Shown here: one piece after another, positions 1 to 64,000 of the stretch | Position numbering within the stretch: the stretch's first letter is position 1 | Layout of the letters: every line of letters starts with the position of its first letter | Origin: Bacteroidota bacterium | GTDB lineage: Bacteria > Bacteroidota > Ignavibacteria > UBA10030 | Direction of reading: 5' to 3' | DNA length: 64,000 nt | NCBI GenBank assembly: GCA_025454835.1 | Contig: JALONQ010000014.1 | Span: 1 to 64,000, forward strand | Notes under the pieces: generated by a model | What the model was told of the DNA's origin: nothing | What the model saw: the letters and a program-made list of their open reading frames with translations, nothing else | Database searches by the model: none | Made by a program: the position numbers and the translations under genes

Positions 1-1
1 G

Positions 2-634
2 AACAAGGACACGATGCGGTATGAGGAGCAGATCACGGGTTCGGGTGCGGGCTGGGGCTACTTGAAGACGGGGAGCACGACGAACGACACGACGAACGTC
101 GATGCGGGCTACACGGCCGAATTGCGCATCGACCTTGACAAGCTGGGGTATGCCGTCGGCACCACTTCGATCCAGCTCACCGCCGTGATCTTCGACGCGG
201 ACGGGTTCCAGCATCCGATGAACTCATGGGACCACTCGGTGGGGTCGTTCTACAAGTCGTGGTGGGGCAGCGAGTGGGGCGGCGTGTACCGTACGCTGAG
301 GGCGAACCTGACCACAGGTGTTGGTGCGGAGGACGGGGCGGCGATCCCGACGGTCTTTGCGTTGGGTCAGAATTTCCCGAATCCGTTCAATCCGGCGACG
401 ACGTTCTCCTTCGACCTGCCGGTACAGAGCCGTGTCGCGCTGAAGGTCTACGACATGCTCGGCCGTGAAGTGACGACGATCGTCGAGAGCATCATGGCCC
501 CCGGCTCGTATCGCATGCCGTTCGATGCCGGCCGCCTGTCGAGCGGCGTCTACCTGTATCGCCTTACGGCCGATCCTGCTGACGGCGCCGGTTCGCCGTT
601 CACGTCGGTCCGGAGGTTTGTGTTGTTGAAGTGA
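2..634 (+). CDS. T9SS-exported protein with CBM9-like domain, C-terminal part only
   Basis: The reading frame is open from the first base, so this is the end of a longer gene cut by the window; the ATG at position 14 is internal. The visible part (about 210 residues) starts in a beta-sandwich of the CBM9-like/DOMON type, whose motif 'VDAGYTAELRIDLDKLGY' recurs almost unchanged in the next gene. It ends in a type IX secretion C-terminal domain: a 'GQNFPNPFNP' linker, then beta-strands ending in 'RRFVLLK'. In this family the domain directs export through the Por system and attachment to, or release from, the cell surface. Substrate is unknown; carbohydrate binding is inferred from the fold and from the glycosidase genes downstream. 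It looks like a tandem paralogue of the protein at 756-2666. Confidence 0.8.
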   Translation, partial: NKDTMRYEEQITGSGAGWGYLKTGSTTNDTTNVDAGYTAELRIDLDKLGYAVGTTSIQLTAVIFDADGFQHPMNSWDHSVGSFYKSWWGSEWGGVYRTLRANLTTGVGAEDGAAIPTVFALGQNFPNPFNPATTFSFDLPVQSRVALKVYDMLGREVTTIVESIMAPGSYRMPFDAGRLSSGVYLYRLTADPADGAGSPFTSVRRFVLLK

Positions 635-646
635 TCATTATCCACA

Positions 647-683
647 GCGGGCCACGGGAGTCATGCCCCGTGGCCCGCGTTGT
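647..683 (+). terminator. intrinsic terminator-like hairpin
   Basis: A perfect 12-bp stem (647-658 pairing with 667-678) with an 8-nt loop, followed by GTTGTTGTTG. It lies just after the stop of the first gene and before the next ribosome site, so it separates two transcription units. The U-tract is imperfect. Confidence 0.7.
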
Positions 684-755
684 TGTTGACCGCGTACCTC
701 AAGCGCCAAACGTGGTGAACGGGGCGCGGGGTCTCAACCCTTCGCAGGAGGTTCT

Positions 756-2666
756 ATGCTTCGGTTGATCCGATCGGTCGTGTTGCTTGTGGCGTGCTCG
801 AGTCTGCTCATCGGACAAGGCATGAAACGCACAGATGCCCTCTGGGCCCGGACGGTGCCACCCGGTACCATCACGATCAATGGCGTGCTCAACGAAGCGG
901 CGTGGGCGGTCGCAGAATCGGTCGTGGTCCGGTACAGCCCTCTCAATTCCGAAGTGATCCCCGGCAGTGGCTGGAAGCCGGAACGTTCGGGGAGCACGTG
1001 GAACGGCATCGTGACCGACCCAACGTATGCGGTCGCAAAATTCCTCGTACAAGGGAATGAGCTCATCATGGGTCTGTTCGTCCGCGACAGTTCCGTCGGT
1101 GGAGGTCTCTTCAACGAGGCGGATGCTGTGCTGATCAATCTGCGCAACCATGCACCCGGGACCACGCCGGCCGGGCCCTTCGAGTACGGCTACGGCTGGA
1201 TCACGGAATCATGGGGAGACCCGAACGCGGGGAATCCCGGGGCGAGTCCGATCTACTTCGGCCCTGCTGCGGCCGATCGCACTGTCTGGAGCGGGGTCAC
1301 GACGGTCCATGGCCGCTCGAGTGATGACAAGAACGGCACCGCGGTCCTGACTCCGGACGCCGGTTATACCATGGAGATCCGGTTCGATCTGACGCCGCGC
1401 GGGTATGATGTGACGAAGCCGTCGGGAGATATCGTCGAATTCTCGTTTTCCATCTACGACGCTGACTGGACGTGGCCGTACAACGACGCTCGGTACTACG
1501 GCAATCGCGCCTGGTGGCAAGGACAATGGGGGAATAGCGACGGGTGGAACGTCGGCCGTATCTATGCGCGGGCCGATGTGAATCTGTCGACAGCCCCGTT
1601 GCCGCTGGTGGCGCCCGACCTGGTCATCCCGAACGGCAGCAACTACGGCGCGCCCGATGTCGATGGGGCCCTCCGTGAACCGGTGTGGCGGAATGCCCCT
1701 GGCTTCCGTATCGCTTTCGGCGATACGATGCTCCGGAGATCCTATCCGGGCGTAGCCCCATGGCGGAGCGGCCAGCATCAGCCGAAGCTGAGCGGAGCCA
1801 CGGGCACCCCGCCCGTGATGGATTCCGCGAAGGCCGATGTGAAATACTTCTTCGTCGGCGACACGCTGTTCCTGGCCGTGGACGTCCAGGACTGGTTCGT
1901 GACGTCCATGACGGACTATGATCGCTGGGACGGGATCCGATTCACGATCAATTCGCGAGACTCGCTCGAGACGATCGACCATGCGCTTCTTGTGCGACTC
2001 CTCGACGTGCGCTTCAACGTCACCGGCCAGATCATCAAAGCGGGGTATCTTCGGTTCCTTGATTCGCTCGGGCTGGCTCGTGCGGCGGTCCGCATGCGCA
2101 CCGGGACGACGATCAATGACCCGAACGATGTCGATTCGGGGTATACGGTCGAGTTGGCGATCAATCTTCGAGCGTTCGGATATCCAGCCGGTCTCGGCGA
2201 TCGGGCCCTCTTCCTGGGGGCAACGGTGTTCGACCATGACGCTTTCCTGAACCCGTCGGACGATTACGGTACGCGGACCTGGTTCACGCGAGAACATGAC
2301 CGCGGCTCGGCGCCTGCGTGGTGCAACCTCGACGGGTCGACCATGGTCACCGGAGTCGCTGGGGACGCGGCCGAGACGCCGGGCTCGTTCCATCTGCAGG
2401 GCAACTTTCCCAATCCCTTCAACCCATCTACGGTCATTGCCTTCACGCTCCCGCTGACGGCCGACGTCACATTGCAGGTCATCGACCTGCTCGGGCGTAC
2501 CGTCCACACTGCGATCCTTGGCCAGTTGTCGGCGGGTCGGCAAGAAGTACGGTTGGAAGCCTCCGGATGGAGTTCGGGGATCTACCTCTATCGGCTTTCG
2601 GCGATCGACCGGGCGACCGGTCGTCTCGCTGGTGCCGCCCACGGCAAGCTCGTGCTCATGAAATGA
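756..2666 (+). CDS. T9SS-exported protein with two CBM9-like domains
   Basis: A 636-residue secreted protein. Residues 1-21 form a signal peptide ending near 'LLIGQG'. Two CBM9-like/DOMON beta-sandwich domains follow (about 30-275 and 290-530), the first opening with the typical 'ITINGVLNEAAWAVAE' strand. A T9SS C-terminal sorting domain begins at 'LQGNFPNPFNP' (about 555-636) and ends 'HGKLVLMK'. The ATG has an AGGAGG five bases upstream (746-751), which fixes the start. The stop codon overlaps the ATG of the TonB receptor gene (ATGA), so the two are co-transcribed and probably work together at the outer membrane. No catalytic motif was seen; a binding or scaffold role for polysaccharide is inferred. 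Confidence 0.8.
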   Translation: MLRLIRSVVLLVACSSLLIGQGMKRTDALWARTVPPGTITINGVLNEAAWAVAESVVVRYSPLNSEVIPGSGWKPERSGSTWNGIVTDPTYAVAKFLVQGNELIMGLFVRDSSVGGGLFNEADAVLINLRNHAPGTTPAGPFEYGYGWITESWGDPNAGNPGASPIYFGPAAADRTVWSGVTTVHGRSSDDKNGTAVLTPDAGYTMEIRFDLTPRGYDVTKPSGDIVEFSFSIYDADWTWPYNDARYYGNRAWWQGQWGNSDGWNVGRIYARADVNLSTAPLPLVAPDLVIPNGSNYGAPDVDGALREPVWRNAPGFRIAFGDTMLRRSYPGVAPWRSGQHQPKLSGATGTPPVMDSAKADVKYFFVGDTLFLAVDVQDWFVTSMTDYDRWDGIRFTINSRDSLETIDHALLVRLLDVRFNVTGQIIKAGYLRFLDSLGLARAAVRMRTGTTINDPNDVDSGYTVELAINLRAFGYPAGLGDRALFLGATVFDHDAFLNPSDDYGTRTWFTREHDRGSAPAWCNLDGSTMVTGVAGDAAETPGSFHLQGNFPNPFNPSTVIAFTLPLTADVTLQVIDLLGRTVHTAILGQLSAGRQEVRLEASGWSSGIYLYRLSAIDRATGRLAGAAHGKLVLMK

Positions 2667-5314
2667 ACACCCTGCATCGGACCATCGCGGCCTTCGTCGT
2701 CCTGGTCTTCACGGCCTGGTCAACGCTGCTTGTCGCCGATACGAAGGGCAAGATCACCGGCGTCGTGACCGATGATCGAGGCGACCCACTGCCCGGCGTG
2801 AATATCCTGCTGGTCGGGACCGGCTTGGGAGCGTCGACGGACCTCGAAGGCTACTACGTCATTCTCAACGTGCCCCCGGGGGTGTTCCAAGTGCGTGTTG
2901 CCGCGGTCGGCTATACCCCCAAGCTCATCGAACGGGTGCGCATCTCGTCGGGCGAGACGACGCAGATCAACGCGGTCTTGTCCGAACAAGCGGTCGAGAT
3001 GAATGAAGTGGTCGTGCGGGCCGAGCGTCCGCTGGTCGACATGCGCCAGACGAGCTCGGTCACGCTGCTTGGAGAGGATCAGATCAGCGTCCTGCCCGTG
3101 CAGGAATTGAACGACATCGTCAGCTTGCAGGCTGGCGTCGTCGACGGCCACTTCCGGGGCGGCAGGAGCGGTGAGGTGCAGTACCAGGTCGACGGAGTCT
3201 CGGTCAACAACCCCTACGACAATTCCTCGACGGTCAAGCTGGACCGGTCGGTGCTGCAGGAGGTACAGGTCATCAGCGGGACGTTCGATGCCGAGTATGG
3301 CCAGGCGATGTCGGGGGTGGTCAACGCCGTCTTGAAGAGCGGGTCGGAGGAGGGGTTCGAGTGGAACGCGGAATCGTATGGCGGCGACTATCTGGGGTTT
3401 GGAACCTCTGCGCGCTACCCGCATCTCGAGAAGGTCTCCCCGTTCGCCATTCAGAACTACCAGGCCAGCGTCAGCGGACCCACACCGTTCGACCGTACCA
3501 CGTTCCTCGTCGGCGTTCGTCGATTCGTGAACGAAGGCTACCTGTTCGCCGAGCGCCGGTTCATGCCGGGCGATTCGAGCGATTTCGAGACGCAGACCTT
3601 CCGGCCTACGGGAGACGGTGATACCGTTCCTCTGCAGACGGCGGACGAATGGTCCGGCTACGTGAAGGTGATGAATCAATCGCTGGCGTCAGTGCAGATC
3701 AGCTACCAGGCCCTGGGCAACATCATTCGCTCACAGCGTTACGATCATCGTTTCCGGCTCAATCCGGAGGGGGTGCGTAAGCAACGAAGCACGTCGCTGA
3801 CGCACGGGATCGACGTGACCCACATGCTGGCGAACGAGTTCTTCTACACGCTCAGTCTTCGCGAGAATCGGTATCGGTACACGGACTACGTCTTTGAAGA
3901 CGTGTTCGACCCGCGGTATCTCGACTTCGGCGAGCCGCGTCGTGATCCCAACTACGACAACGGGGCGTTCGTTCAAGGCGTGGATCTCAGCCGGTTCAAG
4001 CAGGAAACGACCTCTTGGATCATCAAAGGAGCCATGACCCTCCAGGCGACGCGCAATCATATGGTGAAGCTGGGCGGTGAGGCGCAATGGTCAAAGATCA
4101 CGTTCGGTCCGCCGGGATCGCTCGTCCCCTCGACCGTGGCGGGCCGGCAGGTTCTCGTACCCATCGTCGACAGCCGCGATTATCCCGGCTTGCGGACCTT
4201 CTGGCCGGTCTCGGCGGCCGTCTTCGCGCAAGACCGGATTGAATTTGCTGACTTCCTCATCCGTGCCGGCGTCCGTGCCGAGTACTTCGACGCGCGGGCA
4301 CAGCTCCCCGACGACCTGCAGAACCCGGCCAACGCGATCGCCGGAGCGCCCACGGCCTCATTGCAGGCGACGACGAAGAAGGTGGTGGTGGCACCTCGGT
4401 TCGGCATGTCGTATCCGCTTTCGGATCAGGGAGCCGTCTATTTCTCCTACGGTCACTTCTACCAAATGCCGGGGCTGGGTGAGTTGTTCTCCAATTCCGA
4501 CTACACCGTGCTCCGGGACCTGCAAGCGGGCGTCGTCTCGTATGGGGTGCTCGGGAATCCCAACCTGCGTCCCGAGTTCACGACCCAGTATGAGTTCGGC
4601 GTGAAGAACCAGTTTGGCGGCGTGCTCGGCGCTGACCTGAGCGTGTACTACAAGGATATCCGGGACCTCCTCGGCGTGGAATTCGTTTCGACGTACTCCG
4701 CCGCTGAATACGCCCGCCTGACCAACGTGGACTTCGGCGATGTGGTCGGCACCACGGTGGCGCTCGACTATCATGCAGACGCCACGCTGACCGTTGGACT
4801 CGACTATACCTACCAGATGGCCATGGGGAACTCGAGCGATGCCCGGGAGACAGCCACGCGGGCTGAAGCGGGTGAGGACCCTCGCCCGCGCCGGGTGCCG
4901 TTGACCTGGGACCAGCGGCATACGCTCAATGCCAGCATCATCATCGCCGATCCGGGAGACTACAGCCTCACGTCGATCGTGCGCTTCGGCACGGGACAAC
5001 CGTACACGCCCACCGTGCTGAGCCGTCTGGGGGCGAACCTTGAGACGAACTCCGCCCGCAAGGATGCCTACGTGACGGTCGACGTCAGGGCCGAAAAGAA
5101 CTTCACCTTCTCGGGCGTCCGACTCACGGTGTTCGCCAGGGCCTTCAACGTGTTCGGCGAGCACACTGTGAATGGATTCGTCTTCGGCGACACCGGCAGC
5201 CCCGACTATTCACTGAACCGGACCGGCAATGCCGCGTTGCTGACAGATCCCAGCCGGTTCTATCAGCCGCGGCGCGTGGAACTCGGGATCTCCTTCTCCG
5301 GACGAGGATCGTAG
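2663..5314 (+). CDS. TonB-dependent outer-membrane receptor
   Basis: An 883-residue outer-membrane receptor. After a signal peptide (about 1-25, ending near 'STLLVADTKG') comes a carboxypeptidase-regulatory-like beta-sandwich (about 28-110, 'GVVTDDRGDPLPGVN'), then a plug domain (about 125-230, with 'VQYQVDGVSVNNPYDN'), then a large beta-barrel. This order is that of SusC/RagA-like and related transporters, which take up ligands using TonB-ExbBD energy. The longer frame opening at 2318 only runs over the end of the preceding gene; the ATG at 2663, overlapping that gene's stop, is the natural start. No SusD-like lipoprotein gene accompanies it; the genes that follow encode a secreted FN3 protein and a PorV-family barrel. 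Substrate is inferred (a glucan from the downstream operon), not shown. Confidence 0.88.
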   Translation: MNTLHRTIAAFVVLVFTAWSTLLVADTKGKITGVVTDDRGDPLPGVNILLVGTGLGASTDLEGYYVILNVPPGVFQVRVAAVGYTPKLIERVRISSGETTQINAVLSEQAVEMNEVVVRAERPLVDMRQTSSVTLLGEDQISVLPVQELNDIVSLQAGVVDGHFRGGRSGEVQYQVDGVSVNNPYDNSSTVKLDRSVLQEVQVISGTFDAEYGQAMSGVVNAVLKSGSEEGFEWNAESYGGDYLGFGTSARYPHLEKVSPFAIQNYQASVSGPTPFDRTTFLVGVRRFVNEGYLFAERRFMPGDSSDFETQTFRPTGDGDTVPLQTADEWSGYVKVMNQSLASVQISYQALGNIIRSQRYDHRFRLNPEGVRKQRSTSLTHGIDVTHMLANEFFYTLSLRENRYRYTDYVFEDVFDPRYLDFGEPRRDPNYDNGAFVQGVDLSRFKQETTSWIIKGAMTLQATRNHMVKLGGEAQWSKITFGPPGSLVPSTVAGRQVLVPIVDSRDYPGLRTFWPVSAAVFAQDRIEFADFLIRAGVRAEYFDARAQLPDDLQNPANAIAGAPTASLQATTKKVVVAPRFGMSYPLSDQGAVYFSYGHFYQMPGLGELFSNSDYTVLRDLQAGVVSYGVLGNPNLRPEFTTQYEFGVKNQFGGVLGADLSVYYKDIRDLLGVEFVSTYSAAEYARLTNVDFGDVVGTTVALDYHADATLTVGLDYTYQMAMGNSSDARETATRAEAGEDPRPRRVPLTWDQRHTLNASIIIADPGDYSLTSIVRFGTGQPYTPTVLSRLGANLETNSARKDAYVTVDVRAEKNFTFSGVRLTVFARAFNVFGEHTVNGFVFGDTGSPDYSLNRTGNAALLTDPSRFYQPRRVELGISFSGRGS

Positions 5315-5321
5315 GAACCGC

Positions 5322-8300
5322 ATGAACCATCGGCGACTGTTCACCATCCTTCTGCTGGCGATGCTCCCGCGTCTCAGCCTCCTCGGGCAAGTGGCGACGC
5401 CCGTTCCGCCGGAGTATCGTGGGAAGATCGATGCGGAGCGATCGGGTATGCACGATGCGGCGAGCATCCGCACCGTCTTCTACAACTTTGGGATGGTGGG
5501 GGACTATCCGCCCGATCCGGGCAATGTCGACCTGAGCGTGTTCCATTCGGCGGAAGCGCCCAAAGGGACGGGCATGAACTACACCGACGGCATCAGCCCT
5601 TTCGTGCTGGCCAATGTGCAGCAACGGGGTGGAGCACCGGCGTACATCATGCAAACAGGATTCCGGGAACGTCAACAGTGGAGCCCGTACACCCAGCGGG
5701 TCATGCGGTTCGAGCCGCGGCCGGGCTACTTCCAGCCTGATCCGTCCATCAACGTCGGCCGCTCGCTGGCCATCAACACTGATCGCCGGACCTGGCCGGA
5801 TGAGTGGTATGACCGGATCAGCGATCCGGACGATCCGGGTTGGAGCGGTTCGTGGAACGGCTACTTCGGCAAACAGCCCGCCGCCGACCAGGAGAGTTTC
5901 TCGGTGATGGATGACAACATGTACGATGCGTGGGACTTCTTTCCCGACAGCCGGGATACAACTCGCCGCGGACTGGGCTTGCGGGTCGAGGTACGGGGTT
6001 TCCAGTGGTCGAATCCGCAGGCCGCCAACGTCATCTTCTGGCACTACGATGTGGTGAATGAATCGACGACCGAATATGCCGACAACATCATCTTCGGCCT
6101 CTATCTCGATTCGGGCGTCGGCGGGTCATCCCTCTCCTGCGACGGCATCTATGAGTCGGACGATGACAACGCTTTCTTCGACAAGTCGCTCGGTCTCAAT
6201 CTCGTGTATACGTGGGACAAGAATGGCCACGGAGTCGCCTTCAACACGAACTGCGCGACCACCGGGTATCTCGGCTATGCCTACCTGGAGACGCCGGGCA
6301 ATGCCGTGAACGCCAAGGACGACGACAACGACGGTCTGCTGAACGAGCGGCGGGATGGTGGCCCGGGTCAACTGATCATCGGACGCGAAGCGATCGTCCA
6401 GCAGCTCGCCTCAACAGGCGACACGACGAAGTTCGTGGCGGCCTTCGGGCCCATCGAACTGCGGCCTGCCTATGTGGCCGGTCGCTGGTGGACCGGAGAT
6501 GAGGACCTCGACTGGGTGGCGGAACTGCACGATGCGGGCACCGACGGGATCTTCAACACGGACGCACCGGATGCTGGCGAGGGCGATGGCATGCCGACAT
6601 CCGGCGAGGCAAATTTCGACCAGACCGACCTTCAGGAATCGGACCAGATCGGACTGACGGGGTTCAAGATGAATCGCATCGTCGCCGGCCAGGGGACTCC
6701 TGATCCGCAAGTGGACGATATCGTCTTCTTCGATGATGGTCGCTCGTGGCCCAAGCGGTTGTATCAAATGTGGACCGATCCGATCGAGGCCAACCGGTTC
6801 GATGCGCCGCTGGTGGCCAACTACAACATCGGCTTCTTTTTTGCATCGGGCCCGTTCACGCTCGGCGTGAATAAACGTGAACGCTTCAGCCTGGCCCTCG
6901 CGTACGGGGCGGACCTGGAAGAGCTGAAACGCACGACCAAAGTGGTCCAGCAGATCTATAACGCCAACTATCGTTTTGCCGTACCTCCGCCGCTGCCGAC
7001 CCTCGTCGCCGAAGCCGGTGATGGCTATGTGCGGTTGACCTGGGATGATGTGGCGGAGCGGGGGATCGACCCTGTGACGGGTCTGAACGACTTTGAAGGC
7101 TATCGGATCTACCGTTCAACTGACCCATCGTTGTTGGACCCGAAGGTGATCACCAATGCCCGGGGCACCGGTCCGCTCCAGGGCAGCAACGGACGTCCGC
7201 TCGCGCAGTTCGACCTCGTGAACGGCCGTTTTGGCTTCTCCGAGATGGCTGTGGAGGGGGTCCAGTACTTCCTGGGTGATGACAAGGGTCTGCGGCATTC
7301 GTGGACCGACACGACCGTCGTGAATGGACAACTCTACTACTACGCCGTGACGGCATACGATCACGGAGCGGATACCCTCAGTTTCTACTTCTATCCTTCG
7401 GAAAACCCGATCACGATCACGCAGTCAGTCAGGGCGGGCATCATTCTTCCGCCGAATGCGGCACAGGTCCGGCCGAATCCAAAGGTCCTGGGATACGTCG
7501 GGGCTTCAACGGACGCCGTCGAGCGAAGGTCGGGGCTGGGGACGGGGTCCGTCGCGGTCAAGGTGCTGACGGACGCGGTGGTGCCCGACGGCCACACGAT
7601 GCGACTCTCTTTCCATACGGACGACGTCGACAGCATCCGCGCGAATCACTACCGCCTCGTCGACAGCACGACAGGCAAGACGCTGATCAGTCGGGGGTCC
7701 GATCTGGCAGGAACCGGCACGGGCCAGGTGGGCTCCGGTCTGCAGCCCGTGGTGTCCGTTCCTGAATCGATCTGGGTCGATCAGAGTGCCAGCGGCTTCA
7801 GGCTCGGCAGTGGATCCAACGCCGCCCTTTCATTCGAGTACCAGCGCCTCGCCGCTCCCCTGAACCGCCGCCGGCCTGGATTCCCGGCCGACCTGACGAT
7901 CACCTTCGGCGCGACGCCGCTGGACACGACGATCCTTCTGCCGCCGCGTTTCCCGCGTCCGGTCAAGTACCGGGTCGTTGCCCACGATACCGGCGGTGAT
8001 CTGCGGCTGAAGACCGTGCTGTTTGATACGAATAACGACAGCACGCTCAGCGCGCCGGGCGAGTATATCGACGTGATCACCTATCTGCCAGAAGAGCCGA
8101 CGAGGCCGAAACAGACCTGGCGTATGAGGCTGGACACCGCTGGCCAATACCTCCGGGGCCCGATGGTGCCGCCGCAACCCGGTGATATCTATCGCGCAGT
8201 GGTCCGCCGTCCGTTCGGCGAAGGAGATGTATTCGCGTTCGTGACGCATGAACGGCGGATCGACCCGCAACGGGCCACGGCTGAGTTCGCGAACGAACCT

Positions 8301-8600
8301 TACGTCGTCCCCAATCCTTACGTGGGATTTGCGAGTTTCGAGCCGGAACGATTCGCGGTCTCGGGTCGCGGGGAGCGACGGATCGAATTCCGCGGTCTGC
8401 CGGCTGATTGCACGATACGTGTGTACACGGTCAAGGGGGAGCTGGTCAAGACGCTCACGCATGATGGGTCGGTGGACGGGATCGTTCCATGGAATCTCCG
8501 GAGTGCCGACAACCTCGACGTCGCCCCCGGGCTTTATGTGTTCCACGTCGATGCCGGAGCACTCGGCGTGAAGATCGGCAAGTTCGCGCTCATCAAATGA
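5322..8600 (+). CDS. large secreted protein with FN3 domain and T9SS-like C-terminus
   Basis: A 1092-residue protein with signal peptide (about 1-23, ending 'LSLLGQ'). The first ~550 residues match no family I know. They include an acidic 'KDDDNDGLLNE' stretch like a thrombospondin type-3 calcium loop. A fibronectin type III domain spans about 555-695. The end (about 990-1092), 'PYVVPNPYVGF' followed by beta-strands closing with 'KIGKFALIK', resembles FlgD-Ig/T9SS sorting domains. It starts seven bases after the receptor's stop. Comparable receptor/large-secreted-protein/PorV-family triplets are known to me from Ignavibacteria-type genomes, but their function is undefined. A surface ligand-binding partner of the receptor is a reasonable guess only. 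Confidence 0.75.
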   Translation: MNHRRLFTILLLAMLPRLSLLGQVATPVPPEYRGKIDAERSGMHDAASIRTVFYNFGMVGDYPPDPGNVDLSVFHSAEAPKGTGMNYTDGISPFVLANVQQRGGAPAYIMQTGFRERQQWSPYTQRVMRFEPRPGYFQPDPSINVGRSLAINTDRRTWPDEWYDRISDPDDPGWSGSWNGYFGKQPAADQESFSVMDDNMYDAWDFFPDSRDTTRRGLGLRVEVRGFQWSNPQAANVIFWHYDVVNESTTEYADNIIFGLYLDSGVGGSSLSCDGIYESDDDNAFFDKSLGLNLVYTWDKNGHGVAFNTNCATTGYLGYAYLETPGNAVNAKDDDNDGLLNERRDGGPGQLIIGREAIVQQLASTGDTTKFVAAFGPIELRPAYVAGRWWTGDEDLDWVAELHDAGTDGIFNTDAPDAGEGDGMPTSGEANFDQTDLQESDQIGLTGFKMNRIVAGQGTPDPQVDDIVFFDDGRSWPKRLYQMWTDPIEANRFDAPLVANYNIGFFFASGPFTLGVNKRERFSLALAYGADLEELKRTTKVVQQIYNANYRFAVPPPLPTLVAEAGDGYVRLTWDDVAERGIDPVTGLNDFEGYRIYRSTDPSLLDPKVITNARGTGPLQGSNGRPLAQFDLVNGRFGFSEMAVEGVQYFLGDDKGLRHSWTDTTVVNGQLYYYAVTAYDHGADTLSFYFYPSENPITITQSVRAGIILPPNAAQVRPNPKVLGYVGASTDAVERRSGLGTGSVAVKVLTDAVVPDGHTMRLSFHTDDVDSIRANHYRLVDSTTGKTLISRGSDLAGTGTGQVGSGLQPVVSVPESIWVDQSASGFRLGSGSNAALSFEYQRLAAPLNRRRPGFPADLTITFGATPLDTTILLPPRFPRPVKYRVVAHDTGGDLRLKTVLFDTNNDSTLSAPGEYIDVITYLPEEPTRPKQTWRMRLDTAGQYLRGPMVPPQPGDIYRAVVRRPFGEGDVFAFVTHERRIDPQRATAEFANEPYVVPNPYVGFASFEPERFAVSGRGERRIEFRGLPADCTIRVYTVKGELVKTLTHDGSVDGIVPWNLRSADNLDVAPGLYVFHVDAGALGVKIGKFALIK

Positions 8601-8641
8601 GCGGCCGACAGTGTTGGACCTTGGATATCGATGAAGGCCGG

Positions 8642-9694
8642 ATGATCATGGTCAGAACGAACACATCGTGGCGGCATCAAGCGACCCATCGCCGGTGGTT
8701 TTCCGCTGCGGTGGCGGTCGCGGTCACCTTGGCAGGGGCCACGGCCCAGCAGAAGACGGGTTCGACGGTCGGGCAATTTCTTCTGATCGAGCCGAGCGCC
8801 CGCGCGAGTGCCATGGGAAATGCCGGTGCGGCCTTGCACGACGAGGCCCTTGCCGGATACTACAATCCTGCGGCCTGGGGACACCTCTCGGGAACGGATG
8901 CCCAGGTGATGCACAGCGCCTGGCTGGCGGGTATTGCCTTCGACTATGGCGCCGTGGGTGTCCCCGTCGGTGGCGGCAGTACGGTCGCGATCACCCTGGC
9001 TTCGCTGAATTCCGGTGAGATCGCTGTGCGCACCGTCCAACAGCCCCTCGGAACCGGAGAGTACTATCGGGCCAGCAGCTTGGCGCTGGGCGTTGGCTAC
9101 GCCATTCGCGTGACCGATCGCTTTTCCGCCGGCCTGCATCTGCATTATGTGCAGGAAACGATCTGGCACAGTTCTCTGACGGCCTTCTCTATTGATGTCG
9201 GCACGTTGTATCAACTGACGCCCGACGGCCTCACCTTGGGTGCGAGTCTGTCGAACTTCGGGACGAAAGGCCGGTACAGTGGAAGCGACCTCCGCATCCG
9301 GTTCGACAACGATGCGTCGGTCTATGGAGACAACAGCAACCTGCCGGCGGAGGTCTACACCGAAGAGTTCTCCCTTCCGATCCTCTTCCGCGTGGGACTG
9401 GCCTATCCCGCGCTCCATTCGGAGCACCACCGCCTCATCGTGGCTGTCGATGCCGTTCATCCCTCCGACAACACGGAGAGCGTCAGCTTCGGAGCGGAAT
9501 GGACCTTCGACGGGTTCGTGTCACTCCGGGGCGGGTACCAGCAACTTTTCAAGCAAGACTCCGAAGTCGGCCTGACGCTCGGCGGCGGCATTGCGTACGA
9601 GGTGTTCGGATGGATGGTACGCATTGACTATGCGTGGGCGGACCACGGACGCCTCCAGGACACACAACGCTTCACGGTCGGATTCCTCTTCTGA
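8642..9694 (+). CDS. PorV/PorQ-family (UPF0164) outer-membrane protein
   Basis: About 350 residues with a signal peptide ending at 'AGATAQQ'. The start of the mature protein, 'GQFLLIEPSARASAMGNAG' and then 'YYNPAAWGHL', is the hallmark of the PorV/PorQ family of FadL-like beta-barrels. PorV and PorQ are T9SS components that shuttle cargo or act at the attachment step, but many family members of unknown role sit beside TonB receptors. The frame is open from 8489; I choose the ATG at 8642 (alternatives 8597, overlapping the previous stop, and 8648), because it gives a compact signal peptide. It is the last gene of the 756-9694 run. Whether it serves the general secretion system or only this locus cannot be told. 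Confidence 0.8.
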   Translation: MIMVRTNTSWRHQATHRRWFSAAVAVAVTLAGATAQQKTGSTVGQFLLIEPSARASAMGNAGAALHDEALAGYYNPAAWGHLSGTDAQVMHSAWLAGIAFDYGAVGVPVGGGSTVAITLASLNSGEIAVRTVQQPLGTGEYYRASSLALGVGYAIRVTDRFSAGLHLHYVQETIWHSSLTAFSIDVGTLYQLTPDGLTLGASLSNFGTKGRYSGSDLRIRFDNDASVYGDNSNLPAEVYTEEFSLPILFRVGLAYPALHSEHHRLIVAVDAVHPSDNTESVSFGAEWTFDGFVSLRGGYQQLFKQDSEVGLTLGGGIAYEVFGWMVRIDYAWADHGRLQDTQRFTVGFLF

Positions 9695-9757
9695 TGCCGT
9701 TTCTCACAACACATATTGCGTTCAACCCGGAAGCAGCATGAGAAACGGGCACTCGTG

Positions 9758-9844
9758 CCTGCCCGCCAGAGCGCACGCGCAGGCGGAAAGCCCGCAACTT
9801 TGTTCGCGGAGCGAACGTCAAGGTTTTCCGGCACGCAGGCGGGC
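9758..9844. repeat. dispersed palindromic intergenic repeat, copy A
   Basis: Lies in the 220-bp gap between the PorV-family gene and the GH94 gene. It is bounded by CCTGCCCGCC and GGCACGCAGGCGGG, which are partly inverted, and contains the perfect palindrome GTTCGCGGAGCGAAC at 9802-9816. Palindrome and right arm recur at 45391-45432, and a related CCTGCCCG...CAGGCGGG unit occurs at 24839-24910. It may work as an mRNA hairpin or be a REP/MITE-like element. Confidence 0.6.
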
Positions 9845-9914
9845 TCGCTTCCAACACAAGATCTCTTTCGGGAAGCGGCACCAGACCGGCCACACCTCAT
9901 TCCTGTAGACCAGC

Positions 9915-12326
9915 ATGAAACGTCTGTTTGAGACCGACGCGGGCTACTTCACGCCCGACGGCAAAGAATACGTCGTCACCACGCCCCGCACGCCACGGCC
10001 GTGGTCCAATGTGGTCAGTAATGGCGACACGGGTTTCATCGTGTCGCAGACCGGGGGAGGCTACAGTTGGCGGACGAATGCCCAGGTGAACCGGATCACG
10101 CGCTGGGACCAGGACATTGTCAAGGACGAATGGGGCAAATTCCTGTACGTGCAGGACCGTGACAGCGGCGACGTTTGGTCCGCGGCGTGGAAGCCTGTCT
10201 GCGTTGAGCCGGACTTCTACGAGGTTCGGTACGGCGCCGGAGTAGTGACGTTTCGCTCCCGCAACTTCGGCATTGACTCGGCCTGGACCATGTTCGTGCC
10301 GGTCGACGATCCGGTGGAAGTGTGGAGACTGACGCTGCACAATCGCACACGCAAACGCCGACGATTGCGGTTGATGACGTACTTCGAGTGGGGCCTGGGT
10401 GCCGCGCCCGATTGGCACAGGGAATTCCACAAGTGTTTCGTCGAGACGTCGTATGACCGCTCAAGCCATGCCATCGTCGCGACCAAGCGACTCTGGGAGG
10501 TACCGTCAGACCGGGGGCATTGGAACTCCTCCTGGCCCTACGTGGCCTTCCACTCATGCAGCGTCAAGCCAGCCTCGTACGATGCCAGCAAGGAGAATGT
10601 CCTTGGTCCCTACGGAAGCTTTCGTCAGCCCCGCGGGTTGTCGTTGAAGCGCCTGCCGGGCTCGACGGGGAATCTGTGGGATCCGGTGGCCAGCTTGATG
10701 GTCGATGTCGTCCTCAAGCCGGGTGAGGATCGGGTGGTGACCTTCACACTCGGGGTGGTGGAGAGCCGCGATGAGATCAAGAAGCTTACGACCACCTACC
10801 ATGCGCTTCCGAAGGTGGACGCGGCCCTCGATCGGGTGAGGAAACGATGGGATGACCTTCTCGGAGCGGCGCCGGTGGAGACGCCCGACGCGTCCATGGA
10901 CGTCTTGTTGAACCGCTGGCTGCCCTACCAAGCCATCGCCGGCCGTCTCTGGGGCCGGACGGGGTACTATCAGGCGGGAGGAGCGTTCGGCTACCGCGAC
11001 CAGCTGCAGGATAGCCAGATCTTCCTGCCGATCGACCCCTCGATGACGCGGAAGCAGATCCTCCTGCACGCCCGGCATCAGTTCAAAGATGGGACCGTCT
11101 ATCATTGGTGGCACCCCCTCTCCGAAGTAGGGCTTCCGACGACGATGACGGACGATCTGCTGTGGCTTCCGTACCTCGTGGATGCGTATCTTCAGGAGAC
11201 CGGAGACGATTCGATCCTTTCGGCGAAAGAGCCGTTCATCGACGATCCCGCGGGCGGCACGATCTATGACCACGCGGTGCTGGCGATCGAACGAGTGCTT
11301 GCCCGGTTCAGTCCGCGCGGCCTGCCGCTGATCGGCACGGGGGACTGGAATGACGGTATCAATGCCGCCGGGATCAAATGGAAAGGAGAGTCGGTCTGGC
11401 TCGGCCAATTCCTGTACGGGATCCTGCGGTCCTTTGCGGCCGTCGTTGCACAACGCGGCGACTCGGCGCGGCATGCAGCCTTTGCCCAACGCGCTGAGGC
11501 GCTTCGTTCGGCGCTCAACCAGCATGGATGGGACGGCGACTGGTACATCTATGGGACGACCGATGAAGGGCAGAAGATCGGTTCGCGCGAGAGCACAGCT
11601 GGGCGCATTCACTTGAACCCTCAGACGTGGTCCGTGCTCGCCGACGTCGCGTCTCCGGAACGCGCCCGAGCGGTGATGGACAAAGCCCTGGAAATGCTGG
11701 AGTACAAAGCGGGCCCACTCCTGCTGTATCCAGCGTACAGCGTGCCCGACGAGAAGATCGGATACCTGACCCGCTATGCTCCGGGCACGCGCGAGAACGG
11801 AGCGGTCTACACGCATGCCGCCACATGGGCCGTGATCGCCGCGGCCAAGCTCGGAAGGCCGGAGGACGCGTATCGGCTCTTCCGCAAACTCAGCCCGATC
11901 GTGCGCGGGCGACGACCGAAGGCCTATGGCGCCGAGCCCTACGTCACGGCCGGCAACATCGACGGCCCGGACTCTCCGTTCTACGGCAGAGGAGGGTGGA
12001 CTTGGTATTCGGGTTCGGCGGCATGGCTCTGGAAGGCCGGCTATGAATGGATCCTCGGCGTTCGTGCATCACGTCAAGGTCTCGTGGTCGAGCCGTGTAT
12101 TCCGCACCAATGGAAGCGATTTGCGGTGACCCGCGTCTTCCGCGGAGCGACCTATCGTATCACGGTCCTGAACCCGCGCGGGGCCAGCCGCGGCATCCAA
12201 AGCGTGCAGATCGATGGTGTTCAAATGGCGTCATTCGTACCAAGATCCGCCGTCGTCCTTCCGGTTCAATCGGCTGGTTCGACGCATTCAATCACCATCA
12301 CGATGGGCGGTCAGAAGCGTGCGTAG
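9915..12326 (+). CDS. GH94 glycoside phosphorylase, probably on beta-1,2-gluco-oligosaccharides
   Basis: An 803-residue cytoplasmic enzyme (no signal peptide) of glycoside hydrolase family 94. It shows the N-terminal beta-sandwich, the (alpha/alpha)6 barrel and the C-terminal jelly roll of the family. The loop 'GTGDWNDGINAAG' (about 474-486) holds the conserved catalytic-acid aspartate. GH94 enzymes split beta-glucosides with phosphate, giving alpha-glucose 1-phosphate. The sequence 'NRWLPYQAIAGRLWGR' and 'YQAGGAFGYRDQLQD' resembles the GH94 part of cyclic beta-1,2-glucan synthases (NdvB/ChvB) and 1,2-beta-oligoglucan phosphorylases more than cellobiose phosphorylases, by memory of those families. 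It is first in a co-directional run to 24809 with two PF10091 enzymes and a sugar importer, which supports a sophoro-oligosaccharide substrate. Cellobiose or another disaccharide remains possible. Confidence 0.85.
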   Translation: MKRLFETDAGYFTPDGKEYVVTTPRTPRPWSNVVSNGDTGFIVSQTGGGYSWRTNAQVNRITRWDQDIVKDEWGKFLYVQDRDSGDVWSAAWKPVCVEPDFYEVRYGAGVVTFRSRNFGIDSAWTMFVPVDDPVEVWRLTLHNRTRKRRRLRLMTYFEWGLGAAPDWHREFHKCFVETSYDRSSHAIVATKRLWEVPSDRGHWNSSWPYVAFHSCSVKPASYDASKENVLGPYGSFRQPRGLSLKRLPGSTGNLWDPVASLMVDVVLKPGEDRVVTFTLGVVESRDEIKKLTTTYHALPKVDAALDRVRKRWDDLLGAAPVETPDASMDVLLNRWLPYQAIAGRLWGRTGYYQAGGAFGYRDQLQDSQIFLPIDPSMTRKQILLHARHQFKDGTVYHWWHPLSEVGLPTTMTDDLLWLPYLVDAYLQETGDDSILSAKEPFIDDPAGGTIYDHAVLAIERVLARFSPRGLPLIGTGDWNDGINAAGIKWKGESVWLGQFLYGILRSFAAVVAQRGDSARHAAFAQRAEALRSALNQHGWDGDWYIYGTTDEGQKIGSRESTAGRIHLNPQTWSVLADVASPERARAVMDKALEMLEYKAGPLLLYPAYSVPDEKIGYLTRYAPGTRENGAVYTHAATWAVIAAAKLGRPEDAYRLFRKLSPIVRGRRPKAYGAEPYVTAGNIDGPDSPFYGRGGWTWYSGSAAWLWKAGYEWILGVRASRQGLVVEPCIPHQWKRFAVTRVFRGATYRITVLNPRGASRGIQSVQIDGVQMASFVPRSAVVLPVQSAGSTHSITITMGGQKRA

Positions 12327-12356
12327 CATGCTCTCGCTCCCCGGAGGTACCACGAG

Positions 12357-14498
12357 ATGAAGTCGCTGTCCCTGACGGCTTGGATATTCCTCCTCCTCTT
12401 TCCCTCGTTGCTGAGCGCCCAGTCGGTTTCTGAGATCTTCGATGACGATCCGGGAAGTTCCGTCTATCGTGACGCCTCGTGGGGGACCGCCGGGGCCGGA
12501 GACTTCTTGCAGCTCCAAGGCGACAAAATGCCGCTCGTGGTCACCCAGCACTATAGCGGGCTGGAAAGCGGGTTGATACGATATAATCATGTTCTCAATG
12601 GTAGCTGGGAACTCTACATTGCTGGAAACGCCTGGCAGACGAAGGACCTATCGTCCTTTGACAGTCTCGTGTTCTATGTGAATGCCCCGAATTCCATCCC
12701 GGCGGCGGAACTACCGCAGATCGGGTTTGAATCTGCCAACGGGAATGCGAAAAGTCCCCTCATCAGCTTGTCGGCCTACTTGACGCTTGATGCCGACTCG
12801 ACCACCTGGCAACGCGTCGCCATCGCCTTCTCGGCTTTTCAGCCCTTCGGCAATTTCGACCTGGCTCAGTTCAAGACGGTCCGGTTCAAGAACGGAGGCG
12901 TCACATCCGCGATCCGGACGCTGTGGGTCGATGCGATCGTGGCCGTGGGCGGTACAGCTTCCGACACCCTGCGTCCGCTGACCGATCAGGAATTGCTCGA
13001 CACATTGCAGTACACCGCCTTTCGCTATTTCTGGGATGAGGCGAATCCTGCGAATGGATTGGTGCGAGACCGGAGTGCGTTGACCTCGCCTGCCAGCATC
13101 GCGGCCACGGGTTTCGGTCTCACGGCCCTGACGATCGCCGTCGACCATGGCTGGGTCACGCGGGCGGCAGCGGGGGACCGGGTACTGACCACGCTTCGGA
13201 CCTTCTGGGAGAAGCCTCAGGGAGCGGGTGCGAGCGGGACCATCGGCTACAAGGGGTGGTTCTATCACTTCCTTGACATGACGACGGCGACGAGGCTCTA
13301 CACGCCATCCTGGAAAAGCGAGCTGTCGTCGATCGACACAGGCTTGCTGCTCGCGGGGATCGTCGACGCACAGATCTACTTCGACGGGGCGGATTCGGTC
13401 GAAACCCTCATCCGTGCGCTCGCCGATTCGGTCTACCGCCGGATCGACTGGATCTGGATGACCAACGGAGCGTCGTCGCTGACCCACGGGTGGAGTCCGG
13501 AAGGCGGCATGCTGTCCTACCGTTGGATCGGCTACAACGAAGCCATGGTTTTGTATGTCCTTGGATTGGGCGCACCCCGGGATCCCTTGCCGGCCAGCGC
13601 ATGGACGGCGTGGACATCGGGTTACCAATGGGCAACACGCGAAGGATACGAGCACGTACCGTTCCCCTCATTGTTCATCCATCAATACTCGCATGCCTGG
13701 ATCGATTTTCGCGGCATGGCCGATCCGTACATGCGGTCGAAGGGGATCACGTATTTCGAGAACAGTCGTCGAGCGACGCTGGCCAATCGTGCCTATTGCA
13801 TCCGGAATCCCGGTGGATACACCGACTACGGTCCGAATGTGTGGGGTCTGACGGCCTGTGACGGACCGACAGGGTATTCGGCGCGTGGGGGTCCGTCGGG
13901 TTTCGATGACGGCACCATCGCCCCGACGGCGGCCATCAGTTCCATGCCGTTCACGCCCGTTGAGTCGATCGCAGCGGCGCGCGAGTTCTACAGCCGGTAT
14001 GGCTCGGCACTGTTCGGCAAGTACGGGTTTCGCGATGCGTTCAACCCGACCGTCAACTGGTTCGGCGGGGAGTACGTCGGCATCGACCAGGGACCGATCA
14101 TCATGATGATCGAGAACCACCGGCATGCAACGGTATGGGACCGGTATAATGCACATCCGGCTGTCGCTCGCGGACTCGTCGCCGCGGGATTCCAGCCGGT
14201 GACGAGCGTTGCGTCAGAGCCCTTGGGAATTCCCGGACGGGCGTGGCTGGCGCAGAACTTCCCGAATCCGTTCAATCCTGAGACGTCCTTCGAATTCCGC
14301 ACCGAGGCCGCCGGAACGGTGACGCTCAAGGTCTTTGATGTCCTTGGCCGCGTGGTCGCAACCGTGGTCGACGGGTCTCTTCCGGCGGGGACCTTCGTCT
14401 ACCGTTGGAACAGCATGCATCTGTCGGGAGGCACCTACTTCTACCAGCTGACGACCGGTGGACAGGTGCTGACGAAAAAGCTGACCATCGTTCACTGA
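12357..14498 (+). CDS. secreted glycoamylase-fold (PF10091, GH144-like) glucanase with CBM and T9SS domain
   Basis: A 713-residue exported protein. Signal peptide about 1-21 ('LLSAQS'). Residues ~25-195 are a galactose-binding-like beta-sandwich, probably a carbohydrate-binding module. Residues ~205-615 are the (alpha/alpha)6 glycoamylase domain PF10091, with conserved stretches 'GYKGWFYHFLDM', 'SSIDTGLLLAGI', 'HQYSHAWIDFRG', 'ENSRRATLANR' and 'GIDQGPIIMMIEN'. The T9SS domain begins at 'QNFPNPFNP' (about 635-713). PF10091 includes the GH144 endo-beta-1,2-glucanases and also occurs inside cyclic beta-1,2-glucan synthases. The ATG is preceded by GGAGG. An outer-surface endo-glucanase feeding oligosaccharides to the importer is inferred. 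The next gene is a paralogue lacking the CBM and sorting domain. Confidence 0.83.
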   Translation: MKSLSLTAWIFLLLFPSLLSAQSVSEIFDDDPGSSVYRDASWGTAGAGDFLQLQGDKMPLVVTQHYSGLESGLIRYNHVLNGSWELYIAGNAWQTKDLSSFDSLVFYVNAPNSIPAAELPQIGFESANGNAKSPLISLSAYLTLDADSTTWQRVAIAFSAFQPFGNFDLAQFKTVRFKNGGVTSAIRTLWVDAIVAVGGTASDTLRPLTDQELLDTLQYTAFRYFWDEANPANGLVRDRSALTSPASIAATGFGLTALTIAVDHGWVTRAAAGDRVLTTLRTFWEKPQGAGASGTIGYKGWFYHFLDMTTATRLYTPSWKSELSSIDTGLLLAGIVDAQIYFDGADSVETLIRALADSVYRRIDWIWMTNGASSLTHGWSPEGGMLSYRWIGYNEAMVLYVLGLGAPRDPLPASAWTAWTSGYQWATREGYEHVPFPSLFIHQYSHAWIDFRGMADPYMRSKGITYFENSRRATLANRAYCIRNPGGYTDYGPNVWGLTACDGPTGYSARGGPSGFDDGTIAPTAAISSMPFTPVESIAAAREFYSRYGSALFGKYGFRDAFNPTVNWFGGEYVGIDQGPIIMMIENHRHATVWDRYNAHPAVARGLVAAGFQPVTSVASEPLGIPGRAWLAQNFPNPFNPETSFEFRTEAAGTVTLKVFDVLGRVVATVVDGSLPAGTFVYRWNSMHLSGGTYFYQLTTGGQVLTKKLTIVH

Positions 14499-14518
14499 TC
14501 CGGGTCGGGATGATCGTC

Positions 14519-15898
14519 ATGCGCGCAGCTCTCCTTCTCTTCCTCGTGTTCCCGCTGGGCCTTGCCGATGCCGCCGTCGACAGCGCCTTCGTGGCGAACG
14601 ATCCTTTTCTGGATACTCTTCAGCATCGGACCTTTCGTTTCTTCTGGGATACGACCAACCCTGAGAACGGCCTGGCAGTCGACCGATATCCCACCCGGTC
14701 TTTCTCCAGCGTCGCGGCTCTCGGCTTCGCCCTGACCTCGTACCCGATCGGCATCCAACGTGGATACGTGACGCACGACGCGGCTGCTGAGCGCGTTCTG
14801 ACCACGCTGCGGTTCCTATGGAAGGCTCCGCAACGAGATCATCCGGTCGCTGCGGGCCACAAGGGCTTCTTCTATCACTTCCTCGACATGCAGACGGGGC
14901 TGCGATTCGAGCGGGTGGAACTGTCGACGATCGACACCGCGCTTCTGCTCGCCGGGATCCTGATGTGCCAGTCGTACTTCGATGGTCCATCCCCCCGCGA
15001 GGAAGCCATCCGTGCGTATGCTGATTCTCTTTACCGACGCGTCGACTGGACGTGGGCTCAACCCCGTCCGCCCCTCATCTCGCTTGGTTGGTATCCGGAA
15101 AAGGGGTTCCATCCGATGGATTGGCGGGGCTACAATGAGGCCATGATCATGTACCTCCTTGCGCTCGGTTCTCCGACGCACCCGATTGAACCGGAGGCGT
15201 GGACCAAATGGACGGAGACGTACGTCTGGGCCCCGTACGGAGGGCAGGAATTCGTCAGCTTCGGACCCCTGTTCGGACATCAGTATTCTCATTGCTGGAT
15301 CGACTTCCGGGGTCTCCAGGACGAGTATATGAAGGCGAAGGGGATCGACTACTTCGAGAACTCCCGCCGGGCGACCCTCTCGCAGCGCGAATATGCGATC
15401 CGGAATCCCCTGCAGTGGAAGGACTATTCGGCCGAGATCTGGGGGCTCACCGCATGCGACGGTCCGCACGATACCTCCTTCGTCATCGACGGCCGGCTCC
15501 GCCAATTCCGGACGTACGCCGCGCGAGGCGTCTCGTTCGATTGGTCGAATGACGATGGCACCATCGCTCCGACGGCTGCCGGCGGTTCGCTTCCCTTTGC
15601 ACCCGAGGTCTGCCTCGATGCCCTGAAGGCCATGCGCGAAAGATACGGCGACCTCGTCTGGAATGACCACGGTTTCGTCGATGCGTTCAACCGAACATAT
15701 GTGACGTCGACGACGGGTGAGAACGGTTGGTTCGACGTCGACCAGCTGGGCATCGACCAGGGACCGATCCTGATCATGGCTGAGAACCTCAGGTCCGGCA
15801 TGGTCTGGGAGATCATGAAGAAGAACCCGTACATTGTCGCCGGTCTTCGGCGTGCCGGTTTCGCCGGAGGATGGCTCGACGGGCGATCGCCCCGCTGA
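14519..15898 (+). CDS. periplasmic glycoamylase-fold (PF10091, GH144-like) glucanase
   Basis: About 459 residues, the usual size of single-domain GH144 enzymes. The signal peptide (about 1-19, 'LLLFLVFPLGLADAA') is followed directly by the PF10091 (alpha/alpha)6 barrel, with the same blocks as its neighbour: 'GHKGFFYHFLDM', 'STIDTALLLAGI', 'HQYSHCWIDFRG', 'ENSRRATLSQRE', 'GIDQGPILIMAEN'. It carries an extra insertion near 'RLRQFRTYAARG'. There is no T9SS domain, so it probably stays in the periplasm while its paralogue is exported to the surface: a two-compartment degradation pair. GGGA at 14507-14510 sits eight bases before the ATG at 14519; an in-frame ATG at 14510 is the alternative. Substrate specificity toward beta-1,2-glucan is inferred from family and context. 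Confidence 0.82.
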   Translation: MRAALLLFLVFPLGLADAAVDSAFVANDPFLDTLQHRTFRFFWDTTNPENGLAVDRYPTRSFSSVAALGFALTSYPIGIQRGYVTHDAAAERVLTTLRFLWKAPQRDHPVAAGHKGFFYHFLDMQTGLRFERVELSTIDTALLLAGILMCQSYFDGPSPREEAIRAYADSLYRRVDWTWAQPRPPLISLGWYPEKGFHPMDWRGYNEAMIMYLLALGSPTHPIEPEAWTKWTETYVWAPYGGQEFVSFGPLFGHQYSHCWIDFRGLQDEYMKAKGIDYFENSRRATLSQREYAIRNPLQWKDYSAEIWGLTACDGPHDTSFVIDGRLRQFRTYAARGVSFDWSNDDGTIAPTAAGGSLPFAPEVCLDALKAMRERYGDLVWNDHGFVDAFNRTYVTSTTGENGWFDVDQLGIDQGPILIMAENLRSGMVWEIMKKNPYIVAGLRRAGFAGGWLDGRSPR

Positions 15899-15931
15899 AC
15901 CATCGCCGGCACAGACTCCCAGCGCTCTGTC

Positions 15932-18586
15932 ATGTCCCTCGCCGACCTGAACCCCGTACCAGTACTCCGTGACAGCTCATCCCCGCGAGCGCGTATCCCG
16001 CTGAACGGTACGTGGAGGATCTCCGCCGGCGCGTTGGAACAACCGCCTCCCTTCTATCATCACACCATTGAAGTACCTTCTGTTGTCGATTGTGCCGAGC
16101 CCCCGCTCACAGGTCGAGAATCCTCCTACTATTGGTACGCCCGGGAATTGGACCTGCTGAGGTTGCCGGAGGATGTGCAACTCTGGTTGAGACTGGAACA
16201 GGTACAATTCGGGACGTCCGTCAGGATCGACGACCGATCGGTCGGCGGTTCGAGCGCCTGCACGACGTCCCAGGAGTACCGGCTCGACACCTTTGTGCGG
16301 GACGGAAGGCATCAGCTCCAGGTCCGCGTTGGTCATCGGTCCACGCTGCCGCCGGAGAGCGCTGCCGGACGGGATCAGGAGAAGGAGGTCTTCACGCCCG
16401 GGATCTGGGGTGATGTCAGCCTTCTGGTGACGGGACCGGCGCACATCCGCGATGTGCTCATGCTGCCCGACCTGGCGCATGCGAACGCGCAGGCCTGCGT
16501 ATGGGTGGCGGACACCGGCCTGGACCCGTCAGCTTGCCATGTGCGGGTGAATGTCTCGAACGCCCAAGGAGATCCGGCGTCAATCTCAACGAACGCCGCC
16601 TTCGTAAGGCGGGAAGATGGTGCTCTTCGCTATGAGGCTCGTTTGCCTATCGATTCGCCTCGCGCGTGGTCGCCGGAAGATCCGTATCTGTACGTCTCCA
16701 ACGTGTCCGTGTCCGTGGCCGGCACGCTCGCCGACGCGGTCGATGTCCGCTTTGGCATGCGCGACATCCGTATCGTCGGTTCGTCCTTTCACCTGAACGG
16801 ACATCCGCTCCATCTTCGCGGCGGCAATATCGCCTTTCACCGATTCCTGTCGGATCCGGAACGGCGCCGGTTGCCCTGGACGATGGAATGGGTGCGCAAA
16901 GCCTTCATCGAGATCCCGCGCGACCACCACTTCAATTTCTTCCGATTCCATCTCGGCCGCGCCTACCATCAGTGGTATGACCTCGCCGACGAACACGGAC
17001 TCCTCTTGCAGGATGAGTGGGCGTTCTGGAATGCGACAGGATCCAACGCCGAGATCGAGCAGGAATTCCGTCAATGGATCAAGGACAACGGCAATCACCC
17101 CAGCATCATCATCTGGGACCCCCTGAACGAATCGACCGACGACAGCCTGATCCATGACGTGGTGCCATCGCTGAGGGGTCTGGACCCGACACGCCCGTGG
17201 GAGGCCGTCGATTTCGTCGAACAACATCCCTACATCTATTCGTTGGGGATGACGCTGAACCACCGACCATTCGGCTTCACAAAGGCGCTCACGGAACTCG
17301 AGCGGTCGGGCGTGCCGGTCGTCGTGAACGAATTCCTCTGGTGGTGGTTCGACGCTTCGTGGAGACCCACGGTCCTGATGCAAGACGTCGTCGAGCGATG
17401 GCTCGGTCGGACCTGCAGCACGGCCGACATCGTCCGGCACCAGGCGTACCTGGCCGAAGAGCTCGTCGGTCTCTTCCGACGGATGCGGTGCGCGGCGATC
17501 CAGCCGTTTGTCTACCTGAGCAACAACGAAGGTCCGACGGCACACTGGTTCGAAGGGCCGATCGGGGCTTTGAAGCCCAAGCCGGTGCTGGCGGCGCTGA
17601 AGAACGCGTTCGCACCGTTCGGCCTCAGCATCGACTATGCCGACCGGCATGGAGAGACAGGGGCTTCGGTCCTGTTGAAGGTGCACGTGCTCAACGATAC
17701 GACGCACGTGCGGCACGGCGACGTCGTCCCCATGGTATCGTCGGCCGATGGCGGCGAAGAGCAGCTTGATCCGATCCCGGTGCGTGTGCCGCCGGGGGGG
17801 CATGCGCTGGTCGACGTGCGCGTGGAGCTTCCGATGACACCGGGACCGGCGACGGTCCGATGCGATCTCTTCGACGGAACGCGCCAGGTGGCCGCGTCGA
17901 GCCGTGAGATCCATGTGTTCGACCGCTCGCAACTGCGCCGATGGACGCAAGAGGCGCCCGTCGTGCTCGATCCCGGTGGTGAGGTCCCCGACCTGTTGCG
18001 CCGACACGGATGGGCGTACCATCCCTGGGCGCAGTCGCCATGGCCTGACGGGGCCTTGATGTACGTCGGCAGTTTCGGCCTCGCTCACCAGGCCTATCGT
18101 GAGCAGATCGACAGTGTCGGCAGCAGGGTGAACGAGGGCGCGACGTTGATCGTCCAAGAGCCGGAGTTCCGCGTGGTCGGTCCGGCCGAATTCGAGGTCG
18201 TGCCGGGTCTCGTGCTGCGCGCGGAACGACGTCATGATGTGGACAAGGGCGGATATGATTCGTATGTCTTCCCCGAGGATCCGGCCCATCCGCTCTGGCG
18301 GGGATTGAGGCCGGAGCACTTCCGTTGGTTCAACGGTGGGGTCGGGGGAGAGATCGTGTCTGAATACACGGTCGAACCGTCGCTTCCGTCGCGACCGTTG
18401 GCCTCGTGCGGCCTGGGGTTGCATACCGCCGCCGTGTGCGAGATCTCCTTCGGTCGTGGGCGTGTGATCGTGTCACGCATCCAGGTCCGTGGCCGTTTGA
18501 ACCGGAATGCGGCCACTTCCGACCCATTCGCCCGGCGATACGATCCGGTCGCCGCGCAGTATCTTCTCAATCTTCTCTCTCTTTGA
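15932..18586 (+). CDS. glycoside hydrolase family 2 enzyme
   Basis: An 884-residue protein with GH2 architecture: N-terminal jelly-roll sugar-binding domain (about 20-170), immunoglobulin-like domain (about 175-285), then a TIM barrel (about 290-570). The acid/base is seen in 'WDPLNES' (Glu at about 400) and the likely nucleophile in 'VVVNEFLWWW' (Glu at about 467). A C-terminal beta-rich region follows. No signal peptide is visible, which suggests a cytoplasmic enzyme acting on imported oligosaccharides, although GH2 proteins often have one. GH2 covers beta-galactosidases, beta-glucuronidases, beta-mannosidases and some beta-glucosidases, so the substrate cannot be read from sequence. In this operon it may finish the beta-glucan pathway that the GH94 phosphorylase begins. 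Confidence 0.82.
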   Translation: MSLADLNPVPVLRDSSSPRARIPLNGTWRISAGALEQPPPFYHHTIEVPSVVDCAEPPLTGRESSYYWYARELDLLRLPEDVQLWLRLEQVQFGTSVRIDDRSVGGSSACTTSQEYRLDTFVRDGRHQLQVRVGHRSTLPPESAAGRDQEKEVFTPGIWGDVSLLVTGPAHIRDVLMLPDLAHANAQACVWVADTGLDPSACHVRVNVSNAQGDPASISTNAAFVRREDGALRYEARLPIDSPRAWSPEDPYLYVSNVSVSVAGTLADAVDVRFGMRDIRIVGSSFHLNGHPLHLRGGNIAFHRFLSDPERRRLPWTMEWVRKAFIEIPRDHHFNFFRFHLGRAYHQWYDLADEHGLLLQDEWAFWNATGSNAEIEQEFRQWIKDNGNHPSIIIWDPLNESTDDSLIHDVVPSLRGLDPTRPWEAVDFVEQHPYIYSLGMTLNHRPFGFTKALTELERSGVPVVVNEFLWWWFDASWRPTVLMQDVVERWLGRTCSTADIVRHQAYLAEELVGLFRRMRCAAIQPFVYLSNNEGPTAHWFEGPIGALKPKPVLAALKNAFAPFGLSIDYADRHGETGASVLLKVHVLNDTTHVRHGDVVPMVSSADGGEEQLDPIPVRVPPGGHALVDVRVELPMTPGPATVRCDLFDGTRQVAASSREIHVFDRSQLRRWTQEAPVVLDPGGEVPDLLRRHGWAYHPWAQSPWPDGALMYVGSFGLAHQAYREQIDSVGSRVNEGATLIVQEPEFRVVGPAEFEVVPGLVLRAERRHDVDKGGYDSYVFPEDPAHPLWRGLRPEHFRWFNGGVGGEIVSEYTVEPSLPSRPLASCGLGLHTAAVCEISFGRGRVIVSRIQVRGRLNRNAATSDPFARRYDPVAAQYLLNLLSL

Positions 18587-18588
18587 TC

Positions 18589-19872
18589 GTGAGCACCCCC
18601 ACGCCCTTCGTCATGCTTCTGGCCCTTCTCGCGGGCCTCTCGTGCGCTCCACGAGAAGGGGGTCCGGTCGTCCTCCGTTTCTGGGGGATGGGGAACGAGG
18701 GCGAGATGGTTCGCGGCCTGATACCTGAGTTTGAACGTCTCCATCCCGGGATCCGCGTGGTCGTTCAGCAGATCCCCTGGACGGCGGCACATGAGAAGCT
18801 CCTGACCGCCTATGCCGGCGAATCAACGCCCGACGTGTGCCAGCTGGGGAACACGTGGATCCCCGAATTCGGTGTTCTCAACGCTTTGGAGCCGCTGGAA
18901 CCATGGGTTGAGCGCTCGACGCTGGTTCGTACGGACGACTATTTCGACGGCGTCCTGAGAACGAATGTACTCGATTCGACGCTCTTCGGCATTCCATGGT
19001 ACGTCGATACGCGCGTTGTCTTCTACCGGAAAGATCTGCTGGCGGAGGCGGGAGCAGATTCGATGCCGGCGACGTGGCAGGGAGTCCTCGATCTCAGCGA
19101 ACGGATGAAGCGCCGAGCGGAGCGGCAGGGAAAGCCGCACTTTCCGTTCTTTCTTCCCACGAACGAATGGGTCCCGGCCATCATCCTCGGGATGCAAGCG
19201 GGCGGGTCACTGCTGGCGGACGGCTCGACCCGCGGCAACTTCGGCGGCCCGGAATTCCGGCGGGCCTTCGAACTGCTGGAGACCTTCTACCGCCGGGGGT
19301 ATTCACCGCCCGGGCAGTCTTTGATCACGAACATGTATCATTCATTCGACGACGGCTTGATCGCGATGTACATCACAGGCCCTTGGAACATCGGCGAGTT
19401 CTCACGCCGTCTCCCCAAGGACCGGCAGGGCATCTGGATGACGGCGCCGCTTCCTTCGATGGATTCGCAAGCGCCCGGTGTCTCGCTGCCACTCGGGACC
19501 AGTTTGGTGATGTTCCGCGGTTCACGACACAAGCCCGAGGCGTGGAAGCTCATCGAGTTTCTGGCGTCGACCGAGCAGTCGATCAACTTCTACCGCATGA
19601 CCGGCAACCTGCCACCGCGTCGATCGGCGTGGACAGACACCGCACTCGCGAACAACGTTCACGTGCAGGCCTTCTACCGGCAGCTGCAGAGGGTCGATCC
19701 GCTGCCGCCCGTGCCCGAATGGGAACAGATCGTCATCCGCCTTCAGTCGTATGTGGAGTTCGTCGCCACGGGCGCGTTGACGGTGGATGCGGCCACCCGG
19801 GCGTTCGATGCGGAGGTCGACCAGATGCTCGAGAAGCGGAGGTGGCTGGCCTCAGAGGAGCGACGTCGATGA
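18589..19872 (+). CDS. sugar ABC transporter substrate-binding lipoprotein
   Basis: About 427 residues of the family 1 (MalE/UgpB-like) solute-binding proteins, with the typical opening 'VVLRFWGMGNEGEMVRGLIPEFERLHPGI' split here by the usual strand-helix pattern. The N-terminus 'LLALLAGLSC' looks like a lipoprotein signal with Cys as acylation site, though the residues before Cys (G-L-S) are not the classic lipobox. I place the start at the GTG three bases after the GH2 stop; the ATG at 18613 is an alternative. Its stop overlaps the start of the first permease (ATGA). It should capture the oligosaccharides released by the secreted glucanases in the periplasm. Confidence 0.88.
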   Translation: MSTPTPFVMLLALLAGLSCAPREGGPVVLRFWGMGNEGEMVRGLIPEFERLHPGIRVVVQQIPWTAAHEKLLTAYAGESTPDVCQLGNTWIPEFGVLNALEPLEPWVERSTLVRTDDYFDGVLRTNVLDSTLFGIPWYVDTRVVFYRKDLLAEAGADSMPATWQGVLDLSERMKRRAERQGKPHFPFFLPTNEWVPAIILGMQAGGSLLADGSTRGNFGGPEFRRAFELLETFYRRGYSPPGQSLITNMYHSFDDGLIAMYITGPWNIGEFSRRLPKDRQGIWMTAPLPSMDSQAPGVSLPLGTSLVMFRGSRHKPEAWKLIEFLASTEQSINFYRMTGNLPPRRSAWTDTALANNVHVQAFYRQLQRVDPLPPVPEWEQIVIRLQSYVEFVATGALTVDAATRAFDAEVDQMLEKRRWLASEERRR

Positions 19873-20768
19873 ACCTCCGCCGGCGGTATGAGCGGAAGCA
19901 GACGGCGGCGGCGTTGCTGTTCCTGGCACCGGCGCTCTCGGTGCTCGCCGCCTTCTTTGTCGTTCCGGTCGCCGCGGCCTTCCTGATGAGCTTCACCGAT
20001 TTCGACATCTACGGTCTTGGAGACCTGTCCACGGTCCGGTTCATCGGCTTCCGGAACTATCTGCGCATTCTCGAGACTCCGCTCTTCTGGAAGGCGCTTT
20101 CGAACACATTCTATTTCGTCGTGATCGGCGCGCCCCTGTCGGTCGGCGTCTCGCTCGTGGTGGCGCTCATGGTGAACGCTCGAATGGCCCGATTCAAGGG
20201 GCTCTTCCGCACGATCTATTTTCTTCCGGTGGTGACCAGTCTGGTCGCCGTGGCCATCGTGTGGCGCTATCTCTACCATCCGGCTCACGGTCTGTTGAAT
20301 CACGCTCTCGGCTGGCTTGGCATTGGGCCGGTCGACTGGCTCGGAGATCCCAACCTGGCCATGCCGGCCATCATCTTTCTGGCTGTTTGGAAGAACTTCG
20401 GCTACAACATGCTCATCTTCATCGCGGGCCTTTCGAACATCCCCGACGATCTCTACGAGGCCGCCCGTATGGATGGGGCGTCGGGCTGGAGGCAATTCGT
20501 CGATATCACCCTGCCGATGCTCACACCGACAACGGTGTTCGTCGTCATGCTGACCCTCATCGGATACTTCCAGCTCTTTGCAGAACCGTATGTGATGACG
20601 CAGGGAGGACCCCTGAACGCAACGCTGAGCGTTGTGTTGATGATGTATGAACAGGGCTTTCGCTGGTGGAACATGGGATATGCCGCTGCGATCGCCTTCA
20701 TCCTGTTCGCCATCATCCTCTTCTTCACACTGCTCCAGATGTTCATCCAGCGGAGGGTCGAGGCGTGA
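19869..20768 (+). CDS. sugar ABC transporter permease, MalF/UgpA type
   Basis: A 299-residue inner-membrane protein with six hydrophobic segments and the EAA coupling loop 'EAARMDGASGWRQF', which docks the ATPase. The cytoplasmic N-terminus 'MNLRRRYERKQ' and the order binding protein, this gene, second permease are those of CUT1 importers for oligosaccharides. Start and stop overlap both neighbours by four bases (ATGA; GTGA), so translation is coupled. No ATP-binding subunit gene lies in the window; CUT1 systems often share one ATPase (MsmK/MsmX/UgpC type) encoded elsewhere. Confidence 0.9.
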   Translation: MNLRRRYERKQTAAALLFLAPALSVLAAFFVVPVAAAFLMSFTDFDIYGLGDLSTVRFIGFRNYLRILETPLFWKALSNTFYFVVIGAPLSVGVSLVVALMVNARMARFKGLFRTIYFLPVVTSLVAVAIVWRYLYHPAHGLLNHALGWLGIGPVDWLGDPNLAMPAIIFLAVWKNFGYNMLIFIAGLSNIPDDLYEAARMDGASGWRQFVDITLPMLTPTTVFVVMLTLIGYFQLFAEPYVMTQGGPLNATLSVVLMMYEQGFRWWNMGYAAAIAFILFAIILFFTLLQMFIQRRVEA

Positions 20769-21586
20769 AGCCGGCCGTACGTTCCTGGTTGTTGCACGCA
20801 GGGCTGTCCATCGTGGCGGTGTTGACGATGACGCCCACCGTCTGGATGGTCGCCGCCTCTTTCATGTCGCCGGGGGAGGCCAGTTCGACTCCGCCTCCAT
20901 TCCTGCCAGCGCACCCGACCCTTGAGCACTATGCGGCGCTCACCGACCGCCTGCACATGCCGGTGTATTTCTTCAACAGTTTCCTGATCGCATCGTCGGT
21001 CACGCTCGTTTCGTTGCTCGCCAATTCCATGGCGGGCTTTGCCTTCGCCAAGTATCGCTTCAAAGGCCGGGACCGGACCTTCCGTCTCCTGCTCAGCGGC
21101 ATGGTGGTACCGGCCCAAGTGACGATGCTTCCGCTGTTCCTGATGATGAAGAAGTTCGGCCTCGTCAACACGTATGTCGGAGCGATGGTCCCCGGTCTTG
21201 CCAGCATCTTTGGCATCTTCCTTATCCGCCAGTTCGTTCGGTCCGTGCCCGACAGCCTGCTTGAAGCCGCCCGGATGGACGGCGCAGGAGAATTCCGGCT
21301 CTACCGCACGGTCATTCTCCCCCTATGCAAGCCGATCCTTCTCACGCTGGCGCTCTTCACGTTCATGGGGATGTGGAACGACTTCATGTGGCCCCTCATC
21401 ATCATGACCGACGACGCCCGGTATACGCTGCCGGTCGCGTTGGCCAATCTCATGGGGGAACATGTCCTCGACCTGGAACTCATGATGGCAGGGTCGGTCA
21501 TTACCGTGCTTCCGGTGGTCATCCTCTTCCTCGCCTTTCAACGCCATTACGTCCGCGGGATCATGCTCGGCGGCGTCAAGGAATGA
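20765..21586 (+). CDS. sugar ABC transporter permease, MalG/UgpE type
   Basis: A 273-residue partner permease starting at a GTG that overlaps the previous stop (GTGA). It has six membrane segments, the EAA loop 'EAARMDGAGEFRLY' and the conserved C-terminal end 'QRHYVRGIMLGGVKE' typical of MalG-type subunits. Together with the gene upstream it forms the heterodimeric channel of the CUT1 importer. The following secreted glycosidase begins about 60 bases downstream on the same strand. Confidence 0.9.
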   Translation: MKPAVRSWLLHAGLSIVAVLTMTPTVWMVAASFMSPGEASSTPPPFLPAHPTLEHYAALTDRLHMPVYFFNSFLIASSVTLVSLLANSMAGFAFAKYRFKGRDRTFRLLLSGMVVPAQVTMLPLFLMMKKFGLVNTYVGAMVPGLASIFGIFLIRQFVRSVPDSLLEAARMDGAGEFRLYRTVILPLCKPILLTLALFTFMGMWNDFMWPLIIMTDDARYTLPVALANLMGEHVLDLELMMAGSVITVLPVVILFLAFQRHYVRGIMLGGVKE

Positions 21587-21647
21587 CGGTGTGGCGTTCC
21601 CTGCCCGGTTCGACAGCCAGTCAAAGAGAACGCTCCAACGAGGTGAT

Positions 21648-24600
21648 ATGGTCATGGAACGATTGCGTTGGTGCTTCATCCCGATCATGCTCGCTTGGGT
21701 CGTCACCGCCCATGCGCAGAATGCCATCACCCGCCTCGATGCCGAGGGCGACACGACGATCTGGCGTTCGTTCCAATCGGCCGGTGTGACGTCGGTGCGT
21801 GCGTCCGATGCCGGATACGAGGGGCGAGGCCTCCGGTTCGATGTTCAGTTCCCGAAGGGATCCGGCTACGGCGGCGTGTTCCGAACGCTCGACGTCCCGG
21901 TCATGCATGATTTCCAGATCATGTTCTGGATGCGCGCGACGGTCCCGGTGAACAACTTCGAGATCAAGGTCAGCGATGACACGCTCGGCGAGAACGTCTG
22001 GTGGGTCAACCACCGGATGTACACGTATCCGACCGGTTGGAAGAAGATCGTCGTCAAGAGGCGGCACCTGAGCTTCGCGTGGGGACCTCGTCCGGCTGAT
22101 GCGCCGGCGAGACTCCGCCGCATCGAGGTCGTCGTGACCGCCGGGTCCGGCGGAGAGGGGAGCGTCTGGATTGATGATCTTTCCGTTGAAGAGATCCCCG
22201 TCACGCCCGCACCGTTGCCTCGCTCGAAAGCGACGGCGTCTCATGGCGCCGCTTCGGCTGGGGCGGCCCTGCCCGGAGCGGTCGGAGCATGGGCCCCTGG
22301 GACCGTGCGCCGCTCGTGGTGGCAAGTGGACTGGGGCTATCGACGGGAGTTCGGCGGTATCGAGCTGGAGTGGGGTCCCACCGACAGCGGTCTGACCTTC
22401 GACCTCCTTCTTTCCAACGACGGCAAGAGCTTCGATACCGTGCGCTCCGTTGAAGCAGGGGGAGGTGGACGGCGCTTGGTCTTTGCGCCCGAGTCTGAAG
22501 CACGGTATATGCGAGTGTACCTTCGAGGCGCGACCGGCCAGAAGCCCCCGCGTCTCTGGTCCGTGGACGTCATTCCTGCCGAATCGTTGTCCACCAGGAA
22601 CCACTATGTCAGCCGGTTGGCCGGTGGGCATCCGCGAGGAGTGTTCCCGCGCGGGTTCGCGGGTGAACAATCCTACTGGACGGTCGTCGGTGTACCCGAG
22701 AGCCGGACGGAGGCGCTCATCGACGAAGACGGTGCCTTCGAGGTGGACAAACAGTCGTTCTCGCTTGAGCCGTTCGTCTGGCTTGATCAAGAGAAGCGAC
22801 TGCTGACGTGGGCCGACGGTCCGTCAGAGCAGTGGCTGGAATCCGCTCGCTATCCCATCCCATCCGTGCGACGGATGGCTGCCGGAACCGAGCTAACCGT
22901 TACGTTGCTGGCGACCGGGGCGCCGGATGCCTCATCGTTGGCAGCACGCTATGTGCTCCGCAATGGGTCGGCATCGGTCCGGCGCGGACAGTTTTGGCTC
23001 GCCGTGCGCCCGTTTCAGGTGAATCCCCCTTCGCAATGGCTCAACTTCGACGGAGGCGCGACAACGATCCGTTCCATCCGGTTCGACGGAGCATCGGCGG
23101 ATGTGGATGGCCGGCGGGTGCGCGTGTCAGGCACTCCCGCCGCCGGGGCCACGACCATCGACGCGGATGAAGTGGTCACTCGCCTTGCGGCCGGGTCCTT
23201 GCCGGAGGCGCAGCATGTTGTCGACGCAACCGGATTCGCGTCGGGTGCTTTCGGCTGGCCATTCATGCTTGCGCCGGGCGAATCGCTCGTGTGTGTGGCG
23301 GCAGTGCCGTGGACCGATCGAAGCGCGTGGTACGACCGTCCGCCGACAGTGGAGGAGTTCGGCGAGGTCCTGGATCGAGAGCGGTTGGCCTGGCGAGAGC
23401 GCACTGAGACGATCCGTTGGTCGGTCCCACCGTCGGCGCGCCACGTGTTCGACGTGGTCCATGCGACGCTGGGCTATATCCTGGTCAACAGGGATGGTTC
23501 TGGATTCCAACCGGGATCGCGCTCGTACGAACGTTCATGGATGCGCGACGGCACGATGACCTCTGACGCTCTGCTGAAGTTCGGCATGCCGCAGGCGTCG
23601 AAGGAGTTCATCGAGTGGATCGCACCGTTCCAGTACGAGTCCGGCATGGTGCCGTGCGTCGTTGACGCGCGCGGGCCCGATCCCGTGCCAGAGCACGACA
23701 GCAACGGCCAGCTCATTTTCGGCATCATGCAGGTCTTTCGTTTCACGCATGACACGACCTTTTTGCGCCGTCATTACCACCATATCGTCGGGGCGGTCGA
23801 CTTCATCCAGTCGCTCCGGGCCCAGCGGATGACGCCGTTGTACAAGGACGGGGACGACGAGCAGCGCGCCTTCTACGGCCTCGTCACGGAGTCCATCAGT
23901 CACGAAGGCTACTCGGCGAAGCCGATGCATTCGTACTGGGACAATTTCTTCGTGCTCAGGGGATTGAAGGACGCCGCTGCCGCGGCCGCCGCGGTCGGAG
24001 ATGCCGGGAGTGCGCGATCGTACGACAGCCTCGCGATTGCCTTCCGCGGAGACCTCTATCGATCGATCGCTCTGGCCATGAAGAACCGCAGGATCGACTA
24101 CATCCCGGGCTGCGTGGAGCTCGGCGACTTCGATGCCACCTCGACGTCGATCGGGCTGTATCCGGGGGGCGAATTTCTGACGATCCCGGCAGCAGCGTTC
24201 CGGAGGACGTTCGACCGATACTTCGAGTGGTTCATGCAACGAGCGCGCGGTGAGATCGCATGGGACGCTTACACGCCGTACGAGGTGCGAAATATCGGTA
24301 CGTTCGTCTATCTGGGTCAGAAAGAACGGGCGCATGCGCTGCTCGACTGGTTCATGCGCGATCAGCGGCCGGCCGGATGGAATCACTGGGCGGAGGTGGT
24401 CGTACCTCAGCTTCGGACACCGCGCTTCATCGGAGATATGCCGCACACATGGGTAGGCTCTGATTTCCTGAACGCCGTCCGGTCCATGTTCGTGTATGAA
24501 CGGGACGATGCGGGGACGCTTGTCGTGGGGGCCGGGCTTCGTGATGAGTGGGTGCGCGAAGGAATCGGCGTTTCGGACCTGCCGACGCACTGGGGTACTG

Positions 24601-24809
24601 TGACGATGCGCATTGAGACGCAGGGAGACCGGGTGGTCGCGATGACCCTGTCGGGTACGGTTGACGCCAGACAGCATCCGATACTAGTCTCCACAAGGCT
24701 CCTGTCAATGTCGCTTCGTGGAGCTTCTGTGAACGGCCTTCCAACTCGTCCGGAGGGCGATTTCGTGCCTGTCACCAGGCTGCCCGCAACGGTCGAACTG
24801 GCGTACTAG
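21648..24809 (+). CDS. large secreted (alpha/alpha)-barrel glycosidase-like protein with discoidin-like domain
   Basis: About 1053 residues. Signal peptide 1-21 ('AWVVTAHAQN'). The N-terminal half has two beta-sandwich regions: about 25-175, and a discoidin (F5/8 type C)-like one about 210-310 ('SWWQVDWGYRREFGGIELEW'). A middle beta domain precedes an (alpha/alpha)-barrel (about 590-970) with GH15/GH63-like features: 'YERSWMRDGTMTSDAL', 'EHDSNGQLIFGI', 'WNHWAEVVVPQ'. I cannot name the GH family. The start is set at the ATG at 21648 after AGGTG; an upstream GTG at 21591 is in frame but gives no signal peptide at the N-terminus. It closes the operon, so an exo-acting or debranching role on the same polysaccharide is likely but unproven. 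Confidence 0.7.
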   Translation: MVMERLRWCFIPIMLAWVVTAHAQNAITRLDAEGDTTIWRSFQSAGVTSVRASDAGYEGRGLRFDVQFPKGSGYGGVFRTLDVPVMHDFQIMFWMRATVPVNNFEIKVSDDTLGENVWWVNHRMYTYPTGWKKIVVKRRHLSFAWGPRPADAPARLRRIEVVVTAGSGGEGSVWIDDLSVEEIPVTPAPLPRSKATASHGAASAGAALPGAVGAWAPGTVRRSWWQVDWGYRREFGGIELEWGPTDSGLTFDLLLSNDGKSFDTVRSVEAGGGGRRLVFAPESEARYMRVYLRGATGQKPPRLWSVDVIPAESLSTRNHYVSRLAGGHPRGVFPRGFAGEQSYWTVVGVPESRTEALIDEDGAFEVDKQSFSLEPFVWLDQEKRLLTWADGPSEQWLESARYPIPSVRRMAAGTELTVTLLATGAPDASSLAARYVLRNGSASVRRGQFWLAVRPFQVNPPSQWLNFDGGATTIRSIRFDGASADVDGRRVRVSGTPAAGATTIDADEVVTRLAAGSLPEAQHVVDATGFASGAFGWPFMLAPGESLVCVAAVPWTDRSAWYDRPPTVEEFGEVLDRERLAWRERTETIRWSVPPSARHVFDVVHATLGYILVNRDGSGFQPGSRSYERSWMRDGTMTSDALLKFGMPQASKEFIEWIAPFQYESGMVPCVVDARGPDPVPEHDSNGQLIFGIMQVFRFTHDTTFLRRHYHHIVGAVDFIQSLRAQRMTPLYKDGDDEQRAFYGLVTESISHEGYSAKPMHSYWDNFFVLRGLKDAAAAAAAVGDAGSARSYDSLAIAFRGDLYRSIALAMKNRRIDYIPGCVELGDFDATSTSIGLYPGGEFLTIPAAAFRRTFDRYFEWFMQRARGEIAWDAYTPYEVRNIGTFVYLGQKERAHALLDWFMRDQRPAGWNHWAEVVVPQLRTPRFIGDMPHTWVGSDFLNAVRSMFVYERDDAGTLVVGAGLRDEWVREGIGVSDLPTHWGTVTMRIETQGDRVVAMTLSGTVDARQHPILVSTRLLSMSLRGASVNGLPTRPEGDFVPVTRLPATVELAY

Positions 24810-24838
24810 CAGGTTGCGGAAAAAGGTTCACCGCCCTG

Positions 24839-24910
24839 CCTGCCCGAAATCGTTCATCTTCGGCGGCAGGCGGGCCTGCCCGACATCGTTGATCTTCGGT
24901 GGTAGGCGGG
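24839..24910. repeat. two 36-bp tandem direct repeats with inverted ends
   Basis: Units 24839-24874 and 24875-24910 abut exactly and differ at four of 36 positions. Each begins CCTGCCCG and ends AGGCGGG, so each can fold as a hairpin. They lie 30 bases after the stop of the carbohydrate operon and may act as a transcript-end structure. The ends resemble those of the repeats at 9758-9844 and 45365-45432. The rest of the gap (24911-25067) shows no gene. Confidence 0.75.
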
Positions 24911-25067
24911 CGTGAAGTTCTTTCCACGAGGGTCTTTCCGCATCCTGCTGGTCCCACGGCAATCGGCGTGTTGTTCTTCCTCGGTTCCGTGACGGATCGA
25001 CTTTCGTCTGAGGACATTGTCACTATATTGAAAGGGCCGTCTGCGACCGCATGCCGCATTGACCACC

Positions 25068-25916
25068 ATGACCATCCTCGACGCCATCCTCCTCGGCATC
25101 ATCCAGGGCCTCACGGAGTTCCTGCCCGTCAGCAGCACCGCCCACCTGACGCTGGGCGGACGTGCTCTTTCGCTGATCGATGCCGCTCACCCCGAGCGAT
25201 GGACCGCCTTCATCGCGGTCATTCAACTCGGCACGCTCGCGGCCATTCTCATCTACTTCGCGAAAGACCTCGTCGCCATCGTCCGCGGATTCGTCGTCCA
25301 CGGTCGACGGTTTTTGACGGACCGCTCGCAGGGGCTGGGAGAGGCGCGTCTCGGCTGGCTGGTGATCGTCGGCACCCTCCCCGTCGTCATCATCGGACTC
25401 ACATTCAAGAAGGTCATCGAAGGGAACCTCACCAAGAGCCTCGAGGTGATCGGCACGGGCCTCATCGTGTTGGCGTTGGTCCTGTGGCTCGCCGAGCGGG
25501 TGGGCAGGAGGGATCGCACCATCGCCGAAGCAACGTGGAAGGACGCGTTGTGGGTGGGGTTGGCGCAGGCCGTGGCCTTGATCCCCGGGTCGTCGCGATC
25601 CGGAACGACCATCACGGCCGCCCTGCTTCTGGGCATGAAACGCGAAGACGCCGCACGCTTCTCGTTCCTGCTGAGCGTTCCCGCGATCGGCGCCAGCGGC
25701 TTGCTGCAGCTCTATGAGATGCGCTCGTTCATCGACCAGCTGGGCGTGGCGAACGTGGTCGTGGCCACGATCGTCTCGGCGGTCGTGGGCTACGCATCGA
25801 TCGAATTCCTCCTCCGCTACCTCCGCACCCGTTCCACCGCCATCTTCATCTTCTACCGCCTCTTCGCCGGCGCCACCATCTGGGCGCTGCTGCTCTCGGG
25901 CAGGATCTCTCCATAG
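25068..25916 (+). CDS. uppP: undecaprenyl-diphosphatase UppP (BacA family)
   Basis: A 282-residue integral membrane enzyme that removes a phosphate from undecaprenyl diphosphate, recycling the lipid carrier used for peptidoglycan and surface glycans; overproduction gives bacitracin resistance in other bacteria. Both signature regions are present: 'GLTEFLPVSSTAHL' (glutamate-rich, Glu17, His26) and 'PGSSRSGTTI' (about 180). The length is usual for the family. The frame opens with a TTG at 25059, but the ATG at 25068 gives the conserved N-terminus 'MTILDAILLGIIQG'. It stands alone between the carbohydrate operon and a convergent decarboxylase gene. Confidence 0.93.
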   Translation: MTILDAILLGIIQGLTEFLPVSSTAHLTLGGRALSLIDAAHPERWTAFIAVIQLGTLAAILIYFAKDLVAIVRGFVVHGRRFLTDRSQGLGEARLGWLVIVGTLPVVIIGLTFKKVIEGNLTKSLEVIGTGLIVLALVLWLAERVGRRDRTIAEATWKDALWVGLAQAVALIPGSSRSGTTITAALLLGMKREDAARFSFLLSVPAIGASGLLQLYEMRSFIDQLGVANVVVATIVSAVVGYASIEFLLRYLRTRSTAIFIFYRLFAGATIWALLLSGRISP

Positions 25917-25994
25917 CCGCTCTCCATCAGCAGTCTGGAGTCTGCTGGTTTGGCAGTTTGCCTGGCGTTTGGAAGTTTGGCCTGTTCGGACCGT

Positions 25995-27431
25995 TTATAC
26001 CTTCCGTCCTTCCTCTTGGATCCTCCTCCACGCCCGCTCCACATGCCGTCGCTCCGTCCATGTCCCGCCGATGCTCATCCGGAGCGTGTGTTTCCCTCCC
26101 AAGAGGGTGTGCGAAAGATAGAGGTCGCCGCTGGCGTTCAACCGTTCCTGCAACGTTCGCGTCGCCTCATCTCCCTTCCGATGCCGAAACGTGACGAGAT
26201 TGAGCGGAGTGGGGGCAGCCAGCTCGAACACCGGGTCGGCCTCGACCCAGCGGGCGAATTCCTGCGCGGCAGCAACATGCTGGCGGACAAAGTACTGTAG
26301 TCCCTCCACGCCGTACCACCGGATCACGAACCAAAGTTTCAGCGACCGGAAGCGCCGTCCCAGCGGGATCTGCCAGTCGCGATAGTCGATGACCGCGCCC
26401 GACTCGGTTGCCTTGTTCTTCAGGTACTCCGGAAGAATGCTGAGGGTCTTGATCAACGACGCGCGGTCGGCGACGTAGAAACAGTCACAGTCGAACGTCG
26501 TGAACATCCATTTGTGCGGGTTGAAGCAATAGCTGTCGGCCAGTTCGAGCCCGTCGTGCATGGCACGAAATTCCGGTGCGATGGCCGCCGTACCGGCGTG
26601 GGCAGCGTCGACGTGAAACCAGAGACCTTCGCGACGGCATACCTCTCCGATCGACCGCAACGGGTCCATCGCGTGCGACGAAGTGGTGCCGACCGTTGCG
26701 GCGACGAAGAACGGACGAAGGCCCGCAGAGCGATCTTTGCGGATCTGCTCCTCCAACAGGTCCGGACGCATCGCATACCGATCGTCAGTACCGATCAGGC
26801 GCAAGTTCGATCGTCCGATACCTGCGACCGTCATCCCCTTCTCGATCGAAGAATGCGCTTGGTCGGACACGTAGCCCACGAGCCTCTCGCTCAATCCTTC
26901 TTCGTTCGATCGGAACTGCGTGGCGCGCTCGCGGGCAGCGAGAATAGCCCCCAAGGAGGCGCTCGACGCCGAATCGAGGATCACGCCTCCGCCCGATGAT
27001 CGCGACGTGAACAGCTCCGGCAATCCGAGCATCTCCGCCATCCAGTCGAGCACGTGCGTTTCGAGCTCCGTGCAGGCCGGACTGGTGGCCCAGAGCATGC
27101 CTTGCACGCCAAGCCCTGACGAGACCAGGTCGCCCAAGATCGCCGGGCCCGAGGTATTGGCCGGAAAGTAGGCGAAGAAATTGGGGGATTGCCAGTGCGT
27201 GACACCGGGGAGGATGATCCTATCAAGGTCCTTGAGAACGGCATCCATCGACTCGCCGCGCAGGGGGGGATGGTCCGGAAGCTGCGACCTCACCTCTCCA
27301 GGCCTGACGGTGGACAGAACGGGATACTTCTCGACGTTGCGGTGGTAGTCCGCGACCCAGCGCATGACGTCGCGGCCGATCTGCTCGAACTCGTCTGGAG
27401 TCATATGGTGCGGCGAAGCGGGGGAAGACAT
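25995..27431 (-). CDS. PLP-dependent group II decarboxylase (aromatic amino acid decarboxylase-like)
   Basis: A 478-residue enzyme of the group II pyridoxal-phosphate decarboxylases (DOPA/tyrosine/tryptophan/histidine decarboxylase family). The PLP lysine is in 'FNPHKWMFTTFDC' (about Lys307), preceded by the cofactor-binding 'HVDAAHAG'. The N-terminal 'HWQSPNFFAYFPANTS' substrate region and full family length are present. It removes CO2 from an aromatic amino acid to give an amine; which amino acid cannot be told. It ends convergently with uppP, separated by 78 bases. Upstream on the same strand lies a LytTR regulator gene, and a 7-bp inverted repeat precedes the start. Confidence 0.88.
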   Translation of the reverse strand: MSSPASPHHMTPDEFEQIGRDVMRWVADYHRNVEKYPVLSTVRPGEVRSQLPDHPPLRGESMDAVLKDLDRIILPGVTHWQSPNFFAYFPANTSGPAILGDLVSSGLGVQGMLWATSPACTELETHVLDWMAEMLGLPELFTSRSSGGGVILDSASSASLGAILAARERATQFRSNEEGLSERLVGYVSDQAHSSIEKGMTVAGIGRSNLRLIGTDDRYAMRPDLLEEQIRKDRSAGLRPFFVAATVGTTSSHAMDPLRSIGEVCRREGLWFHVDAAHAGTAAIAPEFRAMHDGLELADSYCFNPHKWMFTTFDCDCFYVADRASLIKTLSILPEYLKNKATESGAVIDYRDWQIPLGRRFRSLKLWFVIRWYGVEGLQYFVRQHVAAAQEFARWVEADPVFELAAPTPLNLVTFRHRKGDEATRTLQERLNASGDLYLSHTLLGGKHTLRMSIGGTWTERRHVERAWRRIQEEGRKV

Positions 27432-27449
27432 GCGGAGCCTCTCGATTCG

Positions 27450-27468
27450 ATGGCCACAATATGGCCAT
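27450..27468. promoter_or_regulatory. inverted repeat upstream of the decarboxylase, possible operator
   Basis: ATGGCCA and TGGCCAT form perfect 7-bp arms around CAATA, 19 to 37 bases upstream of the decarboxylase ATG on its coding strand. The position suits a repressor or activator site, or a leader hairpin. Confidence 0.4.
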
Positions 27469-27612
27469 TCAGAACCGGGGCTTCAAGAGCTGGAGGGACA
27501 GCGGCAAATGCACAAAGCGGAATCAGAGCAACGCTGAGAAAGCGACGTCCACAGAGCTTCGATCAGTGACGGCCCCATTCTTCTGTGACCATCAGTGTTC
27601 CCGCTATTGGCT

Positions 27613-27987
27613 TCAAATGGACTCCCCAAGCCGCGCTTCGACGCGGTGTCGGTATCGTCGGCTGAGGGTCAGGCGGGTACCGTCGAGCAGGGTGACTTCG
27701 AAATCGCCGGAAGAAAGGGGCTGCAGGTCGTGGAGCCGGTCGACGTTGATGATAGCCGACCGATGAATGCGGATGAACTTGTCGGGGTCGAGGTGTTGTT
27801 CGAGGTCGTGGATGCTCCGCCGGATCAGCGGTTGTGTCTCGGAGGTGTGGAGGCGAACATACATGCCGGCGGCCTCGATCCAATCAACGTGGCTGGCCGG
27901 CAGCACCAGGATGCGCCCGTGGACCCGAACGAGCAGGCGGTCGGCATGTCGATGGGCGGGGCGGGGCGGGGGGGCGGTCTGCTTCAT
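27613..27987 (-). CDS. stand-alone LytTR DNA-binding regulator
   Basis: About 124 residues made almost wholly of a LytTR domain: 'RVHGRILVLPASHVDWIEAA', 'IHDLEQHLDPDKFIRIHRSAIINVD' (as two adjoining blocks) and 'LLDGTRLTLSRRYRHRV', the last two being classic LytTR strands. Proteins of this type bind direct repeats near promoters. No receiver domain precedes it, so it is not an ordinary AgrA/LytR response regulator and may respond directly or be constitutive. The ATG at 27987 is chosen; a GTG at 28017 adds ten residues. The gap to the decarboxylase start is about 180 bases. Membrane LytTR-LytS pairs exist, but no partner is nearby. Confidence 0.82.
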   Translation of the reverse strand: MKQTAPPPRPAHRHADRLLVRVHGRILVLPASHVDWIEAAGMYVRLHTSETQPLIRRSIHDLEQHLDPDKFIRIHRSAIINVDRLHDLQPLSSGDFEVTLLDGTRLTLSRRYRHRVEARLGESI

Positions 27988-28168
27988 GTGCGTCGGCGAT
28001 ACTACATTGATACGCACACCCCGTTACGAGGTTGCATCGAGTGAGAGGACCGTTGGCATCGGGTTTCATGCCGCTCGGCACATTTTCGTAACCGATGCGC
28101 AACGGCTCCGTACGACCCATCAGAAGGAGGTTCCTGATCCCTCATCCACCACCACGCAGGAGGTCGTC

Positions 28169-28633
28169 ATGAAAAGGACTCTGGTTGTAACGTTGATCCT
28201 CGCGGCGCTGGCGGCCGCGGCGCTTGCGGGTGAACCGGCTGAGAAGGCGAAGCCGTTCGACAAGGCGAAGGTCGAAGCCAATCTGCTGTTGGGTCTCGCC
28301 TCCGACAACACGGGCCTGCAACGGTCGTGCGCGTTGATGCTCGGCCAGATCAAGTCGGATCGCGCGGTGATCGCGCTGATGCACAAGCTGCGTTCGAGCG
28401 ATGACGAGTGCGTGCGGATCGCCTCAGCATGGGCGCTGAGCCGCATCGGGAATCCCTTCGGCACCTATCTGGTCAAGATGACGGTCAACTTCGAAGAAAG
28501 CGGCAAGCTCCGTGCACATTGTGCCTGGTACTACAATACCATGGTCAAGGCAGGGACGTTCGTGATCCACGACGCCCCGGCAGTGGTGCCGACCGTGGCG
28601 CTCAATTGGAGTCCTGCCCCCATCGCCGACTGA
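28169..28633 (+). CDS. small secreted HEAT-repeat protein
   Basis: A 154-residue exported protein: signal peptide about 1-21 ('LAALAAAALAGEP'), then helical repeats ('LGLASDNTGLQRSCALMLGQ', 'KLRSSDDECVRIASAWALSR') of the HEAT/PBS-lyase type that make protein-protein contacts. The ATG at 28169 is preceded by a perfect AGGAGG at 28158-28163; the in-frame opening at 27767 is not used. Proteins like this are common in Ignavibacteria-type genomes beside stress or signalling genes, with no known role. It is transcribed divergently from the LytTR gene and ends at a strong terminator. Confidence 0.8.
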   Translation: MKRTLVVTLILAALAAAALAGEPAEKAKPFDKAKVEANLLLGLASDNTGLQRSCALMLGQIKSDRAVIALMHKLRSSDDECVRIASAWALSRIGNPFGTYLVKMTVNFEESGKLRAHCAWYYNTMVKAGTFVIHDAPAVVPTVALNWSPAPIAD

Positions 28634-28660
28634 GTCCGGCACCGATACGCATACCAACGC

Positions 28661-28685
28661 AAAGGCCCCGGATGTCGGGGCCTTT
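28661..28685. terminator. bidirectional intrinsic terminator
   Basis: Perfect 10-bp stem AAAGGCCCCG/CGGGGCCTTT with loop GATGT, between two convergent genes; the stem ends in A and T runs, so it can serve either strand. Confidence 0.85.
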
Positions 28686-28706
28686 GTCGTTGACCGCCAC
28701 ACTGGC

Positions 28707-30293
28707 CTATTTCTTGTCGATCCCGCCCGCACGCTCAGGTTCTCGAGGCTGCGGCCACCGTCCGGGATTACCCTGACGGTCCGGGCCCAGCACTCGCTGG
28801 ACGCGAGGCATGAACTGGGGATCCTCCGATGCCAGGTACGCCAGGCAAGCCGCGAGCACCGCATTGTTCTTGATGTCGTCGAAGACCAGCTTGTCGTACG
28901 TATCGCGGTTCGTGTGCCATGTGTAGAGGAAGTAGTCCCAGTCGAGCGCGCCCAGACTGAAGCCCGGAGCTCCGGCCGCCGTGAACGAAGCGTTGTCACT
29001 GCCGCCACCGGCGGGTGAACCAGGGAGGTTCAGCTTGATGTGCTGCGTAACTCCCGAGGGAACGTGTGACAACCAGCGGCCGAGGAACTCGCCGGCGCTC
29101 AGCAGTCCGGCCCCTGACATGCTGGTCACCCGGCCGGTGCCGTTGTCCTGATTGAACGAGGCCTGGATCTTCGGGATGATCTCCGGATGATCGGCGACGA
29201 AACCGGCTGAGCCATTCAGCCCCTGTTCTTCGCTCCCCCAAAGTCCGACGAGGATCGTGCGCTTCGGGTTCGGGTAGTACTTCTTGAGGATCCGCATCAC
29301 CTCCATCATCAGGATCGAGCCGGTGCCGTTGTCCGTTGCGCCGGAGCCGGCATCCCACGAATCAAAGTGTGCCGAGAGGACGACGTATTCGTCTGGCTTC
29401 TCAGTCCCCTTGATCTCGCCGATCGTGTTCAATGCCGGCTGGGGGCCCGTGAATTTCGATTCGGCTTCGATCCGCACGAGCGGTTTCTTGCCGCTTTCCG
29501 TGAGCCGATAAACGAGCGTGTAGTCTTCCAGGCTCAGGTTGACGACGGGCGCCTTGCGGGCATTCGTGCCGAAGATCTTGTCGACGCCCCAGCCCATCGA
29601 CCAGCGATTCGTGATGACACCGGCGGCCCCCGCCTGTTCGAGGAGGTTGGCCAGCGTGTCGGCACGGAAGCCGGTCTTGCGGACCCGTGCCATCCATTCA
29701 TCGTTGATCTTCTTCCGCTGCTCTTTCAGCCGGTCGAACGATTCCTTCACCGCGAACTTCTCCCAGTTGTCGTCGGGTCGGCCGGTCAACTGGGGGGGAG
29801 AGATCAGCACGAACTTGCCCTTGACAGAAGAGAGCCATTTCCGGAAGTCGATCGAATCGACCGGATCGGACATGATCACCGTGTTGGCGACGACGCCACC
29901 CTTCTTCGTGCCGGGACTCCACGCCAGCATCGTCCCTTCCAGCGTCCTCACCCGCGGTTCGAGAAGGTCGATGTGCGTGATCCCGCGCTCCCAACCCCGC
30001 CACATCCCCCATTGTTCATTGCGGGCGCTCACGCCCCATTGCTGAAATGTCCTGACGGCCCAATCGTGGGCTTTCTGCTGCGACGGCGAGCCAACGAGGC
30101 GCGGACCGATGACGTCGAGCAACTCGTGCGCGAGCCATTCAAGCTTCGACGAATCCATCGCTTCGGCATAGATCGCCCTTATGATCGGGTCGGGCGAGGG
30201 GAACGAGTTCGTTTGAGGTCCGCCGAATGGCTGGGCGATCGCCGTCGTTGCGGCCAGGAGCAGGATCGTTGAGAAGGGGGCTTGGAGTCTCAT
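28707..30293 (-). CDS. secreted M28-family zinc aminopeptidase with PA domain
   Basis: About 529 residues. Signal peptide 1-20 ('LLLAATTAIAQPF'). A PA (protease-associated) insert is likely at about 130-290. The M28 catalytic domain carries the two-zinc ligands: 'SAHFDSWDAGSGATDNGTG' (His and Asp), 'GLWGSEEQGL' (Glu-Glu), 'FNQDNGTGR' (Asp) and a C-terminal His in 'YTWHTNRDTYDKL'. M28 enzymes free N-terminal amino acids or act as carboxypeptidases. The frame extends upstream to 30365, but the ATG at 30293, preceded by AGGGAA, gives the signal peptide. It is divergent from the T9SS gene at 30513. Confidence 0.9.
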   Translation of the reverse strand: MRLQAPFSTILLLAATTAIAQPFGGPQTNSFPSPDPIIRAIYAEAMDSSKLEWLAHELLDVIGPRLVGSPSQQKAHDWAVRTFQQWGVSARNEQWGMWRGWERGITHIDLLEPRVRTLEGTMLAWSPGTKKGGVVANTVIMSDPVDSIDFRKWLSSVKGKFVLISPPQLTGRPDDNWEKFAVKESFDRLKEQRKKINDEWMARVRKTGFRADTLANLLEQAGAAGVITNRWSMGWGVDKIFGTNARKAPVVNLSLEDYTLVYRLTESGKKPLVRIEAESKFTGPQPALNTIGEIKGTEKPDEYVVLSAHFDSWDAGSGATDNGTGSILMMEVMRILKKYYPNPKRTILVGLWGSEEQGLNGSAGFVADHPEIIPKIQASFNQDNGTGRVTSMSGAGLLSAGEFLGRWLSHVPSGVTQHIKLNLPGSPAGGGSDNASFTAAGAPGFSLGALDWDYFLYTWHTNRDTYDKLVFDDIKNNAVLAACLAYLASEDPQFMPRVQRVLGPDRQGNPGRWPQPREPERAGGIDKK

Positions 30294-30439
30294 GATGCGT
30301 TCCCTAACAGATTTGTAATGGTCGCGGTGATCGGCACGTCGGCAATCTACGGCAATTCGTTGCACAATTCAATGCGGTTCTTGTTGTTGAGAACGAGAGG
30401 CCAACGAGCGGAAGAAGAGATCAAATGAGACGAATATCA

Positions 30440-30469
30440 TTGACCGGCAGTGATGGGTTTGCGTACTTA
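30440..30469 (+). promoter_or_regulatory. possible sigma-70-like promoter for the T9SS gene
   Basis: TTGACC (30440-30445), an 18-base spacer and TACTTA (30464-30469), 44 bases before the start codon at 30513. The -35 fits well, the -10 poorly; FCB bacteria often use other promoter forms. Confidence 0.3.
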
Positions 30470-30512
30470 CAGGCGACGTTTCAGACGTTCATAAATCGAA
30501 AGGAGAATCTCA

Positions 30513-32756
30513 ATGCTGAATCGATATTGCCTGCTTTACCTGGCAGCACTGATGGCCGTCGCGGTACCGGCGGCCGCGCAATCTGTAAGTCTCACCGTTA
30601 ACGGGGTCTCCAGTGGGGCGGTGATGACCTCGGGCGAGGGGCTCGGATGGTCGATCACCCTGCCACCAGGCACCGCGGTCATGGCCGAGATCTGGGTGGA
30701 CGTCAACCAGAACGGCACCGTCGATCCGGCGATCGACCGCTTGCTCTCAAGCTTCGAAATGCAGGACGGTCAATCGGGCCATGACGGACCGGGCGATTCG
30801 GACGGGATGGCGAACGGCATCATCAACGTCGTGCCGTTTCCCGCAGGTTTGGCTCCCGCGCATTGGTTGATGCTGGCCCGAAACGAAACGTCGGCGGACA
30901 CGGCGTCCTTCGTCGTGCAGCCGCTGGCGTCGCCGGTAGCCACTATTGTCGGACAGGTCTCCACTCCCATCGGCGTCGACCGATCCTTTATTCTCATTGA
31001 GGCCGACCCGGAGACCTCCGGAGACGATATGGAGATCTTCTGGCATGCCCTCACGGATGTTAGCGGGAATTACACGATCCAGATGGGCGGAATGCCCGGG
31101 ACTCTGAATCCGTGGCGCGTGCGTCTCGGGCAACAGAACCTCGGGCGCCTCATCCCTTCGCGTCGGGATACGCTGGTCAATGTCGGACCGACGCCCCCCG
31201 TCGTCAACTTCGAAATGGTCATCGGGACGATCCTGACCGGGCGAGTGACCGATCCTGGTGGCGCTCCGATCTTCGGGTCGTTTCCGCACGCCCACGCGGC
31301 CACGAACCCTCCTGGCGAGGGGTATCTCGGAGCCAACACCGATATTGACGGCTACTATCAGTTCGCGGTGCCTCCGGGCAGTTGGTATCTGCACTTCACG
31401 AAGGACGGATGCAAGGATAAATGGTGGGACAACAAGGCCGGCTGGTCGTCGGCGGATGTCATTGTGACGACGACGCAAGACACGATCAAGAACCTGAATG
31501 CGGTCCTCACCCCCTCGGCCGTGATCCGTGGTACCGTCCGGAACTATGACGCGCCGACCAACGCCTCCGTAATCCTCTTCACGATGCCGGGAGAGGTTCA
31601 GGTGACAATGACGGGGACGAGCGGAAATGGCGAGTATCAGTTCACCGTCGATCCGGGAACGTACTACGTTCGATTCCAGAAGGACATGGAGGTTCAGTAT
31701 TGGAACCACACGTCGATGTCTCCGGGAACGCCGATCGTCATCACCGGTACGGAGACTATTACGGGCATCGATGCCCATTTCGAGATCGGTCCGCCGCCGC
31801 CTCCGCCCGGACCGCAGATCCTGAAGTTATGGGACGTGCCGTTTGACAACGGAGGAAAGGTCTTCATCAAGTTTCGCGGCGTTGAGCAGTACTTGAGAGA
31901 TGGCAAAGGCGGCGACGAGGGTGGAGGAGAGATGCCTTTCGGTGTCGAGAAGTACACCATTTGGAGATTCCAGAAGGACGGCCCGGTCTTCGTCGGCGAA
32001 GTGCCGGCGGCCATGGATTCGACCTACATCGGCATCGTACCGACACTCGTCGATTCGAACCGAGTGGATCCATCTATCGGGCCCGGTCCTCGTTGGTCGC
32101 GATATATGGTGAGGGCCCACTTCCTGTTCAATGTGTACGTCGTTGCCTCGAGCCCCGACAGCGGCTACTCCCTCGACAACCTGGCGCCGAATGTGCCCGG
32201 CGGCGTTGGCTCGGCCGTGGCGGGGAACGACGTGCGGGTCCTATGGGACCGGCGCGTGGATGAGGACCTACGCTACTACAGCGTCTACCGGGGTTTGACG
32301 GAGAACTTCTCGGTGGTCGGTCTCACGCCGCTGACGCGGACGACCGCGTCGGAGTTCACCGATGCCGGGGCAGCCACCGGCACGTACTACTACCGGGTCA
32401 CTGCGACCGATTTTGCCGGGAACGAAAGCGAGGCGAGCATCCCGGTCAGCAGCAGCGGTACGACCGCCGTGCGGTCCGACGGAGCGCTCCCATCGGTCTT
32501 TGCCCTCGGCCAGAATTTCCCGAACCCGTTCAATCCGTCGACGACCGTCGTCTTCGACCTGCCCACGAATGCGGTCGTGCGCCTCGAGGTGTTCAATGCG
32601 CTCGGCCAGGTGGTGGGCGATCTCGTGAGCGGCGAAGTGGCGGCCGGCCGGCACTCCGTCCGGTTTGACGCCTCGCATTTGCCTTCGGGGCTGTACTTGC
32701 TCCGGATGCAAGCGGGCGATTTCGTCGCGATGCGGAAGATCAACCTCATCAAATAG
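30513..32756 (+). CDS. T9SS-exported protein with carboxypeptidase-regulatory repeats and FN3
   Basis: A 747-residue secreted protein. Signal peptide 1-22 ('AVAVPAAAQSV'). An N-terminal beta domain includes a calcium-like 'WVDVNQNGTVDPAID'. At least three carboxypeptidase-regulatory-like beta-sandwich repeats follow (about 145-430; 'ILTGRVTDPGGAPIFG', 'VIRGTVRNYDAPTNA'). A proline-rich 'GPPPPPPGPQ' linker leads to a middle domain, an FN3 domain (about 560-645) and a T9SS sorting domain from 'GQNFPNPFNP' to 'RKINLIK'. A good AAAGGAG precedes the ATG. The modular architecture suggests an adhesive or structural surface protein. It is its own transcription unit, with a terminator after it. Confidence 0.8.
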   Translation: MLNRYCLLYLAALMAVAVPAAAQSVSLTVNGVSSGAVMTSGEGLGWSITLPPGTAVMAEIWVDVNQNGTVDPAIDRLLSSFEMQDGQSGHDGPGDSDGMANGIINVVPFPAGLAPAHWLMLARNETSADTASFVVQPLASPVATIVGQVSTPIGVDRSFILIEADPETSGDDMEIFWHALTDVSGNYTIQMGGMPGTLNPWRVRLGQQNLGRLIPSRRDTLVNVGPTPPVVNFEMVIGTILTGRVTDPGGAPIFGSFPHAHAATNPPGEGYLGANTDIDGYYQFAVPPGSWYLHFTKDGCKDKWWDNKAGWSSADVIVTTTQDTIKNLNAVLTPSAVIRGTVRNYDAPTNASVILFTMPGEVQVTMTGTSGNGEYQFTVDPGTYYVRFQKDMEVQYWNHTSMSPGTPIVITGTETITGIDAHFEIGPPPPPPGPQILKLWDVPFDNGGKVFIKFRGVEQYLRDGKGGDEGGGEMPFGVEKYTIWRFQKDGPVFVGEVPAAMDSTYIGIVPTLVDSNRVDPSIGPGPRWSRYMVRAHFLFNVYVVASSPDSGYSLDNLAPNVPGGVGSAVAGNDVRVLWDRRVDEDLRYYSVYRGLTENFSVVGLTPLTRTTASEFTDAGAATGTYYYRVTATDFAGNESEASIPVSSSGTTAVRSDGALPSVFALGQNFPNPFNPSTTVVFDLPTNAVVRLEVFNALGQVVGDLVSGEVAAGRHSVRFDASHLPSGLYLLRMQAGDFVAMRKINLIK

Positions 32757-32780
32757 GGGAACCTTCCGATCTGATGTGTG

Positions 32781-32813
32781 GGGCCTCTTCCTCATGCGGG
32801 GAAGAGGCCCTTC
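32781..32813 (+). terminator. intrinsic terminator-like hairpin
   Basis: Perfect 10-bp stem GGGCCTCTTC (32781-32790) with GAAGAGGCCC (32801-32810), 10-nt loop, followed by TTCTGTTG, 24 bases after the T9SS gene's stop. Confidence 0.75.
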
Positions 32814-32884
32814 TGTTGTACGCCTCCGAAACTCGCATCGAGGCACTGCAAGCAGTATCTTGCCCTGTCCCGATCGCCTCCACC

Positions 32885-34405
32885 ATGTCGACCGACCAAC
32901 CAGGTTCACGCACACCCTGGGCGCGCAGGTTCTTCTCAGCGACCCTCATCTTGGCCGCGGTCTGGCTGACCCTTTCGATCCCCGAGTCTGAGGCCGAGAT
33001 CGGACTTGCCGAACGGGCCCCGTTCATCTGGGGGCAGGATTCAACGTGGTTCGAGCTGGAACGAAACTACGCCGAGGCCCGAAGGTCGGACTGCGAAACC
33101 CTCCGGCCGGCGGTGCGGCGGGCCCTCGATTCGGTGAGATCGATGCTGGAAGATATCGCTGCGACAGATCGTCCTCCGACAGATCCACTCTTCCGTCGAG
33201 TGGAACAGACGCTGTTCGCGATCGCACCGTCTGTCGCCGGATGTCCGGAGGTCTTTCCCGAGTATCTGACGACGGCGACGCGGTTGCGTGACCTGGTCAA
33301 GATACGCTCGACGTCGTGGCGGGTCGACGATCCGGCCACGCGTCAAACGATGTACCGGTTGCTCTACGGCGGGCGTGCTGCATTGGAGGAGGTGATGCTG
33401 CAACTGCCGGCGGCCGACGTGGCGGCGCTGGTGCGGGGCCTCGAAGAACCGAGCTCGGCCCCTTCGGCCGACCTCATGGGCGTAACGATCCATAGCGGCG
33501 ACATCCTCGTCTCTCGTGGCGGGGCGGCCACGTCGGCGCTCATCGCTCGTGGCAACGATTTCCCCGGCAATTTCTCCCATGTGGCGCTCGTTCACATCGA
33601 CGCGACGACGCGAGAGGTACGCATTGTCGAATCGCACATCGAGAAGGGCGTGGCGATCGCCACGGTCGGGGAGTATCTGCGCGATACGAAGCTGCGCATC
33701 ATGGTCATGCGACTGCGCCACGACCATCCGTCGGTGAAAGCCGACCCCATGGTCGCGCATAGCGCCGCCGTCCATGCCATGGACGACGCGCGCTCACGGC
33801 ATATTCCGTACGATTTTGAGATGCGCTATGACGACCCTTCGAAGCTGTTCTGCTCGGAGGTGGCCTCGGCTGCGTACGCGGCGGTGGGGATTCGGTTGTG
33901 GAGGGGGCTTTCGACGATCTCGACGCCGGGTTTGCGCGCATGGCTGGGGGCCTTCGGCGTCCGATACTTCGAGACGCAGGAGCCTTCGGACCTGGAGTAT
34001 GATCCGCAGCTTTCCGTCGTCGCCGAATGGCGCGACCCGGAGACGCTGTATCAGGACCACCTGGACAACGCCGTAACGGAGGCGATGCTCGAAGGGGCGG
34101 AGCGGGGGGAGCCGCTGGCGTATGACCGGTCGCTCTTGCCGATGGCCCGTCTGATGAAGGGCTACAGCGTCGCTCTGAACCTTGTGGGACACGAAGGGCC
34201 GATCCCTGAAGGTATGTCGGCCACGGCCGGACTCCGCAACCGATGGTACACCGAGCGCCACGCCGCGGCGCGAGCCTCGGTCACGACGAAGGCCGACGCC
34301 TTTCGCATGGCGAACGGCTATCGGCCTCCTTACTGGCGATTGCTCGAAATGGCCAGGGCGTCGCTGGCGGAGTTTGGCCCCCGATCAGCGTCGCCGCCGG
34401 CGTGA
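32885..34405 (+). CDS. membrane-anchored YiiX/YaeF-like permuted papain-fold hydrolase
   Basis: About 506 residues. One N-terminal hydrophobic segment (about 12-32) probably anchors or exports it. A helical region (about 45-190) precedes a domain of the permuted NlpC/P60 type (YiiX/YaeF/YebB, LRAT-like superfamily): 'GDILVSRGG', the histidine strand 'FSHVALVHID' and the cysteine helix 'LFCSEVASAAYAAVG', in the His-then-Cys order of the permuted fold. Relatives act on amide or ester bonds, either in peptidoglycan peptides or in lipids; here the substrate is unknown. The start is the ATG at 32885 (frame opens at 32774 within the terminator region). The last 21 bases overlap the convergent lipoprotein gene. 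Confidence 0.75.
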   Translation: MSTDQPGSRTPWARRFFSATLILAAVWLTLSIPESEAEIGLAERAPFIWGQDSTWFELERNYAEARRSDCETLRPAVRRALDSVRSMLEDIAATDRPPTDPLFRRVEQTLFAIAPSVAGCPEVFPEYLTTATRLRDLVKIRSTSWRVDDPATRQTMYRLLYGGRAALEEVMLQLPAADVAALVRGLEEPSSAPSADLMGVTIHSGDILVSRGGAATSALIARGNDFPGNFSHVALVHIDATTREVRIVESHIEKGVAIATVGEYLRDTKLRIMVMRLRHDHPSVKADPMVAHSAAVHAMDDARSRHIPYDFEMRYDDPSKLFCSEVASAAYAAVGIRLWRGLSTISTPGLRAWLGAFGVRYFETQEPSDLEYDPQLSVVAEWRDPETLYQDHLDNAVTEAMLEGAERGEPLAYDRSLLPMARLMKGYSVALNLVGHEGPIPEGMSATAGLRNRWYTERHAAARASVTTKADAFRMANGYRPPYWRLLEMARASLAEFGPRSASPPA

Positions 34406-35425
34406 GAGAAACCACGCAACGGGGGCGCCGACCGCCAGCAGGCCCGTGACGACAACGGCCCACCAGTTGGTGACAACCGATTCGGCCTCGAACGTGAAAT
34501 CCTGGAAATACATGACGATCAGGTAGTCTTCCCAACGTGCGCTCGAACCTTCGATCGAACGGGCGTTGGTTCCGGTCAGTAGTCCAGGCATGACGACCGT
34601 TGCTTTGTGGGGGAACTCCATCAACCGGTGCATCTCGGCCATCCGCGACTCGATCGCTTCGAGCGAATCGTACGCGAGCACCGCCGCTCTCCGCATTGCC
34701 GCTTCCTTGCGTTGCTTGAGCCACGCCTCCTTCCGACGCCTGAAATCCTTTTCGTCGAAAACGTCGCCCGTATCCCTCAACGCCTCATAGGACGCCGTCA
34801 GGTCGCTGTGTCGGGCATCGAGAGATTCCGGCGTGAATGTCCGGTCTCCTAAGCGCTCGACGCCCGTGCGGATTGCCCCGAACAGCGCCTCGAACTCATT
34901 CCGTCGGGCCCAGGCTTCGAACCGGTCCGAGGCGTTCTCAACGGCCAGGCTGTCTCGCGCCGATGCGAGTTCCTTCTTCTGCACCTCGTGATCGAGGAAC
35001 ATGTCGAGCTCGGCGGACGAGAGGTAGTCACTGAGCGGAATCGAACGGAAGGGATTGACCGAAGGCAGGACTTCGCGATAGCGAAATCGTGTCGTGAACC
35101 ACCGGAACGAGCGCTCGACCGTCACCTTCGAACGAAGGACGGAGCCCGCGAATCCAGCCTGGTAAGCGTTGAATGCGTCCGTCGAGGCGAATTCTCGCCG
35201 CAGCGTGAGCGTCCATTCTCGGTCGCCGGTCCTTGCGCGTTCCCACGTCCATGTCGTGTCCACCGCGACGGCAAAATCCCACGCAAGCGTGCTCAAAGAA
35301 TCGCCGCGGATGGCCACAGTACGCAGAAGGCTCCCGTCGTCCCGCACGGTCGTAGTGGTGTGGTACTCAAGGCATCCGGCGAACACGAAGGCGACGGAGA
35401 GGATGATCGTTCGGGTCCTGTTCAT
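34385..35425 (-). CDS. lipoprotein with C-terminal membrane segment, third gene of ECF sigma operon
   Basis: A 346-residue protein of no family I recognise. The N-terminus is a good lipoprotein signal, 'SVAFVFAGCLEYH' (Cys about 18). The body is charged and helix-rich (about 115-260, 'RRRKEAWLKQRKEAAMRRAA'), possibly coiled coil. The C-terminus has one hydrophobic helix ('WWAVVVTGLLAVGAPVAWFL') followed by RRRRR, so it could be tethered at both ends. AAAGGAG precedes the ATG. It starts two bases beyond the anti-sigma factor's stop, so it is co-expressed with the sigma/anti-sigma pair and may be their sensor or target. Confidence 0.75.
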   Translation of the reverse strand: MNRTRTIILSVAFVFAGCLEYHTTTTVRDDGSLLRTVAIRGDSLSTLAWDFAVAVDTTWTWERARTGDREWTLTLRREFASTDAFNAYQAGFAGSVLRSKVTVERSFRWFTTRFRYREVLPSVNPFRSIPLSDYLSSAELDMFLDHEVQKKELASARDSLAVENASDRFEAWARRNEFEALFGAIRTGVERLGDRTFTPESLDARHSDLTASYEALRDTGDVFDEKDFRRRKEAWLKQRKEAAMRRAAVLAYDSLEAIESRMAEMHRLMEFPHKATVVMPGLLTGTNARSIEGSSARWEDYLIVMYFQDFTFEAESVVTNWWAVVVTGLLAVGAPVAWFLSRRRRR

Positions 35426-35427
35426 GG

Positions 35428-36078
35428 TCAGACTCCTTTCGAGCGATAGCGGATCGAGACGTCGACGGCTGATTGCAGGATCTGCAGGGCCTTGGTGAGA
35501 TGGGCTCTCTCTGCCGGCCGATGCGTGAGCGTGCGAACGAGATAGACCGGGGCGCTTTCCAGCCACGCCTGCAGCGTCGGCTGGGAAACCTCGATGGTGC
35601 CGTCCGGCCCCTGCATCGGCCCCAGCGATGCGCCCCGCAACGTCAGCGCCCGCGCCGTCGCAGCGTCGACGGTGTAGACGATCCGCGGGCCGGCAGATGC
35701 CGGGGCAGGTCGGCCCAAGCCCGCCAGCAACTCGGCGTGCGCCGCCTGAGCCTTCCACTGGTCGATGCCGAGCCAAGCCGCAGCAGCGGCAAGGATCACC
35801 GCATACGCGAGCCGGACCGCGGAACCCGCCCGAGGGCGGCGGGCAGGCTGATCCGAGATCGCGAGCAGCACGCGCGCGCGAACGTCGAACAGCGTCGACG
35901 GTGGGGTGGTGGTGGCTCTGAGCGACTGTTCGTGCGGCGCCAGCATTCCGACCAAGGCGGACTCCGACGCGCATGACGGACAGGCAGCCATGTGCTCATG
36001 CCACGCCCGGCTCTCGGACTCCGTTCGCTCGCCCGGCCGGTTCAGATGTGTCAGTTGCCGTGCCTTTCGGCAGTTCAT
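35428..36078 (-). CDS. membrane anti-sigma factor with zinc finger
   Basis: A 216-residue protein. The N-terminal ~45 residues look like a ZAS/zf-HC2 anti-sigma domain, 'MNCRKARQL...' with the 'HEHMAACPSC' H-x3-C-x2-C motif. A single membrane helix lies at about 100-118 ('LAYAVILAAAAAWLGI'), and a ~95-residue periplasmic domain follows. Such proteins hold an ECF sigma factor inactive until a signal acts on the outer domain. Its ATG overlaps the stop of the sigma gene (ATGA), the standard arrangement. The true start is internal to a longer frame that opens at 36369. Confidence 0.83.
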   Translation of the reverse strand: MNCRKARQLTHLNRPGERTESESRAWHEHMAACPSCASESALVGMLAPHEQSLRATTTPPSTLFDVRARVLLAISDQPARRPRAGSAVRLAYAVILAAAAAWLGIDQWKAQAAHAELLAGLGRPAPASAGPRIVYTVDAATARALTLRGASLGPMQGPDGTIEVSQPTLQAWLESAPVYLVRTLTHRPAERAHLTKALQILQSAVDVSIRYRSKGV

Positions 36079-36662
36079 ACGACCATGTCTTTCTGTTGGT
36101 ACTCCGTTGTCAGGATCGTTCGGATCGTGCGCCGGGCATAAGAGAGATTCGTCTTCACACTCGATATCGAGAGCCCGGTGATCTGTGCGACGTCGTCGAC
36201 GTCGAGGTCCTCCAGGTCCCGGAGCGCGAAGACCACCCGCTGTGTGGGCGGAAGCCGCTTCATGAGACCCACGACGATCGATGCAAGGTCGGACCAGATG
36301 GCAACTTGCTGCGGGTCCGGTCCCGCCTGCAGTGGCTCCGTGCTCGTCGACCGGTCCGGGTTGAACCACGTGAAGGGCGAACGCCGACGTCGACGCAACC
36401 GGTCGAGGCAGATGCGCGTCACGATCGTCGTGAGCCAGGCGGCCATGGGCCTCCGGACATCATACGCTCCAAGATGCTCCCATACCCGCACGAAGGCTTC
36501 CTGGCAGGCGTCCTTCGCATCATCCGCCGAGGCCAGCCAGCGCAGGGAGAGTCGATACGCCAACGGGAGATACGCGTCCATAAGCCTTCCGAAGGCAGCC
36601 CGATCACCCGCTTGAGCCAGGAGGATGTCGTTCGTGTCGGCGATTTGCTGGGGTCCCTGCAT
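36075..36662 (-). CDS. ECF-type RNA polymerase sigma factor
   Basis: About 195 residues with sigma region 2 ('AFGRLMDAYLPLAYRLSLRWL', 'DAKDACQEAFVRVWEHL') and region 4 ('LPPTQRVVFALRDLEDLDVDDVAQ', 'SISSVKTNLSYARRTIR', both shown in part). It recruits RNA polymerase to stress or envelope promoters and should be held by the overlapping anti-sigma factor. I take the ATG at 36662; in-frame ATGs at 36722 and 36746 would add 20-28 residues. Divergent from the DUF5916 gene at 36828, so the ~165-base gap likely holds promoters for both. Confidence 0.88.
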   Translation of the reverse strand: MQGPQQIADTNDILLAQAGDRAAFGRLMDAYLPLAYRLSLRWLASADDAKDACQEAFVRVWEHLGAYDVRRPMAAWLTTIVTRICLDRLRRRRRSPFTWFNPDRSTSTEPLQAGPDPQQVAIWSDLASIVVGLMKRLPPTQRVVFALRDLEDLDVDDVAQITGLSISSVKTNLSYARRTIRTILTTEYQQKDMVV

Positions 36663-36827
36663 GCCGGCCTGTTTCTCAACATTACGCCGGAGAAGCGCGG
36701 CGGTTAAGACGGAAGGAAACATACGGATTGTCGGGGCTTTCTGCATCCTGAGCCCGGATACGACCGAAACCGCGCCGCGCGCAGGGCCGTAGAACCACCA
36801 TATGGTCACCTTCAACGGCCGCTCGCC

Positions 36828-39008
36828 ATGAGAATCTTGCAGGTCCTCTGTTGCCTGTTGATCGTCGTCCTCACCCTGGCCTCCGCTGACGAAGAGAAGC
36901 GCCTCCGCCTGCGTCCGACCTCCGCCCCGATCGAGCTGGACGGCATGATCGAACCGGCCTGGATGCAAGCCGACTCAGCCGCCGATTTCATCCAGCACTC
37001 TCCCTATTGGGGCAAGGACCCATCCTTCCGGACGGTCGTGCGCGTTCTCACAACTTCCGAAGCGCTGTATTGCCTGATCGTCGCCTATGCGCCGCCCGAA
37101 AAGGTCCAGGTGAACACCGGCACGCTCGACAACGGCAGCGGCGATATCGTGTCGCTGATGCTGGATACCTTCGGCGACCGGCAGAGCGCGTACAAGTTCG
37201 CGGTGACGGCGGCCGGTGTCCGCAGCGACGCTCGCATGCTCGATGATGCTCGGAACCGCGACTACGCGTGGGACGGCATCTGGTTCTCGGAGACCCGCCG
37301 TTACGAGTGGGGTTTTGTCGTCGAAATGGAGATCCCGTACCGGACGTTGCAGTACGATGAAACTCAAGCAGAGTGGGGCATCGACTTTGACCGGTGGATC
37401 CCGAATGGAAGCGAAGACCTCTACTGGTGTGCGTACCAGGAGAATGAAGGCCAGCGCATCTCGAAGTTCGGCCGGCTGGTGTTCGACGGCAATCGGCCCA
37501 CGATCAAGGGACACAACTTGGAGTTGTTTCCGGTCGTCCTGAACAAAGCGGAGATGGTGCGTGCAGGAATCTATCGAAATCGCCCGACCGCGGGCATCGA
37601 CGTCTTCTACAATCCTTCGCCTCAATTGACCCTGCAGGCCACGGCCAATCCGGATTTCGCGCAGATCGAAGCCGATCCCTTTGCCTTCAACATCTCGCGA
37701 TACGAGACCTACTTCAATGAGCGGCGTCCGTTCTTCACGCAGGGGAACGAGATCTTCATGGCCTCGGGCCGCCAGCGCAACACCGGCTTCTACCGTCCGC
37801 TCGAGCTGCTCTATACGCGACGGATCGGCAAGAAGCTTCCCGACGGTTCCGAAGTGCCTTTGCTGATCGGCGCCAAGGCGTTCGGACGGCTGGCAGTTTG
37901 GGAATACGGCGGGTTCATGGCATTCACGGATGCTCGTTCCTACGAATCAGCGGGCGGCATGGTCGCCGAGCCGGCAGCCAGATTCGGCGCCGCGCGGATC
38001 AAACGGCAGGTCCTCGAGAACTCGAGTGTTGGGGTCTTGGCGGTCGTGAAGCAGGATGCCACGGGCAACAACGGGGTGGTCGATATCGACGGGGCCTTCA
38101 GAACGTCCGATTGGCAGTTGGCGTACCAACTGGCCCATTCGTTCCGCGGCAGCACGGGCGACGTAGCTGCGTCGGCAGGCTACACGCAATTCGGCGAAGG
38201 TTACATGGTGCTGTCGCGTCTGCGACACGTCGGTCAGGAATTCGACGTGAGTCAGGTCGGCTACGTTCCCTGGCTTGGGACGACGGAGATCGTGGGTCTC
38301 GCCGGTCCCCGCTGGTACTACGATGAAGGCGCGATCCGATCGATCTTGCTGTATGCCGGCGGAGGGGTCTACCACGAACGTGTCGATCGATACACGGACC
38401 GGTTCGCGCTCGTCGGGTATAATATGCAATTCAGGTCGAACTGGGGATTCGAACTCAACCTGAACGGCGGACGCAGCAGAGACCTGGACCAGGAGTATGA
38501 TTCCTACAGTCTGAATGTTTCGACCTGGTTCTCCGTGTCGCCTGCGTGGAACGGAAACGTCTGGGGCGGCGTGGAACGGACCTTCAATTTCTCCCGCCGC
38601 TATCTTGCTTTCTACGCATGGATGGGGGCCTGGGCTGAGTGGAAGGTCTCGACCACGGTGGGCTTTGGCGGGACGATGAACGGATTCGTCGAGGGGAATC
38701 CCTCGGGTGGTGTGGAGGATGTGACCGTCAACTCGCGGCCGTTCGTATCGTTGACCCCCGTCAATAATGTGAACGTCAGACTGTATGTCGACAACGTGTA
38801 CGTCCGATCGAGCGACCGCCTCGAAGGCATCACGGCGGGTTTGCTCTTTTCCTACAATTTTCTCCCGAAGAGCTGGTTCTATCTGGCGGTCAACGAAGAG
38901 CGGGATCGTTCACCCGAGTACGACCCTTTCGGAGCACCGCTGCCGTTGCGGATGCATACGACGGCCCGAGCAGCCGTGATCAAGGTCAAGTATCTGCATT
39001 ACTTCTGA
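36828..39008 (+). CDS. DUF5916 outer-membrane protein with CBM9-like N-terminus
   Basis: A 726-residue protein. Signal peptide about 1-20. The N-terminal CBM9-like domain (about 25-225) opens 'SAPIELDGMIEPAWMQAD'. The DUF5916 region (about 235-726) includes the characteristic 'YFNERRPFFTQGNEIF' and alternating amphipathic strands of a beta-barrel. Such proteins are common in Bacteroidota-group and gamma-proteobacterial genomes near peptidase or TonB genes; their function is unknown. It stands alone, transcribed away from the ECF sigma operon, and ends at a terminator. Regulation by that sigma factor is possible but there is no direct evidence. Confidence 0.85.
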   Translation: MRILQVLCCLLIVVLTLASADEEKRLRLRPTSAPIELDGMIEPAWMQADSAADFIQHSPYWGKDPSFRTVVRVLTTSEALYCLIVAYAPPEKVQVNTGTLDNGSGDIVSLMLDTFGDRQSAYKFAVTAAGVRSDARMLDDARNRDYAWDGIWFSETRRYEWGFVVEMEIPYRTLQYDETQAEWGIDFDRWIPNGSEDLYWCAYQENEGQRISKFGRLVFDGNRPTIKGHNLELFPVVLNKAEMVRAGIYRNRPTAGIDVFYNPSPQLTLQATANPDFAQIEADPFAFNISRYETYFNERRPFFTQGNEIFMASGRQRNTGFYRPLELLYTRRIGKKLPDGSEVPLLIGAKAFGRLAVWEYGGFMAFTDARSYESAGGMVAEPAARFGAARIKRQVLENSSVGVLAVVKQDATGNNGVVDIDGAFRTSDWQLAYQLAHSFRGSTGDVAASAGYTQFGEGYMVLSRLRHVGQEFDVSQVGYVPWLGTTEIVGLAGPRWYYDEGAIRSILLYAGGGVYHERVDRYTDRFALVGYNMQFRSNWGFELNLNGGRSRDLDQEYDSYSLNVSTWFSVSPAWNGNVWGGVERTFNFSRRYLAFYAWMGAWAEWKVSTTVGFGGTMNGFVEGNPSGGVEDVTVNSRPFVSLTPVNNVNVRLYVDNVYVRSSDRLEGITAGLLFSYNFLPKSWFYLAVNEERDRSPEYDPFGAPLPLRMHTTARAAVIKVKYLHYF

Positions 39009-39027
39009 GTAATCAGTGATGTGCGTC

Positions 39028-39066
39028 AGGGCGGCCCTCGTGACTTCGGGCTGCCCTCCTTGTTTT
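39028..39066 (+). terminator. intrinsic terminator
   Basis: Ten-bp stem AGGGCGGCCC (39028-39037) with GGGCTGCCCT (39048-39057), containing one G-U pair, then a downstream TTGTTTTT. Twenty bases after the DUF5916 stop. Confidence 0.75.
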
Positions 39067-39167
39067 TCGGGGGGTCGTTGCCTACCTTGAGCCATTCTGG
39101 GGACCACGGGTCCGGTGACCACGGCCGGTTCCGCCCCTTCTGACTGACCTCCCTCCATGGCGACATC

Positions 39168-39914
39168 ATGAGTTCCGAAGAGATGCTCCGCGTACTGATC
39201 GTCGACGACGAAGACCCGTTCCGTCTCGCCGTCGAAATGGCCCTCAAGCTTGACGGATACGCCGCAAAGTCCTACTCCTCTCCGGAGATCGCGATCGACG
39301 CGCTCAAGGAAGAGACGTACGACGTCATGATCGTCGATTTCTACATGCCGGGCATGAACGGTATCGAGTTCATGCTGTGGCTCAAGGAGCACGGGATCGA
39401 CACGCCCGTGATCATGCTGACGGCGGCCGGATCGGAAACGACAGCCGTCGAGGTCATGAAGGCCGGCGCCTATGAGTACTTCCGCAAGGACCAGATCAAC
39501 ACGAGTCATCTTGCTTCGGTGATCCGGTCGGTGCACGAGAAGCATCGCATCGCGCGCGAGAAGCGGCGGATCGAAGCGGAACAGCGACGACTGCACGACC
39601 GCGAGACCGAGCTGGCGTCGCTCCAGATGTTTCAGAAGACCGTCAACTCCCTCGGGCAGTTCGTCGAGAGCGGCTTGACCACCCTGAGCAAGACGCTGAC
39701 CGACAAGCAGAAGGAAGTGCTCGCGATGGTCGATGCCTCAAAGGCCGAGAAGGTCAGGGCGGTCTTCGGCGAGCTCACCCAGGGCGTCGAAGGCGTCGCG
39801 AAGGGGATCAAATCGATGACGGACCTTTCCGCCCTTGTGACCTCGAAGATCGAAGGTCTCCAACCTCACCCGGCCAAGGACGGCGACGCGGCTTCAGACC
39901 GTCCGACCTCCTAG
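39168..39914 (+). CDS. response regulator with receiver domain and coiled-coil C-terminus
   Basis: A 248-residue protein. The receiver domain (about 6-125) has Asp13/Asp14, phospho-acceptor Asp57 ('MIVDFYMPGMNG'), Thr85 and Lys107. It is followed not by a DNA-binding domain but by a basic, helix-rich tail (about 126-160, 'EKRRIEAEQRRLHDRETE') and an amphipathic region to the end. The output is therefore probably protein-protein signalling, not transcription. No histidine kinase is adjacent; the hybrid kinase at 60615 is 20 kb away. A second, single-domain receiver follows 17 bases later. Confidence 0.88.
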   Translation: MSSEEMLRVLIVDDEDPFRLAVEMALKLDGYAAKSYSSPEIAIDALKEETYDVMIVDFYMPGMNGIEFMLWLKEHGIDTPVIMLTAAGSETTAVEVMKAGAYEYFRKDQINTSHLASVIRSVHEKHRIAREKRRIEAEQRRLHDRETELASLQMFQKTVNSLGQFVESGLTTLSKTLTDKQKEVLAMVDASKAEKVRAVFGELTQGVEGVAKGIKSMTDLSALVTSKIEGLQPHPAKDGDAASDRPTS

Positions 39915-39930
39915 CAACACGACAGACGTC

Positions 39931-40287
39931 ATGAAGAAGATCCTGATCGTCGACGACGACGAATCGCTCCGCAAATCGGTCGCCATCACTCTCCAGGTCA
40001 AAGGCTTCCAGATCCTCGAGGCCGAGGACGGGATGATGGGGCTCGACATGGCCCAGCAGCATCGCCCGACCCTGATCATCACCGACGTCTTCATGCCGGG
40101 GATGAACGGCTTCATGCTTGTCGAGTCGATCCGTTCCGATGCCGCCCTCAAGGATATCAAGATCATCATGATGACGAGCGCTGCGCAGGCCGCCGGGGCC
40201 TGGAAGTCAGAACAGGACGTCATCTACCTGGACAAAGGCTTCTCGCTGCCTGAGCTCGTCGACTTGGTGAAGAAGACCCTCGGCTGA
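39931..40287 (+). CDS. CheY-like single-domain response regulator
   Basis: 118 residues, all receiver domain: acidic pocket Asp8-Asp10, phospho-acceptor Asp52 ('IITDVFMPGMNG'), Thr82/Ser83 and Lys102 ('YLDKGF'). Single-domain receivers act as phospho-relays or bind target proteins. Adjacent to and co-directional with the receiver/coiled-coil protein, so the two may form a relay. There is no chemotaxis gene nearby that would justify the name cheY. Confidence 0.9.
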   Translation: MKKILIVDDDESLRKSVAITLQVKGFQILEAEDGMMGLDMAQQHRPTLIITDVFMPGMNGFMLVESIRSDAALKDIKIIMMTSAAQAAGAWKSEQDVIYLDKGFSLPELVDLVKKTLG

Positions 40288-40312
40288 GCTCGACGACCGG
40301 CTCGGCCGCCGC

Positions 40313-40924
40313 ATGCCTGCCACACCGCTCCCCGCACCACCGACCGATCCGATCGAGCGTTGGGTCCCATTGGCCCTGCGCGCGGTCCCGCTCGCGTTAT
40401 GTGCCTTGATGCTCATCCAGGCGGCCGACTCCACATGGAGCTATCCGCCCGGGCGCTTTCCGTTCCTCTTCGGCCAATGGTATGTCTGGATCATCACGCC
40501 CCTGCATGAGGCAGGCCATCTCCTGTTCATGCCGTTCGGACGCATCTTGATGATCATCGGCGGTTCGTTCTGGCAGATCGCGATCCCTGCCATCCTCGCC
40601 GCGGTCGCGTTCCGTCAGCGGTCGTATTGGTCGTGGATCTATGTGGCGCTCACCGGTGTCCACCTCATTGCCCTCAACCCGTACATCTACGACGCCCCAT
40701 ACCGCTCGCTACCGTTGCTGGGCGGTCGTAAAGAAGGTCACGACTGGCATAATCTCCTCGTCCATTGGCAGGCACTCGACGCCGCCGAAGATCTGGCCAT
40801 GATGGCCTACGTCGTCGGCATTCTCATCAGCGTCGTGGGGATCGCGGGAGGCATCGTCTGGTCGGTCCTGAAGACCTTGCCGCCACGCAAGCCTCCGATG
40901 CTCCTGCCTCGGAGGCCCCGATGA
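40313..40924 (+). CDS. integral membrane protein with HExxH motif
   Basis: A 203-residue protein with about four or five hydrophobic segments. In the second it carries 'TPLHEAGHLLF' (His65-Glu66-Ala-Gly-His69), the zinc-binding HExxH signature placed in a membrane helix as in site-2-protease (M50) metalloproteases. A possible third ligand lies in 'GHDWHNLLVHW' (143-152). It is shorter than usual M50 enzymes and lacks an obvious PDZ or NPDG motif, so a divergent intramembrane protease is only suggested. Its stop overlaps the start of pldA (ATGA), implying coupled translation. Confidence 0.65.
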   Translation: MPATPLPAPPTDPIERWVPLALRAVPLALCALMLIQAADSTWSYPPGRFPFLFGQWYVWIITPLHEAGHLLFMPFGRILMIIGGSFWQIAIPAILAAVAFRQRSYWSWIYVALTGVHLIALNPYIYDAPYRSLPLLGGRKEGHDWHNLLVHWQALDAAEDLAMMAYVVGILISVVGIAGGIVWSVLKTLPPRKPPMLLPRRPR

Positions 40925-41688
40925 GAAGGTGGCTGGCCTCTGCGGCGTTGATCGGCAGTTCGGCGCTCGTCGCATCTGCGCAGGATTCGCAGGCGCCGGC
41001 GGCCGAGATCCGGTTCTTCCGACCCAACTACGTCATCGCCGGCTTCGATCGGGCCAACCAAGTCAAGTTTCAATTCAGCGTTCGCTATCGCTTCGTCGAA
41101 GAGCTTCCGGTCTATTTCGCGTATACCCAGCGATCGTTCTGGGACCTCTACGAGTGGGACCGGTCGACGCCGTTTCGCGAGAGCAACTACAATCCTGCGC
41201 TCTTCTGGGAGGAGCGTCCGCCGGAAGGGTCGGTGCTGCAGGCGGCGCGCTTTGGCGTCGATCATGAGTCGAACGGGAAAGCCGGGCTGACGTCGAGGAG
41301 TTGGAACCGCGTGTTCCTCGAAGCGGCGTTCGTGGTCATCGATCGGCGACTCAGCATTCTGCCGCGACTCAATGCGCCGTTCGCTGTCGCACCCGAGAAT
41401 GCTGATATCCTCGATTTTCTGGGTCCCGGCGAGGTCATGATCGAGTACATCTCGGCGACGATCCCGGATCACAGCCGGTTGCAGATCACGATCCGCAAGG
41501 GTCGCGGATGGAACGGGAATCGGTTCAGCTGGAGCTCCGACTGGCTCCTGAGGCCGCAAACGGTCTTCGGGTTCAAACCGTTCGGGCTCAATCCCTCCTT
41601 GTACATACAGTTGTGGCGTGGATATGGCGAAAGCCTCATCGATTACAATCACTTTCTGACCCGCTTCCGGGTCGGAGTCCGCTTCTGA
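40921..41688 (+). CDS. pldA: outer-membrane phospholipase A (PldA)
   Basis: A 255-residue outer-membrane barrel. Signal peptide 1-20 ('GSSALVASAQD'). The catalytic signature of OMPLA is clear: 'FGVDHESNGKAGLTSRSWNR' contains His115, Ser117 and Asn129, with the same 12-residue Ser-to-Asn spacing I recall for E. coli PldA (His142, Ser144, Asn156). The enzyme hydrolyses phospholipids that reach the outer leaflet and so keeps the outer membrane asymmetric; it is activated by dimerisation and calcium. The ATG overlaps the stop of the HExxH membrane protein gene, a partnership I have not seen described. Confidence 0.92.
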   Translation: MRRWLASAALIGSSALVASAQDSQAPAAEIRFFRPNYVIAGFDRANQVKFQFSVRYRFVEELPVYFAYTQRSFWDLYEWDRSTPFRESNYNPALFWEERPPEGSVLQAARFGVDHESNGKAGLTSRSWNRVFLEAAFVVIDRRLSILPRLNAPFAVAPENADILDFLGPGEVMIEYISATIPDHSRLQITIRKGRGWNGNRFSWSSDWLLRPQTVFGFKPFGLNPSLYIQLWRGYGESLIDYNHFLTRFRVGVRF

Positions 41689-41709
41689 TCATCCGTTCGG
41701 AGGTCTTTC

Positions 41710-43821
41710 ATGCATCCGTACTTTCGTGTGCTGCCGGTCGCCCTCATGGCCGCCGTCTCGGTCGGCCAGCCCGTGACCTATCCGGTCACCGCCAAGGTGC
41801 CGCACGTCGACCACTATCATGGAACGCCGGTGGCCGACCCGTACCGATGGCTGGAGGCGAATGATTCGTCTGCTGTCAAGGACTGGGTCGAGGCTCAGAA
41901 TGCCGCGACGTTCGGCTTTCTCGAGCGCATTCCGTTTCGCGCCAACGTGAAGGACCGGCTGACGAAGCTCTGGAACTATGCGAGGGTATCGGCGCCGGTG
42001 AAGGAGGGGAACTACTGGTTCTACACCAAGAATGACGGATTGCAGAACCAAAGCGTGCTCTACCGGCGATCGACGCTGGAGGGGGCAGAGGAGGTCTTCC
42101 TCGACCCGAACACCTTCTCCGGCGATGGCACCGTCTCTTTGGCCGGATGGGCCTTTTCGAAGGACGGCCGTCTCTTCGCCTACGCCGTGTCGAAAAGCGG
42201 ATCTGACTGGCGCGATATCTACGTGATGGACGTCGCCTCGAGGTCGCTGCTGCCCGACAAGGTGGAGTGGGCCAAGTTCACGGGCATCTCGTGGGAAGGG
42301 GATGGCTTCTACTACAGCCGCTACGATGCGCCTGCCGAAGGCTCCAAGGCGCTCGTCGCGAGCAATGAGTTCCACAAGGTCTACTATCATAAGCTGGGCA
42401 CGCCGCAATCGGAGGACCGAGTCATCTTCGAGGACCGTGCCCATCCGAAGCGCAACTTCGGCGTCTCGGTGACGGAAGACGAGCGCTTCCTCTTTCTCAC
42501 GGGCTTCGAAGGAGGCTCGAAGGGGAATCCGCTGTACTATCGCGACCTCCGGCGCGGGGATCCTGCATTCAAGCCGATCGTCGAGACCTATGATATTGAG
42601 TTCAACCCCATCACCAACGTCGGCGACAAGATCCTTGTCGTGACGAACCAGGGGGCTCCCAAAAATCGTATCGTCGAAGTGGACCCGGCGCGACCCGAGC
42701 CTTCGGCCTGGAGAACGATCGTGCCTGAACAGCCCGAGGTGCTTGATGGGATCGTGGCCGTGGGCGGAAAACTCCTTCTCGTCTATCTGAAGGATGCGAG
42801 CCACCGAGCGTATCTCCATCGCACGGACGGTATGCGCGAACGCGAGATATCATTGCCGACGCTCGGCACCGTGGGATTCGCCGGCGGAAAGCAGAAGGAT
42901 ACAGAGATCTTCTACAGTTTCACGTCGTTCACCTCGCCCACGAACATCTATCGCTACGACCTGCGGACGGGCACGTCCACGCTTCACCGTTCGACGGAGA
43001 TCGACGCGGACCTCCAGGCGTATGAAACAAAACAGGTGTTCTACTCCAGCAAGGACGGGACGAAGATCCCGATGTTCATCGTCCATCGGAAGGGCTTGAA
43101 GCTCGACGGCACGAACCCGACCCTGCTCTATGCGTACGGCGGGTTCAACGTCAACCTTCTCCCGACCTTCAGCGCGGCCAGGTTGGTGTGGCTCGAGAAC
43201 GGGGGTGTCTACGCGATGGCCAATCTGCGCGGTGGCGGCGAGTATGGAGAAGAGTGGCACGAGGCGGGAACGAAGCTGCGCAAGCAGAACGTGTTCGACG
43301 ATTTCATCGCGGCGGCGGAATACCTCATCCAACGGCGCTACACGTCGGCCGAGAGACTGGCGATCCAGGGGGGATCGAACGGGGGCCTGCTCGTCGGGGC
43401 GGTGGTCAACCAGAGGCCCGACCTGTATCGGGTCGCGCTGCCGGCGGTGGGCGTCATGGACATGCTGCGCTTCCACAAGTTCACGATCGGATGGGCGTGG
43501 ACGCGCGACTACGGCTCGAGCGACGACCCGGAGCAATTCAAAGCCCTGCTGGCCTACTCGCCGATCCACAACGTGAAGCCGGCCGCATATCCAGCCACGC
43601 TCGTCACGACCGCCGACCACGACGACCGAGTGGTACCGGCGCACTCCTTCAAGTACATTGCGACCCTTCAGGAGAACCAGCGCGGACCGCTGCCGGTCCT
43701 CATTCGTATCGAGACCAAGGCCGGGCACGGCGGGGGCAAGCCAACGTCGAAGATCATCGAGGAAACGGCGGACATCTACGCGTTCGCATGGTACGCCATG
43801 GGTCTTGCGCCGGCGTACTGA
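41710..43821 (+). CDS. prolyl oligopeptidase, S9A family
   Basis: A 703-residue serine peptidase with a signal peptide (about 1-19, 'VALMAAVSVGQ'). It shows the N-terminal strand, a seven-bladed propeller (about 75-420) and the alpha/beta-hydrolase domain. Catalytic Ser is in 'IQGGSNGGLLVG' (about 556), Asp in 'TADHDDRVVP' (about 638-639), His in 'KAGHGGGKP' (about 673). It cleaves short peptides after proline and, being exported, probably works in the periplasm. It follows pldA by 21 bases and may share its transcript; a strong terminator comes after it. Confidence 0.93.
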   Translation: MHPYFRVLPVALMAAVSVGQPVTYPVTAKVPHVDHYHGTPVADPYRWLEANDSSAVKDWVEAQNAATFGFLERIPFRANVKDRLTKLWNYARVSAPVKEGNYWFYTKNDGLQNQSVLYRRSTLEGAEEVFLDPNTFSGDGTVSLAGWAFSKDGRLFAYAVSKSGSDWRDIYVMDVASRSLLPDKVEWAKFTGISWEGDGFYYSRYDAPAEGSKALVASNEFHKVYYHKLGTPQSEDRVIFEDRAHPKRNFGVSVTEDERFLFLTGFEGGSKGNPLYYRDLRRGDPAFKPIVETYDIEFNPITNVGDKILVVTNQGAPKNRIVEVDPARPEPSAWRTIVPEQPEVLDGIVAVGGKLLLVYLKDASHRAYLHRTDGMREREISLPTLGTVGFAGGKQKDTEIFYSFTSFTSPTNIYRYDLRTGTSTLHRSTEIDADLQAYETKQVFYSSKDGTKIPMFIVHRKGLKLDGTNPTLLYAYGGFNVNLLPTFSAARLVWLENGGVYAMANLRGGGEYGEEWHEAGTKLRKQNVFDDFIAAAEYLIQRRYTSAERLAIQGGSNGGLLVGAVVNQRPDLYRVALPAVGVMDMLRFHKFTIGWAWTRDYGSSDDPEQFKALLAYSPIHNVKPAAYPATLVTTADHDDRVVPAHSFKYIATLQENQRGPLPVLIRIETKAGHGGGKPTSKIIEETADIYAFAWYAMGLAPAY

Positions 43822-43841
43822 CAAGCGCATCGCGTCGATCG

Positions 43842-43880
43842 GATGGAGCCCTGGCCGCGACCCGGCCGGGGCTCATCTTT
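43842..43880 (+). terminator. intrinsic terminator-like hairpin
   Basis: GATGGAGCCCTGGCCG pairs with CGGCCGGGGCTCATC with one bulge or mismatch, followed by TTT; 20 bases after the prolyl oligopeptidase stop. Confidence 0.75.
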
Positions 43881-43988
43881 GCAGAGCGTTCGCGTTGAAT
43901 CCTACGGAACGGCTACCGACATTGCTCACATGACAGCGTCCGTCATCATCGCGCGAATTCCCGCCCCTCGGCCATTGATCTCCGCGTG

Positions 43989-45128
43989 ATGACCATGGGC
44001 GTCCAAGGATCGTTCTCGCGCTATGCCCGGCATCTCGTCATTCCGGAGATCGGCGCGCAGGGCCAGGATCGACTGCGGAGATCTTCTGTGGTCGTCATCG
44101 GCGCGGGAGGGCTCGGTTCGCCGGTGCTGCAGTATCTCGCCGCTGCCGGCGTCGGGACGATCGGCGTCGTGGATGACGATGTCGTCGCGGAAAGCAACCT
44201 CCAACGCCAGGTCATTCATCGGACCGACCAGATCGGCCGCCCCAAGGTCGAAACGGCCGCGGCCTACCTCCGCGCGCTGAATCCCGATGTGACCGTGCGA
44301 CCGGTCGCTTCACGGCTGACATCGATGAATGCGGTCGAGGTGCTGCGACCGTACGACGTCATCGTCGACGGCTCGGACAACTTCCCGACGCGGTACCTCC
44401 TGAGTGACGCCGGAGTCCTGCTGCGCAAGCCAGTGGTGTACGGAAGCGTCTATCGGTTCGAAGGACAGGTGTCCGTGTTTGACGCCCGGCGAGGACCGTG
44501 CTACCGGTGCTTGTATCAGACCCCGCCGCCGCCCGAGATGGCCCCGGACTGCGGAGATGCGGGAGTGCTGGGCGTGCTTCCAGGTCTCGTGGGGACGATC
44601 CAGGCGGCGGAAACGCTGAAGCTGCTTCTCGGCGTCGGCGAGCCGTTGATCGGCCGGCTGCTGCTGGTGGATGGGCTTGCGATGGAAATGCGCGAGCTTC
44701 GGTTCAAGAAAGACCCGGCGTGCCCGGTTTGCAGCGCCTCTCCAAGTATCACGACGCTGGTCGATCATGAAGCCTTCTGTGCCACATCACAACGACAGGA
44801 AGATGCCGCTATGGTCCGGGAGATGACCGTCGAAGAACTGAAGGAACGGATGGATCGCCAGGCGCCTCCGTCCATTCTGGATGTGCGCGAGGTCGACGAG
44901 CATGAGTTTGTGAACATCGGCGGGACGGTGATCCCGGTCGGCGAGTTGCCGGAACGCTGGAAGGAACTGGACCCGTCAAAAGAATGGGTGGTCTACTGCC
45001 GGAGTGGAGTGCGCAGCGCGAATGCGGTACGATTCCTTCAGCAACAGGGGTTCAACGACGTGAAGAACTTGCGCGGGGGGATCCTGGCCTGGGCGCGGAC
45101 GATCGATCCCACGAAGCCGACGTATTGA
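43989..45128 (+). CDS. ThiF/MoeB-type adenylyltransferase fused to rhodanese
   Basis: About 379 residues. Residues ~5-250 are an E1-like ThiF/MoeB/HesA domain with the ATP loop 'IGAGGLGSPVLQYLAAAG', the arginine region 'ESNLQRQVIH' and zinc cysteines in 'CYRCLY' and 'CPVCS'. Residues ~280-379 are a rhodanese domain with active-site Cys in 'VVYCRSGVRSA'. Such fusions (MoeZ/MoeBR-like) adenylate the C-terminal glycine of a small sulfur carrier (MoaD, ThiS or CysO) and transfer sulfur to it, for molybdopterin, thiamine or cysteine synthesis. No carrier gene is nearby, so the pathway cannot be chosen. Starts at ATG 43989 (GTG 43986 and ATG 43995 are alternatives). Confidence 0.88.
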   Translation: MTMGVQGSFSRYARHLVIPEIGAQGQDRLRRSSVVVIGAGGLGSPVLQYLAAAGVGTIGVVDDDVVAESNLQRQVIHRTDQIGRPKVETAAAYLRALNPDVTVRPVASRLTSMNAVEVLRPYDVIVDGSDNFPTRYLLSDAGVLLRKPVVYGSVYRFEGQVSVFDARRGPCYRCLYQTPPPPEMAPDCGDAGVLGVLPGLVGTIQAAETLKLLLGVGEPLIGRLLLVDGLAMEMRELRFKKDPACPVCSASPSITTLVDHEAFCATSQRQEDAAMVREMTVEELKERMDRQAPPSILDVREVDEHEFVNIGGTVIPVGELPERWKELDPSKEWVVYCRSGVRSANAVRFLQQQGFNDVKNLRGGILAWARTIDPTKPTY

Positions 45129-45364
45129 GCGTCAGGCTTCCACACCAGGATGAGACAACTCCTGGAACTCATCTTAGAGGGGTTTCTCGCGGCGCACGAA
45201 GCGTCTGCAACGACCGCGGCGTTGTCACGAACGCCACAACCGCATCGCGGCGGGCACGGCTCCCTCTGCGATCGCTGCACGAAACGCTTCGTTATGGTTG
45301 ATTCCGGTTTCTACGACCTTGCGGGATGCTGAAAGACCAGTTTGGAAAGAGCGCCACGCAACGA

Positions 45365-45432
45365 CCTGCCTGCCGAAGGCCCGCTGCTTCGTTCGCGGAG
45401 CGAACGTCAAGTCTTCTCGGCACGCAGGCAGG
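45365..45432. repeat. dispersed palindromic intergenic repeat, copy B
   Basis: Begins CCTGCCTGCCGAAG and ends GGCACGCAGGCAGG, giving an overall inverted structure, with the inner palindrome GTTCGCGGAGCGAAC at 45391-45405. The palindrome and what follows it match copy A at 9802-9844 with few changes. Confidence 0.65.
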
Positions 45433-45479
45433 CGCAACGACAGCAACGGTCGCTAAAGGCTGATTCTAGTGTAGATGTC

Positions 45480-45496
45480 GTTGCGAGCGTCGCAAC
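45480..45496. repeat. perfect inverted repeat
   Basis: GTTGCGA, GCG, TCGCAAC: 7-bp arms around a 3-nt loop, 55 bases downstream of the guanine deaminase stop on its strand; could be part of a terminator. Confidence 0.4.
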
Positions 45497-45551
45497 ATTG
45501 ATGTCAAGCGAACGCTGCGATCACGGCGCGAAGCGTCTTTCATGGCCCCGG

Positions 45552-46052
45552 CTAGTACTGCGTGCGGCCTTGCTGGCGGGCCCAGGCCTCGAACGGGCCG
45601 GTCCGCTCATCGATCGGCAGATGAATCGTGGCGAGGGATCGCTCGCCCAGCGGGAGGGGCAGTTCGTGGTAGATGCGCTCGTCGTCGAATCCAGCCGCTG
45701 CCGCCTCGGCCCTCGAGGCCGCGAACATGACCCGCGCCGGACGCGCCCAATAGATGGCTCCCAGGCACATCGGGCAGGGCTCGCAAGACGCGTAGATGTC
45801 GCACCCCTCCAGATGAAAGGTCTCCAGCATCCGACAGGCCTCGCGGATGGCGACGATCTCGGCGTGCGCTGTCGGGTCATTCGTGGCCGTCACGCGATTC
45901 ACGCCGCGTGCGATGATGCGGCCTTCCCGGACGATGACGCATCCGAAGGGCCCTCCGCCGTTCGTAACGTTCTGCTCGGCCAGCCGGACCGCTTCGCGCA
46001 GATGCACGGCTTCGGCCCGCCTCACGTCCGCGCCTTGTGCGCTCTCAGGCAC
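45552..46052 (-). CDS. guaD: guanine deaminase, CDD/GuaD type
   Basis: About 166 residues of the zinc-dependent cytidine/deoxycytidylate deaminase superfamily. The zinc site is 'PTAHAEIVAIREAC' (His63, proton-shuttling Glu65) and 'CEPCPMCLGAIYWARP' (Cys93, Cys96). It matches the Bacillus-type GuaD from memory along its whole length, including the domain-swap C-terminal end with a final tyrosine ('WARQQGRTQY'). The reaction is guanine to xanthine plus ammonia. It starts at a GTG (46052) that overlaps the upstream deaminase by eight bases, with GGAAG eight bases before it; the ATG at 46124 would lie deep in the neighbour. Confidence 0.87.
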   Translation of the reverse strand: MPESAQGADVRRAEAVHLREAVRLAEQNVTNGGGPFGCVIVREGRIIARGVNRVTATNDPTAHAEIVAIREACRMLETFHLEGCDIYASCEPCPMCLGAIYWARPARVMFAASRAEAAAAGFDDERIYHELPLPLGERSLATIHLPIDERTGPFEAWARQQGRTQY

Positions 46053-46497
46053 CGATGTCTTCCTTCCACACGTTGGGATGCGCGGCGATGAAGTCCCGCA
46101 AGATCCGTTCGCAGGCTTCGTCATCGATCGTGTCGAACTGCACCCAGTGGTCCTTCATGAAATGCTGAGCCCCCGTGAAGTTCGTCGCCTCTCCAGCGAC
46201 GACATATTCGATGCCGAACTGAACGATCGCCCCGGCGCAGAGATGGCAGGGCATGAGCGTTGAGTAAAGAATGGTCCCCTTGTAGGAAGACTGGCGGCCG
46301 GCGTTCCTGAGGCACTCGATCTCGGCGTGGGCCGTCGGGTCTCCGCTCTGGACGCGTCGATTGTGTCCCCGCCCAATGATGACGCCGTCGCGCACGAGGA
46401 CGGAGCCGACGGGAATGCCCCCCTCGGCGAGCGACATCCTGGCCTCGGCCAACGCTTCGCTTATGAACTCATCTGCCCGGTCAAGGAGTGATGCCAT
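46045..46497 (-). CDS. cytosine deaminase of the yeast Fcy1 type
   Basis: A 150-residue deaminase with His57-Ala-Glu59 ('PTAHAEIECL') and Cys84/Cys87 ('LMPCHLCAGAIVQFGI'). Resemblance to yeast cytosine deaminase, as I remember it, extends to 'GRGHNRRVQ', 'VVAGEATNFTGA' and the C-terminal 'WKEDIGA' (yeast ends near WFEDIGE). That family converts cytosine to uracil and is unrelated in fold to the large bacterial CodA enzyme. The ATG at 46497 gives a compact start; the frame continues to 46551. It is first in a two-gene salvage operon with guaD. A closely related purine or pterin deaminase role cannot be excluded. Confidence 0.8.
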   Translation of the reverse strand: MASLLDRADEFISEALAEARMSLAEGGIPVGSVLVRDGVIIGRGHNRRVQSGDPTAHAEIECLRNAGRQSSYKGTILYSTLMPCHLCAGAIVQFGIEYVVAGEATNFTGAQHFMKDHWVQFDTIDDEACERILRDFIAAHPNVWKEDIGA

Positions 46498-46627
46498 GGT
46501 CGTTCTTCGTATGGTCACCCCTATCTTAACAAAAACGCGATTAGGACACAAAGGCCGGCGCGCGCGGTCGAAGTTGGAGCGCTCAGAATGACTGCGTACA
46601 TTGGGCCACCTCTTCAGGAGACTCTCC

Positions 46628-47374
46628 GTGGAATGGATCGCTGACCCTCAGGGTTGGATCGCCCTTGTCACCTTGACGGTGCTCGAGATCGTCCTCGGCA
46701 TCGACAACATCATCTTCATTTCCATCCTGGCCGGCAAGCTGCCGGCGGCGGAGCAACCCCGTGCCCGGACCGTCGGGCTCGGGATGGCCATGCTCACGCG
46801 CATCGGGCTGCTGTTCTCGATCACGTGGATCATGCGGCTGACGGAGCCTTGGTTCACGGTGCTGGCCCATGAGATCTCTGGACGGGACATCATCCTTCTT
46901 GTCGGCGGCTTGTTCTTGATCGCTAAGAGCACGCACGAGATCCACAATAAGCTGGAAGGATCCGAGGAGGCTGGCCGTGCGGGCGCACGCAGCGCTTTCT
47001 GGAGCGTCATCGTGCAGATCATGATCCTCGACATCGTGTTCTCGCTCGATTCTGTCATTACCGCCGTCGGCATGGCGAGCCATCTCGGCATCATGGTCAC
47101 CGCCGTCGTCATCGCCGTGGCGTTCATGATGGCGTTCGCCGGTCCGATCAGCCGGTTCGTTCACGACCATCCGACCGTCAAGATGCTGGCGCTGGCCTTC
47201 CTGCTCCTCATCGGCGTCACATTGATCGCCGAAAGCTTCGACCAGCACATCTCGAAGGGCTACATCTACTTTGCGATGGCATTCTCGGTCTTCGTCGAGA
47301 TGCTGAACCTCCGGATGCGCGCGAAGCACCGGAAGCCGGTTGTGCTGCGGAACAGCCCGGTGGGCCTGGCATAG
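46628..47374 (+). CDS. TerC-family integral membrane protein
   Basis: A 248-residue membrane protein with seven or more hydrophobic segments and the family's acidic membrane motif 'LEIVLGIDNIIFISILAGKLP' split by the second half 'IMILDIVFSLDSVITAVGMA'. TerC/Alx proteins are linked to tellurite resistance and metal-ion (manganese) export, perhaps loading exoenzymes with metal. The GTG at 46628, with AGGAGA seven bases upstream, gives the family's usual 'EWIADPQGW' beginning. The CitE-like gene starts two bases after its stop. Confidence 0.9.
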   Translation: MEWIADPQGWIALVTLTVLEIVLGIDNIIFISILAGKLPAAEQPRARTVGLGMAMLTRIGLLFSITWIMRLTEPWFTVLAHEISGRDIILLVGGLFLIAKSTHEIHNKLEGSEEAGRAGARSAFWSVIVQIMILDIVFSLDSVITAVGMASHLGIMVTAVVIAVAFMMAFAGPISRFVHDHPTVKMLALAFLLLIGVTLIAESFDQHISKGYIYFAMAFSVFVEMLNLRMRAKHRKPVVLRNSPVGLA

Positions 47375-47376
47375 CC

Positions 47377-48732
47377 ATGATCGACGAACGACAACCTGTC
47401 CACGTCGTCTACGGCGGGGCCCATCTGTTCAAAGCGTCGACGGTGCCCAAGCTTGGAGGGCTGGCCGTCCGACACCTCGAAGCACATGCGAAAGACGCCT
47501 TCGTGTTTGCAGAGGCCGTGGGCCTGCCAGAGGCGTCCCTCTTGCCGCGGTCTCTACACGCTCGCATCGCCCTCTTGCGGACACTCACCAAGGGCGGCGA
47601 ACAGGCCCGGGTCGTGCATCCCGCCGCTTGGACGGCCTTCAGCATCCACCGCCGGGTGCTCGAGAAGCTCCGAAGCCATGCGGTCGAGGACCTCAGGATC
47701 GATTTCGAAGATGGCTATGGATTCCGGAGCGATGCCGATGAGGACTTCCACGCCGTACGGACGGCGCAGGAGACCGTCGAAGCCATGGCCGCTGGTTCTC
47801 TGCCGCCATGCTTCGGCATTCGCGTGAAGCCGTTTGCCGGATCGTCGAAGCCGCGCGCCCGTCGTACGCTAGAGCTCTACCTGCAACGCCTGTTGACCCG
47901 GACCGAAGGTCGCCTTCCATCGCACTTCGTCGTCACGTTGCCGAAGATCGCGACCGTTGAAGAGGTGTTCGAGTTCGTCCGATTGCTCGAGGCTTTGGAG
48001 CGCACGAACGGACTCCCGGCGCGCTCGCTTCGACTCGAGATCATGGTCGAAACGCCGCAGATGATCGTCTCGTCGAAAGGGGCCAGTCTCTTGCCCGATG
48101 TGCTCGCGGCCTGTGACGATCGATGCCGCGGCCTGCATCTCGGCTTATACGACTACCTGTCATCCATGGACGTCGTCGCTTCGGCACAATCCTACCGGCA
48201 TCCGATGGCCGACCATCTGCGCGTGATCACCAAGGCGGCGGCCGCGTCGACGCGATTGTGGCTGTCCGATGGAGCTACGAACCGGATCCCGCTCGGACCA
48301 CACCGTGGAGAGAAGCTGACCAAGGCTCAAGGCCCCGAAAACCAGGCCGCCGTTCATGCCGGCTGGCGGGAGATCTTCGCGAACGTCGAGCATTCGCTTC
48401 ACTTCGGCTACGATCAGGGCTGGGACCTGCATCCGTCACAGTTGCCTCCGCGGTATGCGGCGGTGTTCGGGATGTTCATCCGGGAAGAGGAGACGACCGC
48501 TGTGCGCCTACGCTCGTTCCTGGAGATGGCGGCGCAAGCGATGCTGAGAGGACAGCAATTTGACGATGCGGCCACGGCTCAGGGATCGCTGAATTTCTTC
48601 CGCCGCGGCATTGCCGCCGGAGCATTGAACGAGGATGCGCTTCTCCGTGCCGGGCTCCGGCGTGAGGAGCTGCGATCTCGCTCCTTCGCCGAGATCATCG
48701 ACGGGCGTCGAAGAGACGCCTCCAGGGCCTGA
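47377..48732 (+). CDS. HpcH/CitE-like (DUF6986) aldolase-fold protein
   Basis: A 451-residue protein of the PEP/pyruvate TIM-barrel superfamily that holds HpcH and CitE. Metal and substrate loops are visible: 'LRIDFEDGYGFRSD' (acidic metal site), 'LRLEIMVETPQMI' (metal-binding Glu) and 'GLHLGLYDYLSSMDV'. It is longer than CitE (about 290) and matches the DUF6986 group sometimes annotated as phosphoenolpyruvate kinase. The reaction is unproven; cleavage or condensation of a 3-hydroxyacyl or pyruvate-type substrate is likely. It follows TerC with a two-base gap and ends in a strong terminator. Confidence 0.75.
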   Translation: MIDERQPVHVVYGGAHLFKASTVPKLGGLAVRHLEAHAKDAFVFAEAVGLPEASLLPRSLHARIALLRTLTKGGEQARVVHPAAWTAFSIHRRVLEKLRSHAVEDLRIDFEDGYGFRSDADEDFHAVRTAQETVEAMAAGSLPPCFGIRVKPFAGSSKPRARRTLELYLQRLLTRTEGRLPSHFVVTLPKIATVEEVFEFVRLLEALERTNGLPARSLRLEIMVETPQMIVSSKGASLLPDVLAACDDRCRGLHLGLYDYLSSMDVVASAQSYRHPMADHLRVITKAAAASTRLWLSDGATNRIPLGPHRGEKLTKAQGPENQAAVHAGWREIFANVEHSLHFGYDQGWDLHPSQLPPRYAAVFGMFIREEETTAVRLRSFLEMAAQAMLRGQQFDDAATAQGSLNFFRRGIAAGALNEDALLRAGLRREELRSRSFAEIIDGRRRDASRA

Positions 48733-48760
48733 AGCCGAGCTTCGATCGATGGTTCAACGT

Positions 48761-48784
48761 GAAGCCCCGGAGGTCCGGGGCTTC
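48761..48784. terminator. bidirectional intrinsic terminator
   Basis: Perfect 10-bp stem GAAGCCCCGG/CCGGGGCTTC with AGGT loop, between the convergent CitE-like and VWA genes. Confidence 0.85.
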
Positions 48785-48817
48785 GCGCGTCTTAGGCATG
48801 ACGGGTGAACGCGGCGC

Positions 48818-50125
48818 CTACTTGTTCTTCTGCACCTGGTAGTTCTGATACTGGATAGACTTCTTCGCCTTCCGTGTGTCGCCGGTGGCCACGCTATCCT
48901 GAAACCCTCTGAGCCGGCTGATCTGTGCCCGTACGGCGTCGCCGCCGGCTCCGGAGGCCGCCGCCGCCGGCGAGGCGACCAGGGCCTGCTCGGCACGCTG
49001 GAAGTTCGCTTTGGCTTCGTCGGCATCCCCGGCATCGAGGACCTCGAGGGCCTTCGACACTTCGCGTGTCGACACGGCGACGTCGGCCTTGGCCTGCGTC
49101 TCCAGGTCACGCAGTTGCTCGACCCTCCGTGCATCCTTCGTGTAGGTCACGGCTGCCGCAAATGACGCGGGCCGGACCGGGATCTGATCGCTGTCGTAAC
49201 GCAACGAGCCGTCGACAATGGCCAACTCGCCCGTCCCTTCCGGGACATCAAGCTCAAGCACGATCTCCCGTCGGTCGTCGTTGAGCAGGTCGCCGACCGG
49301 GATCTGGATCCGGCCATTCCGCTCGCTCCAAGTACTGCCGATGACGTCGCGCATCCGGCTGCCGCCGCGGACGTGGAGCTCGATCACGGCGTTGCGGCAG
49401 ACGATCGAGGCCATGTGGTCGAACTCCTTGGCCAGGATGTGCGCCATCTGGTCCGGGTGCTCGATGAAGTAGTAGTTCCCGCCTCCGCTTTCCGCAAGAC
49501 CGACCATCAAATTCTCATTGTAGTCGAGGCCGAGGCCCATGGCCGTCAGCGTAACGCCTTCGGACCGATACTGGCGCGCGATGCGATTCAGTTCGGACGA
49601 GGAAGTGATCCCCTGGTTCGCGAGGCCATCGGAGAGAAGGATGACCCGGTTGATGCGTTCGCGGTCCGATGAACGACGGGCAAGTTGCAGACCTTCGATC
49701 ATGCCGCCGCCAAGGTTGGTGGAACCTCCCGGCGTGATGCGGTCGACCATTCGATGCAACCGGTCCCGGTCGGTCACACGATGCGGGCGGGCCAGTACTT
49801 TGACGGCATCGTCATAGATGACCAGGGAGAAGAGGTCCTCCGGCCGCAAAGCGTCGATCAGCCGGTGGAGGGCGCGGCGGGCATAGTCGATCTTCCGTTC
49901 GTCGCCCATCGAACCGCTGCGGTCAACAACGACCGAGAGATTGAGCGGTTGACGACGATGATCGCGGATACGCGGCGTGCCCATCGCGAGATGCAGATAG
50001 ACGGTCCCCCCGCGCATCGAAACAACCGGCGTGTTGAGCTTGGCCGTCAGCGAAATGGCAGGGTCGTCGGCCCATGTCGGCAGCGTGAACAGGGCCATGG
50101 CGGCGAACAGGGTAAGGATGCGCAT
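48818..50125 (-). CDS. secreted von Willebrand factor A (VWA) domain protein
   Basis: A 435-residue exported protein. Signal peptide 1-19 ('ALFTLPTWADD'). The VWA domain (about 60-240) has an intact MIDAS metal site: 'VVDRSGSMG' (Asp68, Ser70, Ser72), Thr in 'PGGSTNLGGG' and Asp in 'ILLSDGLANQG'. A beta-rich region follows, then a helical C-terminus (about 345-435). VWA proteins of this form make metal-dependent contacts, as in Ca-activated chloride-channel-like bacterial proteins. Divergent from an ECF sigma gene, and probably controlled from the same 89-base gap. Confidence 0.85.
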   Translation of the reverse strand: MRILTLFAAMALFTLPTWADDPAISLTAKLNTPVVSMRGGTVYLHLAMGTPRIRDHRRQPLNLSVVVDRSGSMGDERKIDYARRALHRLIDALRPEDLFSLVIYDDAVKVLARPHRVTDRDRLHRMVDRITPGGSTNLGGGMIEGLQLARRSSDRERINRVILLSDGLANQGITSSSELNRIARQYRSEGVTLTAMGLGLDYNENLMVGLAESGGGNYYFIEHPDQMAHILAKEFDHMASIVCRNAVIELHVRGGSRMRDVIGSTWSERNGRIQIPVGDLLNDDRREIVLELDVPEGTGELAIVDGSLRYDSDQIPVRPASFAAAVTYTKDARRVEQLRDLETQAKADVAVSTREVSKALEVLDAGDADEAKANFQRAEQALVASPAAAASGAGGDAVRAQISRLRGFQDSVATGDTRKAKKSIQYQNYQVQKNK

Positions 50126-50186
50126 GACAGACCTCCAAGAATTGATAAAGGAGTGGGGAAGTGGTACGTTGATTTACTTCCTGACC

Positions 50187-50201
50187 GTTCATGACATGAA
50201 C
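50187..50201. promoter_or_regulatory. perfect palindrome upstream of ECF sigma gene, likely operator
   Basis: GTTCATG-A-CATGAAC, 7-bp arms around one base, 13 bases before the sigma ATG and 61 bases before the divergent VWA start. A 15-bp perfect palindrome in an 89-base divergent promoter is unlikely by chance and suits a dimeric regulator. Confidence 0.55.
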
Positions 50202-50214
50202 CCTTGAAAGGTAA

Positions 50215-50781
50215 ATGGCCCGGGACGTGCTGCGATTCGACCAGGACCAGCATGTGCTGGAACTGATCCGGTCCGGCGATCGGGCCGGATTGATGCGTCT
50301 GTATGACGATAACCGCCGACCGATCGTGAGCCACGTCACGCGCAACGGCGGCTCGGCGGACGAAGCAGAGGATGTGCTCCAAGAGTCGGTCGTGATCGTC
50401 TGGGAAAAGGTCCGGACCGGCGGATTCGAGCTTACGGCGCGGCTCACCACATTCACGTTCGCCGTCGCCCGGCGGCTCTGGCTTCGCAAGCTGGCCCAGC
50501 ACCGTCGGGAGCCCGCGGTCGACCTCGACCCGGATGGGCTCTCCGATGACCCGCAGGCGGAGCCTCCCGATGTGGATGAGCGGATCGACTCCATGCGGCT
50601 CGCCTTTGATCGGCTCGGAGAACCCTGCCGCACATTGCTCTTGCTCTTCTATTGGGAAGAACTGACGATGGCCGAGGTGGCCCGGCAGCTGGGCTTTGCG
50701 AACGCCGACGTGGCGAAGGCGAAAAAGTATCAATGCAAGGAACAATTGAGACGTCTGATGGCGGGAGACGACCGTGACTGA
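50215..50781 (+). CDS. ECF-type RNA polymerase sigma factor
   Basis: 188 residues. Region 2 is seen in 'DRAGLMRLYDDNRRPIVSHV' and 'EAEDVLQESVVIVWEKV', region 4 in 'CRTLLLLFYWEELTMAEVAR' and the following helix-turn-helix. AAAGGT precedes the ATG. The acidic linker 'DLDPDGLSDDPQAEPPDVDE' joins the regions. It overlaps the anti-sigma gene by eight bases. This pair lies directly upstream, on the same strand, of the lipid-modification operon, and divergent from the VWA gene; either could be its regulon. Confidence 0.87.
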   Translation: MARDVLRFDQDQHVLELIRSGDRAGLMRLYDDNRRPIVSHVTRNGGSADEAEDVLQESVVIVWEKVRTGGFELTARLTTFTFAVARRLWLRKLAQHRREPAVDLDPDGLSDDPQAEPPDVDERIDSMRLAFDRLGEPCRTLLLLFYWEELTMAEVARQLGFANADVAKAKKYQCKEQLRRLMAGDDRD

Positions 50782-51805
50782 CCCCACCCGATCACATTGG
50801 ACCTCCGACGAAGAGCTGCTCGAACAGTACGTGCGGGGTCAGTTGCCGGCTGCCCGCCGTGAAGCGTTCGACGAGCATCTGCATGCGTGCGAACTGTGCC
50901 GAGCGCGCGTCGCTGATGAGAAAGTGTTGTCCGCGGGCATCCGCGCGGCCGGCCGAAAAGCACTGCGGAGAGACCTGGCGGACCGGATCGCCCGACGGTC
51001 GGCGCATGGCACAACCGGTATCTGGCGGTGGATGGCGGCTGCCGCCGTGCTGGTCGCGGCCGTGGGGGTCTGGCGTATGCTGACTCCAGTCGCACCGACT
51101 CCGCTGCAACTGCCGACGATGACAGAATCCTCACCGACCCCGACCGCAGAAGGGGCGAAGCCCAGCGAGCCTCCAATGGCAAGAGGATCGTCTCCCAGAC
51201 CGGACCGGAGCGAACGACGAGCGGAGCGAACGGACCTTGATCTGACGCCGGGAGAGCCGCGCCCGACGGCTCCACCCGCGGCGGGAGCAGTGGCTGCCTT
51301 GGAGGAGGCGCCGCGAGAGGTGATGGCGGATGCTGCGAGGCCTGTGAGCGAGCAGAAGGACGTGATCGAGGCAGAACGGTCGTTCTCTGGCACCGTCGAG
51401 GCATGGGTGGAGGCGACCGTTCTTGCGCCTGTGCCCGTGAATGCCGAGGAGATGGCGAGGAGTGAATCGGATCAACGCACCAAGAAACTTGCGGTCGTAT
51501 CCCAAGATGACCGGCCGGTGACGCGCCAGACAGGACCAAGGGGGATGCAGCTGCAACAAGCGCCCAGATCATTCTTGCCCGCTGACCAACGACTCCAGGC
51601 CACTTCGTCCGTCCGCGCCGGCATTCCGGCCAGGCTTACTCTCGTCGGTGACAGTCTCTTCCTCCAACTCTACCCGGTCACCCCGTATCCAGAGTCAGAG
51701 GTCTTAGAAGCAACCATCTTTCGGCCCAGAACCGACTCCCTCGTGGTCCACGTTGGCCGTCAACTGCTGGGCCTTCGGATCCCTGAGGCACTACTGGCCA
51801 AGTAG
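50774..51805 (+). CDS. membrane anti-sigma factor with zinc finger and long periplasmic tail
   Basis: A 343-residue protein starting at a GTG inside the sigma gene. The N-terminal zf-HC2 domain has 'FDEHLHACELCRARV' (H-x3-C-x2-C). One membrane helix is at about 83-100 ('WMAAAAVLVAAVGVWRML'). A long, proline- and charge-rich tail (about 105-260) leads to a small folded end (about 275-343) without a family I recognise. It should bind the adjacent sigma factor and release it on an envelope signal. It is distinct in length and tail from the anti-sigma at 35428. Confidence 0.82.
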   Translation: MTDPTRSHWTSDEELLEQYVRGQLPAARREAFDEHLHACELCRARVADEKVLSAGIRAAGRKALRRDLADRIARRSAHGTTGIWRWMAAAAVLVAAVGVWRMLTPVAPTPLQLPTMTESSPTPTAEGAKPSEPPMARGSSPRPDRSERRAERTDLDLTPGEPRPTAPPAAGAVAALEEAPREVMADAARPVSEQKDVIEAERSFSGTVEAWVEATVLAPVPVNAEEMARSESDQRTKKLAVVSQDDRPVTRQTGPRGMQLQQAPRSFLPADQRLQATSSVRAGIPARLTLVGDSLFLQLYPVTPYPESEVLEATIFRPRTDSLVVHVGRQLLGLRIPEALLAK

Positions 51806-51848
51806 GCAGTTGGCGCCCGTTCTCAGGAAAGGGAGATATCCGGCTGAA

Positions 51849-51888
51849 AAAGGGCCCTTTGTGCGACAATCCCCCCGCTTTCGGGGGA
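51849..51888 (+). terminator. palindrome and terminator-like hairpin
   Basis: AAAGGGCCCTTT, a perfect 12-bp palindrome (51849-51860), then a TCCCCC/GGGGGA hairpin (51870-51888) followed by ATCTTC. Together they may end the sigma operon transcript. The rest of the gap to 52082 contains no gene and probably holds the promoter of the lipid operon. Confidence 0.5.
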
Positions 51889-52082
51889 ATCTTCTCCGAT
51901 TTCCGCGCGTTAACAGCCCGTGCCCTTGAACACGGAGGGAGGTGCTGCCCGCAAGTTTCCGTGCCCACGAAATGGTTCGGCAGGCGGCGAGGCAAGAGAC
52001 TCCGTACATTTCATTATCCCTTATACCGCTGGAGCCGAGTGCCCAATCGGCGGTGTTTCCTCATCACGTTCATAGGTCTCTC

Positions 52083-52820
52083 ATGGCTATCGCCATTTTC
52101 TTCGTGAGTCATTGGTTCCTGTCGCTCTTCTCCCAGACGTTCTTTCTGCACCGGTATGCGGCGCACAAGATGTTCACGATGTCGAAGTTCTGGGAGCGGT
52201 TCTTCTACGTGTTCACCTTCATCACGCAAGGTTCGTCGTTCCTGAACCCGCGGGCGTACGCCATTATGCACCGGATGCACCACGCCTACAGCGACACGGA
52301 GAAGGATCCGCATTCGCCCCATTACTTTTCGAGCATGATCCACATGATGCTCCGGACCAAGGACATCTATCTCGACCACTTGATGCAGCGCATCGAGCCG
52401 GAGCGAGGATTCGACAAGAACGTGCCCGAATGGCGCTTGCTCGATGAGGTCGGCAAGTACTGGACGCCGCGTCTTCTGTGGGGGATCGTCTACACCCTGT
52501 TCTATGTGGCCTTCGCGACCGAGTGGTGGATGTTCCTCCTGCTGCCGGTCCATTTCCTGATGGGTCCGATCCACGGTGCGATCGTGAATTGGTTCGGCCA
52601 TAAGTACGGCTACGTGAATCACCCCGACACCCACGACCTGTCCAAGAATTCGCTGCCGTTCGATTTCGTCACGCTCGGCGAACTGTTCCAGAACAATCAT
52701 CACAAGTATCCGAGCCGGGTGAACTTTGCAACCCGCTGGTTCGAGGTCGACCCGACCTACCCTTTCATTAAATTGCTGGCCAAGATGCGGATCATCCGCC
52801 TTGTGAACGAGACTGCCTGA
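52083..52820 (+). CDS. membrane fatty-acid (acyl-lipid/acyl-CoA) desaturase
   Basis: A 245-residue integral membrane di-iron desaturase. The histidine boxes are 'HRYAAH' (23-28), 'HRMHH' (63-67) and a third, 'QNNHHKYP', with an extra conserved 'NWFGHKYGY'. It inserts a double bond into a fatty acyl chain using O2 and an electron donor. The frame is open from 51942, but the ATG at 52083, with AGGT upstream, starts the first hydrophobic segment. It is the first of eight tightly packed genes and probably makes the unsaturated substrate for the two methyltransferases at the end of the operon. Confidence 0.88.
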   Translation: MAIAIFFVSHWFLSLFSQTFFLHRYAAHKMFTMSKFWERFFYVFTFITQGSSFLNPRAYAIMHRMHHAYSDTEKDPHSPHYFSSMIHMMLRTKDIYLDHLMQRIEPERGFDKNVPEWRLLDEVGKYWTPRLLWGIVYTLFYVAFATEWWMFLLLPVHFLMGPIHGAIVNWFGHKYGYVNHPDTHDLSKNSLPFDFVTLGELFQNNHHKYPSRVNFATRWFEVDPTYPFIKLLAKMRIIRLVNETA

Positions 52821-52830
52821 TCGGAATCCT

Positions 52831-53166
52831 ATGGTGACCTTTCTGAAATACTTCATGGCCGGACTCGGCCTCTTTATGCTCTACACGACCATCGAGACAT
52901 CGCTCGAAAGCAGCCTCGTGGCCGAGTGGCCGTCGCTCATCTCCATTCCATGGATGCAGGCGACACTCATCGATTTCTACATCAACATCGCCGTGATCTT
53001 CGCCTGGGTCGCTTACAAGGAGCGGAGCCTGGGCGGAAAGCTCCTGTGGCTCGTTCTGTTGATCACGACCGGGAGCATGGCAGCGACGGCGTACGTCTTC
53101 ATCCAGCTCCATCGCCTGAAACCGGGCGAGGGATGGGAGCAGGCCCTTCTTCGTCGTCCGGCGTAA
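52831..53166 (+). CDS. DUF1475 small membrane protein
   Basis: 111 residues with three hydrophobic segments ('FMAGLGLFMLYT', 'LIDFYINIAVIFAWVAYKER', 'LLWLVLLITTGSMAATAYVF'). It resembles the DUF1475 family as I remember it, especially 'VAYKERS' and 'TAYVFIQL'. Function is unknown. Ten bases after the desaturase and 18 before the DUF1295 gene. In this operon it may be a subunit or electron-transfer helper of the membrane lipid enzymes. Confidence 0.75.
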   Translation: MVTFLKYFMAGLGLFMLYTTIETSLESSLVAEWPSLISIPWMQATLIDFYINIAVIFAWVAYKERSLGGKLLWLVLLITTGSMAATAYVFIQLHRLKPGEGWEQALLRRPA

Positions 53167-53184
53167 GGGAAGGGACGAGCGACC

Positions 53185-53988
53185 ATGTGGACCTCCGTGC
53201 TTGAGATCGCCGGCCTCTCCTTCGCCGTTCTCTTCACCCTGATGTGCTTCGTCTGGCTATGGTTCCGCCGCATCGATAACGCCGCCGTCGTCGATGTGGG
53301 TTGGGGGAATGGATTTGCCATCGCCGCCGTCGTGTCGTTCTTCCTCGCGCCTGGGTGGTTCGAGCGGAAGCTGCTGATCGCGGCGCTCGTCGTGTTCTGG
53401 GGAGAGCGGCTGACACTGCACCTCCTGTTCGACAGGATCCTCGGCGGCAAGCCGGAAGACGGCCGCTACCAGGCCATGCGGGCGAAGTGGAAGACTGACC
53501 TGCCCAAGAGGTTCTTCTACTTCTTCCAGTACCAGACGGTGCTGGTGGTCATCTTGTCGGTGCCCTTCTTCCTGGCGATGCAGAACCCCGAGCCCTCGTT
53601 CCACGCGCTCGAGCTGATCGCCGCCGGGATCTGGCTTGTCGGTGTGATCGGCGAATCGGCAGCTGACGCGCAGTTGAAGAGGTTCAAGGCCGACCCGGCC
53701 AACAAGGGTCGAACGTGCCGGGCGGGTCTGTGGCGTTTCTCGCGCCATCCGAACTACTTTTTCGAGTGGGTCATCTGGCTTTCGTACGGCGTTTTCGCGT
53801 TGGCTTCGCCGTGGGGCTGGATCGGGCTCATCGCTCCCGCCGGGATGTGGTATATCCTGACGCGGGTCACGGGGATCCCCCTGACCGAAGAGCAGTCGCT
53901 CCGGTCGCGCGGCGACGACTATCGACAGTATCAACGGACGACGAACGCCTTCGTCCCGTGGTTCCCAAAGTCCGACACTGGTGCCTGA
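53185..53988 (+). CDS. DUF1295 (steroid 5-alpha-reductase-like) membrane oxidoreductase
   Basis: A 267-residue membrane protein with about six hydrophobic segments. The C-terminal half carries DUF1295 / steroid 5-alpha reductase-like motifs: 'GLWRFSRHPNYFFEWVIWLSYG' split at the conserved 'SRHPNYF', and 'EEQSLRSRGDDYRQYQR'. Relatives reduce carbon-carbon double bonds with NADPH or methylate membrane substrates. AAGGGA precedes the ATG. Placed between the desaturase and a CFA-type methyltransferase, it is a candidate for reducing a methylene or unsaturated lipid intermediate. Confidence 0.82.
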   Translation: MWTSVLEIAGLSFAVLFTLMCFVWLWFRRIDNAAVVDVGWGNGFAIAAVVSFFLAPGWFERKLLIAALVVFWGERLTLHLLFDRILGGKPEDGRYQAMRAKWKTDLPKRFFYFFQYQTVLVVILSVPFFLAMQNPEPSFHALELIAAGIWLVGVIGESAADAQLKRFKADPANKGRTCRAGLWRFSRHPNYFFEWVIWLSYGVFALASPWGWIGLIAPAGMWYILTRVTGIPLTEEQSLRSRGDDYRQYQRTTNAFVPWFPKSDTGA

Positions 53989-53989
53989 A

Positions 53990-55093
53990 ATGATCGACGC
54001 GTTGCTTGAGCGGAACATCTTGCCGGACGCGGCCATCCGCTTCGGGATCCGACGTCTGCTGCGCCGACGGTTGCGCGATGAGCGAGCCGCGAGTGAGCCC
54101 GCGCAGCTTGAACGTCTGCAGGCCCTTGTGGCGCGGCTGCGGACGAGTCCCATCGCGGAGCAAACGCACGCCGCCAACGAGCAGCATTACGAAGTGCCGA
54201 CGGAGTTCTTCAAGTTCGCGCTCGGCCCGCATATGAAATACAGCTCTGCCTACTATCGGGAGGGGGTGGAGGACCTGGCGACCGCCGAGAAGGACATGCT
54301 GACGCTCACGTGCGAGCGTGCCGGCCTTGAGAACGGCCATCGGATCCTCGAGCTCGGGTGCGGATGGGGCTCGCTCACCCTGTTCATGGCGGCCCGTTTC
54401 CCGAAGGCGCGCATCACCGCGGTCTCGAATTCCCGGACGCAGAAGGAGCACATCGACGCTGAGGCCAAGCGCCGCGGCCTGAAGAACATCCGGGTGGTCA
54501 CGGCCGACATGAACACGTTCACGACGGCTGACCGATTCGACCGCATTGTATCGGTGGAGATGTTCGAGCACATGCGGAATTACGAGCAGCTGCTCCGCAA
54601 GGTCGCCCGCTGGCTGGCGGCCGACGGACGCCTGTTCGTCCACATCTTCACCCACAAGGAGCTGGCGTATCTCTTTGAAGTGCAGGGACCGACCGACTGG
54701 ATGGCGAAGTACTTCTTCAGCGGGGGAGTGATGCCGAGCGACGACCTGCTGCTCTATTTCGCCGACGACCTGTCGATCGAGAAGCACTGGCGCGTGAGCG
54801 GAACGCATTATCAGAAGACCTCACGGGCCTGGCTCGACAACATGGACCGGAACCGTGACCAGATCATGCCGATCCTTGCTCGGACCTACGGCCAGAATCA
54901 TGCGACGAAGTGGTGGGTGTACTGGCGAGTCTTCTTCATGGCTTGCGAGGAACTGTGGGGCTTCCGGGGCGGGAATGAGTGGATGGTCAGTCATTACGTG
55001 TTCCGGCAGAAAGGTCGACAGCCTGAAGCGCAGGGGCCCCGGCGGAAGACCGCCGGTGCACCCAACCTCCGGCGACCGGCGGCCTCCAACTGA
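53990..55093 (+). CDS. CFA-type SAM-dependent methyltransferase, first paralogue
   Basis: A 367-residue methyltransferase of the cyclopropane-fatty-acyl-phospholipid synthase family. The SAM loop is 'ILELGCGWGSLTLF' (about 119-132). Aligning with E. coli Cfa from memory, the active-site Glu is kept (Glu193, 'SVEMFEHM'), as are His (His218, 'LFVHIF') and Tyr (Tyr274), while the Cys of 'YSCGYW' is Ser86 ('KYSSAYY'). It lacks the N-terminal ~90-residue domain of classical Cfa. It likely transfers a methyl or methylene group to an unsaturated acyl chain. The start is ATG 53990 (GTG 53981 is in frame). The TGATG overlap links it to the next gene. Confidence 0.83.
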   Translation: MIDALLERNILPDAAIRFGIRRLLRRRLRDERAASEPAQLERLQALVARLRTSPIAEQTHAANEQHYEVPTEFFKFALGPHMKYSSAYYREGVEDLATAEKDMLTLTCERAGLENGHRILELGCGWGSLTLFMAARFPKARITAVSNSRTQKEHIDAEAKRRGLKNIRVVTADMNTFTTADRFDRIVSVEMFEHMRNYEQLLRKVARWLAADGRLFVHIFTHKELAYLFEVQGPTDWMAKYFFSGGVMPSDDLLLYFADDLSIEKHWRVSGTHYQKTSRAWLDNMDRNRDQIMPILARTYGQNHATKWWVYWRVFFMACEELWGFRGGNEWMVSHYVFRQKGRQPEAQGPRRKTAGAPNLRRPAASN

Positions 55094-55821
55094 TGACCAT
55101 CATGAACATCAACGGCATCATCATCCTTGCTGCGACACTCGCGGCGCAGTCTCCGGTGGACCAGGTCCCGCGGACGGCGTACGACGGTCTTGCGGTCGAC
55201 TTGAAGTCGCGTCGTCCGGTGTATACTGAACGGCATGAGGAGGTCATCGCTGACGGGAAGCGGGTGGGACTGCGCTCGACCTACCTCAGCCCGGACGGAG
55301 TGGTGTGGGCGACCCGCATTGTGGATTTTTCGAAGAGCCAGTTCGTGCCGGATTTCGAGTTCGAAGACCGACGGACGGGCTACCGCGTGGGAGCGGAAGG
55401 GCGCGGCGATTCGGTCCGCTTCTTCGAACGCGAAGACCGCCTGGCACCGCTCGTGTCGCAGACCTTGCGCATTCCCGGCACCGCCGTGGTCGATGCGGGC
55501 TTCAATAACTATGTGCAGGCCAATTGGGCGACGATCGCCTCCGGCAAGAAGACGTACATCAACTTCGGCGCCCCGTTTGCGATGGATTACTACGGCTTTC
55601 GCGTCTACAAGGACGGCGAGCGCACGGAGGGCGGTCGCCGCTTCATGACCGTGAAGCTCGACATCGACAATTTTGTGATCCGTCTCTTCCTCGACCCGAT
55701 CGTCCTCACCTACGACATGGACGCCCGCCGGTTGGTCTCCTATGAGGGGATCTCGAACATCCTCAACGATGCGGGAGACAGCTACTTCGTCCGCATCTCG
55801 TACGACCCCTACGGTCCCTGA
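55093..55821 (+). CDS. secreted protein of unknown function in lipid operon
   Basis: A 242-residue protein with an N-terminal hydrophobic segment ('INGIIILAATLAAQSP') that looks like a signal peptide cut near residue 18. The rest is beta-rich, without cysteines. I do not recognise a family; stretches such as 'YLSPDGVVWATRIVDFSK' and 'MTVKLDIDNFVIRLFLDPIVLTYD' suggest a lipocalin-like or lipid-binding beta-sandwich fold, which is a guess. It occupies the place where related gene clusters carry a DUF3833-type protein, but does not look like that family. It starts within the previous stop (TGATG). Confidence 0.75.
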   Translation: MTIMNINGIIILAATLAAQSPVDQVPRTAYDGLAVDLKSRRPVYTERHEEVIADGKRVGLRSTYLSPDGVVWATRIVDFSKSQFVPDFEFEDRRTGYRVGAEGRGDSVRFFEREDRLAPLVSQTLRIPGTAVVDAGFNNYVQANWATIASGKKTYINFGAPFAMDYYGFRVYKDGERTEGGRRFMTVKLDIDNFVIRLFLDPIVLTYDMDARRLVSYEGISNILNDAGDSYFVRISYDPYGP

Positions 55822-55826
55822 CATCC

Positions 55827-57095
55827 ATGGCCGAGCGCATCGCTATCATCGGCACGGGAATCGCCGGCATGGGAGTGGCGCATTTCCTCCACGTCCGCGC
55901 CGACCTCGTGCTGTACGAAAAGAACACCTATGTCGGCGGCCATACGAATACCGTCACGGCCGACGAAGACGGCACCTCCGTACCGATCGATACGGGCTTC
56001 ATGGTCTTCAACGACGTCACCTATCCGTATCTCCTCCGGCTGTTCCGTGAGCTGAACGTGCCCGTCAAGCCGACGTCGATGTCGTTCAGCGTTCAGCACG
56101 TCCCTTCCGGACTCGAATGGTCGGGCTCGAGCATCAACCACCTGTTCGCCCAACGCCGGAACCTCTTCCGACCTTCGTTCGTGCGCTTCCTCTTGCAGGT
56201 CAACCGGTTCAATCAGGAGAGCCCGAAGATCCTGGACGATGCTTCAATGGTCGACGTGTCGCTGGCCGACTACGTCCGGCAGGCCGGTTTCGGCGAGGAC
56301 TTCGTTCATCATTACTTGATCCCCATGTCGTCGGCCGTCTGGTCGACGCCTCCGGACAAGATGCTTCGTTTTCCGGCCGCGACGTTGGTTCGATTCTTCA
56401 AGAACCATGGATTTCTCGGCTTGGACACGCAACATCAGTGGTACACGGTCGACGGCGGTTCGCGGGAATACCGTGAGCGGCTGATCGCTCCGTTCCGAGA
56501 CCGCATTCGCGTCGGCGTCGGGGCCGCTCGCGTGACCCGTACCAAGAGTGGTGTGGAGGTGCGCGGTTCAGACGGTTCCCTTGAGCGGTTCGACAAGGTG
56601 GTCCTGGCAGGCCACGCGGATGAGTCGTTGGAGATCCTCGACGCGCCGACGGACATGGAGCGTCGACTTCTCAGCGCTTTCACGTTCCAGCCGAACACGG
56701 CCACCCTGCACACCGACGAGAGCGTCATGCCCCGAACAAGGCTGGCGTGGTCGTCGTGGAACTACCGCACGGACGCCGCATCGGACGGGTCGTCCCTTCC
56801 GTCGACCGTGTACTGGATGAACAGCCTGCAGGGGGTGTCGAAGCGGCGGAACTATTTCGTTTCCATCAACGATCCGGGCAAGGTCGACCCGTCGAAGGTT
56901 CTGAGGCGCATCGAGTATACGCACCCCGTCTTCACGGTTGAATCGGGCATCGCACAGAGAGGCCTGGACCAGCTGAACGCGAACGGGCCTGTCTACTTCT
57001 CCGGTGCGTGGTTTCGATACGGATTCCATGAGGACGGACTCCTGTCGGCCGTACGACTGGTGCGCCAGATGACGGGCGAGGCGATCTGGTCGTGA
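55827..57095 (+). CDS. FAD-dependent amine-oxidase-type oxidoreductase
   Basis: A 422-residue cytoplasmic flavoprotein. The Rossmann FAD loop is at the start ('IAIIGTGIAGMGVAHFL'), followed by 'LYEKNTYVGGHTNTV', the arginine/glycine motif of amine-oxidase and phytoene-desaturase-like enzymes, and a C-terminal 'VYFSGAWFRYGFHEDGLLSA', where FAD is bound again. This subgroup regularly neighbours DUF1365 and CFA-type genes in many bacteria, and related flavoproteins act in furan- or methyl-branched fatty-acid synthesis. Its stop overlaps the GTG start of the DUF1365 gene. Substrate not shown. Confidence 0.87.
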   Translation: MAERIAIIGTGIAGMGVAHFLHVRADLVLYEKNTYVGGHTNTVTADEDGTSVPIDTGFMVFNDVTYPYLLRLFRELNVPVKPTSMSFSVQHVPSGLEWSGSSINHLFAQRRNLFRPSFVRFLLQVNRFNQESPKILDDASMVDVSLADYVRQAGFGEDFVHHYLIPMSSAVWSTPPDKMLRFPAATLVRFFKNHGFLGLDTQHQWYTVDGGSREYRERLIAPFRDRIRVGVGAARVTRTKSGVEVRGSDGSLERFDKVVLAGHADESLEILDAPTDMERRLLSAFTFQPNTATLHTDESVMPRTRLAWSSWNYRTDAASDGSSLPSTVYWMNSLQGVSKRRNYFVSINDPGKVDPSKVLRRIEYTHPVFTVESGIAQRGLDQLNANGPVYFSGAWFRYGFHEDGLLSAVRLVRQMTGEAIWS

Positions 57096-57865
57096 ATTCC
57101 TGCCTCTACGACGGCGTCGTCATGCACCACCGGTTGCGGCCGTTGCGCAACCGGTTCGTGTATTCGGTCTACATGTTCTACCTCGACCTCGACGAGCTCG
57201 ACGACCTCCACCGGAACTTCCGGTTCTTCAGTCGGAACCGGTTCAACCTGTATTCATTCCGCGACGCCGACCACCTCCGGATCACGGCGGGGGACCTTCG
57301 GGCGAACGTCGTGGAGTATCTGCGGAGGAACGGGGTCACGGCAGATGTCGGACGGATCATGCTACTGACGAACGTGCGAGTGCTCGGATACGTGTTCAAT
57401 CCCGTCTCCTTCTACTACTGTTACGATCGCTCTGGACAGCCCTTGTGCGCCGTGCCCGAGGTGGGCAACACCTTCGGCGAACAGAAGGCGTATTTCATGG
57501 GGGCGGACACCCGAACGGAGGACGGTTTCCGGCGCGTGGTCCCGAAGATGTTCTACGTGTCTCCCTTCGTCGACCTCGACACGACCTTTGAGTTCCATCT
57601 TCGCTTGCCCGGCGATCGACTGCAGGCCCAGGTGGACGATCTGCAGGACGGGGACCGGTTCTTCCTGAGCGCCCTGACGGGCGTCCGGAAACCTTTGACC
57701 GATGGCGCGATGTTATACCATTTCTTCCGGATTCCGTTCATCACGCTCAAGGTCATCTGGCTGATCCACTGGCAGGCGCTCAAGCTGTGGCGGCGCAAAC
57801 TGCCCTTCCGGCGCAAGACGCAACAACCCGAACTTCAACAGGATATCCTGCTATGGAACAAGTGA
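57092..57865 (+). CDS. DUF1365 protein
   Basis: A 257-residue member of DUF1365, recognisable by 'DGVVMHHRLRPLRNRFVYSVYMFYLDLDEL' (split across its first 35 residues) and 'VLGYVFNPVSFYYCYDR'. The family nearly always sits between an FAD oxidoreductase and a CFA-type methyltransferase, as here, but its reaction is unknown. One hydrophobic stretch near the C-terminus may touch the membrane. It starts at a GTG overlapping the previous stop (GTGA) and its last 13 bases overlap the next gene. Confidence 0.87.
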   Translation: MNSCLYDGVVMHHRLRPLRNRFVYSVYMFYLDLDELDDLHRNFRFFSRNRFNLYSFRDADHLRITAGDLRANVVEYLRRNGVTADVGRIMLLTNVRVLGYVFNPVSFYYCYDRSGQPLCAVPEVGNTFGEQKAYFMGADTRTEDGFRRVVPKMFYVSPFVDLDTTFEFHLRLPGDRLQAQVDDLQDGDRFFLSALTGVRKPLTDGAMLYHFFRIPFITLKVIWLIHWQALKLWRRKLPFRRKTQQPELQQDILLWNK

Positions 57866-59115
57866 CCACGCATTCTCTCACCGACCGCCTGTCGGTCCCC
57901 CGACGAGGTACTCTGTCCGAGCGCGTCTTCCTCCGAACGCTGAGCGGCATCCGGCATGGCCACCTGCAGGTGACGCTGCCGTCGGGTGAGGTCGTCTCGT
58001 TCGGTGACCCCGAGTCGCCCGCGCGGGCGAGCCTGCACGTCATCCGCGAGGACTTCTACCGAAAGGTCATGTGGTACGCCGACATCGGGTTTGCCGAGGC
58101 GTACATCGACGGCGACTGGGAGACGGATCATTTGACGAACCTCCTGAAGCTCATGCTCCTCAACCTCGAGGACCTCCCATTGTCGGGCTCCAAGCGGCGC
58201 CTCTTGTCGATCAACCTGCTGAAGTTTGTGAACCGTTTCGCGCACCGCCTCCGGCCAAATTCGGTGCGTGGCAGCCGCTCGAACATCTCGGAGCACTACG
58301 ATCTCAGCAACGAGTTCTTCTCGCTCTGGCTGGACCCCACGATGATGTACTCGAGCGCCCGGTTCGCGCGTCCCGACATGACGCTCGAAGAGGCGCAGGT
58401 GGAGAAGGTGGACCGTCTCTGCCGCAAGCTGCGGTTGCAGGCGGGCGACCGCGTGTTGGAGATCGGTTCCGGATGGGGCGGTTTCGCGGTCCACGCCGCG
58501 AAGCGCTACGGGGCCCGCGTGACCACGGTGACGATCTCGAAAGAACAGTACGCCATCGCGGTCGAGCGCGTCGCTCGCGAGGGCGTGGCGAACCTCGTCG
58601 AGGTGCGACTGCAGGACTACCGGACGATCACCGGGACCTACGATAAGCTGGTGTCGATCGAGATGCTCGAAGCCGTGGGCCACGAGTACCTTGAGACGTA
58701 TTTTGCGAAGTGCCAGGAAGTGCTGACGAAGAACGGCCTCATGGCGTTCCAGGTCATTACATCGCCCGACAGCCGGTACGACGAGTTCCGCAAGGGCGTC
58801 GACTTCATTCAGAAGCACGTCTTCCCCGGTACGCTCCTCCCGTCGATCGCGGCCATGATGTCGGCCGTGCGGAAGACGGGCGGCATGCACTTGTTCGACC
58901 TGGAGGACTTTGGACTTGACTATGCGCGGACGCTCGCGACATGGCGCAGCCAGTTCAACGCGCGTCTGGACGAGGTGCGAGGGCTGGGTTTCAACGAGCG
59001 GTTCATCCGAAAGTGGAACTACTATCTGTCGTATTGCGAGGCCGGTTTTGCGATGCGGAACATCTCCGTCGTCCAGATGGTCTTCACCGGCCCCAACAAC
59101 GCCGTGCTGCGATAG
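57853..59115 (+). CDS. CFA-type SAM-dependent methyltransferase, second paralogue
   Basis: A 420-residue enzyme with the full cyclopropane-synthase layout: N-terminal lipid-binding domain (about 20-140), SAM loop 'VLEIGSGWGGFAVHAA' (201-216), and the C-terminal 'YLSYCEAGFAMRNISVVQMVF'. Compared with E. coli Cfa from memory, Glu273 and Tyr357 are kept, but the Cys is Ser168 ('MYSSARF') and the active-site His is Gln300 ('LMAFQVITS'). This pattern suggests a product other than a simple cyclopropane, such as a methyl-branched or methylene chain. The ATG at 57853 lies inside the DUF1365 gene, preceded by AGGA. Last gene of the operon. Confidence 0.86.
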   Translation: MEQVTTHSLTDRLSVPRRGTLSERVFLRTLSGIRHGHLQVTLPSGEVVSFGDPESPARASLHVIREDFYRKVMWYADIGFAEAYIDGDWETDHLTNLLKLMLLNLEDLPLSGSKRRLLSINLLKFVNRFAHRLRPNSVRGSRSNISEHYDLSNEFFSLWLDPTMMYSSARFARPDMTLEEAQVEKVDRLCRKLRLQAGDRVLEIGSGWGGFAVHAAKRYGARVTTVTISKEQYAIAVERVAREGVANLVEVRLQDYRTITGTYDKLVSIEMLEAVGHEYLETYFAKCQEVLTKNGLMAFQVITSPDSRYDEFRKGVDFIQKHVFPGTLLPSIAAMMSAVRKTGGMHLFDLEDFGLDYARTLATWRSQFNARLDEVRGLGFNERFIRKWNYYLSYCEAGFAMRNISVVQMVFTGPNNAVLR

Positions 59116-59144
59116 CGGGTCCTTCTGAAGGCGGATTCCCGCGA

Positions 59145-59184
59145 GGCGGGTTGGCAGGCGAAAGCGCGGCCGGCCCGCCTTTTG
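59145..59184 (+). terminator. intrinsic terminator of the lipid operon
   Basis: GGCGGG...CCCGCC stem with a GC-rich interior and a TTTT tail at 59180-59183, thirty bases after the second methyltransferase's stop. Confidence 0.65.
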
Positions 59185-59229
59185 TCTTTACGTCGGACCC
59201 CGCTTGCATCTTATCGCAGGGGTCATGAT

Positions 59230-59245
59230 ATTACAGCGTTGTAAT
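59230..59245. promoter_or_regulatory. inverted repeat, possible operator
   Basis: ATTACA-GCGT-TGTAAT, perfect 6-bp arms, about 180 bases before the small anchored protein gene. The TNTAAT-like half-sites suit a dimeric regulator, but nothing else supports it. Confidence 0.3.
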
Positions 59246-59422
59246 CCGCGCATGCTTCGGTTCCTACCGACGACCACTTCCCAGGGGGGACGTACGCCGG
59301 CAGAGAGGTACTTTGCCGTCCCGGTCGCAGCACTCTATCCTGTGACCCACGTCACGTCAGAGCGTTTCTAGCAACACACACCAAACCACTTCATCCCATC
59401 ACCCCATGTAAGGAGTAGTGTC

Positions 59423-59875
59423 ATGTCTACGCGCAATCGCATCGTCTTTCGTGCCACGCTGGCGATCACGTCGATCGTGTTGGTGGCCATCTTCATTGCC
59501 GTTACATCGGCGGTCTCGACGGCGAATCGCACGATGTTCACTGGTGAAGAGCATCATCAGGTAACGTCGGAGCAGGCGGCCCGGTGGACGACGGAGTATC
59601 AGAAGAACATGGGCGACGGTGCTCTCGTCGCCGGTTATTTCGGCAAGAACATATTTGACAAGATCCTGGATCAGAAGGAAGCGGTTGGTATCCGCATCTA
59701 CAAGGCGAAGCATGACAACGGCGACGAAGTGCTCGTGCTCGTTGGCGTGGATGGCAAGGGGAACGACATTGTGGCTGGCGTTGTGGGTGAGAACATCCTC
59801 CCGTGTCCGCCGTTCTGCGCAGGTGACCAATCCTTCATGGGCGGCGTCGATCGTCCGCTTGCAATGGCGAAGTAG
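59423..59875 (+). CDS. small membrane-anchored protein of unknown function
   Basis: A 150-residue protein with one N-terminal hydrophobic helix (about 9-30, 'LAITSIVLVAIFIAVTSAV') and a periplasmic part. Near the C-terminus lies 'NILPCPPFCAGDQ', two cysteines separated by three residues, able to form a small disulfide or bind metal. 'FTGEEHHQVTSEQAARWTTE' suggests a folded alpha/beta domain. No family recognised. It has an excellent ribosome site (AAGGAG) and its own terminator, so it is a single-gene unit and probably well expressed. Confidence 0.8.
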   Translation: MSTRNRIVFRATLAITSIVLVAIFIAVTSAVSTANRTMFTGEEHHQVTSEQAARWTTEYQKNMGDGALVAGYFGKNIFDKILDQKEAVGIRIYKAKHDNGDEVLVLVGVDGKGNDIVAGVVGENILPCPPFCAGDQSFMGGVDRPLAMAK

Positions 59876-59895
59876 CTTTGCTGTTGTTGGAGTCT

Positions 59896-59926
59896 AAGGG
59901 GCGCCAGAAATGGTGCCCCTTTTTTG
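59896..59926 (+). terminator. strong intrinsic terminator
   Basis: Ten-bp stem AGGGGCGCCA (59897-59906) with TGGTGCCCCT (59911-59920), one G-U pair, GAAA tetraloop, then a T run. Confidence 0.9.
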
Positions 59927-59997
59927 TTCCTGCGTGTGTTGATAATGCCTGAAATTGCAGATATTATCCGAACTAGTCATCAACCTGAGACGATTAG

Positions 59998-60651
59998 ATG
60001 TATATACCATTCTATGGTGTCCTAGCAACACTTTCGACATTCTTGCCGGTGCTGGTCGGAGCAGTTCGCTGGAAGGCTGATGCGCGTAAGGAAGTGGGAT
60101 TGTTCTACTTTCTCCTTCTCTTCAATGCGATTTCAGCTGGGTTGCAGTTGGTCCTTGCCTCCTTCAATATCAATAATCTGTGGATTTCGCATGTGAGCGC
60201 CTTGGCTGAAGTTGAACTGGTTCTGTTTGCGTTTAGGTCTTGGCAGCAGAACGAGACAGCCCGAACGATTATTCTATCAGCAGCTGTGTTCTACCTTATC
60301 ACATGGGTCTTCCTTCGTTTCATCGAAGAATTCACTGGTCCATCGCTGATTGCCTTTCCTGTTGCTCGGGCAGTGGTTATGGTGTTCTCCTTTCAGATGC
60401 TCTATGTCCTGGCCAGAGACTCTGAAGCCCCACTGCTGAACATGCCAAGATTTTGGATAGTTGCCACAACGATGATCTCTGGTGCAGCCGCGATCATGTT
60501 CTTCGCCCTTCAAGGCATGATTACTCGTATGCAGGTGAGTGAAGTCGTTAGAGTCTTCTACGCTTATTGGACTCTAACAATCCTACTGAATTGCTCGTAC
60601 TCTTGGGCCTTCCTATGCAAAGCCTCCCAAACGAATTCTGGTGGGCACTAG
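59998..60651 (+). CDS. multi-span membrane protein upstream of histidine kinase
   Basis: A 217-residue protein with about six or seven hydrophobic segments, for example 'GLFYFLLLFNAISAGLQLVL' and 'LIAFPVARAVVMVFSFQML'. No family recognised. Visibly lower in GC and with different codon use (more A/T-ending codons, e.g. TCT, ACA, TTC/TTG mixes) than the rest of the window. Its last 37 bases overlap the start of the hybrid kinase gene, so the two are translationally coupled. A sensory or signal-transmitting membrane partner of the kinase is inferred. Confidence 0.78.
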   Translation: MYIPFYGVLATLSTFLPVLVGAVRWKADARKEVGLFYFLLLFNAISAGLQLVLASFNINNLWISHVSALAEVELVLFAFRSWQQNETARTIILSAAVFYLITWVFLRFIEEFTGPSLIAFPVARAVVMVFSFQMLYVLARDSEAPLLNMPRFWIVATTMISGAAAIMFFALQGMITRMQVSEVVRVFYAYWTLTILLNCSYSWAFLCKASQTNSGGH

Positions 60652-62621
60652 GACTCGGAACTGTTGTGCTGATCGGAGTGACTGTTGGGATTATCTTCAC
60701 GATTGTCCTTGGCCAAAGGAGATCGTTCCAGCAGAAGTTGCTCCAAGCGCAAGAACTTGCCGAGCGAGACCGCAAGTATCGCAACCTGTTTGAGAACTCT
60801 CTAGCCGGTATGATCCGGTTCGATCTTGCGACCGGCGAGGTGCTCGATGCCAACACCGCCATGATGCGGATCTTCCGATCGGCGGCCAGAGATCAGTTCA
60901 ATCGCGCACTCCGGGCCAATCGCAACGCCGAGTGGGACCGCCTGTGGGACCTGCTCGTGACGCGAGGCCGCATCGAGAACTACGAGTTCTCCATTCGTGC
61001 GGCGGACGGCCAAAGCGTCTGGCTTTCGATCTCGCTCGCCACGTTCCCTTCCGAGGGCGTGGCCGAAGGGGTCATGGTCGACATCACCGAGAAACGGGCC
61101 GCCGCCGAACAGATCCGCGAACAGGCGGAACTGCTCGACAAGACCGCCGACGCGATCTTCGTTCTCGACCTGACCGCCCACGTTCAGTATTGGAACAAGG
61201 CCGCCGAGCAACAGTTCGGCTGGCCGAGTCATGAGGTTCACCGTCGGCACGTCACCGACTATCTCTTTCCCTCGACCCTGTCGAACGATTTCCAGAAGGC
61301 CATCGGCATGGTCCGGGAACGGGGCGAATGGCGGGGTGAGCTCGAGATCTCGCCTCGCTACAAGAGCGCCATCATCGCCGAGTGCCGATTCACACTCGTC
61401 CGCGACGAACATGGCCATCCGCGGGCGATCCTGTGCCTGGCCAGCGACATCACCGAAAAGAAGCGCCTCGAGACACAGATGCTCCGGGCCCAGCGCATGG
61501 AGAGTATTGGCACGCTTGCCGGGGGCATCGCCCACGACCTCAACAACATCCTGGCCCCCATCGTCGTCTCCATCGACATCCTGAAGCGGACCGTCGTCGA
61601 TACGCTCGGTAAGAAGACGCTGACGGCCATCGAATCGAGTGCCCGCCGCGGGGCCGACATGGTGAAGCAGGTGCTGACGTTCGCCCGGGGCATCCAGGGC
61701 GAACGGGTGAGTATGCGCGTCGAGCATGTCATCGGAGAGGTGGTCCGGCTGATCGAAGAGACCTTTCCGCGCTCGATCGAGGTGCACAATGAGGTCCCGC
61801 GCAAGCTCTGGCCGATCGTCGGCGACGCCACACAGATCCACCAGGTGTTCATGAACCTGTGCGTGAACGCGCGCGACGCCATGGAGAATGGAGGCGTGCT
61901 GACCCTCCGGGCGCAGAATGCGGTGGTGAGCGAGGAGTTTGCGCGGGGGCAGCTCGGCGTCGCACCCGGGCCGTACGTCCATTTCCAGGTTTCGGATACT
62001 GGATCAGGGATCCCGGAGACCATTCGTGAAAAGGTTTTCGAACCGTTCTTCACGACGAAAGAGGTCGGGAAGGGGACCGGTTTGGGGCTTTCGACCACGC
62101 TGGGGATCGTGAAAAGCCACGGTGGATTCCTGACGCTCGACACCGCGCTCGGACGTGGCACGACATTTCACATCTATTTCCCTGCCGACGTGGCCGACGA
62201 GGAACGATCGAAAGAGACGTCGGTGGAAGCCTTGCGGGAAGGAAATGACGAGCTGATCCTGATCGTGGACGATGAAAGCGCCCTCCGGGACGTCGCTTCG
62301 TCGACGCTGGAGACCTACCGGTACCGCACGATCACCGCCGAGGATGGCGCACGAGCGTTGGAGGTCTTCCACGATCGTCGCGACGAGATCCGTGTCGTGA
62401 TCACCGATATGATGATGCCACGGGTCGGTGGGGCCGAGCTGATCCGTGAGATCCGGAGGCTCGAGCCGCAGGCGCGTATCGTCATCATGACCGGCATGCG
62501 CATCCCGGACGACATCCAGATCGACGACATCAAGTCCGTCGACGGCGTTCTGCAGAAGCCCTTCACGACGGAGGACCTTGTGCGCACGGTTCAGGAGGTC
62601 CTGCTGGCGCCCAAGGCGTGA
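60615..62621 (+). CDS. hybrid PAS histidine kinase with C-terminal receiver
   Basis: A 668-residue kinase. One membrane helix (about 11-33, 'LGLGTVVLIGVTVGIIFTIV'), a short coiled coil, two PAS domains (about 50-165 and 170-290), HisKA with phospho-accepting His307 ('GGIAHDLNN'), and an HATPase with N ('NLCVNARDAM'), G1 ('DTGSGIP'), F ('FEPFFTTK') and G2 ('GTGLGLS') boxes. A receiver domain (about 545-668) has Asp598 ('VVITDMMMP'). The receiver could pass phosphate on; no Hpt or output protein is adjacent. The TTG opening at 60567 is not used; ATG 60615 is chosen. Composition shifts from AT-richer to GC-rich around 60750-60840, inside the gene. Confidence 0.88.
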   Translation: MQSLPNEFWWALGLGTVVLIGVTVGIIFTIVLGQRRSFQQKLLQAQELAERDRKYRNLFENSLAGMIRFDLATGEVLDANTAMMRIFRSAARDQFNRALRANRNAEWDRLWDLLVTRGRIENYEFSIRAADGQSVWLSISLATFPSEGVAEGVMVDITEKRAAAEQIREQAELLDKTADAIFVLDLTAHVQYWNKAAEQQFGWPSHEVHRRHVTDYLFPSTLSNDFQKAIGMVRERGEWRGELEISPRYKSAIIAECRFTLVRDEHGHPRAILCLASDITEKKRLETQMLRAQRMESIGTLAGGIAHDLNNILAPIVVSIDILKRTVVDTLGKKTLTAIESSARRGADMVKQVLTFARGIQGERVSMRVEHVIGEVVRLIEETFPRSIEVHNEVPRKLWPIVGDATQIHQVFMNLCVNARDAMENGGVLTLRAQNAVVSEEFARGQLGVAPGPYVHFQVSDTGSGIPETIREKVFEPFFTTKEVGKGTGLGLSTTLGIVKSHGGFLTLDTALGRGTTFHIYFPADVADEERSKETSVEALREGNDELILIVDDESALRDVASSTLETYRYRTITAEDGARALEVFHDRRDEIRVVITDMMMPRVGGAELIREIRRLEPQARIVIMTGMRIPDDIQIDDIKSVDGVLQKPFTTEDLVRTVQEVLLAPKA

Positions 62622-62640
62622 CCCTCACCTCGGTACATGA

Positions 62641-62675
62641 AGAAGCCCGCTCCTGAGGACCAAGAGCGGGCTTCT
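62641..62675. terminator. bidirectional intrinsic terminator
   Basis: Perfect 12-bp stem AGAAGCCCGCTC (62641-62652) and GAGCGGGCTTCT (62664-62675), 11-nt loop, between convergent genes. Confidence 0.88.
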
Positions 62676-62696
62676 GGCTGTTGGGGATGCCGATCG

Positions 62697-64000
62697 TCAG
62701 CTGGTCGGTGCGGGAACGGGAGTCAGCAGTCGCTCAAAAGCCGGCGCCGACCCGCCCAGCCGGCGTGCCGCCAACTGACGCACCGTGGCTTCGGTCAGGA
62801 TGTCGAGTCGATGCGCAGCGATGAGCGCGCCGGCCATCGCCGCGTTGGCGCCGGTGACGGTCTTGCGCAGCGGCAAGCGTACGATACTTCCCCGCTCCGG
62901 CGGCGTCAGGGTGTCGTCGAGAATGACGATCGTGTCGGGCCCGATGGACCCGACTGTTCCGCGGCGACGCAGCTCATTCCATCCGTCCTCGGAGGTCGCG
63001 ACCACCACATCGGGCACCTCGATGCCCGTAAAGCCGATCGGGTACGGAGAGACCCAGACCTCGGAAAGCGAGAAACCGGACCCCTGCGTCACCGGGTTGT
63101 CGTTCTTCTGCGTGACCCTGCAGCCGGCGGAGGCCGCCGCCTGGCCCAGCGCCGTCGCGGACGACTGCACGCGCTCTCCAGCGCTTCCGGCGATCACGAG
63201 ATTGACAGGCCGATCCAACGGCGACGGTTCGACCCGGGCCGGCGGTTCGTTGGGCGACTCGGCTGCGGCTCCGGCCGGGGCCTGCCTCACCTTCTGGTCG
63301 AACGGAATTCCCTCCCGGTGCGCAAGTTTCCCGAGTTCCCACCCATTCTCTTGTGCGATCTCACTGAGCCTTCGTCCGGTCAGCTCATTCTTCGGCACGG
63401 CATACTCCGTGCAGAGTTCGAGCACTTCGACCGCCGAGAAGCCTGGAGAGGCGAGCGCCTCTTTGAGCGTGCCCGTCAGACCAGGGTCGGAGACGGTGGT
63501 GCGCACGACGAAGGGGGCGTTGCTGTGCTTCAGGATGCCGCCCAGGTCGGCCGGAGGTACCAGATTGCCGCGCGGCGTAGTGGCCGTGATAAAACAGTCG
63601 GGCGTCAATCCGGACCCCTGCCCGCCCGTCATGCCGTAAACGAAATTGTTGCAAATGATGACGGTCATCCGCACGTTCAGCATCGCGGCATGGACCAGGT
63701 GCTGCAAGCCGATCATCGCTCCGCCATCGCCGATGAGGACGATGATGTGGAGCTGGCCGGAAGCCAGGATCCCGTCGGCCAGAGCGATGCCGCAGGCGAA
63801 GGCGGTCGAACGGCCGTGGGTTGTGTGGACCGTATGGATGTCGCGGAAGAGGCCGTCGGCCAGGCCGATGCAGCCGATGTCGGTGACCAACGCCAGGCGT
63901 TCCGCGGGGATCTGCAGTTCAACGAGGGCGTCGTTGAGCTTGCGCAGGATGTTCGTGTGGCTGCATCCCTTGCAGAATGGGAAGCGAACGTTGTCGACCA
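62697..64000 (-). CDS. 2-oxoacid:ferredoxin oxidoreductase, fused beta and gamma subunits, partial
   Basis: The frame is open to the right edge, so the start lies outside the window. The visible protein begins (on its own strand) 'VDNVRFPFCKGCSHTN', the Cys-x2-Cys-x-His pattern of 2-oxoacid oxidoreductase beta subunits. The thiamine diphosphate motif follows: 'VLIGDGGAMIG' and, ~25 residues on, 'VIICNNFVYGMTGGQ'. After about 245 residues, a linker rich in Ala/Pro leads to a gamma-subunit domain ('VNLVIAGSAGERVQSSATALG', shown in part, and 'SEVWVSPYPIGFTGIEVPDVV'). The enzyme decarboxylates a 2-oxoacid (pyruvate, 2-oxoglutarate or an aromatic one) to acyl-CoA with ferredoxin as acceptor. The alpha subunit is expected just outside the window. 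Confidence 0.85.
   Translation of the reverse strand, partial: VDNVRFPFCKGCSHTNILRKLNDALVELQIPAERLALVTDIGCIGLADGLFRDIHTVHTTHGRSTAFACGIALADGILASGQLHIIVLIGDGGAMIGLQHLVHAAMLNVRMTVIICNNFVYGMTGGQGSGLTPDCFITATTPRGNLVPPADLGGILKHSNAPFVVRTTVSDPGLTGTLKEALASPGFSAVEVLELCTEYAVPKNELTGRRLSEIAQENGWELGKLAHREGIPFDQKVRQAPAGAAAESPNEPPARVEPSPLDRPVNLVIAGSAGERVQSSATALGQAAASAGCRVTQKNDNPVTQGSGFSLSEVWVSPYPIGFTGIEVPDVVVATSEDGWNELRRRGTVGSIGPDTIVILDDTLTPPERGSIVRLPLRKTVTGANAAMAGALIAAHRLDILTEATVRQLAARRLGGSAPAFERLLTPVPAPTS

What the first reader, a model, noticed from the sequence alone, without database searches (positions are those of the whole stretch)
756..9694. SusD-less TonB receptor unit: receptor, 1092-aa secreted protein, PorV-family barrel
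Seen: four genes joined by a 4-bp overlap and short gaps, encoding a T9SS CBM9-like protein, a TonB receptor, a large FN3/T9SS-like protein and a PorV/PorQ-family barrel, next to a glucan operon. Known: Bacteroidota polysaccharide uptake pairs SusC with SusD. Inferred: the large secreted protein, or the PorV-family barrel, may replace SusD as ligand-capturing partner, giving a different type of outer-membrane glycan uptake unit.
Basis: partly seen in the sequence, partly recalled or inferred. Interest (0 to 1): 0.6.

Follow-up and report, generated by a model that had tools for sequence, protein, structure and literature searches.

The report
SusD-free surface unit for sugar uptake
A conserved three-gene outer-membrane unit (a TonB-dependent receptor, a large secreted surface protein and a PorV-family barrel that probably holds it) sits beside sugar-degrading enzymes in many bacterial phyla and probably does the job that the SusC/SusD pair does in gut Bacteroidetes, but built from different parts.

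Summary
Window 756-9694 encodes a T9SS-tailed CBM9-like protein, a TonB-dependent receptor (TBDT), a 1092-aa secreted protein (LARGE) and a PorV-family barrel (PORV). They join by a 4-bp overlap and gaps of 7 and 41 bp. The locus continues through GH94, two GH144-type beta-1,2-glucanases, GH2 and a sugar ABC importer, so the likely substrate is beta-1,2-glucan. The order TBDT-LARGE-PORV recurs in about eight loci of this genome, 83 of 92 strong LARGE genes in its class, and 59 of 65 evaluable loci in a named-genome scan. The genome has no SusD (four Pfam families, zero hits). LARGE sequence tracks the substrate: orthologues at >=48% identity sit with GH94/GH144 in 32 of 37 loci (the other five have <=1.5 kb of downstream DNA), lower-identity ones in 4 of 115. 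LARGE has a beta-supersandwich N-domain, as in carbohydrate enzymes, and a PorZ/PorU-like C-terminal domain. PORV models best on PorV. I therefore think LARGE is the ligand-capturing partner and PORV its membrane anchor, like PorZ on PorQ. No physical complex or transport was shown. I found no paper describing the unit.

The parts
14..634 (+). C-terminal part of a second CBM9-like/T9SS-tailed protein, cut by the contig start
   Evidence: 38% identity over 180 aa to gene 1; contig C4 begins at window base 1
756..2666 (+). Secreted CBM9-like protein with T9SS type A tail (G1); accessory surface protein
   Evidence: PF18962/TIGR04183, weak CBM9_1; homologue upstream of the receptor in most beta-1,2-glucan loci
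2663..5314 (+). TonB-dependent receptor (TBDT), non-SusC type, with CarbopepD_reg_2 domain
   Evidence: Pfam barrel E 3e-35, plug E 1.3e-5; SusC/RagA model only 73 of 368 bits needed
5322..8600 (+). LARGE: 1092-aa secreted protein; supersandwich domain (about 32-550), FN3 (about 551-700), beta domain (701-990), PorZ/PorU-like CTD (about 991-1092); proposed ligand-capturing partner
   Evidence: AF2 model pLDDT 85; fold matches; CTD matches; substrate tracking
8642..9694 (+). PORV: 14-stranded PorV-family barrel; proposed dedicated anchor of LARGE
   Evidence: NF033709 E 7e-56; AF2 pLDDT 92; best structural match PorV with bound substrate CTD, Z 33.8
9915..12326 (+). [quoted passage not shown]
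   Evidence: PDB 8rf9 E 1.9e-162
12357..14498 (+). PF10091/GH144-type beta-1,2-glucanase homologue with T9SS type A tail
14519..15898 (+). GH144 endo-beta-1,2-glucanase homologue
   Evidence: 570 bits to XcSGL 8xul over 426 residues
15932..18586 (+). GH2 glycosidase
18757..19872 (+). ABC sugar-binding protein (start uncertain; frame open from 18406)
   Evidence: SBP_bac_1; second-best PDB match Lin1841 5ysb, 227 bits
19900..21586 (+). Two ABC permease genes (frames 18996-20768, whose 5' part overlaps the binding protein, and 20666-21586; first start not determined)
   Evidence: BPD_transp_1 in both

Best explanation
TBDT, LARGE and PORV form one outer-membrane nutrient-uptake unit that does the job of SusC/SusD without SusD. 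[quoted passage not shown] Its PorZ/PorU-like C-terminal domain is not cleaved but stays bound to its own PORV barrel, as PorZ stays on PorQ. Its supersandwich N-domain binds the oligosaccharide and presents it to the TBDT, which imports it with TonB energy. Here the ligand would be beta-1,2-glucan fragments released by the secreted GH144. They would then be cut in the periplasm, imported by the ABC transporter and phosphorolysed by GH94. Shown: conserved unit, substrate-tracking neighbours, predicted folds, domain-wise co-variation. Inferred: physical complex, uncleaved CTD, ligand binding, import.
For: Conserved unit: TBDT-LARGE-PORV in order in 83 of 92 strong LARGE genes of the class, mostly 0-60 bp apart, crude gene calls, and 59 of 65 evaluable loci of a named-genome scan. 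No SusD in the genome by four Pfam families. PorV-family and SusD counts are inversely related over 118 genomes (Spearman -0.57). T9SS is present: SprA, PorU and a PorV candidate. Substrate tracking: LARGE >=48% identity has GH94/GH144 in 32 of 37 loci (other five: <=1.5 kb downstream); lower identity 4 of 115. Where substrate is constant LARGE is the best conserved part (median 57.5% vs TBDT 52.1, PORV 50.5); across other units PORV is (39.3 vs LARGE 34.4). Group-specific positions: LARGE 6.0%, TBDT 4.6%, PORV 1.4%. LARGE N-domain matches carbohydrate-enzyme supersandwiches, Z up to 20.3. Its PDB profile hits below E 0.01 are only PorZ and PorU, at the CTD; all nine own-genome family members match PorZ there. 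PORV best matches PorV of the RemA-CTD complex, Z 33.8. LARGE CTD and FN3 co-vary with PORV after removing TBDT (0.19, 0.24); the N-domain does not (0.01). Precedent: PorZ on PorQ with uncleaved CTD (PMC8545088, PMC5562754).
Against: No complex prediction, pull-down or binding data. CTD matches are weak (E 0.002-0.006 in PDB). The supersandwich fold does not prove sugar binding. Substrate association partly reflects common descent or transfer of whole loci, so the Fisher p (3e-23) overstates independence. Some units sit beside peptide, murein or housekeeping genes. SusD is not fully absent from the class: PF07980 in 16 of 61 genomes. The partial correlations are small and were not tested against a null for slow or fast segments.
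Confidence: 0.64

Rival explanations
1. PORV is only a secretion shuttle: it collects LARGE from the SprA translocon, then the CTD is cleaved and LARGE is fixed to LPS by PorU, as for type A cargo. LARGE still captures ligand but PORV is no stable part of the unit.
For: Dedicated PorP/SprF-type shuttles encoded directly downstream of their cargo are established in F. johnsoniae (PMC12618676); PorU and a PorV candidate are present.
Against: The CTDs look like uncleaved PorZ/PorU rather than type A tails: window LARGE has no TIGR04183 hit at E<=1, and only one of eight paralogues passes that cut-off.
Confidence: 0.15
2. LARGE and PORV are a surface-display or adhesion pair co-expressed with, but not bound to, the TBDT; the TBDT alone takes up oligosaccharides.
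For: No contact was tested; FN3 domains are common in adhesins (general knowledge).
Against: All three keep order and short gaps across phyla; LARGE distances correlate with TBDT at r 0.91 and the N-domain co-varies with TBDT; substrate-group positions are richest in LARGE.
Confidence: 0.12
3. The PORV barrel itself is the SusD substitute or a second conduit, passing ligand as FadL passes hydrophobic molecules.
For: FadL fold, Z 30.7.
Against: PORV has the fewest group-specific positions (1.4%) and is the best-conserved part between units with different neighbours; its best match is PorV, not FadL.
Confidence: 0.04
4. The unit is for something other than nutrient uptake, such as metal uptake or outer-membrane assembly.
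For: Some copies sit beside PpiC-type chaperones, cell-shape genes, PIG-L or gamma-glutamyltranspeptidase; BamG is a related barrel that anchors a surface canopy.
Against: Carbohydrate enzymes, sugar regulators and sugar transporters dominate the annotated neighbours; beta-1,2-glucan genes track LARGE sequence.
Confidence: 0.05

Closest known systems
SusC/SusD glycan-uptake pair of Bacteroidota
   Same: TonB-dependent receptor co-encoded with a surface protein and with substrate-matched hydrolases; several copies per genome with different enzyme sets.
   Different: No SusD-family protein; receptor far below the SusC model cut-off; the surface protein is not a predicted lipoprotein, carries a T9SS-like CTD, has beta domains, and comes with a third component, a PorV-family barrel.
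PorZ-PorQ and PorU-PorV pairs of the T9SS attachment complex
   Same: Secreted surface protein with PorZ/PorU-like CTD next to a PorV-family barrel; PorZ also binds a sugar ligand (A-LPS).
   Different: LARGE has a predicted supersandwich and FN3 domain in place of propellers or a sortase, is multicopy, and is tied to a TonB receptor and catabolic genes.
Type B CTD cargo with downstream PorP/SprF-like shuttle in F. johnsoniae (PMC12618676)
   Same: Dedicated outer-membrane barrel encoded directly downstream of the T9SS cargo it serves.
   Different: Here the barrel is PorV family, the CTD is PorZ/PorU-like, and a TonB receptor is part of the unit.
Ignavibacterium album beta-1,2-glucan cluster IALB_1177-1187 (PMC8861115)
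   Same: GH94, GH144 and Sopn-binding protein, with a TonB-dependent transporter suggested for uptake.
   Different: The passages read name only a TonB-dependent transporter; LARGE and PORV are not discussed there.
BAM complex of Bacteroidota with BamG/BamH (PMC12611786)
   Same: FadL-family barrel (BamG) holds a large surface protein next to another barrel; BamG also matches PORV structurally, Z about 26.
   Different: Outer-membrane protein assembly, not uptake; BamH is a lipoprotein.

Membership tests
SusC/SusD system | SusD-family protein in the locus or genome | tested here: not met
   Own genome: PF14322, PF07980, PF12771, PF12741 all zero; LARGE has no Pfam hit at E<=1
SusC/SusD system | Receptor is a SusC/RagA-family TBDT (TIGR04056 cut-off 368 bits) | tested here: not met
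   73.3 bits, mainly N-terminal
SusC/SusD system | Surface partner is a lipoprotein | tested here: not met
   Lipobox-like pattern in 7 of 174 LARGE, same as background in PORV 6 of 156
SusC/SusD system | Helical SusD fold of the surface partner | tested here: inconclusive
   Model is beta-rich; no SusD among matches, but absence from the list is not proof
SusC/SusD system | Co-encoded with enzymes for one glycan | tested here: met
   GH94, GH144 x2, GH2, ABC importer; conserved across phyla
PorV/PorQ family (PORV) | Score above NF033709 cut-off (90 bits) | tested here: met
   190 bits, E 7e-56; PorV fold Z 33.8
PorV equivalog | Score above NF033710 cut-off (250 bits) | tested here: not met
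   72 bits; the genome's PorV candidate beside PorU scores 248.9
PorQ equivalog | Score above NF033711 cut-off (220 bits) | tested here: not met
   81 bits
PorZ equivalog (LARGE) | Score above NF052228 cut-off (260 bits) | tested here: not met
   15 bits, CTD only; 11-29 bits in paralogues
T9SS cargo (LARGE) | Type A sorting domain above TIGR04183 cut-off | tested here: not met
   No hit at E<=1 in window LARGE; one of eight paralogues above cut-off
T9SS cargo (LARGE) | Experimentally T9SS-dependent surface location | not testable with these tools
   Only inferred from PorZ/PorU-like CTD and T9SS genes
GH144 (14519-15898) | Close match to characterised endo-beta-1,2-glucanase | tested here: met
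   XcSGL 8xul, 570 bits over 426 residues; XcSGL activity in PMC12102758

The most novel reading that the evidence does not exclude
A widespread second class of outer-membrane nutrient-uptake machine: a TonB-dependent receptor barrel, a 14-strand PorV-family barrel and a T9SS-exported ligand-binding protein with an uncleaved C-terminal domain. It would make the T9SS a builder of uptake machinery, and would be the main glycan importer of many FCB-group lineages that lack or rarely use SusD.
Probability: 0.5. Interest if true: 0.85.

Novelty: new variant of a known kind. Interest (0 to 1): 0.7.

Why it matters
How Ignavibacteria, Calditrichia, Eisenbacteria, Neomarinimicrobiota and relatives import polysaccharides with little or no SusD is not explained in the papers I could search. 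If right, each unit marks a substrate-specific uptake locus that SusC/SusD-based searches would miss. It would also join two systems seen as separate, T9SS surface attachment and TonB-dependent import, and it is directly testable with a conserved beta-1,2-glucan locus.

Tried and rejected

Literature searches for the unit or for SusD-less loci in these lineages gave nothing that describes it; only open-licence papers are held, so absence is weak evidence.

PORV as the ligand partner was rejected on conservation grounds.

Aromatic residues are not enriched among group-specific LARGE positions (14% vs 12%), so a classical aromatic sugar-platform signature was not found.

The label GH144a for many low-identity loci came from the shared T9SS tail; I redid it with tail-free queries.

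The length-first gene caller lost some PORV genes to opposite-strand ORFs, so triplet counts are lower bounds.

Mapping group-specific positions onto the model was not possible because coordinates are not in the Python box. Inter-protein contact inference by direct coupling was judged hopeless with about 150 pairs.

Full report
WHAT IS THERE. The four genes of the finding are real: G1 756-2666, TBDT 2663-5314 (ATGA overlap), LARGE 5322-8600 (7-bp gap), PORV 8642-9694 (41-bp gap). After 220 bp the strand continues with GH94, two PF10091 proteins, GH2, a sugar-binding protein and two ABC permeases, to 21586. The PF10091 protein at 14519-15898 matches the characterised GH144 endo-beta-1,2-glucanase XcSGL with 570 bits (activity reported in PMC12102758). 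[quoted passage not shown] The binding protein has the Listeria protein Lin1841 as second-best PDB match; PMC8861115 mentions a Sopn-binding protein from the Listeria SOGP cluster, which I take to be the same protein (own knowledge). The likely substrate is therefore beta-1,2-glucan (inference from the enzymes).

THE UNIT IS CONSERVED. In the same genome LARGE and the PorV family are multicopy, and nearby stretches show about eight TBDT-LARGE-PORV sets. They sit beside different catabolic genes: GH3 (C33), CBM20 proteins with a LacI-type regulator (C1:30-38k), heparinase/alginate-lyase-like enzymes (C37), S51 and M20 peptidases with a DcuC carrier (C41), Amidase_3 (C28), GHL10 (C23), PIG-L and gamma-glutamyltranspeptidase (C1:415k). 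So the unit is biased to glycans but not restricted to them.

In the class, a LARGE profile finds relatives in 61 of 61 genomes. Of 92 strong LARGE genes in fetched stretches, 83 have TBDT before and PORV after, usually 0-60 bp apart. A named-genome scan gave 80 loci from Ignavibacteria and relatives, Eisenbacteria, KSB1, Calditrichia, Krumholzibacteriia, Neomarinimicrobiota, WOR-3/Stahlbacteria, Gemmatimonadetes and Rhodothermales (names as deposited, many are MAGs). Of 65 with enough flank, 59 show the full set. The contig of one same-class genome, G035:C2, has the same length (180,565) as Stygiobacter contig MHAZ01000002, and the two loci give identical scores. This places the window's genome in the GTDB class of Stygiobacter, i.e. 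Ignavibacteria.

SUSD. The genome has none by PF14322, PF07980, PF12771 or PF12741. In 36 class genomes of a phylum sample, PF14322 is found in five, one copy each; outside the class (leaving out one family without SusD and almost without PorV-family proteins) it is in 71 of 82. PF07980 is a little more common: 16 of 61 class genomes, one to three copies. PorV-family and SusD counts are inversely related (Spearman -0.57 over 118 genomes; -0.54 over 32 family means).

LARGE TRACKS THE SUBSTRATE. Identity to window LARGE is bimodal. Loci at 48% or more carry GH94 and/or GH144 in 32 of 37; the other five end within 1.5 kb downstream. Loci below that carry them in 4 of 115. The first group spans several named phyla. 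In it LARGE is the best conserved component (median 57.5%; TBDT 52.1, PORV 50.5, GH94 49.2, GH144 48.1, G1 38.9). Across the other units PORV is best conserved (39.3; LARGE 34.4, TBDT 33.1). Positions fixed in the first group but not in the rest are 6.0% of LARGE, 4.6% of TBDT and 1.4% of PORV, with many in LARGE residues 40-156. That is the pattern expected if LARGE and TBDT read the ligand and PORV is generic. Shared descent of whole loci contributes, so the Fisher p is not a probability of function.

FOLDS. The LARGE model (pLDDT 85) has an N-domain that aligns with beta-supersandwich domains of carbohydrate enzymes: dextran dextrinase Z 20.3 over 265 residues at 3.2 A, glucodextranase Z 18.7, GH94 about 17, GH116 about 16, galactose mutarotase 13.7. 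No catalytic barrel is evident in the model's secondary structure. Foldseek's best E-value is PorZ (8e-7), with low TM-score. By sequence profile the only PDB hits below E 0.01 are PorZ (0.002) and PorU (0.006), both at the C-terminal domain. All nine own-genome LARGE proteins match the PorZ model at the CTD, E 4.8e-7 to 0.09. 158 of 174 LARGE proteins end in Lys and 168 have a PNP[YF] motif near the end; few have a lipobox. PORV (pLDDT 92) has 14 main strands and best matches PorV in the RemA-CTD complex 8gl6 (Z 33.8), above FadL (30.7) and BamG (26.6).

CO-VARIATION. Over 147 units the distance matrices agree (LARGE-TBDT 0.91, LARGE-PORV 0.84, TBDT-PORV 0.90), as expected for co-inherited genes. 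After removing TBDT, the LARGE N-domain has no link to PORV (0.01), whereas CTD (0.19) and FN3 (0.24) do, in all 300 bootstraps. This is modest support for a CTD-PORV contact.

MECHANISM. PorZ and PorU are anchored by PorQ and PorV, and the PorZ CTD is not cleaved (PMC8545088, PMC5562754). Dedicated downstream barrels for T9SS cargo are known for type B CTDs (PMC12618676). The genome has SprA, PorU and a PorV candidate. I therefore propose export of LARGE by T9SS, retention by PORV, ligand capture by the LARGE N-domain and delivery to the TBDT. Export, retention, binding and import are inferred.

VERDICT. The unit is real and widespread. Its role as a SusD-free uptake system is the best explanation but not proven. 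I file it as a new variant of TonB-dependent nutrient uptake, not as a member of the SusCD family, because SusD, the SusC model score and lipidation were tested and not met.

Noticed in passing
window 14-634: Second CBM9-like T9SS protein, truncated at the contig start, 38% identical to gene 1: a tandem pair, also seen in other beta-1,2-glucan loci (L169, L177).
   Followed up: partly
window 9740-9870 and 45372-45433: Palindrome-like intergenic sequence between PORV and GH94; a 62-bp part recurs at 84% identity at 45372-45433 but in none of the other fetched own-genome stretches.
   Followed up: partly
LARGE residues about 333-346: DxDxDG-type loop that looks calcium-binding; a matching pattern is in 147 of 174 LARGE proteins.
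   Followed up: no
L147:3550-5220 and other units: A PpiC-type prolyl isomerase with SurA-like N-terminus recurs next to about 20 units, perhaps for barrel assembly.
   Followed up: no
G000:C13:37285-42535 (L045): Canonical PorU sortase directly followed by the genome's PorV candidate, separate from the uptake units.
   Followed up: yes
L124, L125, L127, L128: Orthologous units beside cell-shape genes (putative mreC, mreD, PBP2 and RodA-like by reading the sequences), with no evident glycan enzymes.
   Followed up: no
window 21591-24809: 1072-aa protein with F5/8 type C domain directly after the ABC importer; possibly part of the locus.
   Followed up: no
L159 (G019:C27): Gene order TBDT-PORV-LARGE instead of TBDT-LARGE-PORV.
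   Followed up: no

Follow-up and report, generated by a model that had tools for sequence, protein, structure and literature searches.

A Fcy1-family deaminase gene paired with a guanine deaminase gene in Ignavibacteria, and its relatives in purine-catabolism neighbourhoods

In yeast cytosine deaminase (Fcy1, hereafter yCD) the ligand is contacted by Glu64, Asn51, Asp155 and Gly63, and Trp152 and Phe114 matter for product release (PMC11000218, in excerpt). The cytosine/isoguanine deaminase of Escherichia coli, CodA, is an amidohydrolase (PMC6186785, in excerpt), and the guanine deaminase of Bacillus subtilis is a member of the cytidine deaminase superfamily (PMC5270733, in excerpt).

The locus described here lies in a window of 64,000 nucleotides (the whole stretch of DNA that was analysed) and joins a gene of the Fcy1 family (protein P0001) to a gene for a guanine deaminase (GuaD) of the cytidine deaminase fold (protein P0002). 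The pair exists and is conserved, and for the most part it is unexceptional: both genes belong to known families, in a combination specific to one lineage. Less expected is that, in part of the order, the Fcy1 family is tied to purine-catabolism genes. Order-wide surveys covered 98 genomes; G000 denotes the genome of the window, and f1, f3, f5, f6 and so on denote families in its order.

The two genes and their products

Table 1. Position, strand and conservation of features at the locus (yCD numbering in brackets; counts refer to prokaryotic rows)
Feature	Position	Strand	Remarks
P0001, Fcy1-family (yeast-type) deaminase gene	46045..46497	-	150 aa, ATG start; upstream member of pair
P0002, cytidine-deaminase-fold guanine deaminase gene (GuaD)	45552..46052	-	166 aa from GTG 46052
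Overlap of the P0001 and P0002 frames	46045..46052	-	eight bases GTGCCTGA; holds only if GTG 46052 is the start
Zinc/proton-shuttle motif H57-A58-E59 (H62-G63-E64)	46321..46329	-	H 71/71, E 70/71
Zinc ligands C84, C87 (C91, C94)	46237..46248	-	71/71 each
C-terminal lid W144-K-E-D147-I-G149 (W152-F-E-D155-I156-G157)	46051..46068	-	W 70/71, D 71/71, I 68/71, G 68/71
TerC-like membrane protein gene	46601..47374	+	divergent; shares 76% identity over 246 aa with a G007 gene
DUF6986 gene	47377..48732	+	PF22484, 451 bits over cut-off 27

Both proteins pass the Pfam cut-off of the PF00383 deaminase model (25 bits), P0001 with 84 and P0002 with 98 bits, and they are 43% identical over 83 aa, which bears out the original prediction that they belong to one zinc deaminase superfamily. 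Their Pfam matches are to the deaminase superfamily only, with no amidohydrolase sequence. Neither passes any NCBIfam cut-off; the NCBIfam TadA model (cut-off 150) gives each of them 84 bits. The eight-base overlap that had also been predicted stands if P0002 starts at GTG 46052 and falls if it starts at GTG 46025, nine codons downstream, which leaves a 19-base gap. The latter start is the better fit to the length of B. subtilis GuaD, homology beginning at residue 17. Elsewhere the pair shows no overlap: of the other 10 paired genomes, 9 have a spacer of about 4-64 bases (mechanically picked starts; G002 left out). The genes are probably co-transcribed. Because of the E-values and because 11 genomes of four genera conserve the pair, chance is excluded and both genes and their pairing are confirmed as real.

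The best PDB match of P0001 is yCD (E 9.4e-34, 43% identity over the aligned stretch), followed by TadA (E 1.3e-17), and the nearest named record, 73% identical, is from the ignavibacterial MAG RIFCSPLOWO2_12_FULL_56_21. In a tree of 88 rows (72 on the Fcy1 branch, namely 71 prokaryotic and one yeast, 10 TadA-like and 6 GuaD), the bootstrap of which is not fully settled (0.988), P0001 and yCD share one 100/100 branch of 72 rows, apart from the TadA-like and GuaD rows. Phylogeny had been set as the refutation test, and it groups P0001 with yCD, not with TadA or purine deaminases. The AF2 model of P0001 (38-row alignment; pLDDT 94.8, pTM 0.91) matches yCD (1uaq) through the C-terminal helix with Z 27.2 and an rmsd of 1.2 Å over 146 aligned residues; Z is about 22 for TadA and about 18 for the guanine deaminase NE0047. 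The best PDB match, the 100/100 branch and the lack of meaningful similarity to CodA uphold the predicted membership of the Fcy1 family rather than of CodA. CodA has matches in none of the 98 genomes of the order in a search run without a positive control. As for viral relatives, four pattern matches yielded none that was confirmed; 34 phage records match, none at an identity of at least 60%, and the 15 phage matches listed comprise 3 annotated as tRNA adenosine deaminase and 12 unannotated.

P0002 has B. subtilis GuaD as its best PDB match (E 4.5e-50; residues 17-165 of 166 aligned) and keeps the AGFDD motif. With the GuaD rows on a 100/100 branch of their own, its identification as GuaD agrees with what had been proposed.

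The H57-A58-E59 motif, C84 and C87 of P0001 are invariant in alignment A1. In yCD numbering, N51, H62, C91, C94 and D155 are kept in all 71 prokaryotic rows and F114 in 66 of them. P0001 ends in W-K-E-D-I-G-A, and the 'EDIG' motif that had been noted at its C-terminus is indeed present in the translation; TadA-like rows do not conserve the lid, and the GuaD rows are gapped at 153-157. P0001 has V33, A63, S86, M89, L93, Q100 and K153, whereas yCD has I33, G63, T86, S89, M93, M100 and F153; given the first six of these, the pocket floor and entry therefore differ. Family rows lean either to the set found in P0001 (A63/C67/S86/M89/L93/Q100) or to G63/A67/T86/S89/M93/L100, which is closer to yeast (M100 in yeast), and some are mixed, e.g., L110.

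Two members of the family with changes at conserved positions were also seen. One Fcy1-like copy (L094 1492-2004, genome G040) reads HAD instead of HAE, the catalytic Glu being replaced by Asp. On the atrazine plasmid pADP-1 (L109 7962-8438) the protein is diverged, its W152 and F114 positions being changed, and the gene adjoins one for a 126-aa ring-opening amidohydrolase; similar matches occur on plasmids of Aminobacter, Agrobacterium and Klebsiella. The pADP-1 protein is possibly a triazine or pyrimidine deaminase.

Distribution and gene neighbourhoods

An Fcy1-like gene is present at E 1e-30 or better in 27 of the 98 genomes. Family f1 has it in 12 of 32 genomes, and in 11 of these 12 a CDA-type GuaD gene lies directly downstream; the exception, G005, has no GuaD-grade match. 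The survey of the pair thus reveals a conserved two-gene unit, the genes being adjacent in 11/11 f1 genomes that hold both (4 genera), at 50-73% identity to those of the window. In f3, f5 and f6, GuaD adjoins the Fcy1-like gene in none of the 15 Fcy1-positive genomes; two f5 genomes (G016, G078) carry both genes on different contigs. The flanks examined at 42 loci (L002-L042, L078) and at four plasmid loci hold no second, GuaD-type deaminase. Across the order, 37 genomes have CDA-type GuaD and 40 have amidohydrolases that resemble guanine deaminase; the two are split by family and coincide in only 1 of 98 genomes.

The closest non-f1 relatives of P0001 in the order, 56-59% identical, belong to the sister family f3, and purine-catabolism genes lie beside or near the Fcy1-like gene in all eight Fcy1-positive f3 genomes. 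It stands between urate oxidase and XdhC genes in G037 and G028, adjoins XdhC in G032 and G029, is flanked by YgeY and a YgeW-like carbamoyltransferase in both G014 and G031, precedes the latter in G030 and is near YgeY in G025. The G037 order, in which the Fcy1-like gene occupies L117 8988-9428, is amidohydrolase, XdhA, XdhB, Amidohydro_1 gene (read as allantoinase from its context), allantoicase, OHCU decarboxylase, ORF6N gene, DUF6986, HIUase, urate oxidase, Fcy1-like and XdhC. The neighbourhood of G028 is alike; in G032, XdhC and the Fcy1-like gene are beside a G037-type set on the other strand, and G029 shows only XdhC on a 4.3-kb contig. In G014, G031 and G025 the Fcy1-like gene accompanies sets drawn from PreT/PreA, PALP, RnfC-like, BMC shell and YgeY genes, and G014, G030 and G031 also have XdhC and the YgeW-like carbamoyltransferase, which is below the YgeW cut-off. 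Clusters of the carbamoyltransferase/XdhC kind in G019 and G026 are without an Fcy1-like gene in the stretch examined, and none of the 19 Fcy1-positive genomes of f1, f5 and f6 has the gene and XdhC on one contig.

Three clusters of the reductive uric-acid type combine a BMC shell gene with an Fcy1-like deaminase gene (L114 923-11734, L116 6659-12862, L121 561-7443). Two copies that have stayed in place within purine clusters are broken: that of G031 (L100/L116) has an in-frame TGA, and that of G027 (L168 1767-2202), which lies between HIUase and XdhC, is split over two frames.

P0002 has a GuaD-grade match in none of the f3 genomes. Amidohydrolases of f2, f3, f4 and f6 that score about 150-290 bits with TIGR02967 were considered as separate guanine deaminases of the f3 operons; this was rejected, because none of the 98 genomes has an amidohydrolase over that guanine-deaminase cut-off and the three from these operons that were scanned all score above the cut-off for 5'-deoxyadenosine deaminase. 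A cross-table of genomes with either guanine-deaminase type (26/27 Fcy1-positive, 50/71 Fcy1-negative genomes) depends on that abandoned label and does not count as evidence.

The window itself retains traces of such surroundings (Table 1). The divergent membrane protein gene, which we take to be TerC-like, has its G007 counterpart in a purine neighbourhood, between allantoinase-like and XdhA genes; in the same genome a CDA-type GuaD gene comes right after XdhC. The DUF6986 product and its counterpart from the G037 purine operon share 45% identity over 449 aa. DUF6986 is over the cut-off in 14 of 98 genomes; of the 12 that remain once G000 and a 36-bit match in G072 are left out, 11 have XdhC, and in 9 it is at most about 8 kb from DUF6986 on one contig. 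The one without XdhC, G068, is 70% complete. G000, at 100% completeness, has DUF6986, and XdhC was not found. The other f1 pairs are without DUF6986. Searches of G000 gave no match to xanthine dehydrogenase (XDH, PF20256), XdhC or NCS1, and no PreA over the cut-off, the positive controls matching in each case; allantoicase gave no match either, nor did it in the control genomes. Upp is present (267 over 208 bits), a TadA-like gene lies elsewhere (C17:26977), and so does a RibD-like gene. Because DUF6986 and TerC-like genes are next door while G000 is without an XDH or XdhC match, the pair may have survived from a larger neighbourhood of purine-catabolism genes. Further along (53185-59115) are what we assume from their translations to be two cyclopropane-fatty-acid-synthase-like methyltransferase genes, with amine oxidase-like and DUF1365-like genes between them; this looks like a fatty-acid modification operon.

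Elsewhere, some Fcy1-like genes have nucleobase genes close by. The cytosine permease gene codB is directly downstream in Palleronia (510 bits over 326), an NCS1 symporter gene is divergent in L006 and L007, a dihydropyrimidinase gene is near in Parvibaculum L036 (587 over 393 bits) and likewise in L008, an amidohydrolase-type guanine deaminase gene (446 over 375 bits) is about 0.9 kb away in L002, and L036 also has a gene over the 8-oxoguanine deaminase cut-off (618 over 532 bits). Many other loci have unremarkable neighbours, e.g., UvrC, RecJ, diacylglycerol kinase, VIT1 and aldo-keto reductase, and in the ignavibacterial L003 (59% identity) the neighbouring genes encode a cupin and cysteinyl-tRNA synthetase. 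CodB as a general companion was dropped: BLAST with the E. coli and Palleronia proteins found it at 1 of 110 loci, 72 of which hold an Fcy1-like gene and several of which have only about 1.5 kb of flank, and did not pick up the NCS1 genes of L006 and L007, which are more distant. The case for pyrimidine degradation from PreA in L008 is weakened as well, since uric-acid clusters, too, contain PreA-type proteins (L114; UacX, PMC12507026, in excerpt).

Substrate, role and origin

The two genes would give two zinc hydrolytic base deaminases from one transcript. P0001 would bind free cytosine in a yCD-type pocket under the W-x-E-D-I-G lid, with Glu59 activating the zinc-bound water, and release uracil and ammonia; P0002, on the strength of its homology to GuaD, would convert guanine to xanthine and ammonia by the same zinc/glutamate chemistry. 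Uracil could then pass to UMP via Upp, and xanthine would be salvaged or lost, since xanthine dehydrogenase has no match. The unit would thus recycle bases and free ammonia, and the presence of Upp together with the lack of an XDH match makes salvage and ammonia release the likely purpose. Such a base-salvage operon releasing ammonia was the original prediction, of which the GuaD identity and the conserved unit are borne out. Its physiological role is presumably of this kind, but the genes around close relatives indicate purine catabolism no less than pyrimidine metabolism.

With moderate confidence, cytosine can be called the likeliest substrate of P0001. The conserved yCD pocket, a predicted fold closest to yCD, the grouping with yCD in the tree and the nucleobase genes near some family members all argue for it. 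It does not directly explain the purine neighbourhoods of the f3 relatives, G000 has no NCS1 permease match, and the second-shell differences from yCD and the Fcy1-like gene of G005 without a GuaD-grade match also count against it. A rival reading makes the ignavibacterial Fcy1-like enzymes base deaminases of the purine pathway, drawn into the breakdown of the purine ring and acting most probably on guanine, otherwise on adenine; P0001 would then be a second purine deaminase beside GuaD. Purine genes at 8/8 f3 loci fit this, as do the GuaD gene of G007, whose place after XdhC is comparable to that of the f3 gene beside XdhC, the lack in f3 of a GuaD-grade match or of an amidohydrolase over the guanine-deaminase cut-off, and the DUF6986 and TerC-like genes retained in the window. 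Even so it is rather unlikely: the pocket residues remain those of yCD, to which the predicted fold is also closest, and beside P0002, already a guanine deaminase by homology, a second one would be redundant in f1. The f3 amidohydrolases could themselves act on guanine, the f1, f5 and f6 genes share no contig with XdhC, the G019 and G026 clusters do without the gene, members elsewhere are near codB or dihydropyrimidinase genes, and the neighbours in L003 are the cupin and synthetase genes. Extended to the whole ignavibacterial branch, the proposal would be that this branch serves purine-ring breakdown as a guanine or general nucleobase deaminase, in urate oxidase/xanthine dehydrogenase operons and in clusters of the reductive uric-acid type that include a gene for a microcompartment shell protein, and that the window pair is an operon leftover in a lineage without xanthine dehydrogenase; this, too, is doubtful.

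A deaminase of the Fcy1 fold with a wider or another range of free bases, acting on 5-methylcytosine, isocytosine, creatinine, pterins or damaged bases, would suit the second-shell residues and the 8-oxoguanine deaminase-grade gene in L036; it seems quite improbable, given primary ligand-contact side chains that are those of yCD. Membership of the same superfamily and the second-best PDB match would speak for a tRNA adenosine deaminase of the TadA type, or for a TadA paralogue, an extremely unlikely identity when the tree separates P0001 from the TadA-like rows at 100/100, its 84 bits fall below the TadA cut-off of 150, G000 has a TadA-like gene elsewhere and TadA-like rows do not preserve the lid. 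TadA and RibD alike are ruled out by the tree, by the cut-offs and by the other copies in the genome. For the pair, the reading in which P0001 acts on cytosine is preferred.

The proposed bearing on the origin of the fungal enzyme is weakly supported. yCD falls inside an otherwise prokaryotic clade of 33 rows (98/97) that excludes P0001, but its branch is very long (3.24 changes per column), it is the one fungal sequence in the tree, and the AU test does not reject an all-prokaryote clade without yeast (p 0.218) or the 33-row clade without it (p 0.462).

The yeast-type cytosine deaminase, the enzyme that activates 5-fluorocytosine, thus belongs to a broad prokaryotic family vaguely named 'nucleoside deaminase', whose gene contexts make the true substrates testable. 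If the enzymes do act on purines, the name cytosine deaminase is wrong for a whole branch of the family.

Comparison with known systems

Bacterial Fcy1-like genes are widespread and, being already named 'nucleoside deaminase' in plasmid records, are not new; in a partial coverage of the literature, the titles and abstract openings among the matches listed hold no description of such proteins or of the pair. The plasmid proteins of Palleronia (L110) and pADP-1 (L109) are on the family branch of P0001, but their genes differ in neighbours, codB in the former and the ring-opening amidohydrolase gene in the latter. With E. coli CodA (E 0.048 over 43 aa, no meaningful similarity) P0001 has only the expected reaction in common. 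P0002 is homologous over nearly its full length to B. subtilis GuaD/GuaN (PDB 1wkq, 1tiy) and, unlike it, is the second gene of a pair. The main text of PMC12507026 is without the word 'deaminase'. The reductive uric-acid degradation cluster described there (YgeW/YgeX/YgeY/UacX) resembles L114, L116 and L121, which hold varying sets of YgeY, PALP, PreA-type and YgeW-like genes; the f3 clusters differ in having, in addition, a gene for a BMC shell protein and one for the Fcy1-like deaminase. The closest counterpart of P0001 remains Fcy1 of Saccharomyces cerevisiae (PDB 1uaq, 1p6o), with which it shares the fold up to the last residue and the zinc, catalytic and ligand-contact side chains; in contrast to yCD, P0001 is bacterial and its gene adjoins guaD.
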